A stretch of 64,000 nt of DNA from Fragilariopsis cylindrus CCMP1102 (lineage: Eukaryota; Bacillariophyta; Bacillariophyceae; Bacillariales; Bacillariaceae). The notes below the pieces were generated by a model. The model ran no database searches, was not told the DNA's origin, and worked only from the letters and a program-made list of their open reading frames with translations. A program made the position numbers and the translations under genes. This document shows positions 1 to 64,000 of this stretch, in pieces. Position 1 is the stretch's first letter, and each line of letters begins with the position of its first letter. The stretch is taken from the NCBI GenBank assembly GCA_900095095.1, contig FMBT01000308.1, forward strand, positions 248,001-312,000. The letters are read 5' to 3'.

Positions 1-1327
1 AAATATCTGATACAGGTAGCTTTCCTGCAATGACGTCCTTTTCAATATTATACCTCAAAATAACATGAAGTGGATACGTCAATTCATCAGCTTCAACCCG
101 AATAAACGATTTTGATACATGATTAACAGCTCCATAAACTTGTTCTGGAGTATAATCCTCAAAGGATGGATCAAAGTCTTTTAGAAAAGGATGTGCAAAT
201 TTCCAGAAGGGTCTGGAAAGACCAATGTGTCTTTCCCAAAACAATGACTGCGATTCGTGTGTTCCCATTGAAAGCGCTGTGTCTATGCTCAAGGCCGAAG
301 GTTGAAGCTGCTGTTCGTAGATCGCATGTCCACCTTCATGCAAAGATCCCATTAGTCCTTGGATAAATTCATCATCGCGGAAACGCGAGGTAATTCGTAC
401 ATCGGATGGACCTCCCATCGAAGACGAAAACGGATGGACAGAGACATCAATTCGGCCATTTTTTTTTTCATAACCAATAGCTGTAACAAGTTTTTCCGAT
501 AATTCTTTTTGCTTATTGATGTCAAATGTCCCTTTTAGTGGATCCGAAGAGGGTGGAGAAGAAGACGATAGGACACGGGCAATCAAAGGAACCAACGCCG
601 ATTGAACATCATCAAAAATCTGATCAATTCTCGATTGTGGCATCCCCACCTCAAATTCGTCTAACATTTGATCGTACAAAGTCATCGTTTCGTCGTCACC
701 CCGTTTAGCTTTGGCAATATCCATAGCGGTATCAAAACAATCCTGGAGGGTTGGTGCGAAGGCGGAAAAGTCCTGCTTCTCTTTCGCTGCCACCCAGTCA
801 CCATAGGCCGACGATGAAAGTCCTGCTGCCTTCTTGGCCAATGAGCTTGGAACTCGTTCGTTTTCTAGGAAGGCCTTACGCTCAAGAATAATCAAACGAC
901 GCTCTTTTTCGTTGAGAGTGTTTTCCTCGTCATCTAGTACCAATACATGATCGATCAGTTTTAGCAAATCTGGATGCGTTTTCATTTCATGCACGACACC
1001 AGCCAGTGCACTCATTTGTTTACCTCGTGCCTCCGAGGCAGATGAAGGCATAAATACAAGTTGATCGTAGCTAAGAACCGCTGTTGCTCGGCCTAAATGT
1101 GTAATCGTTTCGAGCTTCTCCGAAAGCTCTTTGAAGGCTTCTTTGGTGGAGGAGGTTTGTGGTTCGGATGGCATCACGTTCGTTTCGGTGACAACCCCTC
1201 TAGTGGTTGTTGTACTAGTGGGACCGACAAATGAACGACACCGATCAGTGCGAACAAATGCTAATGATGTCCTGCAAGTTGAAATCATCCAACAAAAAAC
1301 AATCAATGAGTTAGCATACTTCATCAT
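1..1327 (-). CDS. M32 metallocarboxypeptidase (carboxypeptidase Taq family), 3' end outside window
   Basis: Open reading frame on the minus strand from ATG at 1327 (tandem ATG at 1324) to the window edge, 442 codons seen. The zinc site HEGGH lies in 'SLHEGGHAIYEQ' and is followed by 'GTHESQSLFWERHIG' and 'FIRVEADELTYPLHVI', the family's most conserved blocks. The family removes C-terminal residues from peptides using one metal ion. The N-terminus 'MMKYANSLIVFCWMISTC' is a signal-peptide-like stretch followed by 'TSLAFVRT', which resembles the ASAFAP-type cleavage site of diatom plastid preproteins, so plastid import is possible (inference). M32 enzymes are about 500 residues long, so roughly 60 residues are missing off the edge. 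No frame breaks are seen. Confidence 0.9.
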   Translation of the reverse strand, partial: MMKYANSLIVFCWMISTCRTSLAFVRTDRCRSFVGPTSTTTTRGVVTETNVMPSEPQTSSTKEAFKELSEKLETITHLGRATAVLSYDQLVFMPSSASEARGKQMSALAGVVHEMKTHPDLLKLIDHVLVLDDEENTLNEKERRLIILERKAFLENERVPSSLAKKAAGLSSSAYGDWVAAKEKQDFSAFAPTLQDCFDTAMDIAKAKRGDDETMTLYDQMLDEFEVGMPQSRIDQIFDDVQSALVPLIARVLSSSSPPSSDPLKGTFDINKQKELSEKLVTAIGYEKKNGRIDVSVHPFSSSMGGPSDVRITSRFRDDEFIQGLMGSLHEGGHAIYEQQLQPSALSIDTALSMGTHESQSLFWERHIGLSRPFWKFAHPFLKDFDPSFEDYTPEQVYGAVNHVSKSFIRVEADELTYPLHVILRYNIEKDVIAGKLPVSDI

Positions 1328-1935
1328 CCTGTACTTTTATTTGTGTGTTGTCTTTTTAATGAGGTGACGATCGAGGCGGAACTTTTTTAAATGTGGTTTA
1401 TTGTCGCCTACGATCTGATGTGTGTCGTGTGCGTGATGACGCATAAAAAATGATCATTTGGGGGAGCGATTTGGAAGTTCATGTACTAAAAGATAAATTC
1501 TCTCTATATAGGTGGTAAGATAATGAAGCTACACGACAGTAGGATTGTAACGAATCAGGAGCTCAGTCTAATTTTTGTAGTAATAGTAGGTGCATATATC
1601 TACTATTTTACAATATATACATCATTTATTCATTCAATAACTAAAACTTTGAAGAGTATCTTGAATCGGTATTTAGATTGTGCTTGATGATACAAAAATT
1701 GAACCTTAATTACACATGATATGAATACCCGTTCTACAGTTTCCAAAATATGTTCTTGCGGCGTCTTATAATAGCACCTTTCTTTAGTCTGATATTTTCA
1801 AAGGAAGTAGGAAAAGTGAAAACAAAAAAATGGTAAACTTAGTGGTTTTCTTTGATAGAATACACTGTACTGAAATGTCAGGCGTGTTTGTGTAAATTAT
1901 TTCCTCGCTAGCTATGTTATATTTTTTATTATTTA
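1328..1935. other. Intergenic, AT-rich; no gene seen
   Basis: Upstream region of the carboxypeptidase gene and downstream region of the rhomboid gene. It is AT-rich with short T-runs. I see no coding pattern, RNA gene or repeat in it. Confidence 0.5.
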
Positions 1936-2976
1936 TCAATCATTATCCCCTCTTTGACAATTACATTCATAATCATCATAGTATTGTTTGTAATAATCAC
2001 ATACATCACGTAATTCTTCTGCTGGTTCGATCTCACCTGAATACATCATCTGAAAAACAACGATGAAATATACTGCGGTAATAACAATACCAACAATCAG
2101 CCAAAATAGTTTTGAAAATAATGCCTTCTTGAGATCGGCTGCAAAGACGATCATACCGACACAGAATCCTGCAACGACTCCACCTAAATGTGCAGCCCAA
2201 TCTACGAAGGGTATGAATGAGAAAAGTAAAACGACTGTTACACTACACATCACTCCTGCACATTGTTCTTTACGAACTTGATGGCCAATTCTCTCTTGAT
2301 CGGTTGATTCCCTTTCACAACATCGACATAAAACTTCTGCTGCCTTTCCACCAAATAATCCCATTACAGCACCCGATGAACCAACACTAATAGCATCCGG
2401 CATTGCCACTACAGACAATGCAGTTGATCCGACAGCTGAAACTAAATAAATAATTAACCAATTTGTACTACCCCATTCTCGTTCAAAAAATGCACCGGTA
2501 TCAATTTGTACCAGAACATTACAGAACAAATGAATAACACCAGCATGTAAAAATATAGGTGTAATAAGACGCCACCATTCATCGTCATCTAAAATCAATA
2601 CCGTGTTCTTGGCTCCCCATTCAGATAATGCATCTGGGTACGGTCCAATCATTGGATTAATATTCATCGGTGCTATACCACATTGAATCATCATAATTAT
2701 TAATACTAACGTCTGGACGATAGAAAAGAAATAACTACAATATCCATACTTTTGTTTCACAACATAAACTTCCTCCTCTTCATCGTCGTCGTTATCGTTA
2801 TTATTGGGATGGGATAACGGATATTGTTTGTCGTCCGATTGCATAATACCATCACTTCTGTTGTTAGAGGCGTTCTGTATGGCGTCACCACCAGAGTTGT
2901 TCTGATTATACCATCGTTGTGTCGCTCTGTTGTTAGCCTTGTCGTCTTCGTTATTGTATTGATGATAGGAAGACAT
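1936..2976 (-). CDS. Rhomboid-family intramembrane serine protease
   Basis: 346 aa, intact, no intron. An acidic, Asn-rich cytosolic N-tail (about 80 aa, with a DDDEEEE run) precedes a hydrophobic core. The core holds the rhomboid hallmarks in order: 'LHAGVIHLFCN' (His/Asn of the active-site region), 'SVGSSGAVMGLFGG' (GxSGA with the catalytic Ser) and 'VDWAAHLGGVVAGF' (catalytic His in the AHLGG block). Six or seven membrane segments can be counted. Rhomboids cleave single-span membrane proteins inside the bilayer. Both catalytic residues are present, so it is probably active rather than an iRhom. The substrate and membrane cannot be told from sequence. Confidence 0.9.
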   Translation of the reverse strand: MSSYHQYNNEDDKANNRATQRWYNQNNSGGDAIQNASNNRSDGIMQSDDKQYPLSHPNNNDNDDDEEEEVYVVKQKYGYCSYFFSIVQTLVLIIMMIQCGIAPMNINPMIGPYPDALSEWGAKNTVLILDDDEWWRLITPIFLHAGVIHLFCNVLVQIDTGAFFEREWGSTNWLIIYLVSAVGSTALSVVAMPDAISVGSSGAVMGLFGGKAAEVLCRCCERESTDQERIGHQVRKEQCAGVMCSVTVVLLFSFIPFVDWAAHLGGVVAGFCVGMIVFAADLKKALFSKLFWLIVGIVITAVYFIVVFQMMYSGEIEPAEELRDVCDYYKQYYDDYECNCQRGDND

Positions 2977-3303
2977 GATATTGTTTGTACTGTTGTATTA
3001 TTGCTCAAAATTATGTACAGTATGTATTTAATCTTGTTCAAACTACCATACTTCCCATGACTGATTTACGACGACGACGACACGACTTGAAAAAAAGTTT
3101 TGTGATTTTTTTGATTTTTGAAATTTTAATTCAAAAAAAATTTAGCGATCGAACAACCTCATTTTTTAATTGATGTAAAATTTAAAAAAAAACGCACATT
3201 ATTTAAATATCCACTTCCACCATCAACGTTATTTCAACAACTCGTAACGTTTATTTCCATTACAGTCTATTAACCTACCATTATTTATTTACTACACAAC
3301 AAT

Positions 3304-3339
<36 letters not shown>

Positions 3340-3342
3340 AAA
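2977..3342. promoter_or_regulatory. Shared upstream region with (AAC)n microsatellite
   Basis: This 366-bp gap separates two divergently transcribed genes, so it must hold both promoters. It contains T/A-rich runs and a CAA/AAC trinucleotide tract at about 3297-3338 that reaches the start codon of the RWD gene. No specific promoter element was recognised. Confidence 0.4.
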
Positions 3343-4328
3343 ATGGCAGCAAGGAATAGCTGTACAAAGTTAACATGGGGAGATGCAAAGAATAAATGTG
3401 GTGTTGGTAAGAACAAGGCTGGTAGTAAAATACAACAAAGAGAAACGCACGGGAAGCTTTTGGCAGCAAAAATTATTTCCAAGGGTGGTCCTGATACGGA
3501 TACAAAAATAAAAAATCGACAGGCAGCAAAAACTGCAAAGAAAGATCAAAAATTACAGGAAGAACTTAATAGGCAACATGAAATCAAAAAAGAACAACAA
3601 CGATTAGAAGATTTCGTTCGACCAAATGAAAAAGCTTTGGAAAAAATGAAGGAGATCGAACTAGACTTTCATCAACGAAATAACACAGCAACAACAACAG
3701 CAACAACAGCAACAACTATATCAAAGATTGCACTACTACTAACAATCAAAACAACGACGATGATGATGATAGTGATGATAATGATGATCGACGGAATATA
3801 CTGTGTGAATCGAAACACCTTCAATTGGACGAAGTCCTAGCATTACATGCCATCTATGACGATACGGAAACAATAAAAATTTCTGATGCATCCAACCTCG
3901 ATGAATTACAAATCAAATTAGACGATTGGCAAAATGATCCTGATCAAAAAATATTACAGCAGTCCGTGATTGATCATCCAATAATAATGTTTACAATGAA
4001 ACGGAGTATGGAAGATGAGGAAGACGATGACAATGATTGGGTTGCTCATATACTAATAGATATTATGTACCAAAATGATTATCCATTAGAAGTTACACCA
4101 CCAAAAATTCAAATTACATGGTTTACATTAACGAAAAAATCTTTGATAACATCCTCAAACAAACCATTGGAAAGTCTTGGTGTACTAGATGAAATAAAAT
4201 TAATCCAATCTATGTCAGACTATGCTCAAGAATTTCTTCTTGGTATGCCTAGTGTGTATGAATTATTAGATACATGGTTAAGTGAACATTTGTTTGAATA
4301 TATAGATTGTCCAAGTCGACAGAAGTAA
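3343..4328 (+). CDS. RWD-domain protein, reading frame broken in a CAA repeat
   Basis: ATG at 3343 opens a Lys/Gln-rich helical N-terminal region to about codon 110 ('KKDQKLQEELNRQHEIKKEQQRLEDF'). The frame then enters a CAA/ACA repeat (about 3684-3715) and turns into an implausible Met/Ile stretch ending at 3840. The other frame, open from 3684, reads an Asn/Asp-rich linker into 'LQLDEVLALHAIYDD', the start of an RWD domain (the family signature resembles 'EIEALESIY'), and ends at 4328. One gene with a one-base length change in the repeat is the simplest reading. RWD domains mediate protein binding, for example in GCN2 and RWDD proteins. The partner is unknown. Confidence 0.65.
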
Positions 4329-4788
4329 ATAACAATGAAAGACAATAATAACAATAAATAACTAAAAAGTAAAGTCAATCAAATCAATCAATCTAAATCA
4401 TGTCTTTCAGGTTTTTTCCCTTTCAATGATCCAATGCGCTCATTTTCCTCTTCTGTTAGATATAATATATTCAAAATCAGTCCATGCTATACTTTCATCG
4501 GAATGATTAAGGTGTACAATACTGTATGGCATAAAAGGATGGTCAGAGGAAACTGACTATTTTTATATTCGAATTTTTTGAAACATGAATCGGGGGAGAT
4601 GGGAAGTCATGTTTCATTTTCCTCCATTTTTTACGATAGCCAGTAAAATAATTTAATACTGTAACCGCATTATTATTATCACGATATCACGATATCATCA
4701 ATCGATCGCGACAACAACAACACAAACTAAGATATAAAATATCCATTCAACATACATCAATAACTGCAGCTTCACATCCTTGACGACG
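4329..4788. other. Intergenic; no gene seen
   Basis: AT-rich spacer upstream of the RRM gene. It contains short direct repeats (CACGATAT twice near 4680). Nothing else is recognised. Confidence 0.4.
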
Positions 4789-5583
4789 ATGACATCCGTA
4801 GCGAGTACAACTAGTGATCAAAGCATTATTGTTGCTTCTAAACGAGCTGTATATGTGGGTGGTACGTAATCATCATGCAAAATGCGCTAACAGCGAAAAT
4901 ACTGTGTCTATGTCCCGATGACGGAAAATCACGAAGATTACATCTCGTTTCGACTCACACTCACACTCACTCTTACTTGATTAATGGGGATTTTTTCGTA
5001 TCGTTCCGTTTGTATTCGTGGACTGTAAATGCAGGTATAGGTGATGATGTTTCGCCACAGGTTTTACGATCAGCCATGATCCCATTCGGAAACATCAAGT
5101 CTCTTGACATTCCGATGGATTACAAGGTGGGGAAAACACGAGGGTTTGCTTTCGTTGAGTTTGAAGATCACGAGGATGGTAAGTCGATTTTTATTGCCGA
5201 TCAATCGGATTTCATTTTTCGTATATTTGAACCAAATTTTTCACATAGTGTCAAAAAGCATATCTCACTTTTGAACGACCATTTTTTCTGTTTCTACTTT
5301 CTCTTCAATATTGGACGTAAACAATTAATTTCGTGTTCGTTTGTATCGTAAAATTATAGCTAGTGAATGTATTTTTAATATGGATGGATCAGATTTGAAG
5401 GGACGTACAATCAAGGTCAGTTTGGCACAACAGAATCAATTAAGCAAATTATCATCACAGAACGCTAAAGGGCAAGCGATTTGGAGTAGCGACGATTGGT
5501 TCCAACAACATGTTGTAGGAGATGAGGATACTAAACAAAAAGTAGACGAAGCGCAGCAAGATAAGAAAACACTGAAGGATTAA
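4789..5583 (+). CDS. RRM protein resembling the N-terminal half of PPIE/CYP33
   Basis: Three exons: 4789-4861, 5035-5178 and 5360-5583, with GT-AG introns of 173 and 181 bp; 146 aa. The spliced protein reads 'KRAVYVGGIGDDVSPQVL' (RNP2) then 'KTRGFAFVEFEDHEDASE' (RNP1) and 'LKGRTIKVSLAQQNQ'. The spacing and the 'AMIPFGNIKSLDIPMDY' block are characteristic of the RRM of nuclear cyclophilin E (CYP33), a spliceosome component. The cyclophilin (peptidyl-prolyl isomerase) domain is absent: after the RRM come about 50 polar residues and a stop. Splice phases agree at all junctions. It is either a stand-alone RRM paralogue or a lineage where the two domains are split. Confidence 0.85.
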
Positions 5584-5928
5584 AAATATCATATATGTCT
5601 ACCGGTTGTCTGAAAATATCGAATATGATGGTGGGATATTAAAAAAGATTGATATATCATGATTTGGTCAAGTCGTATGCGGGGGAACAAAAGTAATAGT
5701 CTATGCAACATAGATGCAGGTAGATTGAAACATGAGTGTCGAAATCGGGAGCTCGACTGTCTCTACCCATGATACTATCGTCAATAGCATTGAACAGTTT
5801 AAGGCGATGATCATTTAAAAAGTCGCGTATGCTTCTTATATGCATACAAGTATTTGCGAGTGATCTTGGCTTAACAAAATTCTGATGTTTGCTGGGAAAA
5901 GTAGAAAAGACAATTTGAATATAAAACG

Positions 5929-6400
5929 TTTTTTCTTTGTAAAATGAATAGTACATATCTTGCAAATTTTTCTCTGAAAGTGAATTCAAGAAAGAATATT
6001 ATTAACGTATTATAGTCAATACTTTATTCATGATGCACGCGTAGCTACTAAATATTAAATGATTTACTATCATTACAATTTTCGATTTTTTCTTTGTAAA
6101 ATGAATAGTACATATCTTGCAAATTTTTCTCTGAAAGTGAATTCAAGAAAGAATATTATTAACGTATTATAGTCAATACTTTATTCATGATGCACGCGTA
6201 GCTACTAAATATTAAATGATTTACTATCATTACAATTTTCGATTTTTTCTTTGTAAAATGAATAGTACATATCTTGCAAATTTTTCTCTGAAAGTGAATT
6301 CAAGAAAGAATATTATTAACGTATTATAGTCAATACTTTATTCATGATGCACGCGTAGCTACTAAATATTAAATGATTTACTATCATTACAATCTTCGAT
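5929..6400. repeat. Three tandem copies of a 157-bp unit
   Basis: The segment starting TTTTTTCTTTGTAAAATG recurs at 5929, 6086 and 6243 with a period of exactly 157 bp and almost no differences. The array ends about 10 bp before the stop codon of the MTHFSD-like gene on the minus strand. Units carry no spacer and no coding pattern. High identity implies recent duplication or active homogenisation. The remaining 5584-5928 holds no recognised gene. Confidence 0.95.
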
Positions 6401-6410
6401 TAGGCGCGAG

Positions 6411-7604
6411 TTATTTTGCTGCCGGTCTTTGAGGTTGCCGTTGTTTCTTCCCACTTTTATTGTTGCCGCTATTTTTCTTCTTAGAATTACGGGCAGCTAA
6501 AGGCGGAAGGAGTTCTTCCGGTCCAGACGGTAATCCTTCTCCTAGCTTTTCTTCTGTCTCTTCTTTCAACTGTCGAAGGACACGTATTGCTGCAAGTTTT
6601 TGAGGAGACAACAAATTCCAATAGATACCAGAAGGTTTGGGTAAACGATTAGAAACGTGTATGGTACGGGTTGGAGTAACAATAATATCAACTGGAACGT
6701 CATGTTTGGTTAGAGCCCATCCCTCTGGCATATCATCTTCGTCTTCGATAACTTGACAATCGTGGACTGTTGTTACTACCAGACAAGTTTCTGCATTCAA
6801 ATTTCCTTGTGCAGATAGAATCCCCCATTCCAATTCAGCAAAGCCTTCTCCCTTCCCCACACGAGCTCCAGTTCGAGGACAAACAGCTGTACTTCCAACA
6901 ACAACCAAATCAACTTTGTATTCCTCATTCAAAGTAATTGGTGTTCCATACTTCACAACTCCCTTGCTATTGGTGCATTGTTCAATTTCAACTAAAGAGG
7001 GTAACTCTTTCATTTGAATAGTCGAAAAGAATCCTGTTCGTAATCGTGGTTGGGGTGTCAAAAGGGTTTTCCCTTGCTCTAATACGAAATGACGAACTGG
7101 GCGTTGTGGCGTGTCAGGATTCACTTTTACTATACTTGCTGATTGAAATTCAGGAAGTTGAATTAATCTTTTCGCTGCTAAGTCCGCACCGACAAAGTTT
7201 GGGATACGATGATGTACCGGTCGAGGAAATCGAGCAATGTCATTCTCTTCCATGTAATCCCAAATACGTTTTCGTAACGTCCATTTCCATGGTGATCGAA
7301 GTTGCTGTTGTTGTTTGTCATTATTATTACTTATGTCACTGCTATCACCTTTTTTGTTTAATTCGATATCGGCCACAGCTTTCATTGCATCCATAGCTTT
7401 CGCATCTTTGGCCAATCGATCTTTTTCATAAGATTCTTCGTCAAAGATCTTCCCACCGTCAATAGGTGACATCCTGCTCGGCTTTCTAACTTCTCTTGCT
7501 CGAAATCCAGTCTGTTGAACAAAACAATGAACTAAAGACACATTGACTTGCGCCAGTGTCAGAAGGTTGATTGTTACTAATATTAGCACTACAATTATCT
7601 CCAT
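6411..7604 (-). CDS. MTHFSD: MTHFSD-like protein (5-formyl-THF cyclo-ligase-like domain)
   Basis: 397 aa, intact, intronless. After a hydrophobic N-terminus ('MEIIVVLILVTINLLTLAQV'), likely a signal peptide, the protein reads 'RKRIWDYMEENDIARFPRPV', 'HHRIPNFVGADLAAKRL' and later 'CPRTGARVGKGEGFAELEW'. These are diagnostic of methenyltetrahydrofolate-synthase-domain proteins (COG0212). The fold is that of 5-formyltetrahydrofolate cyclo-ligase, but most MTHFSD proteins lack proof of that activity. The C-terminus is basic ('NSKKKNSGNNKSGKKQRQ'). The 'VHCFVQQ' after the hydrophobic stretch could be a plastid presequence site (inference). Confidence 0.85.
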   Translation of the reverse strand: MEIIVVLILVTINLLTLAQVNVSLVHCFVQQTGFRAREVRKPSRMSPIDGGKIFDEESYEKDRLAKDAKAMDAMKAVADIELNKKGDSSDISNNNDKQQQQLRSPWKWTLRKRIWDYMEENDIARFPRPVHHRIPNFVGADLAAKRLIQLPEFQSASIVKVNPDTPQRPVRHFVLEQGKTLLTPQPRLRTGFFSTIQMKELPSLVEIEQCTNSKGVVKYGTPITLNEEYKVDLVVVGSTAVCPRTGARVGKGEGFAELEWGILSAQGNLNAETCLVVTTVHDCQVIEDEDDMPEGWALTKHDVPVDIIVTPTRTIHVSNRLPKPSGIYWNLLSPQKLAAIRVLRQLKEETEEKLGEGLPSGPEELLPPLAARNSKKKNSGNNKSGKKQRQPQRPAAK

Positions 7605-8036
7605 TTTTTTCCTATCGATGATATGTTTATGATTATTAATAACAACGTTTCAACGAAGGTGACGAAGGTAAGCAATACAGTAAGTTACAGTCAGTAAGAG
7701 GCCTAGAAATTGCGAAAAGATATAAAAACTATCAATCACGAATTCGATTCATTCACTACTGAGTTTCGCGCCAAAAGCACCGAAACATCAAATTTTAAAT
7801 CGTTTTAATTTCTTCAGGTAAGGAAGTGGAAGGCCAGGATTGGATATTAGTCAGATAGATTATTTGATTGGATTCAAGGAGGCCATGGTGGCGGCTGCCT
7901 GTTATCAGCCAGGTTCATTCTCATCATCGAGGAACGCTAGTATAGGTGAGATCATGCTGCGACTTGAGAATGTTGGTTACAACAGTGTAAACTACATAGA
8001 CGGTTTAAAGATCGAATTGTTATTAAAACATATTAG
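7605..8036. other. Intergenic; no supported gene
   Basis: Upstream region of the MTHFSD-like gene. An open frame on the plus strand (7840-8040, 66 codons, no ATG at its start) shows no recognisable domain and I do not call it. Confidence 0.4.
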
Positions 8037-9525
8037 CTAGTTGTCGTAACTATAGTAATGATTTGTTCCGTATTCGATAATCCGTTGAGCGTGTTTTGTA
8101 TATACCTTTATGCATAACTCTGGTATACCATCAGGTAAATTTTCATAACACGCATAATCGAAAGCATGTAAAATGCATAAAGAACGAGCGATTGGACCAC
8201 CTTCCTCCCAAACATCCTTCGCAGCTTTGTATAGTTGTAATCTATCCTTGGAACTTCTATGTTGTCCCTGTATTGTCATTTTTGGTATGTGATCTATCGG
8301 TGGTGCGCCGGGACACGTCGATGAGATAAAGGCAGGCCATGTTGATGTTATATTTTCGAGTGATGGAATATATCCAGTCAATGATAAATTGTACTTGGCC
8401 AAGACAGCTAATATTCTACTCATGGAGAAGAAATGTGAATACATGTAATGCTTTGAGAATGCTTCCTCTTCTTGTAATAAATCTTCTACGAATGCAGAAA
8501 ATCGTCGACGACGAATAGTTGAACTCGAATTGCTATATGGAACAGCGGTATGGTATGGTGCCAAGTGTTCATTCTTCATATTATATTCACTTGTCCCATT
8601 ATTGTATTCACCTAGTATTCGAACCTCCACTTCATTGAATCCAGATAAAAAGTGTGATATCGGATCACGGATTACGGTATATATACACGGTGGTGCTATA
8701 TTATTTGTATTTTTATTTGTCGTAGCTACTTTAGAGTTATATGTATACGTACCATCGGTGATGTTTTTTGTATATAGATAATTACCAAGTGCTTGCCATA
8801 ATGGCATTTCTGGTATGTATGTACCATTGTGATGACGTTGGTTGCTTATTCAACCATAATTTCTTTTCCATCCAACGGATTTGATTATTACCACATTTCC
8901 ATATCCGTGCATATACTGTTGTTAAATTAGGATTAGTAGCATCACGATGATATATAGATGTTCCAAAATCACCCACAAAGAAATTTGTTAATGTATTTGT
9001 TGGTCCACCACCACCATCGTTACTTCGAAATGTTTTATTTACAAACTTCTCTTGGAAGACTTCCTCTCTTGCTAAAGCAAATAATGTACGTGCTAACATT
9101 AGATTTGATGAACCTTTTCCACATAATACATGCCGGAGAGTAGGCCACACCTTACTGTAAAATTCGTCTTCGTCTTCGTTGTTACTGTTGTTGTATTTGT
9201 ATTCTCCTCCTTCTTCTTCTAACTTATTATCGTCGTTTGAATTAATAATGTCAATATTTTCAGTATTATCATTATTTGTTTGGTTCGTCAGTAAATCCAC
9301 CAATGACACATTACTGCAACCGTAGTTGTTTTTAGCAGGAAGATAATCACTGATTGAAACTTTCCTCGTAAATATAACGAGTCTAATTAACGAGAAAGCA
9401 ACCAGTATAAGTATGAGGAATCTATTGATGATGAAGAAACAACGACAAGACCTGATGTGTGCAAGTTGCTGTTTATTATTGCTATTGTTTTCTATCGTCG
9501 TCACTGATGAGCTTCGAAAAGCCAT
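8037..9525 (-). CDS. Type II membrane sulfotransferase-like protein, frame broken by a 4-bp tandem duplication
   Basis: From ATG at 9525 a short tail is followed by a membrane segment ('CFFIINRFLILILVAFSLIRL') and an acidic Asn-rich stem, giving a Golgi type II topology. 'YARIWKCGNNQIRWMEKKLW' resembles the 5'-phosphosulfate-binding loop of PAPS-dependent sulfotransferases and 'IYTVIRDPISHFLSGFNEVE' the 3'-phosphate-binding motif. The first frame stops at 8782. The rest of the domain continues from about 8836 in another frame to 8037. At 8837-8844 the plus strand reads GTTGGTTG, a tandem GTTG; with one GTTG unit the frames join. Family assignment rests on the two motifs. Confidence 0.7.
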
Positions 9526-10089
9526 GATGGATGGATGATTGGATGCCGCTACTTGTGTCTTGATCGCATTCAAACAATAATACCAGGTAAAAAGAATGTT
9601 GTGGGTTATTATGATATCGGTACAGTATGTTAGAGTGAATTCTACTTGTATGAACAATTGAATTTCGAATGGGTCGTCGAAGATCGAATATCATTATTTT
9701 TGTGTGATGAAAAATTTGAAGGAATTTAAAGAATGTTTGTGATTTGAATTATTGATTTCTCGCTTGCTGTAGATAAAGGTTGCACGCGCGCAGGGACAAA
9801 AGCGCGTCGATATTAACCGCATCGCAACAAGAATGTCTGCTCTTTGTCAGGCATACAGTAAAACATTAAGACTGTTAAACTCGTGCGTGAAAGGATTGTG
9901 AACCGAAACGGCTAGAAAAGTAAAGAATAAACACTGCATGCATACAGCATAGTAAACACTACTTCAAGTACATCATCGAAACCAATTGAGCTAAATAAGC
10001 ATTTTAACACACAACAAACGGAAGATCATCAATACTGTCTGTACGACCAACTAACGAGATCATCGCCAACGTTAAATAATAGGATTTAA
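9526..10089. promoter_or_regulatory. Divergent intergenic region
   Basis: Lies between two divergently transcribed genes and should contain both promoters. There is a GC-rich island around 9784-9826 (GCACGCGCGC). No defined site was recognised. Confidence 0.35.
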
Positions 10090-11624
10090 ATGCCATTAGA
10101 TTTTACCCTTCAATACATTACGTGTTCGTCGTTAGAGTGCGTGTCAGAGCTAGAGCCAGAGCCATCCAATCATAATCAGCAACAACAACTACAGCTAGTT
10201 GTACCGACGACAATAATAATGTCGTCAACAGAGCAGCATCAGGAACGATCAGCATTTCAAGATCATGAGGAACAACAACAACAACAACAAGATGGTTTTA
10301 TTGCTAGTGGTCTATCTTGGTTTGATAAACAACGCGAAAAAAAACGCCGAGAACATTTAAAAATTCAAGCCGAAAAACAATTACAAAAAATTAAAGATGC
10401 ATCATCATTATTAGCAGCAGCAGCAGCAGACAACAGTATAGCTAGTGGTAATAGTGGTGGTGATGATGATGATGATAACATTTCATCGTCGTCATTATCA
10501 CATCATCATCAAGGTCATAATAATAATAATCATAATCGCACCCCCACTCCTCAACCCATTGGATTGTCTGCTAATAGAAGTAAAAGTATCGGTAGTACTG
10601 CGAGTGTTGACAGTGCAGATATATCATGTTCGAAGAGTGGAGAAGGTGCGTCAGGAAAATTTGATTTGAACGACGTCGTCACACTTGTTGCCAATAATAA
10701 TAAGAATAATAACAATAACAACAACAACAATAACGAAAATTACAATATAAATGACAGTAACAATAACAATAACAATAATAATAATAGTAATGATAACGAG
10801 GATGATCAAGAGGAAATAATACCCCCAGTTCGAGTAACATATGTTGATGGTGATGAGGATAGTCCATATATCTTAAATACAGATCAGATGAATTCTATTG
10901 CAAAAGATGTATTACCAGAAACTGTTATGTATTGTCGATGGAGACGTTTATATAGTTTAAACCGTGACGGTGATTCCTTTGATGGTTGTTTACGGATTAT
11001 TGGTACATCGAAACGTACATTAATGGTGGTTAAAACAACACGGGGTGAAATTTTTGGTGGTTATGCGGATGCACCATGGCATTCTCGTCAATCTCATGCA
11101 ACAGCAAAATTTTATGGTAGTGCATCATCTTGTTTATTTTCATTTCCTTCATCATTATCTACACCATCATCGTTATCATTACCGTCTACTGCTACAAAAT
11201 CAATAGACGGAAACAACAACGGCGAGCACCGATCGACGCCATCTTCATCTTTATCCTCATCATCATCTATCCTAGACGTATATCGTTGGACGGGGTAAGT
11301 TTATTATATCTTCAATTTCTCTGTTCCTTTTTCCCTCTCTCTTCATCATCTCATTGAATTTTTCTATCTCTATCTTAATACATGTATATGTATATGTATA
11401 TCTATAGTAAGAATCGTTATATACAGGTCTGTGATGTATCAACAAAATTACTTGCATTTGGTGGTGGCGGAGATAAAGGTGCATTCGGATTGTGTCTACA
11501 GGAAGACTTTCAACGTGGTACAACCGGTCATTGTGATACATTCGATAATGAACCTCTATGTAGAGAAGGTAATTTTGATGTTGTGGATGTAGAATTTTGG
11601 GAATTCTTAACTGGTGTCTTCTAA
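10090..11624 (+). CDS. TLDc-domain protein
   Basis: Two exons, 10090-11294 and 11408-11624, with a 113-bp GT-AG intron; 473 aa. The first 250 residues are low complexity (poly-Gln, poly-Asn, Ser, an Arg/Lys helix 'FDKQREKKRREHLKIQAEK'). The C-terminal half is a TLDc domain: 'CLRIIGTSKRTLMVVKTTRG', 'IFGGYADAPWHS', 'FYGSASSCLFSF', then across the intron 'VYRWTG-KNRYIQVCDVS', 'LAFGGGGDKGAFGLCLQEDF' and the ending 'FDVVDVEFWEFLTGVF'. TLDc proteins (OXR1, NCOA7, TBC1D24) bind the V-ATPase and protect against oxidative stress. A Ser-rich insert sits inside the domain before the intron. A later in-frame ATG at 10219 could be the true start. Confidence 0.9.
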
Positions 11625-12352
11625 TAAAAGAAATTAAACCAATTATGAATAATAATAGTAATAAAAATGATTTTTTAATTTTATGTTAAGATGATAAAAA
11701 TAACTATTTATAATAGACAAATAGTGGAAAGGAAGAAAGAAAGTTGTGATCTTCATTTATTTTTCAACAACACAACAAGAGAGAGAGAGAGAGAGAGAGA
11801 TAAGCATCCTAAATCATGTATAAACTTATCTTCACAACCCTCGCACCACCAATTAATAATAGCTTTCGTTTCAGTTTTATCTTAAAAACGCTTTTGTAAT
11901 TTTCTCCTATTACTACTAAAAATATTTTAAACTTTTTATACTTAAGTAAAAAAAATTATAATATTTATTATTATTCATTTCGTTCAATATTTTGATAAGC
12001 CTTATGTCCCCATTTCGGCGAAATGCCCTTATTTGATCGCGCAGCAATAATAAAACTTATAAAAAATTTAAAAACTCTCATTCTTTAAATTCATTTAGCT
12101 ATTCTACTAGTATTCCTTTGCAGCAATATTTATTTATACCGGGCGCTCTATTACAACAAAAAAGCACGACAAGATAAATATAAAGATCGAAAAAGATTTT
12201 GCACACCCCCATACCCACACCCATAACACAACCAAGAATAACCAAATAGTTCTCAAGCAAATAGCCTTACGGTAGATACTGTAAATAATCCATAATCTCA
12301 ATACATCGGCAATCGAAAGTCTCAGGAAAGTTAAGGTCACCACGACACCACG
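11625..12352. other. Intergenic with (GA)n microsatellite
   Basis: AT-rich spacer with a GA dinucleotide tract at about 11780-11801. No gene is recognised. The last 100 bp should hold the promoter of the GT61 gene. Confidence 0.45.
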
Positions 12353-13917
12353 ATGAAGAAGGCACGACAGCCTTCATTTCTTGTGACTGGATCATTGTCT
12401 CGCGGCAGCAATATTAGATCACGACATCATGATGGACGACGACGACGACGACGATTAGCAACGAACCGCGTCATAATCCTTTGTTTTGGAACTACGTTTG
12501 CTGTTGCAATTTGGTTCGCATGTGGAATGTATCAAAAGATTCTTTCAAACACAGCAGGATCGACTTTAGACCAAGTGCGGGATGTGACAAAGAACGTACA
12601 GCTGCTATATAATAATCATACGATCGACGCGAATAATAACATTGATAGAGTGAATAATAATAATAACAATAATAATAATAATAAGGATAATGCTGATTTT
12701 TCTATTCGGAGAATAAATATGAATGTGACAAATTCGATCATTCGATTAAACGGCCCACTCATGGGTGCCAGGTCAATAACGATACGAGAACCGTTTTTTG
12801 TAATTTTGAGAATTTGCGTATCGACACCGAGCTTATCAAGATGGTTGCTTTAGGTGGAGAAGATTTATCAACCGTAATGGGAAGAACCGAAGAGACTGAG
12901 TTCCCTATATATCAGCGAGGTGCATTTTCTACATCTACTAAACCCAATTATGATGTCCCTACCGAATTTCGATCAGGTTTGCATTATGTAGAGAACGTGT
13001 TGAATTCTCTTCGTTATCCCTCACCCCAAAACAAGTATAAGATTGACTTAACTTGTAAAAACACATACCCAGGAACAACTCTCTTTATCACACGTTATGA
13101 ATATGTTAATCTCTATCATACTATTACCGATTGGTGGAACGCCTTTTCCGTACTGCCTAGGACAAAATATAATTTTCTCCGTAATGAAGGTATTTCAAAA
13201 CCCGATCGAGTTGTCTTTTTAGATGGACACGCACAGGGTTTATTGGACTCAACGTGGCATGCGCTCTTTGGCAAGTACCATTATATTAAACATATTGGTG
13301 GTGTTTACGATGGAGGGATATGTTTTGAGCGAGCTATATTTATTCCCCCTGGATATCAATCACCACTCTTCAACGCAAAACAAAACGTTAATCGATGTCC
13401 AAACCGTGAGATGGCAGCTTCATTTTCAAACTTTGTCTTGGAACAATATGATTTGCTACGACAAACGGAAGTTATTCGGGGTAATGTTGTTCTGATAGAT
13501 CGACAACCGTTCGTTTCTCATCCAAGGAGTGATCCGAAAAATCTCGCTCGGCAAGTTACAAAGTCTGAGTTGAATGATCTAAAGGAAAAATTGAATAATA
13601 TTCCAGACGTTACAGTCAATTTGGTCCGACTTGAAACTATGACATTCGCGGAACAATTAAAATTGATCCGACAAACTCACATTCTAATTGGGATGCATGG
13701 GGCAGCCCTGTCGTATCTTATGTTTATGGATGAGACCAAATCACACATTATTGAATTTCAAAGGGATGATCAAGACTTTTTTGATTATATGAGTAAATGG
13801 AAGGGTATCGATTACGAACTAGTAGGCCTCGAATGGACCGACGATGAATCTAGTACCTTGTCATTCAACGCAATTCAGGACATCACTCAACTGGTCAAAA
13901 AGTATATGAGTCGTTGA
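12353..13917 (+). CDS. GT61-family glycosyltransferase, one-base frame break at a T6 run
   Basis: ATG at 12353; a basic tail ('GRRRRRRLATN') then a membrane anchor ('VIILCFGTTFAVAIWFACGM') and an Asn-rich stem give a type II Golgi protein. The first frame drifts off after 'TIREPFF' and stops at 12853. The other frame picks up at once with 'CNFENLRIDTELIK' and runs to 13917. The switch is at TTTTTT (12794-12799), where one more T would join them. GT61 hallmarks follow: 'YEYVNLYHTITDWWNAF', 'VVLIDRQ', 'FAEQLKLIRQTHILIGMHGA'. GT61 members add xylose, arabinose or GlcNAc to glycans; the donor here is unknown. Confidence 0.85.
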
Positions 13918-14566
13918 GTGAGTCGATGACACTTATATTGCATGCATGGTGTTGGTTGGAGTAAAAAGACTTGATAATATTATGCACAGTGCTTGCGTAT
14001 GTTTGCACCTTGATCAAAAACCTAACTCCACACAAATAATCTGTACCTATAGAATATATAAATATAATATATTTTGCGCCGGCCTAGGTTCAGTTGCATA
14101 CATACAACAGTACTACGGAAAGTAAAAAGAAACGAGACAATACAGTATATAATACAGTGTCAGTGTTTGTACCGTGTAACTGCTTGATCTGATGATGGAG
14201 CTGATGATGTTTAGCATGTTGCTATGATGGCTTTATTAATTTCATACTATTATTTTGAATAAGAACTATAAGAATAATAATAATAATATGCCAACATCTA
14301 TCTGTCAGTCAGTGTTCAGTTACGAGTATTACTACGGCGTAGTACTTGTATGGCATAAAAAGAAATGTATCCACGCGGCGCGCGCAGGCGTGGATAATTT
14401 CCGCGCCAATTTTTTTTACAGATTTAAAATTATGATACAAAATCAAACTACAGAAGTATTATATCATCAACCACAAACCATCAACTGAATGGCATATGGC
14501 ATGAATGATCGAATGCAATCATCGAGAAGCTAAAAGTATCAAATACAATACGTATAGGGTTGTACG
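13918..14566. other. Intergenic; no gene seen
   Basis: AT-rich spacer between the GT61 gene and a trypsin-like gene, with a small GC island near 14375 (GCGGCGCGCGC). No coding or RNA feature is supported. Confidence 0.4.
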
Positions 14567-17470
14567 ATGACTATCCCCGAAACGTTAATTCGGCGGCTGC
14601 GAACAAGAATAAGGGTTCTTCCTTCAGGAACGATATTATTACTTTTCCTAATATTTTTCAGTAGGCGATCGGTGGATGCTCGTCTAAAAGCAACGAGGGT
14701 AGTATCAGCAGTAGCAGCAGCAGAACTAGATCGTCCCAAAAACGAGCCATCAACAAGAATCGTGGGTGGCTCAAAAGTTCAAAACAACACTACATGTCCC
14801 TTTTTTGTAAACCTTGGTGCTTGCGCCGGAGTATTAATCCACGGGGATATCGTTCTAACCGCGGCACATGTAAGTTTGTGTGTCCAAGCATAATACAAAC
14901 ACATACGTTTCATTATTTATCTGGTTACAGTTTTGTCATATCTCTTGTTGTCTCATACCCTCACGTGAATGAAATTAAAATATTCTAAATAAATAATCAA
15001 AAAATTTGTCGAAATCGAATTTATTATTCAACTTAGTGGTAAGAGTTTCGATGGTCAGACAAAGATAAATTATCACTGTTTTATTGTATTCTACTTATTT
15101 ACTAACGTCACTATCATTTTCACTATTTTTCCGATAGTACTATTACTATAGGAAGTCTAGCTCAAGTGGGTGCTTTAGAACGAGGATCTTCAAATGATGG
15201 TTCGGTTTATGTCCAGATTATCGAAGAAATTACTCACCCTAATTATGATAGCCGAACCGATGAATACGATTTTCGTATATTAAATTGAATGCATGGGTAG
15301 ATAAGCCGGTGGTTCCCTTGAATGGAGATCCGAATATCCCTGGAAATAATGATAACGAAATGATCGTCATTGGCATGGGAAGAACACAAGAAGATGGTAA
15401 TGTTTCGAAAACCTTACTAAGTACAGAAATACAAGAAGTAGACTCCGTGACATGCCAAAAATTATATCCCGAATATCTGGTCAATGAAAGGGTCGTAATT
15501 TGTGCGGCGGGGGAAGGCAAAGATAGGTACGTAAAATATTTCTCTTCAATCATTGTGATTGAATACTGTAAAGAAGTGATGCCTACTCAAAAAAATAGCA
15601 TTGTGTCGAATTTTCGCAGTACATATATATAACTCAACGTTATCCTCTAAACACTTCATTTTTACCATAACAGTTGCGATGGCGACTCTGCAGCTCCTCT
15701 TTTATCAAGCGAGGGAGATGTGCTTCTTGGTCTAGTATCATGGGTAAGTAATGCACTAGTTTTGTCATTAGAAAGAATTATGGTGGGGAATGATACATTC
15801 TTCCATATCCTGATCTCATCGACTCATACTCATATTATATTATACTTATTTTTTATAGGGCTTAGGATGTGCTAGAAAGGATCGACCCGGTGTATACGCA
15901 CGAATTTCTACCGGCTACGAATGGATTCGAAGATCTATTTGTGTTATGTCGGAACAACCACCACAATTGTTCTGTGAACCATCAAAGCTTGTTCAAGGTT
16001 GGATAGAAAAGGTAAGGGTGGATGTTGAATATACATTCGTAAAACCACAAGGTTTTTTAGCTAATGAAGATTCGTTTTTTCATAATGGCGATGAACAGCT
16101 TGGACGACTAGAAAGCACATTATATCCATCTTCTGCCCCTTATTTAACTCTGAGTGTGAACCCAATAGATGATCCAACACATATGCCTAGTCCTACAACA
16201 ATGAAGCCTTCATCATCGCCTACTGCTCCAGAGACGATTTCTCCCTCGACATGGCCTTCTGTATCACCCAGTCAAACTCCAACGGATACTTCTAGCACTG
16301 TGCTAACCGTCAATCTAACACCTGTGCCTACAACACTGCAACCTACTCTTGGTCTGTCAGAAAGTCCAACTATCATCAAAAGTCTTCTGCCGTCACTATC
16401 AAAATCTTCCATACCGTCAGAATCATTAAGTCAAACTCCAACAGATACTTCAAGCACTGTGCCAACCGTCTATGCAACGCCTTTGCCTACAACGCTACAA
16501 CCTACTCTCCATCCATCGGAAAGTCCAGCGATCACTCAAAGTTTTGTTCCTTCTCTATCAAAATCTTCTGTACCATCAAAATTATCAAGTCAAACTCCAA
16601 CGGATACTTCTAGCACTGTGCCAACACGCGATCCAACGCCTTTGCGTACAACATTACAACCCACTCTCAGCCCGTCAGAAAGGCCAAGCCATGTTCCTTC
16701 CATGGCTCCTATCATACCACAACTGCGTCTCAATCCAACGTATTCACCTACTTCGTCTCCTATGGACTCTCCCACGGACTCTCCCACGACATCGATTCCA
16801 TCAACAACGACTGCAGGAACTACGGACTCACCTACCGTATCACCAACGAACATTGACACTGAATCTCTTACTTTTTCTTCCACCAAGTCCCCTAGTAGGC
16901 GACCAACAAACGAACCAACTCGACGTCCAGCTCCTTCACCAACGCGAAGACCGTCGCCAACACCTTACCCAACAAAAGAAATAAGCGTACCATTGTCAGA
17001 TGTCACTCCGGGGATTAACGTTCAGGATAGAGCATCCATATGGGTCCCAGTTGAAGTTTATGTCAGGGTTCCTCCAGGTGAAAATCCATTTGAAGTGGGG
17101 TGGGAACTTATGCAAGGACAGACAATCGTAAAACGGGTCAAATTTGGATCATATAGTATGCCAAATATGTATTATGAGCTTGTTCATGTGAAATTGGATG
17201 ATACGTTCACTTTTTTCATGGATATGAAGAACCAACAGTATGGAAGAGGTGAGTCGGACTAATATTTTGGTGTTGTCAGTGAACCAATGCAAGCCCTTTT
17301 CATAAATGCTCTCTTGTTTGCAATCACTCACTTAACTTTGTGTTCATTTTTTAGTACGTTATAAAATATATGCCTGGTTGAATGGAAGATGGCGCTACCT
17401 AGGTGGGGATAGAAATGACAGAAGGGGACAACTTTACGAATTTCCACGTATACAGAAATTCTCTGTTTGA
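14567..17470 (+). CDS. Secreted trypsin-like serine protease with Pro-Thr-Ser tail (GDSAAP variant)
   Basis: Exons: 14567-14869, about 15138-15526, 15674-15743, 15859-17248 and 17355-17470. Introns 3 to 5 splice in phase. The protein has a basic/hydrophobic signal region, 'STRIVGGSKV' (activation site), 'IVLTAAH' (His), 'DEYDFRIL' (Asp) and 'KDSCDGDSAAPLL' (Ser). The usual GDSGGP is GDSAAP, with the pocket Asp retained. After the protease ('GVYARISTGYEWI') comes about 250 residues of Pro-Thr-Ser repeats ('TDTSSTVPT' units) and a C-terminal beta-type module ('VEVYVRVPPGENPFEVGWEL'). Frame problems: 'CGTATATTAAATTG' at 15276-15287 is one A short, and the phase at the first acceptor is unresolved. 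Confidence 0.8.
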
Positions 17471-18433
17471 TCCTAGATTCATAATATCCTCTCGTGATGT
17501 TCAGAACGACATGTGATCATCTAAAAAGCGACCGAGAAGCGATTCAAACCGATTATATTTGAATTATGTATCGAATGTCACCGATTATTTTTGAATGTGT
17601 ATCGAAAGTCGCTTATAAAGAAACTGCTTCTAATCAAGATATCACAAATCCCGCCTCTACGCTACGCTACTCAATCAATCAATGGATAATAAATACCGCA
17701 GTAGCCATAAATGTTTTTCTTTTTTTTTCTTGTCTTAATTTACGTGCTAGTAGTAGTAGTAGTAGTAGCGCATCGAAATAAAACGATGCATAGACGACAT
17801 AGAAGCGTCTCTGCGAGCTAGTCCTGATAGAGTACAGTAGAAACAATTTACAAAATAGGAGATGCAACTCAATCAAAGAATGAAATGTACTGTAGTAGTA
17901 ATTTTTTGGACGAAAGCGGTCGAAGCAGCAAGCTTTCTCTCTTTCTCTCCGGTTGTTTACTGTAGACTATTTTTAATCGTGGAAGTCTGTCCTTCGTTGA
18001 AGGTTTCCAGAAAAAGCACGCTTCCATTCAATAATGTTCAGTCAAGCACATGATATAGAACTGAATGATGTTAAATGGAATTTCGTCGTGATTCGCCGTA
18101 TATCATATATTAGCACGGGGAGATTTTTTAAGATTCATGTGCTGAACGGAATAAACTTCCTAAAATCCGTCGTCTCATTTATTAATTCGACCTAAGTACT
18201 GTACGGTGCGGTAGATTATGAAAGCACTAAGGTCTCATGATTGTAGCACATGATTGATTCCTCATGATCCATGGACCCAGCATTCTAGCGCGAGAAAAAA
18301 TACCGCTGCATGGACGGTGGACAATAATTCACCAAGCAACCGAAAACAACCATTGTTGTCACAAAGATAATCAAATGAATGAACGAATGAACGAATGATT
18401 TGATTCTTACATACAGTAGGAGCGATATTAACA
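17471..18433. other. Intergenic; no gene seen
   Basis: About 960 bp between two same-strand trypsin-like genes. It contains a (TAG)n tract near 17750-17770 and imperfect direct repeats ('GTATCGAA' at 17567 and 17598). Small open frames here show no family features. Confidence 0.4.
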
Positions 18434-21400
18434 ATGGCGTCGTCGAAGTTGTGTCGATGGAGAAGGGCATTTGTCTTTTTGTTGGTGCTAGTTTCATTAG
18501 AAGGATTCCTATTTGTTTATTCCTCAGGAGAACAAGATGATAACTACAGCACATATCGTCAATTATCAGGCTCGTCGTCGTCGTCGTCGTCGCTAAGACA
18601 CCATCACAATAGAAGGAAAGCTACAAGTACAACATCATCATCAACAACCGCTGCAAGAACTCCTCGTATTGTTGGTGGGACCGATACGTCGAATGTTCCG
18701 TACTTTATTTTATGGGGTGGATGTGGTGCTACATTGATTCATAATGACATTGCCTTAAGTGCAGCACATTGTTCGGAACGTGATAATGCACACGTGGGAC
18801 CAAAAAATAGATCAGATACTTCCAATTGGACCCGTGTCGATAAAGTTCGGAAACATCCACAGTATAATTCAGAAAGTTACGATTATGACTTTGCAGTATT
18901 AAAATTAAAGGGTTGGTTCCAACAGGATACGGTCAAATTGAATGTTGATGAAGAATCACCCCAACCTGGTGAATCCTTACAGATATTAGGATTTGGTGGA
19001 CAATCACAAACACTGAAACAGGGACGTGTTGATTGTATCAGTCCATCGATTTGTGCCGAACAATGGTTACGAGCAGGATATTTCATTGATGAAGAGGCTG
19101 CTATCTGTGCAAAAGCTGAGGATGGTGTCGATGCGTGTACTGGTGATAGTGGTGGTCCATTATTACTGGAGGGTTCATCAGTACAGGTGGGCGTAATTTC
19201 GAGCGGGTCAGGATGCGATGGGCGCCTACCGACGGTATATTCTCGTGTTAGTGCTGGTCAAGATTGGATTACACAACAAATATGTGAATTATCAGATTTT
19301 CCACCAAAATTTTGCCGAAAATTCAATAGTGGACCGGGTCGAGATGAAACAAGAATACGAGTTGACGTCAATCTCGATGAATTTCCAGAAGATATCCGAT
19401 GGATGATAACAGAATCATATAGTGGCGAGACTGTAGCTACTAGTGGTGGGAACTTCGAGGTACCAAATAGTCTGGAGTCTAAATTTGTTGATCTACCTGA
19501 TGATAAAAATTACATTTTCACGATTGAGGATGTTGGTGGGTTTGGGGATGGTCTTGGAAATGATGGAAGGTACAAAGTTGTTACAGTGAACAACGATGGC
19601 AACGATGATAATACTTTAGTTTCGGGTGGAGGTAACCTTCAAGATTCTGAATCAACAACATTTTCAATTGGTAACGCACCGAATCCAACATTTGATCCAA
19701 CTCCACTACCTACACCCAATCCAGTAAATGAAGCTGCTGCTGCTGGGTTTCCATCCCTTAATAGACCGATTGTTACACAAAACAATAATGATCCGAACCA
19801 GATCAACCAATCAGCATTATACTCTACTCCAAACTGGATGGTTCCAATAATGAACCGTCCTGCTTTACTACCGACGATGAATCCAACTCAAAGTTTAGTG
19901 ATATCGACTACTACGAATACTCGCAATCCTAGTAAAAAGCCAACGAAACTACCCTCAACAAAAAGGCCAACTAAAAGACCGACTAAGACTAATAGTCCTA
20001 TGTTATCGACGTCTCAGCCTAGTAAAAAGCCAACGAAACTACCCTCAACAAAAAGGCCAACTAAAAGACCGACTAAGACTAATAGTCCTAGTGTTTCATC
20101 TCGACCTAGTGTGTCTGCTATACCATCGTATTTCCCAACCAATGATCCGTCTACCAAAAAAGAGACCGATGAGCCTACACTTAACTTATCATCAAAGCCA
20201 ACAAATAATAAGAAAACACCATCGCCGACAACAAAGCCAACAAATAATAAGAAAACACCATTGCCAACACCAGTTCCAACGCTGTTGCCAACAATATCAC
20301 CAACAAAAGTAGAATCAAGTGAACCAACTCGAAAACCAACGATAACACCAACTGACACACCTACTTCTTCTCCAACTAACGACCCAACAAGAAGACCTAC
20401 TTCATCTCCCACAAAGGAACCAACGGAGTCACCGACAAAAGCAACAACAGCTCTTCCTACAAAGAAACCAACCGAATCTCCTACAAAAGCAGCAACGGAT
20501 TCACCAACCGAGGGACCAACAATAGAACCGACGCCTGAACCAACTCCTGAACCAATTGAGGTACAAATATTGGTAAATGCAGGACTTGAAGGTTTTGTAT
20601 TTGACGATGACGATGATGGAAGGTTGCTTCATAAGATCGACGAAGATACTGTAACGAATGTCCCAACAACAGTAGAACCAAGTCCTGCGCCTTCTGAGAA
20701 TTTCGTTACACCGCAACCTACTACTTTCATTGCAACAGAAATACAGACTCCCGTTCCTACTACACCACAACCTACTCGATCTACATCTGCCCCCACCATA
20801 AGTCCAACTACATCAAGACCAAATACACAAAGACCATCTACATCTGGTCCCACGATTAGTCCAACAACAGTAGAACCTACTGTCAGTCAAACAACAGAAA
20901 GACCCAGCCCTGAACCGAGTCCTTCTGAGAATTTCGCTACACCGCAACCTACTATTTTCAGTGCAACAGAAATACAGACTCCCGCTCCTACTACACCACA
21001 ACCTACACGATCTACATCTGCCCCCACCATAAGTCCAACTACACCAAGACCCTCTACATCTACCCCCACGATTAGTCCAACAACGGTAGAACCTACTGTC
21101 AGTCAAACAACAAAAAGACCCAGCCCTGAACCGAGTTCCATGGATTCATTGCAACCAACTTCTGGACCAACAACAATAGTAAATGAAGAGACATCTAAAC
21201 CTATTGAAACCTTGACGCCAACATTTATTCCTACTAGTAGTAACACAGCTAAACCAAGTGATGAGCCTAAAATTTCCTATATGGCATTTGTGAGTGTGAA
21301 TATATCGAACGATCCAGAACAAGTAAGTTGGAGGATAATCGATGCAGTAACAAAAGAACAACTTTTTGGGTATTCTGCTGGTATGTACAATCAGAATATG

Positions 21401-21595
21401 ACTTATTCAAACATTTTCAACATTCAAACGGGTGAATGGCAATTACAGCTTTTTCGTGAATCATTAGCTGCAGATGTAACGGCTGAAATTGGTATCTTAA
21501 ACATAGTTACTGCAATGATCGATCCAGTTGGTAAGTTGAGCCTTGTACCGGGTACCTCTGCAACGACAGCGACTACTACAATTCAATTAGACTAA
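18434..21595 (+). CDS. Secreted trypsin-like serine protease with long Pro-Thr-Ser region and two beta-type modules
   Basis: 1,053 aa in one intact exon. A signal anchor ('AFVFLLVLVSLEGFLFVYSS') is followed by 'TPRIVGGTDT', the start of a trypsin fold. Catalytic residues are His112 ('LSAAHC'), Asp152 ('YDYDFAVLKL') and Ser239 ('[12 protein letters not shown]'), with specificity Asp233, so trypsin-like cleavage after Lys/Arg is expected. Next come a module of about 100 aa ('DEFPEDIRWMITESYSGE...YIFTIEDVGGFGDG'), about 550 residues of Pro/Thr/Ser repeats including near-identical units 'KKPTKLPSTKRPTKRPTKTN', and a second module ('VNISNDPEQVSWRIIDAV'). The linker resembles cell-wall or mucin-like proteins and is probably O-glycosylated. 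Unlike the neighbouring gene it has no introns in the protease region. Confidence 0.9.
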   Translation: MASSKLCRWRRAFVFLLVLVSLEGFLFVYSSGEQDDNYSTYRQLSGSSSSSSSLRHHHNRRKATSTTSSSTTAARTPRIVGGTDTSNVPYFILWGGCGATLIHNDIALSAAHCSERDNAHVGPKNRSDTSNWTRVDKVRKHPQYNSESYDYDFAVLKLKGWFQQDTVKLNVDEESPQPGESLQILGFGGQSQTLKQGRVDCISPSICAEQWLRAGYFIDEEAAICAKAEDGVDACTGDSGGPLLLEGSSVQVGVISSGSGCDGRLPTVYSRVSAGQDWITQQICELSDFPPKFCRKFNSGPGRDETRIRVDVNLDEFPEDIRWMITESYSGETVATSGGNFEVPNSLESKFVDLPDDKNYIFTIEDVGGFGDGLGNDGRYKVVTVNNDGNDDNTLVSGGGNLQDSESTTFSIGNAPNPTFDPTPLPTPNPVNEAAAAGFPSLNRPIVTQNNNDPNQINQSALYSTPNWMVPIMNRPALLPTMNPTQSLVISTTTNTRNPSKKPTKLPSTKRPTKRPTKTNSPMLSTSQPSKKPTKLPSTKRPTKRPTKTNSPSVSSRPSVSAIPSYFPTNDPSTKKETDEPTLNLSSKPTNNKKTPSPTTKPTNNKKTPLPTPVPTLLPTISPTKVESSEPTRKPTITPTDTPTSSPTNDPTRRPTSSPTKEPTESPTKATTALPTKKPTESPTKAATDSPTEGPTIEPTPEPTPEPIEVQILVNAGLEGFVFDDDDDGRLLHKIDEDTVTNVPTTVEPSPAPSENFVTPQPTTFIATEIQTPVPTTPQPTRSTSAPTISPTTSRPNTQRPSTSGPTISPTTVEPTVSQTTERPSPEPSPSENFATPQPTIFSATEIQTPAPTTPQPTRSTSAPTISPTTPRPSTSTPTISPTTVEPTVSQTTKRPSPEPSSMDSLQPTSGPTTIVNEETSKPIETLTPTFIPTSSNTAKPSDEPKISYMAFVSVNISNDPEQVSWRIIDAVTKEQLFGYSAGMYNQNMTYSNIFNIQTGEWQLQLFRESLAADVTAEIGILNIVTAMIDPVGKLSLVPGTSATTATTTIQLD

Positions 21596-22118
21596 AACAA
21601 ATGATAATGTAATATTGAAAAAGTACAATATACGGCATTGATGATTTGAAAAACAAAATTTAATTTATTACGATGGTGGGTTGCTTTATAAGAACCAATA
21701 TTGACTAGCTAAAGGGAAATGGCTGCCTATTGCAATATAAGAAATAGAATAAAAACTTTTGACACATGCCATATGATGATTTGTCTGCCTCTGAATCATT
21801 TGATAAATAGATGCCTCTCAAACTGTGAGCCTCATTGTCACAATTCGTGCTTATCATTTAGTACTGTAATGCTTACAATTCCATGCTAATATTTTCTATT
21901 GTTTCTGTCGTTAGTAGTTTTCGAAGTGTAGTGTGTGTTGCTGGAGTCTTACTTCGATTTGAGAAAAGTCTGTCCACCGTACGCACCATTTTCAATAAAA
22001 TAATACTAAAAAGTTATGCTCGTTGAAATACAATAATCATTAATCACAGGACACAGAGACTAACAAAGAAGGCTGATCACCCGCATACTACGAAATATTT
22101 CAATACACCACCACCATC
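21596..22118. other. Intergenic; no gene seen
   Basis: AT-rich spacer between the large trypsin-like gene and TRMO. No repeat, RNA gene or coding pattern was recognised. Confidence 0.4.
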
Positions 22119-23228
22119 ATGACGAGGATGGTTATTGGTGGTAACCCATCGCATCAATACTTTGTCATGGCCATAGCAGTAGCGGCATCTGCCACTGCAG
22201 CCGCTATCGCATATTGTAAGGCTAATGAACGACGGAAGCAGCGTTCCATTTTGGATTGGAAAAAGAAACGAGATGAAGAAAGGACTGGTAGAATTCGAGC
22301 AGAAGTTAAATTGCGGAATGCCTTATCTCATCTAAAAAAACAAAAATTAATAGAAGACAGCAAAAGTAATAACGACAACAAGAACGCCGATCAACACGTC
22401 CTTCCGCTCTCAACAATTGGTATCGTTGATGCACCGTATCCAAAACGTATGGGTACTCCTCGTCAAGGACAACTTGTACCAAGTTCTCGGGGTTGTATCC
22501 AATTTGTGAAATCCCTACCACCAGAAATACTTGATGGAATTGACGAATATTCACACCTGTGGGTGATTTTTCAATTTCATGAAAACACATCATTGGCTAC
22601 TAGCAGAAAGACCAAGATTAGACCACCTCGCGGGGGTGGTTTGAAAGTCGGTCAACTATCGACGCGTTCACCACATCGTCCTAACCCATTGGGATTGTCC
22701 CTTGTAACAATAAATCGATGGGATCCTTCAACTCGACGATTGTATATAAACGCACTTGATCTTGTTCATGGGACGCCTGTGTACGACGTGAAACCATACG
22801 TTCATTGGGATATCCCAAGTGAAGTAAATGTAGTACAGAATCCAAATAGTGGTAGTGTTATTGGATTAAAATTACCACATTGGGTAGAAAATAAGGACGA
22901 TGTTCTGACTAGTGTCGTCTTCGAAGAAGAAGCGGAAGAGTCACTTGAACGAATTGTTCGGTACGATCGTTTAAGTCCATTGTTGTATCCCAGTAAGGAT
23001 CCGACTTCGTTTGAGGCCGCAAAGCAAACACTAATAGAAATTTTATCTCAGGATCCAAGATCATCTCATCGAGGACTTGCGAAAAATCAACGGGGGAGTG
23101 TTGGTAAAGACGATGTCTATCGACTTACATTCGGTAAGGTTATAGTTGAATTTATAGTTACAAGAGAAGCAGGCGCCATTGTCAAGAATGTAGTAGAGGC
23201 ACCGCCACCGTCGTTGTTACCTGAGTAA
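22119..23228 (+). CDS. TRMO: TRMO-type tRNA (adenine37-N6)-methyltransferase
   Basis: 369 aa, intact. An N-terminal hydrophobic segment ('FVMAIAVAASATAAAIAYC') and a basic helix precede the TsaA/UPF0066 domain: 'TIGIVDAPYPKRMGTPRQGQ', 'LDGIDEYSHLWVIFQFHEN', 'LKVGQLSTRSPHRPNPLGLS' and 'DLVHGTPVYDVKPYVHWD'. These are the SAM-binding and dimer motifs of TrmO (human TRMO/C9orf156), which methylates N6 of t6A37 in tRNA to give m6t6A. The arrangement of an N-terminal membrane or targeting segment with a helix matches eukaryotic TRMO. The C-terminus carries the extra region seen in eukaryotes ('DVYRLTFGKVIVEFIV'). Confidence 0.92.
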   Translation: MTRMVIGGNPSHQYFVMAIAVAASATAAAIAYCKANERRKQRSILDWKKKRDEERTGRIRAEVKLRNALSHLKKQKLIEDSKSNNDNKNADQHVLPLSTIGIVDAPYPKRMGTPRQGQLVPSSRGCIQFVKSLPPEILDGIDEYSHLWVIFQFHENTSLATSRKTKIRPPRGGGLKVGQLSTRSPHRPNPLGLSLVTINRWDPSTRRLYINALDLVHGTPVYDVKPYVHWDIPSEVNVVQNPNSGSVIGLKLPHWVENKDDVLTSVVFEEEAEESLERIVRYDRLSPLLYPSKDPTSFEAAKQTLIEILSQDPRSSHRGLAKNQRGSVGKDDVYRLTFGKVIVEFIVTREAGAIVKNVVEAPPPSLLPE

Positions 23229-23965
23229 TTATAAATAGAAGGGGATGCATACAATGCATCGGATCGACGTATTGATAATAAACAAATAGGACAGAATATA
23301 GAAATCCGTAGTCAATTTTTGCTAGCTAATAAAGCCGGTCATTTTTATTAAATTTTGTTAAACTTCTAAATGCACATGCCAATTATTTTTTGAAATTATA
23401 TCGATTCTAAAAAGTCCTCTTTAGATTCTAGTACCTTATCTTAGTCTCTAAATCTAAATTGGATAGTATGATGTTCTTTTTCTATCAGGAAATTTGTAGA
23501 AGAACAATGAGCTCAACCAATTATTTTAGGAAATGAATGGTATCAATTCTAAATCCCTTTTTAGCTTCTAATAAGATTCTATCAAGTTCTCTCAGTCTAA
23601 ATTTGATCCGCAGTCAAGGTATGTATGCTTGTTAATTAACCATGGTTTCTTCTTTACTGTATCAGGAAATGTAGAAGCACAATGAGCTCACTAGACCTTC
23701 TCTAAACTTTTATTTAAAAAATTGAATCCCAGGAATCCAGTCCCGGTTGATAGAATTTGCGCCTTAATTTTGAAATTCAACGTATTCAAAATAATAAATG
23801 ACATTAAAAATTGACATTACTTCATAAATTGATTGAGTAACTTATGACAAAGATAATGCCGATTAAAAAGTCTAGAGCATTCATAAGTACTTATTTATCA
23901 CCTACCAACAGTAGCTCGTCGAAGACTCTCTCCGATAGATCGACGAGTGAGAGGCGACAACAAAC
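23229..23965. repeat. Intergenic with a degenerate direct repeat of roughly 180 bp
   Basis: Two diverged copies share the blocks 'CCAATTATTTT...GAAAT', 'ATCRATTCTAAA', 'TAGTCTCTAAATCTAAAT' or 'CTCAGTCTAAAT', and 'TATCAGGAAAT...GTAGAAG-ACAATGAGCTCA'. They lie at about 23380-23515 and 23515-23690. No coding potential. They look like an old tandem duplication or remains of a small non-autonomous repeat. Confidence 0.5.
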
Positions 23966-26900
23966 ATGCAGCAATTACGTGAAGGAGAAGAAGGAGTAGC
24001 TAGTGTTGCGAGCGGCAATCGTTCAACTTCTGGGGTTGATCCATTCGGTTTCAGTCAGCCAATGTCTCGACAACAGCAGCAGCAACATCAACAAGGAGGG
24101 CAGCTCACACACCGTGCGCGACCAGCATCGTCAACTGCACGTACCACCGCTGGTCGACGAAGAGGAGAGTCGACGATTGACCAACAGGCACAAACTATCC
24201 GAATGGCCAAGAACGCGCCCTTGTCCGATTATCTGCAACACGCACCCATCGTCCATACAAAACAGCAACGACAGAATCAGAATCAGAACGTTGTTTCACC
24301 CCAAAGAAATAGAACAAGGAACAGAATAGTTCCAAATGATAACAATGCAAATGGCAACATCAACAACAACAATAACAACAACAATTCGGAGTCTCCTCTT
24401 CAACTCCCCTTTCATCGATAGGCGTAGTATCTCCTGGAAAGCCACTCAATATCAGCCACATAACTACGCAGGATACGATAAGTCTATTGTCGAGTCCAGA
24501 TGGGGGTTTCCTGGACGGAGGAGGAAGCCCTACGTATGCAGCAGCTGTGAATCATTTCTCTCCTGTCATGGAAGAACCTGAAGGGGAATTGGAAGACCAA
24601 GGTTTTAGTGCTGACGGATCTGGTTCTAATATCCACCAAGATCGTGATCGTCGTAGCGATTCAAACAAAATGATACCACAAGTCCAACCGCCGCCACCAC
24701 TGCCACGCGTACAGCAGCAGCAACAAAGACAAAATAAGACAACAATATCTCCTTCTAAACCTTCGTCGTTTCATACAGACAAAGTCGATTCAGTAGGACG
24801 TCGTATCTCCAACAACACGAGTACGGCTTCAATTACTATGAATAACAACAATTCGCATAATAATAGTCGTCTGAGCAATAGCAGTTTCCTGTCTGATCAA
24901 GCCAAAAACCAATTGAATACTCTTGTCCAAAAGCTGCAAGAAAATCTTAGCACATGTCAACAACGACTTGACGAACAGGGCCAATTGCTTCAATCGAAGG
25001 ATGAACGAATGCAAAGTCTCGAGGAACAAGTCTATGATTTCCAACAGGACATATCACAGTCGAAGAGGCAGTTGAAGGAGGCGTCTATATCGGAACAACG
25101 AGCGCAACAAGATTCGCAAGCTTCTCTAGCGCAAAATAAAATCCTTCGGCAACAAGTCGATAGTTTACAACACAGCTTGAAGAAAAGCAAATGACATGGA
25201 AAGAAGAGCATCATCAGTCACACGTTGAACAACAAATCAACTGCAACGATTGAATGAGGAGCGGCGGCAACTGCAAGATTTGCAAAACCAATGGCTGCAA
25301 GTGCAACAAACTCAAATGAAAGAGTTGGAGGTAGAAACAAATGAATTGCGGGCACATCAAAATGAAATACAGGTAGAACAGGAAGAGTTGCACCAGAGGG
25401 AAGGAGGCGTTGATCGACGGGAACAGGAAGCACACACTCATCAGGAGCAACTGAAAAACTTACAAAGTCATTTTGAAGACCAAGAGTCACATCTGCGACA
25501 ACGGCAGGAACAGCTCAATCTCGACGAATCTCGGGTCGGAGCACAATTACAGAAGGCAACGAAACACGAACAGCGCCTCGCAGAACAAGAAAATATATAA
25601 CTTCTCAACAACAATCAATAGAGGCTCAACATGTTTTGATGGAACAGACTGTCCAAGAATTGCAACAGCAACGATTAGAGGCCGAAGAGGGACTCGAGAT
25701 CACATACAAGAATCTACAACAGGCCGAATCTCAGCTTGGAAAAACACAGCAGGATTCAAAACAGATCAAGGGTTTGTTAAAGACAAAGATGGCCACGACC
25801 AACGCGGAATGGACAAGCTTAAACTCGCAGATTGAAGATTCCAAACGACAACTAGCGACTATGCAAGACGAAGTAGAAAGATAACACAAGCCCACGAGGA
25901 ACAAACAACAATTTTTCAACAAGAAACCACAACACAAGTCGAGCAATTCCAAAATTTACAGCAATCGATGAAAGACATTCAGCAAGAAATGCTAATTGAT
26001 GAAGAAGCTATTGTTGAGCAACGACGAGAACATGAAGAATTAAAACAGGAAATCGAGCAAGATGAAAAGGAATGGTTAGAACAAAAACAGCAACTGCAAA
26101 AAGATTGGCAAGATCATGAACGGCAACAGCAAGAATCACTTGAAGAATCCTTGCGTGATCAAATTACTAAGGCTAAACATGAATTGTCGACTTTGGGTAA
26201 TTATGTGACCTCACAGAAAGAGACGCTGCAAGAAACGTACGAGGCTAGGGTGAAACAAATGGATCAAATGGGAGGAAATTTGGTCCTACTCAAAGAACAG
26301 TATACAAAAGAAAAGATTCAACTCGAGGAGGAGAAACAGAAAATGTCCGCCAAGCGACAACATTTGGATGCGTTGGTAGGACGACTAGATCGGTCAGAAC
26401 AGCAATATATGGAAAGGCAAGACGAATTGGAGTGGGAAGTTGCACGTTTAAACTCATTGTTACAAACAGAACAAGAGTCGTATGAGAAATCTAAACAGCA
26501 ACAAGTAGAAAAACACACAAAAGCAACGAATGAATTGCGTGACGCACATGGGGAAGAGATTCATAATATGGCAACACAAGTTGGTAGTCTTGAGGCAGAC
26601 CGAAATAATCTCGAACGTGAGCGTAACTCTTTCAGAGAGAAAATGGAAGAGCGTACTAAAGATAATACAGAAAAGATAGAATCGCTACGAAAAACGAAAG
26701 AATCTCTGGAGGGGCAACTGGGAAGAGCATTGGAACAAGGTAGGACAACCGAACAAACCTTAACGAATATCAAAGAGGAGCAGAATCATCGAAACGACGA
26801 AGATACAGCGGAACGAAAGAAGATGCAGCTTTTGATGCAGCGCTTGGAAGAGAATGGCGCTGCTGTCGCCGATAAGGAAAAAGAAGTAGACGATAGAGAG

Positions 26901-28923
26901 CTTTTGTTAAAGGATGCTATCACTGATCTAGAAGAACGGTTAAATGACCTTATCAAAACGGAGCAAGATGTGGAGGAACATAAGAAAACTTTCATCGAAG
27001 AGTTATCACTGCAAAGAGAAGCTTGGGAAAGGGAACGAGAGACAAAAATGGCACAGTTAGAGTACGAATTAGCTGTCAAAAGTGATAATTTCGATACCGA
27101 ATTCAATGAAAGAAGAGATAAATTGAGAGAAGATTGGAGGATACAGAAAACAGAATGGAAAAAGCAGCTTGCGGTGAGACAAAAGCGATAGAAGAAGAGC
27201 AAAAGAGAAAAGTAGAGTCAACAGAGAATGAGATCTTGTCTCGAGAACAACAGTTTCAAGAGGAACGGATGCAACAACTCAAAGCACTTAAGGTTGAAAT
27301 TGCTGTACAGCGAGAGAACTTGAAAGTCAGTAAAATAGAATCGAGAAAAAAGTCAGTTCGATAGTGAAGCATTACTAGCGAGAGAAATAATAGAAACTGA
27401 AATATCAAATCGTACGCAAGACTTAGAAGAAGAGAGGATATGATAGAGAAGCGAGCAAAATTCGAACGAGATATGACCGAACAAAGAGAGAAACTAGTAG
27501 AGATCGAATCCAACGCACGAAACGAATTGGAACGATCTCTGCAGGAAGAAAGAGATGGTTTTAATCTCGAGATATCTCAACAGCGCGATAGCGCTATTCA
27601 GCAGCTAGAAGAGGAACGTCTTGGGTTGGAGAATGAAATCGAGTCACTGCTCAGTCAACAAACGGATCATTACGCCAACCGTCAGATGGAAGCAATGAGG
27701 AATATTCTGGCCGACCATGGAGACAGGAACGAGAGGTTGTTTCCGCAGCTTTTTCCAAGTGGACTAGGGTCGCCATGTTTGAAAACGTAGAAGAGGAGCA
27801 ATCTGGATTACAAGCAGCACAAGAAGCGGTCAAGAACTCTCTGCACGAATTAGGACTTAATCGAGAGTCACTGAAAAAGATGATGTCAGACTTGGACGCT
27901 CGATCAAATGAAGTTTCGACTTTAGAGCGAGATATTGACATAACCAAAAAGCAACTTAAAACGGAGGAAAAATCCTTGGAGGAACAAAGGAAAATTTTGG
28001 AGCAAGAAAAGGGGAGATTAGGGGAGGAGAGAGTAGAGATGAATACTCAACGGGAAAAGCTTCACGATGAACGAGAACAACTACGACGAAAAGAAGAAGA
28101 ATTGCGCATTGGCTGCCTGTCGACCAATGATAACGAACAGCAACGAAAAGATCTAACGGAGAGAGAACAAGGTTTGAATGAGCAAAAAGGGCATCTAGAA
28201 AATGGACACGAATGTTTGAAAGAGGAAAAGGACAAAATGAGAGTAGATCGTGATCTTCTGGAGGAAGCGCGTGCCTCCGTGAGAGCATTAGACGATAGCT
28301 GCAAAACTCGACAGAATGAACTAGATGAGCGTGAGAGGTCTTTAGCTTCAAAACAAGATATGATTGAAGATAAAGAGAATGCTTTGGCAGAAAGAGAAAG
28401 AAGCCAAGGGGCCGTATCAAGTAATGTTGATCGAGCAGTTTCCCAAGTCCTGGACCAAAGTATGAACTTTGAACGGAAATGGATGGAAGAAACAGCTGCT
28501 GCTGTGTTTGAGCGTGAAAGCGAATTGAATAAGAAAGAAACAAGTTTGCGGAGAAAAGAAGAAGACCTGAATGTACGCGAGAAACAGATCTCAAGCGAAT
28601 CCCAGGAAATTGTAGATGCACAAGTTCGAATCCGAACACTAGCAGAGAAACTACGAGATAAGGAGGAGCGTGTCAAAAACACAGAAATGCACTACAACAC
28701 TGAACTGAAGAAATGCAGAGAAGCTCAGAAAAAAGTGGCCGAGATGGCTGGTCGGCTGAAGAAGAAGAATGAGGAGATGAAGGATCGGAATCTTAACTTA
28801 GAAAAGCGCATGGTAGAGTGTGACGCCCTTGAGCGGCAACTAAGGCATTGGCAGAGAGAACTGGAAGATGGAGGAACTACGGCAATGTCAGGAGATGGGA
28901 GTGATTTGGGGTTTAGCTTTTAG
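23966..28923 (+). CDS. Very long coiled-coil protein gene, split by about nine one-base frame breaks
   Basis: A single gene of about 1,650 codons is inferred from a chain of open frames on one strand. The first 300 residues are low complexity (Gln/Asn/Ser); the rest is Glu/Gln/Lys/Arg-rich heptad-type coiled coil to the end at 28923 ('LGFSF'). The longest unbroken frames are 25968-27191 and 27775-28923. Breaks lie in the AAC repeat near 24360-24390 and at 25183 (A4), 25234 (A3), 25590 (A4), 25877 (A3), 27181 (A4), 27346 (A6), 27436 (GG) and 27726 (GG). In seven of these eight homopolymers one added base restores the coiled coil; at 27346 the change is of a different size. No substitution-type stop is needed anywhere. 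A structural, centrosomal, Golgi or motor-cargo role is typical of such proteins, but the family cannot be named. Confidence 0.7.
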
Positions 28924-29250
28924 ACATTTATATTTTTCTTCGTCTGCGATGGTTAGAAGTTTATATCTTAAAGCAAGCATAATTAACTCGAGTAGTAAAG
29001 TAGTTTGGGGTGTTATTTTGGACCGAAAAATGTAGTAATTTTTTTGAATATAATAGAATCTACTTGTAGTAGGACTACTAAAAAGCAAATAGGTGCCCAG
29101 AGGGCTACGAGCTGCAGTACACGTTTATGGTACCAGCTATATATAACTAGATAAGCGATATATTATATTTTTGATTTGCAACTTCAAAATTGTATTTCAT
29201 CCGTTCGAGAAGTGTGATTCGGCAGAACCAATTCAACATTCTTCCAAACC
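28924..29250. other. Convergent intergenic region
   Basis: A 327-bp AT-rich spacer between two convergent genes. It should hold both polyadenylation signals. No hairpin or repeat stands out. Confidence 0.35.
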
Positions 29251-30303
29251 TTAATCATCCTTCTTTCTATCAGCTTGATTCGAGTCCAATTCATGTAAAG
29301 TCTTCGCTATTGTCTCATCCTCAAACTCTTTCAAAACCAAACAACAGGCTGTAGCAGGCCCTAAAACGGGGGTTAGCAATAGTGCTTTCAAGGCTTTTAA
29401 CTCGCTACCGCGATAGGCGATGAAGATTAGAAGTCCAATATATAACACTCCCGTATCAATTGTCATGAAGGCTACTGCTCCAGTTGCATCTATCCAAATA
29501 TCATTCCAAAGATCTCCCATGGATGTTCCGTACGATTTATAGAAAATAGCAACCCAAACCAACCAGCCAACGAAACCTACAAACATCAATAATGTATAAA
29601 CATTCTTAGTAGCACGAGAAGATCTTTTTATGTTCTGTGCGGTTGCAGGGAGTGATGACGATGCGTCCTTCCATAAGATTGCACTACTCAAAGCTAAAAT
29701 TGGCCCTCCTAGGATACCTGCACAAATCGTCCACAGATACGAATCCGTTGGCGCTGAAAAAGCAATCGCGGTCAGGATAATAGCCGGAAGGCTTAACAAA
29801 GCTGAACAGACGATACGATAATTAGTCAAAGATCCACCCCGTGTACTCGCTCCAAAAATATAACTTGGGATCCAAATCAAGGGGAAAATAACAGATACTC
29901 CAAGCAGTTGAGATAACAAACCCGTAATAATCGGGTATCTTATGGGACCCCAAGCTCCAGCACGTCCAGCTTCATGGATGGTAATAACTGTGGTCGGTAA
30001 TGCCACTACCATAATCCCTCCCCAAGTCAAAATCCCTGCTGGGTATGTCTGTCTGAGCTCTAATAGAAATTGGGTAATCAAACACACCAACACGTTGAAG
30101 ACTTTGAAGCCTACCATGGGCTCATAGGCATGATAGCCAGTCTTGGATGCGAAGTCATCCACACTAATATCAGGATTAGTACAAGCTGCAATGATAGGTT
30201 CAAATACTGGTCCCGAAATAGCGCTCACTTTGACGAATGTCCAGATGCCGAGGAGAAATGATGATAAGGCATAGACTATTTGCCTTTTACGAATTGGTTC
30301 CAT
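29251..30303 (-). CDS. Multi-pass membrane protein of unknown family
   Basis: 350 aa, intact, ATG at 30303. About eight hydrophobic segments can be seen, for example 'IVYALSSFLLGIWTFVKV', 'VFNVLVCLITQFLLEL', 'ITGLLSQLLGVSVIFPLIWI', 'VYTLLMFVGFVGWLVWVAIF' and 'GVLYIGLLIFIAYRG'. The N-terminus starts 'MEPIRKRQ' and the tail is hydrophilic and acidic/basic. Short loops with conserved-looking residues ('HEAGRAGAWGPIRYPI') suggest a transporter-like or enzyme-like membrane protein, but I recognise no family. The hAT transposon's left end lies only 205 bp upstream of the start codon, probably inside or close to its promoter. Confidence 0.75.
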   Translation of the reverse strand: MEPIRKRQIVYALSSFLLGIWTFVKVSAISGPVFEPIIAACTNPDISVDDFASKTGYHAYEPMVGFKVFNVLVCLITQFLLELRQTYPAGILTWGGIMVVALPTTVITIHEAGRAGAWGPIRYPIITGLLSQLLGVSVIFPLIWIPSYIFGASTRGGSLTNYRIVCSALLSLPAIILTAIAFSAPTDSYLWTICAGILGGPILALSSAILWKDASSSLPATAQNIKRSSRATKNVYTLLMFVGFVGWLVWVAIFYKSYGTSMGDLWNDIWIDATGAVAFMTIDTGVLYIGLLIFIAYRGSELKALKALLLTPVLGPATACCLVLKEFEDETIAKTLHELDSNQADRKKDD

Positions 30304-30499
30304 CCTTTATCTGGTTCTTCGATCTTCGATACGTTTGCTCTCGATGCTTTGTTTGTGCTTTCGAGTTTGTAAGAGAAGCTTTCTTGTACTTTTATGTTAT
30401 TACTATTATTATCGATGATGCTTCATTCATCTTTAGTTTTGAGGTGACCAAAAAAGTTTACTATCATCATTGTAAATGGATCTATTATTGTGCGAGATA

Positions 30500-30507
30500 G
30501 TGAGTTT
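30500..30507. repeat. Left target-site duplication (GTGAGTTT)
   Basis: GTGAGTTT directly precedes the left terminal repeat and is repeated exactly at 43864-43871 directly after the right one. Eight bases is the duplication length made by hAT transposases. Confidence 0.95.
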
Positions 30508-30525
30508 TAGGGTTTGGAAACTTCA
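30508..30525 (+). repeat. Left terminal inverted repeat of the hAT element (18 bp)
   Basis: Exact inverse of 43846-43863; identity ends after TTCA, where the next base differs (A on the left, C on the right). Confidence 0.95.
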
Positions 30526-31166
30526 ATTTATCCACGTCTCGATAATTTCAAGTTTTTTGAATTTTAGAGAAACTTCACTAATTTCAAAAAAAAAATGGAA
30601 ATTTCGAATGAGCTGATAGTTTCAGTCAACCGCACCTCTCGTGAAACTTCGAAATGACTGAAATTTTCTAATTCCTAATTTAGAAGTTTCATGTATTTGA
30701 ATGTTTGTTTTTAGTGTAATTCTCTAAAAATAAGCTTAACACACCGCTTTTGTATGCCTCTGTCACTGTTTTAAGGTAACCTTCTCCTACGTTTCTTTCA
30801 CCTTCATCCTCTATTAGTCGATATTAAAAATGGAGACGCTTAGTGTTATTGCTTTATTTGTGCGATGGAGTGGATTCTTACTCCTTCATCGTATGCACTT
30901 ACTCCACGAATTATCACAATATGTCTCGATTTATCCTGGTGCATCGTACATCTTTACAAGCAATGGAGTGGATTCTTACTCCTTCATCGTATGCACTTAC
31001 TCCACGAATTATCATAATATGTCTCGTCTTATTCTGGTGCATGGTATATTTTTACATCCACTTTACGAATCATCACCATCACACCGCATTCCCTCATAAA
31101 ATCTAATTCCAATCAAAGAAATCTCATCAAACATTTCAACCAATTTAAATCTTCAAATAACTCATC
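30526..31166. repeat. Left sub-terminal region: GAAACTTC motifs and a 98-bp tandem duplication
   Basis: GAAACTTC occurs at 30569 and 30643 and inverted at 30683, in addition to the copy in the terminal repeat at 30517. Sub-terminal repeats of this kind are transposase-binding sites in known hAT elements. From 30865 a segment beginning ATGGAGTGGATTCTTACTCC is repeated at 30963 with few differences (period 98 bp). Open frames crossing it are repeat artefacts. The last 100 bp lead into the ORC1-like gene. Confidence 0.8.
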
Positions 31167-33023
31167 ATGAGTCACTTAAACGATACCACCTCCTCCGAAG
31201 TATTAGACGCAGCCCTTGGATTGGTTAACATGACTGCAACTGATTCTTATATTTCCAAATCCGTTACTCCCGATCATCATCACCGCTCATTGGCAGTGCG
31301 AGACGCAATTGCATCTAGTCCTATCATGGAAGTAGATAACTACTCTTCGATGGCTTCCCTTCCAGTGACCAAACCAAAACTCAACGCCTGTATCAAGCGA
31401 ATTGCATTCCTGGCAGTCCACGAGAAACTTACCTTACGTCGTAAATATCTATCTCGCTGTGACTATGACAAAATCACGCAAATGGTCAAGAGACAGTTTA
31501 ATATTCCACCTAATTGTACCATTAATTTGAAGAAAATTCAACGAGCCATGCTATTATTTGACAGCCAGCCATTGATCGTCGACAACAATTCTATTGAACC
31601 TCATCCACGACGACATCAATGTATTACCAAATTCACTCTTAATGATGCTGCTATGCTGTTGGAGTTACCGAATAAACAACAGCCATCTATTTCAGGTAAA
31701 GACGTAATGGAGACTCTGGTGCTATCACAGAAAGTATTGAAGCAACAAAACGATCATAACGAACTTATTCCAACACCGAACATTCAACAATCGTGCCTCG
31801 CACTCAACCATTTCTTTCGACACGTCTACGATTCTCAAGCTGAGGTTGGGAACTCTAATGGTGACCCGTCCGTCATCTATTGTTGTGGTTCGGCGGGTAC
31901 AGGAAAGACTACGACTGTTCGTCATATGGCCCACCTAGCGAGGGAACGAACAATCAAGAAAGACGACGCTGAATCTGATTCACTGTATTTTGTGAACTGT
32001 TCCACTCTCCCATTTGGTACAACAGCCATCAAAGCATACAAATATTTACTAAATCATTATGGAATCAATAAGTTACAATTCAGAGAGAGAGGCAGTTCCC
32101 GTTCATTAGATGGTTGTACAATCATCATCTTGGACGAAATAGATTTAATCGTTGGTCAGAAAGGTTTGGAAGGCATGGTGAAGGGATTGTTAGAGATTGC
32201 ATCGAAGAAGGAATCGTTGTTGGCTATTGTTGGAGTATCAACGTCGGTGTTCAACAAGAAGTCAGAAAAGTTGCTCCAGATGGGTATGGGTTCCAACAAA
32301 GTAGTATTCCCTACTTATAAAAAGGACGACTTGATGGATTTATTTCGATACACTGTTGGTTTTGATGCAATCAACGCCCAAACAGTTTCTTTTGTTGCAG
32401 CTAAAGTTTCTCATGCATCTGGAGATGCCCGTACTTTCTTCAATATAATGGATCGTACCATTGATGCAGCAATGCATCGCATCGAAGAAAACGATAAAGA
32501 ACTTTTATTTAGTCCATACAGGCCTAAAAAAAGTATACCACTTACCCGTATTCACGATGCAATGGAAGTCTTTATGAGTGACTCACCACAATTCAAGAAC
32601 AACATTTTATTGTTACCTGAATACCAACGTCAAGTTTTAATATTAGGGTGTTATGTTGAGAAGTATTTCGATGGTAAACCACTCACACTTAGTATATTTG
32701 CCACATTTGTTCGCCAAGCCCAATCAAGTGAATCAAGTGAGGAAATGTCGCTGGTCCAAATCAAAGATATCATCGAACATCTGGAAGACACAGGACTTGT
32801 TAAGGTAACAGTCGCTGAGAAGAAACAACGTAAACGTGGATCACAAAAGAAACTTGTGGGTCCATCTCTGGCTCTGACTCTGTCTGAATTTTCGCGTGCG
32901 ACGATTCGCTTTGATCATGCACTTGAAGAGGTGGAGTGTGCTATTGGGGAAATTGTTTCGGATAACCCTCATTACACCTCACTTGTTCATCGGTTTGAAG
33001 AGATAGTAGCACGTTATATGTAA
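31167..33023 (+). CDS. ORC1/CDC6-like AAA+ ATPase inside the transposon
   Basis: 618 aa, intact, no intron. An unrecognised N-terminal region of about 230 residues is followed by an AAA+ domain: Walker A 'GSAGTGKTT' (Lys247), Walker B 'IIILDEID' (Asp323-Glu324), a sensor-1-like 'LLAIVGVSTSV' and the sensor-2 helix 'SHASGDARTFFNIMDRTI'. The last 150 residues look like the winged-helix domain of ORC1/CDC6 ('LPEYQRQVLILGCYVEKYF', 'QIKDIIEHLEDTGLVKV'). ORC1/CDC6 proteins load the MCM helicase at replication origins. There is no BAH domain. All ATPase residues are present, so activity is likely. Its place between the element's ends marks it as transposon cargo and not the host's own copy (inference). 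Confidence 0.88.
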   Translation: MSHLNDTTSSEVLDAALGLVNMTATDSYISKSVTPDHHHRSLAVRDAIASSPIMEVDNYSSMASLPVTKPKLNACIKRIAFLAVHEKLTLRRKYLSRCDYDKITQMVKRQFNIPPNCTINLKKIQRAMLLFDSQPLIVDNNSIEPHPRRHQCITKFTLNDAAMLLELPNKQQPSISGKDVMETLVLSQKVLKQQNDHNELIPTPNIQQSCLALNHFFRHVYDSQAEVGNSNGDPSVIYCCGSAGTGKTTTVRHMAHLARERTIKKDDAESDSLYFVNCSTLPFGTTAIKAYKYLLNHYGINKLQFRERGSSRSLDGCTIIILDEIDLIVGQKGLEGMVKGLLEIASKKESLLAIVGVSTSVFNKKSEKLLQMGMGSNKVVFPTYKKDDLMDLFRYTVGFDAINAQTVSFVAAKVSHASGDARTFFNIMDRTIDAAMHRIEENDKELLFSPYRPKKSIPLTRIHDAMEVFMSDSPQFKNNILLLPEYQRQVLILGCYVEKYFDGKPLTLSIFATFVRQAQSSESSEEMSLVQIKDIIEHLEDTGLVKVTVAEKKQRKRGSQKKLVGPSLALTLSEFSRATIRFDHALEEVECAIGEIVSDNPHYTSLVHRFEEIVARYM

Positions 33024-33636
33024 CGAACTCGCGTTTATTTTTCTAATATATAGTCGTGATTGGAGATTTAAATGTATTGTAATTGTTATTAATTTATAAT
33101 TTATTTATACAAGTTACAGAAAACTTCTACTGAATATAGAGTTAGGATTACTATACGTACTATACGTATCACGCTGTATGGTCTTCTATATATTTTGGAA
33201 AGGGATGTATGCTTTTATTACAGTTACTTTATCACCTTTTTTGGGTTACCACCTCTTTATTTTAATTGAAAAGTGAACCAATTATTTTGGTGTGCGCCAA
33301 CTGTTGGATTTATCATGAATTTTCAAAAAAGCTCTAAGTACCTAGTTGCTTTTTGCTGTCGCGAACACAAATAACTTATGAAAATTTATACAACGCACAA
33401 GGTGATACTTTGAAAAATTAGTGATTTTAGATAAAGGTTTGAAGGTATGTTTGTATTTTTAATATATATTTTATATTTGATTGGAGCGGATATTTCTCCT
33501 ACATTCTTAATTTAATTTTGTTACATACGTTGTGGTATATATTATTCTATAACAACCGAACTATAACGATTGTACTTCACCATAACAACGTTCAACTTTA
33601 GTTTTTGATGTATCTGTTCTCGAATAAGAATAAAGT
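33024..33636. other. Convergent spacer inside the element
   Basis: AT-rich spacer of 613 bp between the ORC1-like gene and the gene converging on it. No repeat or further coding region is supported. Confidence 0.4.
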
Positions 33637-34191
33637 TTATTCTGGTGTTGACTCATCACTAGGCAAACCATGATACTCCAATGCGCCAATGTAAGGCGGA
33701 GCAAAGGAAGAAACTTCTTCAATTGCGTCGAGTGTATCATTGTGAGGTGGAGTAAACAAAGAAACTTCTTCAACTACGTCAGATGGTACTTCTACGTTCC
33801 CAGGCCAAACATACGTTGGCAGATCAACAAATCCTGCTACATGATCGGCTGAGTCTCTTACGTCCTGTGGAACCATTTCTGTACCCCACTCTTCGACGAA
33901 ACGGTTGACCATTGGTATCCACTCATATTCCAGCTTAGACGCATACACAACTGTACTGTTTCTTGTTCCACTTCGTTCTTGATTCAATCCATCGATTGTA
34001 TTCTTGATATCTTCGAGTTGCTTGACATAACGGACACATTCTTCTATATTCTCAAAGAATGAAACAACACCAAACCATCGTACATTACCAGGAACAAAAA
34101 CAGTCCTAACGTACAGATGTTTGAAACGGTTTCTGTTGAGACGGTTGTCTGGGCCAGTGTATTTACCAACAAAGAAGAGTCGATTGATCAT
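33637..34191 (-). CDS. Unknown transposon-encoded protein, 184 aa
   Basis: Intact frame from ATG at 34191. No family recognised. It starts 'MINRLFFVGKYTGPDNRL' and has a mixed alpha/beta look to about residue 130. The acidic C-terminal tail holds an internal repeat: 'VVEEVSLFTPPHNDTLD' followed by 'AIEEVSSFAPPYIGALE'. It lies entirely within the hAT element, convergent with the ORC1-like gene, so it is probably element cargo. Confidence 0.6.
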   Translation of the reverse strand: MINRLFFVGKYTGPDNRLNRNRFKHLYVRTVFVPGNVRWFGVVSFFENIEECVRYVKQLEDIKNTIDGLNQERSGTRNSTVVYASKLEYEWIPMVNRFVEEWGTEMVPQDVRDSADHVAGFVDLPTYVWPGNVEVPSDVVEEVSLFTPPHNDTLDAIEEVSSFAPPYIGALEYHGLPSDESTPE

Positions 34192-34681
34192 GATGAAGTG
34201 TTTGTATTAGTATTTATGGTTTGGTTGTGTGCCGAGGTTCAATGATCACAACTTAGTTTAAAGATAATTATTTAATTTTATAGTTACACTTTCAATTCCG
34301 CGATAATTATCCATGAGGTGCAACGCTATGGAACTTTACTTGTTTTGTCTTAGTATACAAAAACGTTCATTCCATTGACATGAAGAAAGTGGTGCGTTTG
34401 TCTTAAATAGTTATAATAGACTCAACGACCATTTTTATTATGTTAAAAGGGACCCTGCACCTCTACTTACCGTCGGTTTTTTCTCACACAATGCTTTGGA
34501 GAAAACGGTGCGATTGTCGTAATCGCTGTTGCTATAGACTCAACGGTCGAAATAATCTTTTAGTTATTATTCCTCAACAATATATCAATATGAATTTCAA
34601 ACAGTTAATATTGTCATGGAAATAACAAATTACAAATTGCACGTTGCAAATTAGTAATTGAACAGTCAGTTTTTACAAAAA
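34192..34681. promoter_or_regulatory. Divergent spacer inside the element
   Basis: Between two divergent element genes and therefore the likely place of both promoters. The sentence-like pair 'GGTGCGTTTGTCTTAAATAG' near 34392 and 'GGTGCGATTGTCGTAATCGC' near 34508 looks like a diverged direct repeat about 117 bp apart. Confidence 0.4.
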
Positions 34682-35242
34682 ATGTCGCAATCTAGTGAAA
34701 CAAAAACCGTCTTAGACTGCCCCTCCCTAGATGATATATCATGTGGTTGGGAAACGCCAAGGAATGAAACAATACAGTTGTGTCAACCAAGTCAATTTTC
34801 CGACCAGTACAATAGCAATTCTAGCCTCAAGATAGGAACATCCGATACAACATCTACGGTATGTGGAGGATTTTCGATGAACATTAATATACCTCCCAAA
34901 AAACTTTTCCAAACTTTGCCATCTCCATCACTCGACCACACTCAACCCGCAGATCCTCAATCGATTCTTACCAAGCAACCATTACCATCACCATCACGCA
35001 CCTACACACAACCAAATGATTCTCAATCAAATCTTTCACAGCAATCCCTTTCATCAACTCAAGATTCGAACGAAGCCATATTCCCGTCCCCACCTCCTAT
35101 TGCATTCCTTTCGCCGACTGTAGGTCGTTTTACTGGTTTCTTTGGTCCTCACTGGAGCAACCTACAGAGGGATTTGAAGAGACAGGAAAAAGAGGATTTG
35201 AAGAGACAAAAAAGAGAGGATTCGAAGAGACACAAAAAATGA
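34682..35242 (+). CDS. Unknown transposon-encoded Ser/Pro-rich protein with basic tail, 186 aa
   Basis: ATG at 34682 (an upstream in-frame extension has no ATG). The protein is rich in Ser, Gln and Pro, with repeated blocks 'LPSPSLDHTQPADPQS' and 'LPSPSRTYTQPNDSQS'. It ends in a basic tandem repeat 'DLKRQEKEDLKRQKREDSKR'. It is probably disordered; the tail could bind nucleic acid or act as a nuclear signal (inference). No family recognised. Confidence 0.55.
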   Translation: MSQSSETKTVLDCPSLDDISCGWETPRNETIQLCQPSQFSDQYNSNSSLKIGTSDTTSTVCGGFSMNINIPPKKLFQTLPSPSLDHTQPADPQSILTKQPLPSPSRTYTQPNDSQSNLSQQSLSSTQDSNEAIFPSPPPIAFLSPTVGRFTGFFGPHWSNLQRDLKRQEKEDLKRQKREDSKRHKK

Positions 35243-35440
35243 TCTTCGTTCCTTTAGGAATCGAAGCAGCACCACTCCTTTCGCCGATTGTATATGCTTG
35301 TACTTCTTCGTATAGCTACTTACGGCTGGATGTCAATAGACAAAACAATGAACTACGGAGTTATGTCCTATTATTTAAGGAAACAATTTATCTACTGTAT
35401 TATATTCATTTGGTTATCATATTTATTTACTATTTATAAT

Positions 35441-35480
35441 TCACTATCAATTATTTTACTTCACTATCAATTATTTTACT
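35441..35480. repeat. Perfect 20-bp tandem duplication
   Basis: TCACTATCAATTATTTTACT occurs twice in direct succession, just before the 3' ends of two convergent element genes. Confidence 0.9.
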
Positions 35481-35538
35481 AACCACTTATACTGGATAAG
35501 TCGTGTGATTCTGTCTACATACATGTTATGTTCACTAC

Positions 35539-36342
35539 CTAGTAAACAATATGTCCGCCATGTAACACCTTTCGTAGGTGACATAGATGATGCATCTCAA
35601 CAAATTTACCTTCAGGAAAATTACGTTTGATATCAGTCAACGCCACACATGCTTCTCGATATGTCTTTTTACCACCTAGTGCTTTCATCTCCAAAACCTC
35701 CTTCAAATAAACTGTTAGGTGTTCTGGAACAGCCATTACTTGATTGTTAGTAACCATTCTGGTAATGAAATCAGGACTGTAAAAATGGGATCGGACCAAT
35801 TCTGGTAGACCATTGACCAAATTCCACACAAGAAGGAAAGTTGGACACATCTTTTCGTCACCTTCGGTATGTCGGATCAGGTTCTCAGGATAGTCAGCCT
35901 CAGCGTGGTACGTAAAGAGAGGCCTATCCCATGAAATCATAGGACATACTGAATCAAATTCTGAATCAATCCGATGATACAGGTTGGTCCCATCACCAAC
36001 TAATTTATCTTTCAATTCATAAAGCGCCGCGTATTCAACTTTATTTAACCTAGTTGAATTCATAAACGATTGACAGACACCTTCGTCTGCAATCGGAACT
36101 GGATACGCTTTTCCTGCCTTAACCAGACCTTGTATCATCTGAGAATTTTCATCTCTAACGGGAACAACTGCGATTTCTCCAAGTGTGTCGGGAGCGAGAC
36201 AGTAACGTGGTAATAAATTTCCATGTACGTCCATGCGCTGACCAGCGAATGGACGTCTTGGTGGTGGTTGACTGAAATTAAGATGGTTGTTCTCGTCGGC
36301 GATCATACAGTTGATCCCGTCTTCCTGGTGATGCACCTTCAT
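35539..36342 (-). CDS. Unknown transposon-encoded protein, 267 aa
   Basis: Intact frame from ATG at 36342. No family recognised. Features: Pro-rich N-terminal patch ('SQPPPRRPFAGQRMDVHG'), a globular middle with several aromatic residues, and a C-terminal His/Cys cluster 'MHHLCHLRKVLHGGH' that could bind metal. It is the third gene in the element without a recognised family; codon use looks like that of the transposase gene. Its promoter would face the transposase promoter across 36343-37319. Confidence 0.6.
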   Translation of the reverse strand: MKVHHQEDGINCMIADENNHLNFSQPPPRRPFAGQRMDVHGNLLPRYCLAPDTLGEIAVVPVRDENSQMIQGLVKAGKAYPVPIADEGVCQSFMNSTRLNKVEYAALYELKDKLVGDGTNLYHRIDSEFDSVCPMISWDRPLFTYHAEADYPENLIRHTEGDEKMCPTFLLVWNLVNGLPELVRSHFYSPDFITRMVTNNQVMAVPEHLTVYLKEVLEMKALGGKKTYREACVALTDIKRNFPEGKFVEMHHLCHLRKVLHGGHIVY

Positions 36343-37319
36343 GTTATGGTTAGTGTAGCTTGATTAAAGTTCGTAGTGAAGATATGGTTGTGTCGACCTT
36401 TCTAATTTCTTCTCGTTTTAATTTGTGTGACCAAATAGTAATTGCAAGGTTTTTTGCGATTTCGATAACTAGCAACGTCGAAAAAAATGTACAAGAGTAA
36501 GCCTACGTTCATCTTAGTGCTATTATTTGTTGCTGGTATCTCCCACCGCTGGTGCATCTCCGGACGACAATGATGATACTTGATAATGTTTTTGTCACTC
36601 CATTTCACAGTAAGTACGTGAGTATATCCAATTATAGTATGATGTGTGAGTTAAATCTATCATTCTATATGTTATAAGGATTATTCAACTCACCCACGGG
36701 AGAGTTGTAGCAAATAATTTCGGAATTGAATCATTTTTTAACAAACGATAAGAGGTGCGTTGTACTTAATTTATGTATTAGCGTGAGTTGCAAAGATATA
36801 CATTTTTCTCCTTCACTCTCTTCCGTTGAGTGATGTAAATGACAAAAGCGGAGAATGTTCTTCGAAGGTAGTTACATAATACTAAAAATAATAAAAACCG
36901 AAAACCAATTGCTTGTTGACCGTTAGATCTAGTGACTCCGCTTACATATTATAAGCATATATATTTAATATAGCCCAAAGTTTCTCCGCGTCGGGTGATA
37001 CTACTCATAGTGTTTGAGAATTTAATCACCTCACTCTTCGTAATAGTTAATGAGCAAACACTCCTAGTACAGAATTTTCAATGGTGGTGGAATGGATGGA
37101 GTACACCTAGAAAGGTGATATATGGAGTAGTTATCTCGCACCGTTTACAATGAGTAACTAAATACAATCGATAGATCTCCTGCGCTAGGCAAATCTTCGT
37201 CTAGCTTTCATTCAATTTTGAATTGCAATGGAAATTCACATAAATTGGAATTTAGTTATACATAAACAGTTAACAACATCTCGTCTTAAATTAGTACCAA
37301 TTCGGAAAATTACTTACAT
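36343..37319. promoter_or_regulatory. Divergent spacer upstream of the transposase
   Basis: 977 bp between two divergent element genes. A 68-codon minus-strand frame at 36402-36608 shows no family features and is not called. The promoters of the transposase and of the 267-aa gene should lie here. Confidence 0.45.
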
Positions 37320-39671
37320 ATGAGTTCTCAATCATCTACCGACGTGTCCGCATTAGGGGCTAGTCAATCCATTGAATCGGATAGTTCTTCGTCTGGTGAT
37401 GGATATACAAACACAAGTATGCCTCGAAAAGCAACTAAGAAGAAAAATGAGGAAGTACGTCAACATTTCACGTACGTACTAGATGAATCAAGTGGAAGAA
37501 CTGCTGCCATGTGCAAACATTGCAATGAAATTGTGGTTAGAGCAAAGGTCGTCAATATTACACGGCTATCGGGTCACATCACCGATAAATGTGAAAGAGT
37601 AAACGATTCGTTGAAGCGTCGGTGTTCCCAAAGTAGTCAAGAGGCCAAGCGTCGTAAAAAGGACTCTTCCCAAATTGTCTTAGGTTTCGGTGGAACGATT
37701 TCCAATGAGCCAAGTGGTGCTGCTATAGCCAGGTCTGCAATAACAAATCTGAAACGAGCAACAACTTCTGCACGCCGTGGACCAAAGATTCAATCCTACA
37801 TGTCTAGTCATTATCATATAATGACTCAAGAAAGATTCGACGACTTTATGATTCGTGAGGTTGAGCTTCGATTGGCACGTTTTGATCCTATGAATTATTT
37901 TTTCGATCCTCTCGTAAGAAATAACTATGTCCAAACACATGGAAAGAGTATCTTGAAGTGGTATCCTGGTACACAAGATACTTTGTTCACTAGGTATGTT
38001 TTCCCAATTGATAGGAAAATAATGGAAAAAATCACCGCTGAAGTTGAAAGCATGCCTGGCTGTGCATCTTTGGAAGTCGATGGAGTCACCTGCAATCGTC
38101 GTAGTCATTTGGTTTACACAATATCGAAAGGTGACATTTCACTATTTTTGAAAACCAGTCAACTTGGTGACAGAGTTCACGAAACGGAGGCAGAAGCAGA
38201 TGACATTGTCGAAACAATTGAGACCACTGAAACAAAATACAAAACAAGTATCACCAATATGGCAGTCGACAATGCGGGTGTCCCAGCACTTTGTCTTGGT
38301 TTGGAAAGATTCAAAGAAAAGTATCCACATCATGCACCGATAACAATTACCCGTGACCCAGGTCACTGTCTTGATCTATTGTCAAAGGATTGTGTAGACC
38401 TACAGCTGTTTAAAAATTTAATCACAGACATTGAAAAACTTACATCGGTGCTGACAAACGATAAGATTCGTGGAATGATGGACAAGTTGTACAGCACTGG
38501 ATTAGTACCTACAGCCTTGGGTAAATTGAAGATGTACGAGCCGACTCGTATCGGTAAAATTGCTCTGTATCTGGAATCCCTTCTCAAGTTAGAAAATTTT
38601 GTGACATCACTTCAGAACTTGAAACCATACAAACGAATCTTCGATGGTCGAACTGTTGCTACCAAGAAAAGTTGGGACGAGGCACTCAAGCCGGCTACGA
38701 ATCCAAACTGGTGGCGCCAAATTAAGTTAGCGTTTCGATGGTTCAATGCCATAAACATTTGTCAAAATGTCACTAGTAGAAACAATTTTCCACAGAGTGC
38801 TTACTTGCCACTTGTGGTGTCATTGAAAAATGAGTTTGATTTTTTAGAATGCGGTTTTGAAGGAAAAATGACTGATGCTGGTTTTGATGTCGAGTTGCAG
38901 AAGGATTTCTGCAAATGTCTGAAAAAACGATTCAACATGGATGGTAAAAAACCCGAGGGTAGATGTGTCGGACTACTATCTGAACATCAGATTTGGGCGT
39001 TCATGTGCGACCCGTTCCGAAGACGGTTACCGTGTCACATTATTATACAACGTACCCGGGGATCACAACTGACAGAGATGCTAACGTTCTTTTCAAATAA
39101 TGACAACAACCAAATGGCCGATTTACGTAGTGGCTTTAATGATTTTACCACGAATATGGGCAGCTGGAAGGATTTCCGCGACGACAAGCCAAAACTAGAG
39201 ACTTTTTTTTCAAACGAGGACGAAAAGGTTGCTATAGAAGAGCAGCAAAAACTTCGAATCAAATCAGTAGTTGATTGGGTTGACGATACTGATGGTGTCA
39301 GTGGTAGACTAGCGTGGTTATCAGTTGCTCCGAATGACCTATTTAAGAACACAATAGCATTCCCGTTGATGTCGGCAAGAACATCCGGATCGATGTCGGT
39401 GGAAAGAGTTGCTAAACCTTTGAAGAATAATATCTTCACTGTGAATCGCAATCGATTAGGTTTCCATAAGGCATCAGTTCTATTGCGTGTTGGCATAAAT
39501 TTACGTTACTGCTACAACGCTAATATGAAAATTAGAGGTGTTGTTGACAACACCTCCACCGCACTACAAGAAAAGTTATTGGATTTTCATGCAGCGAGAG
39601 AAGATGTCCATCGTATGGATGTAAAGGAGGCGTCAGAATCTAACTCAATCACAGAAAAAAAGGTGGAATAG
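37320..39671 (+). CDS. hAT-family transposase with N-terminal BED-type zinc finger
   Basis: 783 aa, intact, no intron. A BED-like finger lies at about residues 40-95 ('AAMCKHCNEIVVRAK', then 'ITRLSGHITDKCE'). The catalytic core has 'ASLEVDGVT' (candidate first Asp, residue 254) and 'NMAVDNAG' (second Asp, about 317) with 'DPGHCLDLLSKD', the counterpart of the hAT 'C..H.lnL.lkD' block. The C-terminal hAT dimerisation region reads 'TSGSMSVERVAKPLKNN...NRNRLGFHKASVLLRV', containing the conserved Glu of 'SxxxER'. The enzyme cuts and rejoins the element ends and makes 8-bp duplications, which matches the ends seen here. All candidate catalytic residues are present, so it may be active. Confidence 0.92.
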   Translation: MSSQSSTDVSALGASQSIESDSSSSGDGYTNTSMPRKATKKKNEEVRQHFTYVLDESSGRTAAMCKHCNEIVVRAKVVNITRLSGHITDKCERVNDSLKRRCSQSSQEAKRRKKDSSQIVLGFGGTISNEPSGAAIARSAITNLKRATTSARRGPKIQSYMSSHYHIMTQERFDDFMIREVELRLARFDPMNYFFDPLVRNNYVQTHGKSILKWYPGTQDTLFTRYVFPIDRKIMEKITAEVESMPGCASLEVDGVTCNRRSHLVYTISKGDISLFLKTSQLGDRVHETEAEADDIVETIETTETKYKTSITNMAVDNAGVPALCLGLERFKEKYPHHAPITITRDPGHCLDLLSKDCVDLQLFKNLITDIEKLTSVLTNDKIRGMMDKLYSTGLVPTALGKLKMYEPTRIGKIALYLESLLKLENFVTSLQNLKPYKRIFDGRTVATKKSWDEALKPATNPNWWRQIKLAFRWFNAINICQNVTSRNNFPQSAYLPLVVSLKNEFDFLECGFEGKMTDAGFDVELQKDFCKCLKKRFNMDGKKPEGRCVGLLSEHQIWAFMCDPFRRRLPCHIIIQRTRGSQLTEMLTFFSNNDNNQMADLRSGFNDFTTNMGSWKDFRDDKPKLETFFSNEDEKVAIEEQQKLRIKSVVDWVDDTDGVSGRLAWLSVAPNDLFKNTIAFPLMSARTSGSMSVERVAKPLKNNIFTVNRNRLGFHKASVLLRVGINLRYCYNANMKIRGVVDNTSTALQEKLLDFHAAREDVHRMDVKEASESNSITEKKVE

Positions 39672-40582
39672 ATCCAAACACATAGTCATGGTTTGATGGA
39701 TATGTTATTATTGTTACATGAAATCTATCTTTCGGAAATTGGTATGGAAGAATGTAGGATGTTTTGACGGTGTTGGTCACCATATTTATTGAAGTATGTG
39801 TCACCCGTACGTCACATGTTCTAAGTGTACGATTATTCAAGTAAAAATTATATATTAGTAGTGCGCTTCACCTTATATTGGTAACTATAGAACTATAATT
39901 CTGTCTACTTTTTTAGTAATATAATCTAAATTCGTACTACATATAGGAAGGTATTATTTGAGTCTATATTATGTGTCTATGGTTGCTAGAAAATTAGATG
40001 TGAATGTAGATCTATACCGAACTATGGTGAATTTCTAGAAACCATAGATAATTCCATATATTCCATATATTCCCTAAAATCAGTACGTTTATCGTGACAG
40101 AAGAGAAAGATAATATTTGGTACAAATTTGAGACATATTTGGGACAACAGAGATAGGTGTTGTCCCAAATTTACAAATCCAAGAAGTATGAGACTAATTG
40201 TAATTTGAATAGTAGTTGCTGTTTTAGAAAACGTATCTGAATAAAAACTGAATTGGTCAAAAGTGTAAATAAACTTGCTTTTTATATTATTTTACGTGTT
40301 TACAGCGATTTCGCTAAGTAAATGTCTTAAAAATAGCATTAAGTATCGGATTTGGGACAAAAGCTAATACTAAAGACCAGTTTTAGACAAATTTGAGACA
40401 CATTTGGGACAAAACATATTGTAGGTGTCGTGCGCGTGATAATCACCACGTGTTTTTCTCTGGTAATTGTGAAATTGGGATTGGGTATAGATAGTTACTG
40501 AACTTAGTGCACAAGGTGAAAGGGATCTCACAGTATATACGCACTCGTTCAGATTTGTGTCGACTTATCAGGGTCACCGAAA
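39672..40582. repeat. Convergent spacer with TTTGGGACAA repeats and a perfect hairpin
   Basis: Between the 3' ends of the transposase and protease genes. AAATTTGAGACA(T/C)ATTTGGGACAA occurs at 40124 and 40389, and TTTGGGACAA also at 40351. At 40137-40170 ATTTGGGACAAC and its exact complement form a 12-bp stem with a 10-base loop. No coding region is supported. Confidence 0.75.
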
Positions 40583-43060
40583 TTAGTTATCAACATCTGA
40601 ATTAGGATTACGAGTTACAGGTGGGCCATAGATGTATTCGTGTAATTCGGCAGGGTCGTGTGTGACAAAACAGTTCCTCATGTCCTCGTCAATCATAGCT
40701 TGGCCTATGTTTTTCAACTTGGGACCAAGAGTTACAGAGGATTCGCCTGGAGGAACCAAAAATCCGAAACATGGTCCCTCTGCTCGTGCATATATTTTGT
40801 TCTTTGCTAGATGAGGTCGTTTGACGACCGAATCTTCAATCATATAAAAGTGATTCGAAGATGGATGAGCATCAAGACAATCTTCATTAACAAATGTAGT
40901 GAGTGTGTGCATCTTTTTCATCGTCTTTGAGATACTCAAAGCTTTTGGTCGAACTTTTTCATCCTTTAAATGAACAGGGGTTGATGGCGGTTGACTAACT
41001 TTACGCTTTTCTCGTTTTTTTTTGGAATTGCCTCAATTTTTACAACAATGTTACTCTCTCCTATACCTTTCGTCTTTCGACGCTTACCAACAGGAAGTTG
41101 GTTTACCTTTCCTTTAGCGTTTTTAGTACTAATCGACAACTTCTTGCCGTTGCTAAGGTTCCTATCGTCGCTTGAATTGTCAACTGAGTTGTTGTCCGAA
41201 TCATTATCCATTTCAAAGTTATCTCCTCCTTGATACTCGTCGTCGATGTCTTCGGCCGCCGCTTTTCTTTTCTTAGCGTTACGAGATGAAGAAGCAGCAG
41301 GAGCGGTCTGCGACCTACTGCGGAGCTTCATCGATGAAGCTTCGGCTGGTGGCTCCTTTAAGGTGACCGAGGCCTTTTTAACCTGTTCATCCTTTTTAAG
41401 CTGTTCATCCACCTTCTTACGCCGTTCAACCTCCTTCTTACAAATTTCGACCATCTTCTTACGCTGTTCATCCACCTTCTTACGCTGTTCTTCCTTTTTA
41501 CGTTGATCGTCCTTTTTACGTTGATCGTCCTTCTTACGCTGGTCGTCGCTCACTTTCTTGGCTTCAACTCGGGCGTGGTAATTTCTGACCATGAGCATCA
41601 GAGCCGCCAAATCCATTTGAAACTGAAGTACCTCGTCGGAAGTAATCGAACGTAACGTCTCTGAAAAAGCGAAAAAACCTTCAGTTGAATCATAGATCGT
41701 AGGATATTCCTTCTTAACGACAACCTTCGTATACAACCGGCTGATTGCCATCATCGATCTGTACCCGCAACTGTATCCGTCGTTTTGAATGGCACCTATT
41801 ATTACGACGACACAAATAAGTGTTAGAGTCAAAGCATAATTATAAAATAACGTAACAAGCTGATACAAATGGTAACTTACATTGTGGCCTATGGATAGGC
41901 AAGTTAAGATGGGTGAAATGACCATCTTCTTCAAACAATACGTTCAAGAGGTCCCTAACTTTCACACCTAAACCCCAGGTGACATGATTAGGTCGATGAA
42001 TACCCTCTTCTGGTAATGAATCAAAATGAAGAATACACTTCGTTCGATCACTAGGATTAGGTGTCCCACTTCCATCCTTGACATTTAAGTTCATTACAGC
42101 TACAACCGAGTAATGATTGTCTTCAATAATTGGCAATAAAATGCAACCTACCGCAAGTAAGCTTGGTCGAGGCAGTGATGGAGTAGATTTTGTTTGGTGG
42201 TAGAACATCTTATCCATATATTGCAACGCATTATGCTTTTTCTGAAGTTCTGTTACATTAGTCTTGTTGTTATATTCATTGATGGACTGAAACAAACTAC
42301 ATGGCATGATATAAATCTTCTTAGAAAATTTGTCACGAACCATTCTGAAGATACTGTGGACGTCAAACAAATCATCTGTTGCGTACTTCTTTGCATTATC
42401 TTCCATAGCGATGTCGTAGGAATTATGAAGGCGTTGAAGACCGAGGCAAGTAAGACCCACACGATTTGGAACGGCAACCTCCAAATCTTGGTCACCAGAT
42501 GTGAGTAGTTTTACCTGGTTGAGATCAGATGAATCCATCGAGACCACCATACGCAAGTAATGATTGACCCCATCAGCAACTACATACTGCGTTGGAAATG
42601 TGGTGATAAACATATCACCATCAGCCTCGGGGGGAACCAAGGAACTCAAGGTAGGCGTATCAGATAAAGTGACGTGCACCGGTGATTTTCTCGGGAGTCG
42701 TGGAGGTCCTTCGTGTGTAGCTAGTACTAAATGTCGCAGTGTTTGCACATCACTTCCGGAAAACTTCATAAGATCTGCAGGTACGACGTCAGTTACCTCT
42801 GGATCATCATCAGCTTCGAGAACATCATCAAGACCGGCAAGAATGTCTGGACATGAGGAATCGTTTAGAACAAAAGTACCGGTCTTCACTTTCGAAGATG
42901 GGATGACAGAACCCGCTTCTTGTTTAACGACGTGAGCAATCTTGCTGTTCTTAGGACACAGATTTGGTTCCTTTCTAACGGAAACAACCGATTTTGTTGT
43001 GGAACGGGTGGACTTGGAACGACAACCAGTACTACTTGACTTGTTGGTAGGATTCGCCAT
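40583..43060 (-). CDS. C48-type (Ulp1/SENP-like) cysteine protease inside the transposon
   Basis: ATG at 43060; exon 1 43060-41881, an 85-bp GT-AG intron, exon 2 from 41795. The catalytic set fits family C48: His316 in 'EDNHYSVVAVMNL', Asp347 in 'CILHFDSLPEEGIHR', Gln397 and Cys403 in 'QNDGYSCGYRS'. A Lys/Asp/Gln repeat ('KKDDQRKKDDQRKK') and an acidic/basic nuclear-looking region follow. At an A9 run (41015-41023) the first frame leaves coding sequence and stops at 40966; with one more A it continues as 'KREKRKVSQPPSTPV' to 40583. C48 enzymes remove SUMO-like proteins; related genes are found as passengers in MULE and CACTA transposons. Confidence 0.8.
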
Positions 43061-43845
43061 GGTCGATGATGACAACCAAAACGATATCTGAATAATAAAT
43101 GTTGTAAATTGTATTAAAGTATTTTGTTTATGAAGTTAACATAAAGTAAAATTATGCGAATAGACTGAGGTTCGAATTTTTTTAGTTGAGCTAAAATAAA
43201 AGTATAAGGTCAAACTAACACTGTATAAAACCACGATAAGAAGGGTAAAACCATCGTACTTGGTGATGAAACTAGAAGCGATTATCGTAACAGGTTTATT
43301 TCATTCATCAAAATGTGGAAAAGTCCACGGTATAGTAGTGTCACATGATTAATTAGAGCGAGATTGTTAAATGACAATCGTGGGACTGTTACTACACATG
43401 AAAGCTGTACATATTATCAGTAACAAATGTACCTCGTTCACCAATAAATGGTGGGGTTGTACGTGCATGTATCGTGATGTGTCAGTTTCTTTTTCTGTTG
43501 AGGATCAAAATGTACATGTTATCGGTAACTAATGAACCTCGTTCACCAATAACTGGTGAGGATGTACATGCATGTAGCGTGATGTGTCACTTTCTATTCC
43601 TGTTGAGGATCAAAATGTATTGATTTTATGGGTGTGTCCACGGTAGACAGTACGACTTGTAATGTGCGTTGTAATAATTGTCTGTTTTAATATGAATCAC
43701 GAGGAAATCGAGTCCCGCAGGTAGATCTGGAAACTTGAAGAAAAAATTTCAATTAGTGAATGAAAAAAATTGTATCACGAGTTACATTCCTATTCGAAAG
43801 TTCAGGAAACTTCACGTTGAAAGTTTCACCTACTTAAGCTAGTAG
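43061..43845. repeat. Right sub-terminal region with a 105-bp tandem duplication
   Basis: A segment starting TGTACATATTATCAGTAAC at 43406 recurs at 43511 (TGTACATGTTATCGGTAAC), period 105 bp, about 85% alike by eye. Sub-terminal motifs: GAAACTTC at 43806 and GAAACTTG near 43730. No gene is supported; the protease promoter should lie at its left. Confidence 0.75.
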
Positions 43846-43863
43846 TGAAGTTTCCAAACCCTA
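43846..43863 (-). repeat. Right terminal inverted repeat of the hAT element (18 bp)
   Basis: TGAAGTTTCCAAACCCTA, the exact complement of 30508-30525. Confidence 0.95.
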
Positions 43864-43871
43864 GTGAGTTT
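43864..43871. repeat. Right target-site duplication (GTGAGTTT)
   Basis: Exact copy of 30500-30507, directly after the right terminal repeat. Confidence 0.95.
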
Positions 43872-44253
43872 GCACGACTAAATCTTAGAAGTACACGCTG
43901 GACCATCCGGTACCCTGCGGGACTCGACTGAATGATCGGGGGAAGAGGTTTATATAGTATTGTTTTGCTCCATTTTTGTTTTTACTTCTGACGGAGGAGG
44001 ATGGATTTGGAACACGACGCCCCACTCGCATTTTTATTTCATCATTTTTTTTTTCAATCTATTATTGTACAAAACGAACTTCTAATAGAGGCAAGATACC
44101 TTGTGTGACAGAGAGCAACGGAATCCATATCATTATTATCATTTCGGAAAAGAGGCCATCAGAACTGTAGCTCCAGGTGGAGAAAGCTTACGGTATTACT
44201 TTTACATTGATTACGTGTTGCTTGTTGGCATCATTTGTCAATCCTCCATAAGA

Positions 44254-45848
44254 ATGGCGACCTTCACTTCACACGTAATATGGTCCTTATGGAATTTTTT
44301 CTACGCAACAATATTTACCATCCTTATACTATCGGTCTTTGATACTGTCGGTGGGTTCCAATATAGTACGGTGCAACTTTCTTGTCGTTCTGGGAAAGGC
44401 ACCGATTTCGCATCCGCTATCATATCCTCCTCCCCGACCAATACTCGTTCCTCCTCCTGTAGGAGGAATCGAATGCAACTAGTAGCGCTATCGGCAATTC
44501 CGACACTTGATAAATGGAAGGCCATATCGAGTGGCTCTGTGATCGGAACGGTACGGAATCATCCTGCTATTGCCGACGGTGATGTTATAACAACATCTCC
44601 TATTCAAGATCCAGAAATGATCAATCGGCAATCTATCGTCACTACGGCCTCGGGATCAAAATACAAATTATTAGAACCGAGACCAGAAGTAGGATCAGCA
44701 ACCATTAATGAAATGGAGACGGCAGCTTTAAAAGCAGCATTGTCGTCATCTTCCCAACAACAACAACCTTCGAAGCAGCCATTATCGCCAAGCGGGGAGG
44801 TTCGTCCTTCTTCTCCGGTTGGGGTGGAAACAGAGACAGTAGCAAGACCATGGACGATAGTAATGACGATGAGGAAGACGACGCGGAGGCCCTGAAGAAA
44901 AAAATTCGTAGCAGTTCGGAATGGCAGGAGGCCGTTCGGAAATACAAGTTAACCGGTGCCACGATAGGATTGGAAGACGAGTATTTGTTAGCTAGCAAGC
45001 CGGAACGTAGCACGTCGGGAAAATCTAATATCTGGGAGGCATACAAGACCGACGATTCGACGGGATTGCCCGTCGATGATGCTGTGCCGATTTGCTTGAA
45101 ACTTTCCACCAACCTAGAATCGATATCTAGAGAATACGACAATTATCGCAAATTGAATATCTTGGGAATATGGGAAACGGGACGATTCGTTCGATGTTAC
45201 GAATTCTTTCCAGTAGCGGGATATGACAAACGATATCGTAATCAATGCGCATTAGCTATAGAACGGGGTTCACGGGATCTGAAAAGTTTTCTGAATAGTC
45301 GAGGTCGTCTGGAGAATAACGAATTGCGAGATGCGTGTACTTCTGCAACGCAATGCGTGCAAGCCCTTCACAATGCTGGTCTTGTTTGGACTGATATGAA
45401 AACAGAAAATTTTGTTGTGATGCCCAACGGTGAAGTTAAGGGTATCGATTTGGAATCAGCAATGCCAATAGGAGACTACCCCGTCGACTATTCGCCCGAG
45501 GCCTGTCCACCCGAGTTTGCTGCGGCATTTTTAGCGGGAGAGGGACCATACTTCGAACTGGAAACTTCGTACGATGTTTGGTCGTTGGGTATGCTTATGT
45601 TGGAGTTATCAACCGGACGAGGATATTTCGACGGAAAGAACCCAGCTCAAATTACTAGAATGTTGCGGGACATGGATGAAACGACGATGACCGAGGATTT
45701 AAAAAATCTTAAATGCGATGGGCGACTCAAGGATTTGATATGTCGATGTCTGCAACGAGACCGACGTAAGCGACCAAATACTGCTCAAATATTGCTTCAT
45801 CCATACTTTTTGGCTAATCCATTTCTTTTCTTTCGCGACAGAAATTAA
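44254..45848 (+). CDS. Divergent protein kinase with N-terminal targeting region, frame broken once
   Basis: ATG at 44254; a hydrophobic start ('WNFFYATIFTILILSVFDTV') suggests a signal peptide, followed by 'GGFQYST', a possible plastid cleavage site. The first frame continues to about 44750 and then leaves coding sequence near a CAA repeat. The other frame reads 'KRGGSSFFSGWGGNRDSSKT' into an acidic stretch and a kinase domain ending at 45848. Kinase residues: Lys in 'PICLKLS', Glu in 'ISREYDNYR', 'LVWTDMKTENFVV' (Asp and Asn kept, His-Arg of HRD replaced by Trp-Thr) and 'GIDLESA' (Asp kept, Phe-Gly of DFG replaced). The metal-binding residues remain, so activity is possible. Confidence 0.75.
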
Positions 45849-46040
45849 GTTAAATATATAAATATCTACTATCAACAGAAGAATGTCACTATCCAATAGT
45901 CTAGTCTAGTCCAGTCCTTTTCTTTTATTTCTTATAACTTTTATAATCTCTATAGATTTTTGTTTTAGGGCATAAGAAATAATGAGGTAATTCTAAAGTA
46001 ATCTTTTTCATTGCTGCCACATACCGATGCTTCATTAAAG

Positions 46041-47286
46041 TTACAATTCCGATATTTTGCTTTTGTCTACAAAGGAAAGATTTGGTTGCGCTTCCGGATT
46101 CTTTTCACTTTCCTTTTTCACCCAACCTGTTGCCGCCTTAAGTGCTGATTTACTCACAAAATTGACAACGGGTCCTGGTACACTTCCTTTTAACTTAATA
46201 TCACACGCATAGAATACGCGAGTGCAATCTGGCTTAGTGGGATGATCCTCTAAATGCCAATGACCTGAAACGTCATCAAAATCACTTTTCTTGTCGTAAT
46301 CAAGTCTCCATGTCACACTATCCTTGGCGGGACTGTATGTATGATCGTAAAACGATGTGTACTGAAACAAGGTATGAAAAAGAAGTATAGGTTTAGAATT
46401 ATATGATATAGCAACAAAGTAACAAGCTAGGAAATAATTCAGGGGAGCAAAAAGACGTAGACGAATAGTTTGAATAACTGAACTCACACCGTATCCTGGA
46501 ATAACTTTAACCCCCATTTTCGTTTTCATAGTACAAGTACCATCTTCATTTTGTTTTTCAAAATAATTTTCGCATTCGCTTACTTTCGGTACCTTTCCCT
46601 TATAGGAATTAAGATCCAAAATTTGTGACCAAACGGCTTGCTGAAAATCATTTGTATGCGTACAGTAAGATATAAAAAATAATATTAGCATTTGTTTTTG
46701 TTCGTGTATGATTTTATTTGTCCATAGGAATAATGTCGTTAGTGGGACGATGATTAGCGTACATGATGTACACTGAACAAACACAAATACCAAATACACA
46801 AAACAGATAGTTATATCTAGAGTTTATATAGACCTTGGTAACTTTCGTTTTCATAATATCTGTTTGCTGCATTTGCGTTCCAGCAAATTTCCAATTTGCA
46901 TTATTTAGGGGGATTCGTTCTCCTAACAACTACATATAGGATAAACATACAGAATAAAAACGCACCTTAGGTGCTGCAACATCTTGCACGCAAATGGCAC
47001 CTCCTCCAAGTTCTTCACCGGTACCCTGAATTTGTTTCATAATCGGTTTACCAGATTCTAACACCTTCTCATCACTGTTATCTAAATCAAGTGATTCGAA
47101 TGGACCCGCCTCGTATGATGATAAGATTCCACGATGACCATGGAATACATCTCTACTATTATTCTTACGACCGGTACACGGATGACGAGATAATACTGCT
47201 AGTAAGGCAACCAACACCACCACCACGAGAGTTGGGGAGGACGAACGTGGGTTTGCTGTTGTTACGGAAGATAGTGAATAAAACAT
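46041..47286 (-). CDS. SRPBCC/START-like lipid-binding-fold protein
   Basis: Exons 47286-46966, 46640-46488 and 46361-46041; introns 325 and 126 bp; all in phase 0; 264 aa. An N-terminal hydrophobic segment ('TLVVVVLVALLAVLSR') anchors or targets it. The fold signature runs 'GGAICVQDVAAPKQAVWSQI', 'LDLNSYKGKVPKVSECE', 'YTSFYDHTYSPAKDSVTWRL', 'GHWHLEDHP' and 'VVNFVSKSALKAATGWVKKE'. This set is seen in polyketide-cyclase/START-like proteins of algae. The ligand is unknown; lipids are typical. The first intron contains a 96-bp in-frame open segment that might be an optional exon. Confidence 0.85.
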
Positions 47287-48311
47287 TATAGTTTTAGTTT
47301 TACTGGACTTGTTTCTTTATTGCGATTTCAGAAATTGTAGGAATGGGAGATCTTACAGCTTGATATTCTTTGAAGTAGTAAAATAAAAAAATGCTGTCGA
47401 TGTCGTTAAAATTGTTTTCCAACGTATTTCGGATAATATTCAATTTCGAAATATAGTTGATATCGACATTACTTTGAAGTACGAGCATGACGACTAGTCA
47501 AAAATCTTTTCAAATCATCGGATGATGTGAATAGATTTTTACAGGCTTACTTTTTTAGGCACGAAGTACCGGGATTGGACCTAGTCACGAAAGGGGGCCA
47601 AGCAAAACATTCAAAAAATAAAACAACTTTCATTATTTATATAAACTTCATAATAATACTATAATATTATGATTGGGTGCAACTAGTAAGCCCGCTCGTC
47701 GGCTGCATTCCCCCGACTCCAAACGACCACGATTTAATAGATTAGTTTTCTTGTCATACTATAGTTATATTTTTCCTGAAATTAAGTCATTATAGCGAGG
47801 GTTTAATAGTATGATAGTAGAGGAAGTGTAATCTCTGAATAATGTTGGTCTCCTTTTCTTTTCTCAGGAAGATATCTACGACTAGCTATCTATTCAAATA
47901 GTAGTTGTTATTCAATACCGCCTTGGAAAATAATCTATGATATTTGTTTTTTGTTGCTGTAGAGAAGAATTAGTTATTATGTACATAATAATATTAAGTG
48001 AGAGTTATCATATGCATATATGAAAGGTTTCGGTAAAGGGAGAGAAAGAGAGAGAGAGACGTCGTAAGCGAATGAATCTTCTCATGGATTTGTCTCTTCG
48101 CTTGCTCTGCTGCTAGAGCTCATGCTGCTGTCTGAAACGGTTTCTTAGATTTTATTCAGTTTAATCAAAGAAAAGTCTAGGCCTAAGCAACCATCCCCGG
48201 CCAACTATTAAGACTACTATTATTGTTTCTGTACATCGATTAGTCATATTTCATATTTCAAGCTTCGTGATGTCGTGATATCAATTACTTAAAGATCTGT
48301 AATGATTTTGA
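47287..48311. other. Intergenic; no gene seen
   Basis: About 1 kb, AT-rich, with a short (GA)n tract near 48043-48060 and a C/G-richer patch at 47690-47735. No coding region or RNA gene could be supported. Confidence 0.4.
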
Positions 48312-49147
48312 CTATATAATAGTGCCCCTGCCGCCGTTGCTGCTGCCGTCTTTACAACACAAATGTTCATTTATGTCATCATTGCTGTTACCACCATAAC
48401 CTCTATGAGTACCTTCTTCGTAGTTGTCGTCGTTATTGTTATCATTTCCATCGTCATCGTCGTCATGATTATCTGCTAATGTTGGTAATAAAGCTTCTGC
48501 TAATGTTATCATGGTCGTTGTACCTTCATCGTCGCGTTCATTATCATCATCATCATCTTCTTCTTCTGTTTCAAGAAAATTACAACATGGACTTCCCGCA
48601 CCATGATTGTACAATTCTCCCCCAAATACAAAGTATCCAACCATTAATCCCATTATGACACAACATAATAATTCTAATGAATATGTCATAATAACTAACA
48701 TAAGTATGTATGCAAATAATGCATTCATACCTTGTAAGAACGTTTGTATATACCAGAGTTTATTATAATTATCATTATCATTATTATTTACACTTGCAAG
48801 ACGACGATGACGATGACGACGACGAGTACTTCGTTTTTTTGCCCTATGCGAAATATCATATTTCAATCGAGCTATTCCCTCGGTCATAATAGCCATTATA
48901 AAAACACATAACATAGCGGCAATAAATTTATGTATCGTATCAAGTTTCCATGATGGAAAATAAAAATTAAGACAACTACTTTTTCGTTTCAATGTCCATT
49001 GAAATCCTTCCATATACCTAATATTTATAGTGCATGGTGCATTGGTGCATGTGTGTGTGTGTGTGTTTTGTGTGCGTGAAAGAAGAAGAACAATATTAGT
49101 GAACGAATCAATAATTATGTAGAAACAATAGTAATTCGACTAGTTAT

Positions 49148-49190
<43 letters not shown>

Positions 49191-49407
49191 CTGGTGTTGT
49201 AATATGTGCTCTAATTTATTTAATTATACATACTATGCATTAGCTAGAAATCAACTCACGTACTCACATGATCAGTCCCATTCCATGGCAAAAGCTAGGC
49301 GAATCCTCATCCGCAATGTCGCTCATCATCATCGTCATCGACATCTCAGCATGATCATGGTGCATTTCCATCGTATGGTGGTCTCCGTGGTCCATATCTA
49401 TGTCCAT
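48312..49407 (-). CDS. CTR-family copper transporter
   Basis: Exons 49407-49268 and 49017-48312 with a 250-bp intron; 281 aa; the split Met codon (AT+G) joins in phase. The first exon encodes a Met/His-rich outer domain ('MDIDMDHGDHHTMEMHHDHA', then 'EMSMTMMMSD') ending 'FCHGMGLIMYMEGFQW', the block just before the first CTR membrane helix. Helix 1 is 'FIAAMLCVFIMAIMTEGI'. Helix 2 holds the MxxxM copper motif as 'MLVIM', and helix 3 ends 'CVIMGLMVGYFVFG'. CTR proteins form trimers that import Cu(I). The C-tail is acidic and Gly/Asn-rich. The intron carries (CT)n and (GT)n microsatellites. Confidence 0.9.
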
Positions 49408-49766
49408 ATCCGTGACTTTCTTCTTCCTCTTCTTCTTCTTCCGTGTATGTACTCAATATTTTTACTGTAGCAGTGATGAGATGATGATGATAATGATGAT
49501 GATGTATTCGAATGCTTTGTCCAAAAAGCAGTCCCAAGTTCCAAAATTAAGTCAAAACAAAGAATGCTTCAATTCCTGATTGTGACCGTCGCGGGGGGTG
49601 TCAACAGAAAAAGTTGAAAAGTGCGCGATAAATCTTAAATATCCGCGGCCCCCATCACGAAGTATGACAGTACAATATATCAAATATGATCGATGGCGAG
49701 AAATCAACAATCCATTATTAACAACACAAGTTGAAAGTAGTCAGAACAAACAACAACCAAAAAGAA
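49408..49766. promoter_or_regulatory. Divergent spacer between CTR and deformylase genes
   Basis: Both promoters should lie in these 359 bp. An (ATG/GAT)n stretch occurs near 49480-49505. No defined site recognised. Confidence 0.35.
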
Positions 49767-50855
49767 ATGAAAAGTGTAATCATTCTTCTTATAGTAATAT
49801 TATCATGTATCCCTACTAATTTTATTGTGACCGCACTTCTACAAGTACGAAGAAATTTTATATCGAACACTATCATTATAGCATCGGCAATTGCTATTCG
49901 CCCTGCGGAGGTTGCTGCTGCTGCTGCTGCTGCTGCTGCTATTAATAATGATAACGCTGATATTGGAGGGACAAGGGTGACGATAACCCCACTACCACCA
50001 CCAACATCAACAGTATCATCAATAGTATCATCAACAGTAGCAACAACAATCTCATCCCCTTTGCTTTCAATAGAATCAGCAGCAGCTCGTCTCGGTGTAG
50101 GTCGTAGTAGTGATAGTAATAGTGATGATGACGACAAGAACAATAACAACGAGCAACCCATGTTATTAAAGGTTCGATTATATCCAGATCCGTCACTTCG
50201 AAAAGTAGCATCTCCTGTTACGAAAGGATTTGGTAGCCATGAATTAGAAATTGTTGTTAATTATCTTATAAATAATATGAAAAGTAATACAACAGCAGCA
50301 ATACAATATGGTATAGATGCACGTATAATAATTTTAAAGGGTGGTGCTGCATCACCTAATAATAGTGTCAATATCTTTGTTAATCCGAATATACTTTCAA
50401 GATCAAATGAATATTCAATGATACCATGGCGTGAATACTGTGCTGTTATTGTTACCAATATGGAATCGGATATTGTAGCAGCAGCAGAAAACAACAACAA
50501 CAATAATAATAATAATAATAATCTATCATCATCATTAGACATCACAGCCACAACCAGCTCCGTCGGGTTAGTAGAAGTTGATTTATTACGTGATGATATA
50601 ATAGAAATAGCAGCGCAAGATTATATAACAGGACGACCTATACGTAAAGCATTACGTGGTGAATCTGCACGAGCATTCCAACATGAAATGGATCATTTAG
50701 ATGGTATATTAATAATTGATCATGCTGTAACAAGTCTTGATGATAATGTACTACCAACGTATATAGCCAATCTTGAAAGACCGTATCATACAGAACGACA
50801 ACGACGTGCATTTCAAAGGAATACATTCCAAGGTAATACTCCATTGTATTATTGA
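49767..50855 (+). CDS. PDF: Divergent peptide deformylase with N-terminal targeting region
   Basis: ATG at 49767; 362 aa. A signal-like start ('MKSVIILLIVILSCIPTNFI') and a long low-complexity region with poly-Ala precede the enzyme domain, which begins 'LLKVRLYPDPSLRKVASPV'. Motif 3 is intact: 'AFQHEMDHLDGILIIDH' (His306, Glu307, His310), including both His metal ligands and the catalytic Glu. Motif 2 (EGCLS) is 'EYCAV', keeping the Cys ligand. Motif 1 (GxGxAAPQ) is 'NTTAAIQ', keeping the Gln but losing both Gly. A poly-Asn insert lies between motifs 2 and 3. Deformylases remove formyl from organelle-made proteins. Activity is possible but the enzyme is unusual. Confidence 0.8.
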   Translation: MKSVIILLIVILSCIPTNFIVTALLQVRRNFISNTIIIASAIAIRPAEVAAAAAAAAAINNDNADIGGTRVTITPLPPPTSTVSSIVSSTVATTISSPLLSIESAAARLGVGRSSDSNSDDDDKNNNNEQPMLLKVRLYPDPSLRKVASPVTKGFGSHELEIVVNYLINNMKSNTTAAIQYGIDARIIILKGGAASPNNSVNIFVNPNILSRSNEYSMIPWREYCAVIVTNMESDIVAAAENNNNNNNNNNNLSSSLDITATTSSVGLVEVDLLRDDIIEIAAQDYITGRPIRKALRGESARAFQHEMDHLDGILIIDHAVTSLDDNVLPTYIANLERPYHTERQRRAFQRNTFQGNTPLYY

Positions 50856-51057
50856 TATATTGATAATATATTATATTTATGTTAATGACAGTTCACGATG
50901 GAATAATCGTAACTATTAAAGTTAGCTAGCTTAAGCTATACACATTCTTCGTGCGTTTCGGAGTATGAGAGAGTTTCCTTTTCCTTCTAAGATTCCTTCA
51001 TAATAGCAACAGCAACATCAACCTCTTGTATTCGCATATTTCGTAGCTATATCAAAT

Positions 51058-51750
51058 CAAAGAACTGCAATACAATCGATTTCTACCTTAACATTCTTTG
51101 GTAATGCTGCTGCTTGAACACAAGACCTTGAAGGTGCAACTGAACTATCCTTAAAATATTCTTGATAAATTTCATTGACGGCATTCTGTGAAATTATTTG
51201 AAAAGAAAAGAAGACGATTTTCCCGAATTTGAAAAAAAAGTAATTTTATTAGTTTCGACTGAAAAAAATGAAGAGAAAAATTCGAATCTTCTATTTTGTA
51301 TATATATTATTAATATATACAAAAACTTACAAAATTTGATAAATCATCAAGAAAGACCGTACATCGAACAACATTTGATGCTGTTGCACCAGCCTTCTTT
51401 AATACAGCATCCATATTCTTTAATACCTGACGTGTTTCTTCTTTTACATCACCATTACATTCCACCAATTCATTTGTTTTTGGATCAATAGCAATATTAC
51501 CTGAGCAATAGATAGTGTTACCAGCTAATACAGCTTGTGAATATGGTCCTAATGGATTTGGTGCATCATCTGTTCTGATTTCAGTAATTTTGGTTGTTGA
51601 CGACATACTGGTTATAGTACTTGCAGTGATCTTTTGGCTGCTTCGTCGGAAAGAATGATGATTTATGATGGGTTGCTGGAAACTCAAGGAAGGTCGAATC
51701 GCAATACCAATAACAGCAAGGAAGAAGCACAAAAACGTAATTGTCTTCAT
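51058..51750 (-). CDS. RIDA: RidA/YjgF (enamine deaminase) family protein
   Basis: Exon 1 51750-51331, intron of about 145 bp, exon 2 from 51185 to about 51058 (the exact stop position is uncertain by a base or two). The start 'MKTITFLCFFLAVIGIAIRP' plus 'SLSFQQP' matches a bipartite plastid presequence. The mature domain starts 'MSSTTKITEIRTDDAPNPLG' and has 'PYSQAVLAGNTIYCSGNIAI' and, in exon 2, 'VAPSRSCVQAAALPKNVKVE', which carries the conserved Arg that binds the imino acid carboxylate. RidA hydrolyses reactive enamines made by PLP enzymes such as threonine dehydratase. Length and motifs are typical. Confidence 0.92.
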
Positions 51751-52244
51751 TAAGATTTGAGAATACGATGAACGAGGATTTATTTGAGAATACGATGAAC
51801 GAGGGTAGATAATAATAAGATTGGTTGGGCTACTGTACTGTAGTGCTGTGATGCTATTTTTGTTGTTGTTTTGTTATGCCATGATTCGATGATTATGGGG
51901 GTATGATCCAAATTATTCATAAAAAATATTTGACTACTTCGATTAAAAGTTTCGTTAATTCTATGCTCGCTCGCGCCCTCGCGCGACTACGCAATGGCAC
52001 GTGGTATGGCAGCTCGATGACAAAAAAACACCGAATTTTTTTTTCAAAAATACCTCTTTTTTCTCATGTAGTTCACGAAACACGAACACGATCGACTTCG
52101 TTCGACAATAGCGAAACTGACTGTTTTAATTGACTGTAGATGAAGGTTGAAAGGGGTACGGAAGGCAGCACTCAACCTACATTTTCAATTACTATCACAT
52201 ATCATCAGTCTAGCTAGCTAGCTAGTTATCCAGCAACAAACGCC
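51751..52244. promoter_or_regulatory. Divergent spacer; no further gene seen
   Basis: Between RidA and the next gene. Holds a direct repeat of about 22 bp (TTTGAGAATACGATGAACGAGG at 51757 and 51783) and a TAGC tetranucleotide run at about 52209-52226. A CG-rich patch (CTCGCGCGAC) lies near 51970. No coding region is supported. Confidence 0.45.
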
Positions 52245-53150
52245 ATGATTTCTCGAATTTCATCTTTCCTATGGATTTTATTATTGGTTATATCTCTCAT
52301 AGAATCGTCGTCACTTTTATCATCGTCATCGTTATCGCCACAAACTAATAATCAGCAGCGACTGAATAATAATGGTTGTACCAACAATAGACATGCCGTC
52401 GTCGACGTCGTTTCAGCCAAAGGATCAATATCTGGAAAAGGACACATGATTAATAATCGGTGTAGTACACGACGTCGTTTCTGTCGTCGGCCAATGACGA
52501 GTTTGGATAGCAATGAGAATTCTGCGGCAGAAACAGAAGATATTATTGGTGATACTGATGCATATGAAATAGAATACGAAGAACAAATTGGTGATGACAA
52601 CATTAACGGCAACACGTCGAAGAAGAAAAATAAACGATTAATTGAGATATCAAGTCAAATAGAATTACCATTTTCCGCTGAGATTGCATATGATGCCTAT
52701 ACGAATCTACCAAGACAATCAAGTTGGTCATCATGGTTAGAATCAGTTGAAGTATTAAATAGTAAAAATGATAATGACAATGATAATGATAGTAATAGTA
52801 ATAAAGTACAATCAAAATGGACATCTAAAATGATGGGATATACATATTCATGGGAAGCAATTGCAATAAAGAATGAAAGACCACATACGATAGAATGGTC
52901 ATCAGTAACAGGATTACAAAATGAGGGTATTGTACGATTTTATAAAAAGAAGGGATCAAAATCATCCTATACACATGGTCCAACATTAATGACAATTAAA
53001 ATGTCATTTGTTACACCAAGAGTTGTATCATCAATTATTCGTAAATCAAAAACATTAAGAAATTATGTTGAAAAAAAAATGATTGAACAATCATTAAATG
53101 ATTTTCGTGATGTTGTTTTAGAAAATGATGTAGAAGAGAAAAGGTTGTAA
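52245..53150 (+). CDS. SRPBCC (polyketide cyclase/dehydrase-like) protein
   Basis: 301 aa, intact. A signal peptide ('FLWILLLVISLIESSSLL') and a low-complexity region precede a START/cyclase-like domain from about residue 130: 'RLIEISSQIELPFSAEIAYD', 'LPRQSSWSSWLESVEVL', 'GYTYSWEAIAIKNERPHTIE', 'WSSVTGLQNEGIVRF' and a C-terminal helix 'RNYVEKKMIEQSLNDFRDVV'. This is the layout of algal and plant chloroplast cyclase/dehydrase-like proteins. The ligand is unknown. It is the second SRPBCC protein in this window, but it shares no obvious close sequence with the one at 46041-47286. Confidence 0.75.
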   Translation: MISRISSFLWILLLVISLIESSSLLSSSSLSPQTNNQQRLNNNGCTNNRHAVVDVVSAKGSISGKGHMINNRCSTRRRFCRRPMTSLDSNENSAAETEDIIGDTDAYEIEYEEQIGDDNINGNTSKKKNKRLIEISSQIELPFSAEIAYDAYTNLPRQSSWSSWLESVEVLNSKNDNDNDNDSNSNKVQSKWTSKMMGYTYSWEAIAIKNERPHTIEWSSVTGLQNEGIVRFYKKKGSKSSYTHGPTLMTIKMSFVTPRVVSSIIRKSKTLRNYVEKKMIEQSLNDFRDVVLENDVEEKRL

Positions 53151-53577
53151 AATAGAAGATATATGGAAAAAGCACGACGTAAAGTAGCTAGCTATTCAAT
53201 AAGATCACAACGGCACATCATCAACACAAAGCTGAACGAACGAATGAACGGCAAAAATTGCCTTGTTTTCCATGTGTTGGCAACCACAGTACTACCAGTA
53301 GTTAGAGATAGTTTCCATAAATAATGGAAGCAAAATAATAATAATTTATTAGCCTATAATAAAACAAGAAAAGACACTTTTACAAGAAGAAACCTTGATA
53401 CGTTTACTTTCCTTCTAATGCTATTAAATTGTCACTATCACAAAAAGTTTGTTATTAATGTGTTTGATATTAATATTATACATGATTATAGACTTCCCCT
53501 GTTTGTTAGTCTACTAGCTAGCTAGTTAGCTAGCTAGCTAGCTAGTTAGCTATGATTTATTTTTAATTTGCTACTCG
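53151..53577. repeat. Convergent spacer with a TAGC tetranucleotide run
   Basis: AT-rich spacer between two convergent genes. A run of TAGC/TAGT units, self-complementary in sequence, occupies about 53512-53553. No gene. Confidence 0.6.
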
Positions 53578-56500
53578 CTATTCGGCAGGAGGTAGTGTGA
53601 AAATGTGACTACGTGAAGAACCAAATGATCCATTTCCCTCAAATAATACTGTACCATCATCCGTCATCATTAAATATTCTCCATCTTCAATACCGTCATT
53701 AAAAAAATCTTCTATGACAAATTTATACGTTTGATCTGGTGGTAATTTGATTTCTTCTGTTATGCTTTCCCCAGCACGGTACGTGTCGTATTCAACTTCC
53801 GCATAAGCAAAGCTTGGATTATCTTCATCTGTGATCGCCCATGATGTTTCTTGATGCCAACTATCAAAGATAATGATGAGATATACACTCACAGTATATA
53901 TTGTAGGAGCTGGAGACACTGTCGGTTCTGAAGGAGCACTCGTTGGATATTCGTTAATAGTTGGAACATGGAATTCTGACTCCCGACTTCCTTCGAACAC
54001 ACCATCACTCTCTATTAGTATGATATCTGGTTGATCTGTCATATAAATTTCGTATAGCATACCAATCCCAGCGATACCATCATTCCCGGAATCTTCGATG
54101 GTAAATGTGTATTTCTCGCCAGGTATAACCATGACCGAATCAAAACTCTGCTGTTGAGCAGTATATGTACCGGGAAGGGCAATTGCAACTAATCCAGTTG
54201 TATCGCTTTCAATCTTCCAGGAGACTTCTTCGGGCCATGGGTCATAGTAAATAGCAAGTGTGATATTCACTAGTGATTCAGATTCAGATTCAGATTGAGT
54301 TAGGCGAGTTGGAGGCTGTGTTAGCATCTCGGTGGGAGCAAATGTTGGATCTAAGGCTTTACTGGATGGCACAGAACTTGACTGCGAGCTTGGAAATTCA
54401 GTGGGGACGACTGTGGTAGGATCTACAGTTATTTTACGTGATGGCATAAAGCTGGATTGCGATGACGGTGACTCAGTAGGAGTGACCGCTGATTCAGTAG
54501 GAAATTCTGTTTGCATGGAGGATTGTGATGTCGGCGACTCAGTAGGAGCGACCTTCAGTTCAGTAGGAACAAATGTTGGATCTGCTGTATTTGCTTCTGT
54601 TTGCAAAAAAGGTTGTGATGTTGGCGACTCAGTCGAAACGACCTTCACTTCAGTAGGAACAAATGTTGGATCGACTGTACTTTCTTTTGGTTGCAACGAA
54701 GATTGTGGTATCGGCGACTCAGTAGAAATGACCTTCAATTCAGTAGGAAAAAATGTTGGATCTGTTGTATTTGCTTCTGTTTGCAAAAAAGGTTGTGATG
54801 TTGGCGACTCAGTAAGAAATATCGTCGATTCAGTAGGACCAAATGTTGTAGGAACAAATGTTGGATCGACTGTACTTTCTTCTGTTTGCAACGAAGATTG
54901 TGGTATCGGCGACTCAGTAGGAATGACCTTCAATTCAGTAGGAAAAAATGTTGGATCTGTTGTATTTGCTTCTGTTTGCAAAAAAGGTTGTGATATTGGC
55001 GACTCAGTAAGAAATATTGTCGATTCAGTAGGACCAAATGTTGTAGGAGCGAATGTCGGATCTGTATCTTCGAAGTCGGCTGGCATGGTAGAATCGGATA
55101 CTGAGGGTTTTCCAGATGGTATCGAGGTATCAGCAACAGCAATTAAAGCCTTCGGGTCGATGCAAAAATCGGTCCTTGTTATGGATATACCGGAGCATCC
55201 TGGTACCAGGATTTCCGTTGATGGTTTCTCGTAGCAGATTAAGTCATTCCCACAGTCCGCATCGGAATCGCAGTCTCCTTGACATAATTGGAGCGGCAAA
55301 TTTGTGATATCCGGAGGATTCTCGAGATAAGCAAATAATATTGGAGGCTCAGCGGAATTCGCGAGTGTTTTGTGGGTATTCAAGATACAATAGTCGGTTC
55401 GACTCGTATCAAACACGTCACAGCCGGGTACAGTTGCCACACCTGACTCTTTCATAAAACAGAATAAACCATCAGCACAATCTTCGTCAATATCACAATC
55501 CCCTTCACAAAGTCCGAACCTCTTGGGAGATAGCATAGGAAGGGCTTCAGTGTCGCTAATAATTTCAGTACTGTTGGAAGCTTCATTTCTTGACTCAGGG
55601 ATTTCCTCGTCTAACGGTGCCGAGCTCGAGTCTCGTGAACTGGAACTGATATTAGGAGCAGTAGGGAACGAGAAAAATCTTATAGGCATCATTGTGAAAT
55701 TAAAATCTGGTTGTTGGATAAGATTCCGGTCCGCCTGAAGCTCAGATAGTTCACTTTTTGTAGCTGTTGCGTCTAAATTTTGTCTTTCGGTATTTGGATA
55801 GCTAGAGTTATCATCGTCCTCTTCTCTTTCAGCACCAGTCTCTTCTTCTCTTCGATTAGGGAAATCCGCAAAATCTTCTCCTGTGAGTGAGATATTATTC
55901 GTAAAGTACATATGAAATTCTTCTGAGGGATCAATGTATGGAGGTAAAGTAAACAAAGGTGTTGACGGATTTCGAGCAGCAGATAAGGGTCCCCTAATTT
56001 CCAGAGTTTTGGGCGTTAATGATGGTGACGGAATGGGTACGAGACTCGGCGCTGTACTTGGTATGTCGATTGGCGTATCACTTGGAGGTGTACTAGGTGG
56101 AGAGCTGGGTACAATACTCGGTTCTGTACTCGGGATATCGATTGGTGTATCACTATGTTCCAAACTGGGAGAATCAGAAGGCATTGAAGAATCGGAAACA
56201 TCGTAATCCGGCGTGGACGGGCGTCGTGTTGGTGCAGATGTCTTTGAATGCCCTGTAGGGACATCATCCAGATCCACCCAGTTGTCGGGAACTGTTGCGT
56301 CGACAACAACAGTCTGTTGTTGTGAATCATTCGGATTCGGATCTTGTTTTAAACAATCATAATAATCTTTGGATTTTCTTTGACAACCATTACACATCGT
56401 TAGACCATTACATGAATCCAATGCAAATTGTAGTGTCGTTGGTGATTTAGTTGCAGCTTTAATGCATGATTTACACATATCAAATGATCCACCACCACTT

Positions 56501-58596
56501 GAATCAACACATTCTTCTAATTTATCATGTTCTGTTGAACACGATGACGATGACGACGACAATGCAGCGTCTTTGACTTGTCCATCAGCAATAATAACAT
56601 CAGGTGTATCGAGATCAGCCCTGTTGTTGGGAACTGATGCGTTGACAACAACAGTTTTTTGTTGTGAACCATTTGGATTTGGATCCTGTTTTAAACAATC
56701 ATAATAATCTTTGGATTTTCTCTGACAACCATTACACATTGTTAGACCATTACATGAATCCAATGCAAATTGTAGTGTTGTTGGTGATTTAGTTGCAGCC
56801 TTAATACATGATTTACACATATCAAATGATCCACCACCACTTGAATCAACACATTCTTCTAATTTATCATGTTCTGTTGAACACGATGACGATGACGACG
56901 ACAATGCAGCGTCTTTGACTTGTCCATCAGCAATAATAACATCAGGTGTATCAAGATCAGCCCTGTTGTTGGGAACTGATGCGTTGACAACAACAGTTTT
57001 TTGTTGTGAACCATTTGGATTTGGATCTTGTTCTAAACAATCATAATAATCTTTGGATTTTCTTTGACAACCATTACACATTGTTAGACCATTACATGAA
57101 TCCAATGCAAATTGTAGTGTTGTTGGTGATTTAGTTGCAGCCTTAATACATGATTTACACATATCAAATGATCCACCACCACTTGAATCAACACATTCTT
57201 CTAATTTATCATGATCTGTTGAACAAGATGACGATGACGATGACAATGACAATGACAATGACAATGACAATGACAATGATGATGACGATGATGACGATGA
57301 CGATGCATTATCTTCGACTCGACCATCAGCAATAATAGCGTCAGGTGTTGATAAGTTTGAAGGCTCCTGTGATGGACTTGGAGCTGGACAACTAGAAGGT
57401 GGATTCCTCGATAAGTTACAGACTTTTTTTTCTATCCAAGCACTTGCAGCAGATATACTGGAATATACAGTAGGGCGATAACCCATAGCACAAGACTCCC
57501 CAAATGAAACTATACCAATCTGAAGACATTCGTTATTTACCATCATACATAATGGCCCCCCATTGTCGCCCAAACCTGAAAAATTTGTTAATAATAAGAG
57601 GCGAGAAAACGCAAAATCAGGAAAGATTTTTGGGTGAGAAAAGCATATTCATGCGCTAGTTACTTTCGAGTGGTTAGGGGGGGGGGGGGGGAATTCAAGG
57701 TTAAATAATTCTTACAAGCTTCGTCTCTATTGCCAGCGCATATCATTGTTTCATCATCGACAAATCCAGCGTATTGGTCGTTTGCGTCACATATACCGTG
57801 GGGAATGATGTTTGCTTCTATCTTTTGCAAATCCAATCCTTGCATTCGGCTTTTCGGACCATCATCATCGCCGTACCGTAAGATTTCTGTCGTATCCAGA
57901 ACAGTGTGATGGAAAGTGTCTTCGTAAATATGATTTATCTGTATACGTGATGCTGTGAATCCATATCCAACTACGAAAAGTTCTGCATCGGTAGGAATTT
58001 CTACTGTTGGATCGATCCATACATGGGGCAATGTGTCCACCTTTTCATCCAATTTTAAAATCATGTAGTCATACATAAGAGTATCAGGATCGTACTTTGG
58101 ATGCTTGTACCGTGACACAATATTTCGTCTCACTGAATCTCCCTCTTGTTGATGCGAAGCATGGGAGCCTATAAGTACGCTATTGTCTTCGACAACGTCA
58201 CACTACAACAGGACGAAATACATCGAGAAGTAAACCGGAGTGAGAAAAATTGCTGATAAAAATCAAATTCGGGGATGACGATTGTGAATTAAATCTTATT
58301 CGGAGACTTACGCTAGCACTTGTTAGTAAAATATCCTCCCAAATCAAGGTTGCCCCACAGCCTCCCCACTGTGTAAAGAATGAAAACTCCCCTGGACCAG
58401 TATTCTCGCTTCCCAACATACGTCCATTGTGCTCCCCACGTATACGGCTCGTTACGCTCATCTCCGGATCCAATGAGCTACTCGCCCCAATTGCTGCTAC
58501 ATATTTCTCAACGTCTGCTAGAAAAAGCAATCCAAATACTAAAGCACAAAGATTAGGCATAGTCGACGGCACGAATCGGTGTGATACCATTTTCAT
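53578..58596 (-). CDS. Secreted trypsin-fold pseudoprotease with Cys-rich repeats and Pro-Thr-Ser modules
   Basis: Exons 58596-58312, 58202-57716 and 57575-53578; 1,589 aa, all phases agree. The trypsin fold is clear ('WGGCGATLIWEDILLTSAS', 'YDYMILKLDEKV', 'MICAGNRDEACLGDNGGPLC'), but the catalytic His is Ser95 and the catalytic Ser is Asn262; only the Asp remains. Next are three 114-aa Cys repeats ('DKLEECVDSSGGGSFDMCKS...CNGLTMCNGCQRKSKDYYDC'), two 'GDCDxDxDC' modules ('[19 protein letters not shown]'; 'LCQGDCDSDADCGNDLICY'), a Thr/Pro/Ser repeat region and two 'EVSW...FTIED' modules. The frame is intact over 4.8 kb, which argues against a decayed gene. Likely an extracellular binding or structural protein. 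Confidence 0.88.
56270..57300 (-). repeat. Three tandem 342-bp coding repeats (114-aa Cys-rich units)
   Basis: The string TTACACATATCAAATGATCC recurs at 56471, 56813 and 57155, exactly 342 bp apart, and the flanking sequence is nearly identical. The first encoded copy carries an expanded Ser run from an imperfect (GACGAT/GACAAT)n tract near 57226-57305. Nearly identical DNA implies recent duplication or gene conversion. Confidence 0.92.
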
Positions 58597-61500
58597 TTTT
58601 TGAGGTGTATGCAAAAGATTGACTGATGCAGTTTAGTTTAAGATGAGATCTTTGTTGGTTGCTGGTTGGAGGTGGTGTCGTCGTAGTGTGAGGGAGATGA
58701 GGGAGATGTTCTGGAAGAAAATTCGTTGGAAAGTAAGTGTGTTTGGTTTTAAACGGCAAAAAAAGGTATGTACTTTTGTGAAGCCGAGGAAAATATCGTT
58801 ACATAATTTGAAACGCGCCGGGGCCACCGGAAAATGAGAATTTAACGCTTTATTGTATCGTGTCTGGGGATAATAATAGTCCGTTTCCCATCTCCCCCAA
58901 ATGTTGTTGGGAGACAACTAAGTTGCTATCATCATCGTATATATAGACAGAGCTATGATGTGCACTCAGATCAAACCATTGACAGATTATGAGTTACCTT
59001 ATTATGTGTCTATTTTCATGTTGACCAAAGTTTTCACTAACAAATAAAAAGGTTTGATCAACAATATTAAAACTAATTTAGTGCCGGCGAATAATAATTG
59101 ATGTTGCATGCAACACCCTATGTTGCGCGCAACATACGAAAAATACCTAAGCTCATAACCCAAGTTAACCACCATGAATAAGCTCATAACCTATTGAAGT
59201 ACGATACGAAGATCAAAATCTGAAGATCAAAATGTTACAAAATAACAAGGCGATTTATCCACCTTAATAATGATGTAAAATGAACATCATATAACTTACT
59301 TAATTTAATAAGAATAATTTGATTGTTACTATAACATCTCTTCTTTTGCTTTAAACCGATCTGCATCGATACAATAATACATTGTTGAACCTACCCGACG
59401 GAATATTCAAGCCTACACCTACGTAGGGTCTTGACGAACTGGGAGCTTTGGGTTAATATTGTTGCATTCGAATTAGATTATTATTTTGGGTGTGTATTGA
59501 TAATACAGCAACACCAACAACAACACAAAGCCATAGAGCACAACATCATTGATAAATAGATTGTCTTTGCTCTCTTTACAAAACAACGTGCCTGAATACT
59601 AAAGCAAAGTATGCAACCTGTTTTACTAAAATATTTACAGAAGGGATCATCTTCAAAGAGCTTGCATGTTGGCCAAAATCAAACAATTCTTCACATCACC
59701 AAAAGTACCTGCTTATCTAAAATATCAAAACTGAAAATTTAGGACAACAAGATGAAAGGGAAAATACACTTGGTTCAGTGGTACTTTTGTCATCACATTC
59801 ATGACCCATATTCATGAGAATCTTTCATCAGTGTTACTACTGCTCATCTAAGCACTTGGAATCTTCATAGTATTTATGTGGCATGTTCTATTTCTGCATT
59901 GATTGCATGACCAAAGTTCTCATCTTGACATGGACACATTGTGTGATCACTGTATTTATTAGTGTAGTTTGCATTTTAAGTTTTTTAGAGTCTAAATTGT
60001 ATGATTGACACGTACTAATCATATGCCATAGTAAATCAAATTATAAGTTACGACGGCATCAAGATTTGATGCAATGACGCCATGTTCTTGCTATGAAAAC
60101 ATTTTGTGAATTGGTTCATTTTTGTTGATGCAATTTTAATTAATTAAATTTTCCACAGCAGTGCGCTTGTTGTTCATCAACAATTTTTGAGTCTGTGCAT
60201 GCAAATTTTACCGTGATGTGTCGCACTTGAGAATTAGAGTGACAACGAGTCTTGGGACATGCTATGTGGGTTACTTCGATAATGACTTTGACTTAGCATA
60301 TAGTTCAGTTGCTGCCAGTAGTTGTAGCCACCACATGTTGTAAACTGTTAACTGTTAACAATATCAACAGGTGGATGAGCTTGTTGGTGTTATAGCTTGT
60401 GAGTAGACAAGCTGCTTCCTTCCTTGTTTTGAATTTCAGGGATGGCATGGAATGGGGTATAAATAAAATATTATCTGTGTAGTAGTCATTATCCAATAGT
60501 GTTGATGGATGGTTGTACATAGTAGGTTCTTCATTGGGACTGGACAACAACAAATTAGTTTGCTTGTAGCTTAAAAACTACTGTCTGAGCTTCTGAGTGT
60601 CAATCTGTATCTGTCAAAGCCAGTCCTCAGCCTTCTTTTGGTCAATTTTCATCCACTCCTCAAATTTATCTTTGTGAGCCTAGATTTATTGGCAATGTGA
60701 GGGGAGAGATGGAAATTATGGTCCACCCAGCAGCATAGAGGTGTGGCTGTTATTTATTTTTTGGTGGGAGTCGATTCTACAAAGACACATGATATTTATT
60801 TCTCTCAAAAACGTGTCTGACATACTCTACTCGTTCAGTATGGTAATTTTCTCAGACCTTGTCGTGAGATATTGCCTGCCGCATATTTCAAATAGGATGG
60901 AAGTCATCCTCTATGTCTGCTACAACCTTCCGTGCTTCTTCTCACAAGCTGGACTCAAACTTTTCCTGGGAAATAAATCCCACAACCATAACGTAGACAG
61001 CGAGTTACAGTGCATGGTAGAATCAAATATGATTATCAGCAATATTGACATTATTGGCCCCGGCCGGAGAGTATCGCCTGGGAGAATCTGGCTGCGCTCT
61101 ACTTGGCAACCACCAACTACCAGACATCAACATTAGGAATGCCAAATGCCTACGCTCCATCATCATCCGCACACAAAACGGATAGAAACAAGTCAACCAA
61201 AGAGCCATTGAAAAGTCCAACAAGAAACACAAAACAGTTGCAACAACAATCTCTCCGCCACCACCAACAAACAAGTAGAAATCTACCCAAGACTCCAAGT
61301 CATCCAGCTCCTCTGACAGAACCAACAACAAAGAAGTCAAAGGCAACAGCAAGTCAGATTCCATGACAGCCAAAGATGACAGGACTAACGATGCACAACA
61401 AACAGACACTACCGCATATGCCAGCCAACCCAGTTCAGCCAATCCCTCCTCACCACTCATGGACATCTAGACAGAATTGCCACAACAAAAGAAGTGACAG

Positions 61501-62299
61501 CAAGGACCAACCTCACACTATTATACAGCAAATTCACCAAAAATCTTCAATGGGAACATGCAACTACAAACAGTTTATTATTCTCATTCTTTTTAGTTTT
61601 ATCACAAAACCAATTGAAAACCAAATTTGCCTGTACACTACATTGTACACATTACATATAAGTGTTCTATCAAGGCATACATTGTTCTACCGGGGTGATA
61701 TTAGAATCTCTCACTTAATGGAGATGAAATAAAGATTGAATATCGTCTGCTATACATATCTATATAGAAATTGGCTAGATTAATAAATATATATTTATAT
61801 ATATTACATATTAAATCAATGATTAAAATTAAATTAAGCCTACAGTTTTAAAAGTAATGCTGGTTTTGCTACTGAAATAGTGCTGGTACACTTGGGTTAC
61901 TGGTAAAATTGTGATCCCACTGGCAACAATTGCGCTCAAAAAAGGCATTGAGGGTTTAAGAATTTAATGGTTTAACGTCTATCTACTTTGTATTATAATT
62001 GTTAATTTATGCATTATTTTCCATCATTATGATCTATGCTTATGACCTATGTTTTTTTGAACTTCTGAGTTCTACAGTAGCGAACATTATACGAGACATG
62101 AGTGTTGTCTCTATTATTTATATCATTTCGATTTGTTTCTTGTTTCTCCCCGAGTTAAAAGTCAACGAATATAATACCGTAGGATAAGAGCCGGTACGGA
62201 TATCGAATCGTTTTTAAGAGCCTACATTGAGTAGTCTGCTTTATTCGTATTGAATACTGTACGTAACATTCGTTCGTTCCCACGAATAAGCTGAAACAT
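58597..62299. other. Long stretch without a recognised gene
   Basis: 3.7 kb, AT-rich. Two adjacent 12-bp palindromes sit at 59103-59114 (GTTGCATGCAAC) and 59122-59133 (GTTGCGCGCAAC). Around 61050-61470 one frame reads Ser/Asn/Gln/Lys-rich sequence interrupted only by TAG codons, possibly a decayed gene or retroelement gag-like remnant; no family can be named. Other open frames here look accidental. The 58,600-58,900 part should contain the promoter of the pseudoprotease gene. Confidence 0.45.
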
Positions 62300-63916
62300 T
62301 TACGGATCACCTCCCATGGCACTATCCCAAATACTGTCTCTTCCTGCGCTACGGATTCTACCGTCGGATGCATCAACTGTTACACTCCCTCTTAACCTGT
62401 TGTTACTAGTGTTGTAAATCCTGTTGTTACTAGTCTTGTAAATTGACTGTCGAAGAGGAACCGAGGCTCCTGAATTTCGGTATACATTGTCGACACAGAA
62501 ATCTACACTCGTATTATCAGTTCCTACGCATCCTGGGACATTCACCACTCTTCCCTGCTGCTTGTAGAAGCAAAATAGACCATCTGCGCAGTCAGAATCT
62601 CTATCGCAATCGCCCTCGCACACTCCAAGTGGGCCATTCGGAGGATCTTCTGGATGTGTATATAATCTCACTTCTTCGTTAACTACTTCATCTACAACTA
62701 CTTCGTCGACAACTACTTCGTCGATAACTACTTCATCGATAACTGCTGTTTTCAAACCAGGGCAACTATCAGGCTTACTGGATGAAAACTCGCAAATCTG
62801 TTCTTGAATCCAATCATAGGAAGCACTGACACGATGGTATACTCCAGGTTTGTTAGCCCGGGCACATCCAGTCCCATATGATACTACTCCAACTTGAGTT
62901 ATGTTACCACCACTATCTTTTTGAAGAAGTGGACCACCACTGTCACCAAAGCCTGTAATGAAGAAAAAAGGAGAAAAATGAGAATGAGCAAAGACGCCTC
63001 TCATTCATGTCGTATGTTGTACTGTCATATCGAAACCGAACTGCATATTATTGGACCTAGATAGTAGCACTTACAAGCATCTTCTCCTCCACCGCTGACC
63101 CCTGCACAAATCATACTATCTTGAATCCACCCCGGATACATAGGCGATCTACTACACGTATCTGAATCGATGACTCTGACGTTGACTTCCTGAAGAACAT
63201 CAGGAAAATCTCCATCTTCTTCTGCCAATCTACCTAAACCGAGTGGGAAAACAGTAGAAAGCGCTGCAGGTTTCGACGAATCATTGTTTAATGTCACTTT
63301 CGGTAATGATGATGGTGCTGGTTCGTCTAGTTTGAGAAGCATTACGTCGTAATCCCAGGAATCAACATTGTAATCAGGGTGTATTATTCTTTGTTCTATG
63401 GTACGTGAGACAGAATTGACGGGATCAGGTTCATTAGCTTGATGTTTCGTATATGCACCAACAACAACCCGGTTCGTTGTGAGAGGATTGCACTGTACAA
63501 AATAAAAATTAGCAAAGGCGAGAGATAGTAGAAACAATATTTATATCAGTGACAATGTAAAAATCATATAAGTTTGAACGCTAATCAATTACCGGTAATT
63601 GATTATTAAGTAGTAGTCGATCGTCTCGTTTTAGAAAACTTACATGTGCAGCGGTGAGTAAAATGTCATCATGAATTAACGTTGCTCCACAACTTGAACC
63701 CCAAGCAGCGAAGAATTGATATTCTGCTGGATCTGCATCGTTGCCTCCTACGATTCGTAGATTCGGCTGCTTATTGGCTGTTACCAAGGATGTGTTAAGT
63801 CTACAGCATGTTATCAGAAATAGCAATAATGTTATCGTTGTAGGGGTCGAGGCAAATATTCTAGGAAGAAAGTAACGTGATGTCGTCGTTGTTTTCGTCG
63901 TCGTCGTCATTGTCAT
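62300..63916 (-). CDS. Secreted trypsin-like serine protease with a 'GDCDxDxDC' module
   Basis: Exons 63916-63644, 63492-63075 and 62952-62300; 447 aa, phases agree. A Thr-rich start and hydrophobic signal ('[19 protein letters not shown]') precede '[10 protein letters not shown]'. Catalytic residues: His91 at the end of exon 1 ('ILLTAAH'), Asp in '[10 protein letters not shown]' and Ser235 in '[13 protein letters not shown]', with a trypsin-type pocket Asp. The exon boundaries fall at the same places (after His; within the Cys codon before the Ser motif) as in the pseudoprotease at 53578-58596, showing common descent. After the protease come a short '[16 protein letters not shown]' repeat and one '[17 protein letters not shown]' module. 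No Pro-Thr-Ser tail. Probably active and secreted. Confidence 0.9.
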
Positions 63917-64000
63917 TGTCGTGAAAATATTAGATGTTATCGTTCAAGTAAACTGATGTAGATATATATCTGATGTTATCGTTCAAGTAAATCGAGTGCA

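Follow-up and report, generated by a model that had tools for sequence, protein, structure and literature searches.

The window, a stretch of 64,000 nucleotides from Fragilariopsis cylindrus, contains a mobile unit of 13,356 bp bounded by 18-bp terminal inverted repeats (TIRs) and an 8-bp target-site duplication. Its genes are open, one allele of the locus lacks it, and a family of short derivatives shares its ends. It is probably a self-contained multi-gene cut-and-paste transposon of the hAT type that entered one haplotype recently and has an accessory module working through a cis site in its interior.

The left TIR, TAGGGTTTGGAAACTTCA, is located at positions 30508..30525 (plus strand), and its exact reverse complement at 43846..43863 (minus strand). 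They are flanked by two copies of the duplication, GTGAGTTT, at 30500..30507 and 43864..43871; these copies are identical. The sequence agrees with the coordinates given in the sequence-only reading, which had described a complete unit with exact 18-bp TIRs starting with TAGGG and a perfect 8-bp duplication. The subterminal regions (30508..30681, plus strand; 43689..43863, minus strand) carry GAAACTT repeats and are common to the short derivatives, with identities of 82-90% on the left and 90-93% on the right; the left TIR itself is present in all five derivatives with at most two changes. The words GAAACTT/AAGTTTC occur eight times within the terminal 2 x 250 bp, with 0.10 occurrences expected. 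Each end also contains a tandem duplication, of 97-98 bp (92%; 30862..31056, plus strand) in the left one and of 105 bp (89%; 43406..43615, plus strand) in the right one. An Rfam scan of the whole element at gathering scores produced no match. With up to three mismatches allowed, the TIR occurs in the window at these two places alone; the mean in shuffled sequences is 0.09, and two places were reached by one of 100 shuffles. Genome-wide, up to two mismatches yield 33 places, 12 of them exact, and the reversed control pattern yields 11. The shuffles, the control pattern and the existence of facing pairs with perfect duplications rule out that the ends are fortuitous.

The search for facing ends covered 31 loci of the 33 TIR places, leaving out the two-mismatch places C88 and C608:21955. 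Facing TIR pairs at five of these loci delimit short elements of 663-744 bp. All five have a perfect 8-bp target-site duplication, each different; copies with other duplications were among the things that the sequence-only reading proposed to look for. At one of the five loci there is a second, outer end, forming a sixth pair; between its two flanks, five of eight bases disagree. Each short derivative matches the left end of the element, the interior region 40115-40414 and the right end, and therefore the interior is tied to the ends. Four of them share a common layout, and in the fifth, C635, the interior lies in the opposite orientation relative to the ends. The derivatives are 80-95% identical to one another where aligned end to end, and probably descend from one founder. 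Since the founder is probably shared, the retention of the interior region represents few independent events.

Most single ends were examined within approximately 1.5 kb, and longer stretches were taken for C311 (10 kb) and C254 (6 kb). The former has the 5' end and then host-like ORFs; the latter has the 5' end, a few repeats of the type present in the interior region and then host-like ORFs. In C610, C627 and C139 the partner end was not found within 2.0-2.6 kb. Among 18 single-end remnants, one contains three such repeats, one contains two unphased matches, and 16 contain none. A second full-length copy with the same boundaries, whose absence the sequence-only reading had named as counter-evidence, was not found among the loci examined; this objection applies in part, as the additional copies found are short derivatives and single ends.

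The genome searched is the same 67.9-Mb genome in which the element resides. It contains an allele without the element (C285), in which the flanks are contiguous, with identities of 99.6% and 97.5%. As both alleles are present in the same genome, the insertion is recent and polymorphic. The first 121 bp of the left subterminal region are found, as a 99% identical truncated 5' end, at a second site, C311, and in its probable allele C701. These observations support the suggested recent movement. A complete mobile unit is indicated by the ends, the duplication, the insert-free allele and the short derivatives that share those ends. The same duplication, allele and derivatives, the latter matching both ends and interior, rule out host genes enclosed by unrelated ends.

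ORF E (37320..39671, plus strand, z 7.7) is open and encodes a candidate hAT-like transposase of 783 aa with a BED-like finger. Its motifs, by position, are D254, D317, D346-P-G-H349 (DPGH), E695 and RNRL at 710; the catalytic residues were assigned by eye from motif position. The zf-BED profile (PF02892) matches with E 0.0037 and 17.7 bits, below the cut-off of 20.6, and DUF659 matches with E 0.13; no hAT profile matches above its cut-off. PF05699 does not match the whole protein up to E 1, nor three C-terminal pieces up to E 10 (HMMER filters drop most weak matches), and a genome-wide search with this profile retrieved four other places, ORF E not being among them. Alignment with the host hAT domain L068 scores 46, which is reached by one of 200 shuffles, and alignment with a second, partial host domain, L069, scores 33, which is reached by 40 of 200. 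No PDB sequence matches up to E 10, and the structure predictions (mean pLDDT 34.0 and 31.5) yielded unusable models. The designation hAT-like is based, without a profile match, on these motifs and on three further traits: the 8-bp duplications of the element and of all five short derivatives, the short YAGGG-type TIR (18 of 18 bp, starting with TAGGG), and the GAAACTT/AAGTTTC repeats within 200-250 bp of the ends. Thus the intact transposase ORF reported in the sequence-only reading stands, but its assignment to hAT is weaker than claimed. P elements also produce 8-bp duplications, and the failure of hAT profiles to match above the cut-off is what would be expected of a transposase from some other superfamily, for instance P, that has such duplications together with a C/DxxH motif. 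However, this is highly improbable given the TAGGG ends, as in Ac (C/TAGGGATGAAA; PMC3260210), combined with 8-bp duplications, subterminal repeats, a BED-like finger and an ER..RNRL C-terminus.

ORF A (31167..33023, plus strand) encodes an Orc1/Cdc6-like AAA+ ATPase of 618 aa. Residues 231-559 match TIGR02928 with E 1.4e-18 and 67 bits, not reaching the curated cut-off of 181.3, and the protein matches ORC1/Cdc6 chains from PDB with E 1.9e-6 and weaker. It contains Walker A GSAGTGKT at 241, Walker B ILDEID at 321 and a sensor-2-like SGDAR at 418. The AAA+ domain with both Walker motifs and the sensor-2 arginine, together with the match to the Orc1/Cdc6 model, place it in this family. Toward the C-terminus, where a winged helix would be expected, the TIGR02928 match extends to model position 360 of 366, and PF09079 is absent from the matches. 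The only other match of this protein in the genome is one host paralogue, 29% identical, whose second exon matches PF09079 weakly (E 0.0062).

Gene F (40966..43060, minus strand) is predicted to encode a Ulp1/C48-like cysteine protease of 669 aa with a Lys/Arg-rich tail. Exon 1 (43060-41881) is followed by a predicted 85-bp intron (41880-41796) and by exon 2 starting at 41795. In the spliced protein, the N-terminal 479 residues match PF02902 with E 0.0042 and 17.4 bits (cut-off 20.7); there is no PDB match up to E 10. The motifs NHYSV..., HFDSL and QNDGYSCGY were picked out by eye as candidates for the C48 catalytic His, Asp, Gln/Asn and Cys. The product is probably a Ulp1-type protease. An open frame downstream of it, F3 (40583..41032, minus strand, 149 aa, z 3.9), is either a further exon or due to a break of the reading frame close to the A-run around 41015.

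The remaining ORFs are B (33637..34191, minus strand, 184 aa, z 4.3), for which profile scans give no convincing family, C (34658..35242, plus strand, up to 194 aa, z 3.3), which is Ser/Pro/Gln-rich with a Lys/Arg-rich C-terminus and for which they give no family, and the unassigned D (35539..36342, minus strand, 267 aa, z 4.6). All eight ORF segments of the element are coding-like (z 3.3-8.3) when scored by the codon usage of seven host ORFs of the window. Thus the earlier count of at least five genes besides the transposase is reasonable, two of them having recognizable domains and three being predicted solely by the length and codon usage of their ORFs. The genome-wide protein matches of the transposase, protease exon 1 and ORF D are confined to the element itself. 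For these three and the Orc1/Cdc6-like protein this answers the concern, raised in the same reading, that the element genes might be host genes also present without the ends.

The interior region retained in the short derivatives contains an iteron-like array (40115..40411), in which two triplets of repeats with 11-bp phasing, at 40115/40126/40137 and 40380/40391/40402, surround a core with 73% A+T. The consensus ATTTGRGACA has one departure at 40115, two at 40380 and none in the other four repeats; extra copies are a single one at 40350 (plus strand) and an inverted one at 40161. A looser form of the motif has eight matches, compared with 0.045 in shuffled sequences (maximum 1). The array is matched by all five short derivatives, although not over its full length in each, as the right triplet of C635 is missing from the alignment. 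In C513, C184 and C659 the outer edge of the left triplet is precisely where the matched interior begins. The GACA cores are unchanged at 128 of 128 aligned positions, whereas identity outside the repeats is 64-66%; equally conserved random position sets number 3-11 of 20,000 in four derivatives and 152 of 20,000 in the fifth. The array, which was not among the features of the sequence-only reading, is situated where E and F converge, between their 3' ends. This location rules out that it serves either gene as a promoter.

The product of ORF E would bind the TIRs and the GAAACTT subterminal repeats, excise the whole unit and insert it via 8-bp staggered cuts. The short elements would be internal-deletion derivatives mobilized in trans. 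The Orc1/Cdc6-like ATPase, the Ulp1-like protease and the array may constitute an accessory module serving the element: the ATPase or another element protein would bind the array in cis and thereby promote either replication of the element or assembly of the transposition complex, and the protease would process or de-SUMOylate element or licensing proteins.

A simpler explanation is that this is an ordinary hAT, that the additional genes are captured host passengers without a role, and that the array merely survived one founding deletion. Cargo-bearing hATs and gene-capturing TIR elements are described (PMC6737239, PMC6431247), the parallels being ToxhAT and Pack-MULEs; moreover, ORF A has its 29% identical host paralogue, and the short derivatives, given their end-to-end similarity, look like kin by descent. 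On the other hand, A, D, E and F are open, coding-like and without a close copy elsewhere in the genome, and therefore none of them was recently copied from a host gene in this genome. Nor does it account for the repeats being better conserved than their surroundings, or for the interior match starting exactly at the triplet edge in three of five derivatives. We consider this explanation possible but unlikely.

Phage Mu has an internal activator, and the array could similarly enhance transposition or be bound by the transposase or a regulator, with the Orc1/Cdc6-like protein acting in the manner of IstB, TnsC or MuB. A dedicated AAA+ partner does exist in IS21 (PMC11208146), and conserved repeats in a convergent gap are consistent with any cis-acting site. 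However, the array motif is unlike the GAAACTT repeats of the ends, so that the transposase is not its obvious ligand, and a limited literature search found no eukaryotic precedent. This, too, is a rather doubtful reading.

The array has origin-like anatomy, that is, phased repeats and an A+T-rich core on the same element as an initiator-like gene. Eukaryotic hATs are usually regarded as gaining copies only through host replication timing and gap repair. A cut-and-paste transposon might conceivably possess its own replication unit, formed by an Orc1/Cdc6-type initiator and a matching origin at 40115-40411, and we regard this as an improbable variant of the proposed accessory function. The element would then license its own extra replication, either while integrated or after excision, and would gain copies without relying on gap repair alone; the short derivatives would retain the cis requirements, namely the two ends and the origin. 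A virus or plasmid origin, with adoption of a hAT transposase as in Teratorn, could explain the initiator-like gene, the phased repeats and the Ulp1-like protease, a gene also of Polintons and related viruses (PMC10175614), but is very improbable, as no capsid, polymerase or packaging gene was recognized in scans of eight and then five ORFs, and single scans for close relatives of E, A and D in viral contigs found none, nor did those for relatives of A in phages. Relatives of E were likewise not found in prokaryote genome contigs.

Eukaryotic hATs are usually viewed as a transposase between two ends. Ac of maize has 4.6 kb and one transposase transcript, and the Ac/Ds system resembles the present one in its TAGGG-type ends, its 8-bp duplications and the short repeats found up to about 200 bp from the ends, and in having an autonomous element accompanied by internal-deletion derivatives (PMC3260210). 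The element described here differs in its length of 13.4 kb, in its further genes and in derivatives that have retained a repeat array from the interior. hATs of large size that carry cargo are already known, and the generalization that hATs normally comprise a few kb and one gene needs a caveat: ToxhAT of wheat-pathogenic fungi has about 14 kb between TIRs, a hAT-like transposase and several other ORFs, as described in the relevant passages of PMC6737239. According to them, it has 74-bp ends, a nested transposon and no duplication found in the flanks, whereas the present element has ends of 18 bp, its duplication is perfect, an allele lacking it exists, and the gene set is different. A Ulp1-type domain within a cut-and-paste transposon is described for CACTA and MULE elements; these belong to other superfamilies, and an Orc1/Cdc6 gene is not mentioned in the passages dealing with them (PMC2528002). 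Elements of Chondrus crispus (red alga) assigned to En/Spm are similarly enlarged cut-and-paste elements (16-20 kb, four to five ORFs), but belong to another superfamily, and the likeness concerns size and ORF number (PMC6431247). A hAT carrying an Orc1/Cdc6 gene was not found in the literature surveyed.

A transposase and an AAA+ ATPase are encoded on one element in Tn7 (TnsC) and Mu (MuB). The same is true of IS21 with IstB (PMC11208146). These systems are bacterial, whereas the ATPase considered here matches Orc1/Cdc6 models and would resemble their regulators in role. If the accessory module is real, it would link transposition to origin licensing or represent a eukaryotic counterpart of AAA+-assisted bacterial transposons. 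Since short derivatives can be constructed that have or lack parts of the array, self-driven replication of a cut-and-paste transposon is directly testable. In any case, the alga provides a hAT-like element whose ends are defined, whose insertion is recent and for which an insert-free allele exists.

C285, the insert-free allele, has 12 extra bases to the left of TGAGTTT, which form a small palindrome. An excision footprint was considered and rejected, as similar sequences in C212 and C164:226584 (reverse complement, compared by eye) have the same longer form. The longer form therefore looks older than the shorter one, and the 12 bp were probably lost before insertion.

The 18-bp inverted repeats (30508-30525 and 43846-43863) and the adjoining 8-bp duplication, both claimed in the sequence-only reading, are exact and lie where it placed them, with 13,356 bp between the outer edges of the repeats. 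Allowing up to two mismatches, the 18-bp end occurs at 33 places in the genome, as compared to 11 for the reversed control pattern. A scan for facing ends, which took in 31 loci, yielded five short elements of 663-744 bp, on contigs C184, C185, C513, C635 and C659. Copies with other 8-bp duplications were thereby found: all five are flanked by perfect duplications, the sequences of which are all different. The 18-bp repeats are genuine ends of a transposon. Together with the duplications and the subterminal repeats they agree with how PMC3260210 and PMC4763223 describe hAT elements. Inside each end of the large element there is a tandem duplication of about 100 bp (30862-31056, 92%; 43406-43615, 89%).

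The assembly (67.9 Mb, 818 contigs) keeps haplotypes separate, as it contains near-identical contigs, e.g. C162 and C109 (100% over 1.6 kb) and C43 (97.5%). The joined host flanks of the element align over their full length to C285:28006-28545 (93%). This contig, from which the element is absent, matches the left flank at 99.6% over 1,741 bp and the right flank at 97.5% over 1,815 bp; thus the insertion, which is recent, is polymorphic in this genome. The expected allele without the element therefore exists, but its junction is not letter-perfect, as C285 has 12 additional bases to the left of TGAGTTT and TTGAGTTT where the occupied haplotype has GTGAGTTT. The longer form is also seen by eye in similar sequence at C212 and C164:226584, both read in reverse complement, which suggests that the 12 bp were probably lost ahead of the insertion. 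The insertion site lies in a small repeated sequence (30345-30507) with relatives at C212:10161-10360 and C164:226584-226783. The site repeat contains the palindrome GATAGCGTARCGCTAT, part of which is missing from the occupied haplotype. On both sides of the element, at 15859-21595 and 53578-63004, there are ORFs in which trypsin-like serine-protease segments are fused to long Ser/Thr/Pro repeats (by eye).

The element contains a conserved internal array of ATTTGRGACA repeats (40115-40411). A genome search with one short derivative brought it to light, matching part of the large element's interior as well as the ends. Each of the five derivatives matches the left end (155-174 bp, 82-90%), the interior within 40115-40414 (69-79%) and the right end (172-176 bp, 90-93%), with no match at 1e-10 in any of 50 locally shuffled windows; in C513 the three-part matches span 585 of 668 bases, in C635 503 of 744. 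The array consists of two triplets in 11-bp phase, at 40115, 40126 and 40137 (the first with one departure) and at 40380, 40391 and 40402 (the first with two), a single repeat at 40350 and two inverted copies, one at 40161 and a weak one at 40323, which departs from the motif at two positions. For the looser motif TTTNRGACA, this 341-bp stretch has 8 copies (0.045 in shuffles); a further 2 lie elsewhere in the element, 6 in the remainder of the window and 11 in 66.7 kb from other loci. All 6 occurrences of the stricter ATTT[GC][AG]GACA in 64 kb are in the array. The triplets enclose a core with 73% A+T (window 61%).

The matched interior of C513, C184 and C659 is 40115-40411, exactly the outer edges of the triplets, with an internal gap in C513 and C659. 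Repeat positions are 84-94% identical between the element and the derivatives, the remainder 64-66%. The GACA cores are identical at 28/28 positions in four derivatives and at all 16 aligned positions of C635, where the right triplet is not aligned. Equally large random sets of positions reached this conservation in 3, 10, 5 and 11 of 20,000 trials for the four derivatives and in 152 of 20,000 for C635, although, as the derivatives share ancestry, this amounts to about one evolutionary comparison rather than five. As single-stranded DNA, the stretch folds better than shuffled sequences (z -4.08, 0/100), and two inverted repeats form a 13-bp hairpin. The array is not a promoter of the transposase ORF E or the protease gene F, since it lies between the convergent 3' ends of E (39671) and of F and its downstream open frame F3 (40583).

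The motif order of ORF E (D254, D317, DPGH, E695, RNRL) fits a hAT transposase. It can be called only hAT-like, since the profile matches to zf-BED (E 0.0037) and DUF659 (E 0.13) are under the cut-off, PF05699 gave no match in the profile search of the protein, a genome-wide PF05699 search lists four places, ORF E not among them, nothing was found in PDB up to E 10, and the C/DxxH signature is, according to PMC10045372, common to hAT and some other superfamilies.

The genes of the element are open, and codon usage supports all eight ORF segments (z 3.3-8.3, as compared to 3.8-9.5 for the seven host ORFs that served as the training set). ORF A is, judging by its sequence, an Orc1/Cdc6-type ATPase: residues 231-559 match TIGR02928 (E 1.4e-18), ORC1/Cdc6 chains in PDB match with E values from 1.9e-6, and Walker A, Walker B and sensor-2 motifs follow in order. 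Elsewhere in the genome it matches a host gene at C164:215106-216456 (loci L011 and L012; 29% identity, at least one intron); the two lie about 62 kb apart on C164, the host gene upstream. This paralogue is the closest of the host ORFs compared (101 and 87 bits), whereas a more typical Orc1-like fragment at C293 scores 31 bits. An unusual SSNK/GSNK stretch, seen by eye, is common to ORF A and the paralogue; it occupies the usual position of the Orc1 Arg finger. The paralogue adjoins a PDX2-like gene (named by eye), and the ORF upstream of it matched no Pfam family. Once a predicted 85-bp intron is taken out, the best family for gene F is the Ulp1 protease domain (E 0.0042, under the cut-off), and there is no match in PDB. 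Near a nine-A run (40966-41032) the reading frame of F changes, owing to an additional intron, a break in the frame or an error in the assembly.

ORF E probably moves both the large unit and the short derivatives, A or another element protein would act at the array, and F would modify element proteins or origin-licensing proteins. In yeast, the SUMO protease Ulp2 is reported to promote the initiation of replication (PMC6891891); a shared function of A and F would be in keeping with this finding, but it proves nothing for the element. One main alternative is that the array may be an internal transposition enhancer assisted by an AAA+ protein, an arrangement with parallels in bacterial elements. 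The other is that the extra genes are plain passengers. ToxhAT, also a large hAT element with cargo, is 14 kb long (PMC6737239). Ulp1 domains are known in CACTA and MULE elements (PMC2528002). Among the matches listed in the open PMC literature, neither an Orc1/Cdc6 gene nor an internal iteron array is described for a hAT element; the scope of this comparison is open PMC papers and this genome, with subscription papers, Repbase and other eukaryote genomes outside it.

No second full-length copy was found in genome searches with the ends and element proteins. The protein queries were A, D, E and F exon 1, with ORFs B and C left out; in six frames at E 1e-3, where strongly decayed copies would escape, the element itself is the sole match of E, D and F exon 1. 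Its nearest relative is a 121-bp 5' end, 99% identical, at C311:29813-29933 and C701:31411-31531, the latter a probable allele of the former. Flanked by AGAGAGAG and abruptly cut off at C311, it is a recent but broken sister insertion. Behind 18 single ends, three array-type repeats were found in C254, two unphased matches in one other case, and none in 16. For four more single ends (C610, C627 and C139), the 2.0-2.6 kb examined contain no partner. Lone 3' ends account for 13 of the 18 and lone 5' ends for 5; the former (C278, C307, C306, C557/C72, C70, C411 and others) are about 70-150 bp long, with no partner within 1.5 kb.

The gene content of the host is that of an alga, with 104 matches to the chlorophyll-binding family PF00504 in a profile search of the genome, and it points to a diatom, judging by the PDB relatives of one of these proteins and by the Ser/Thr/Pro-repeat proteins in the window. 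For this protein the best PDB chains carry the name LHCI (entry 9vfj); next come chains named XLH, VCPI, FCPI, CAC and ACPII, several of which are of fucoxanthin/chlorophyll-c types.
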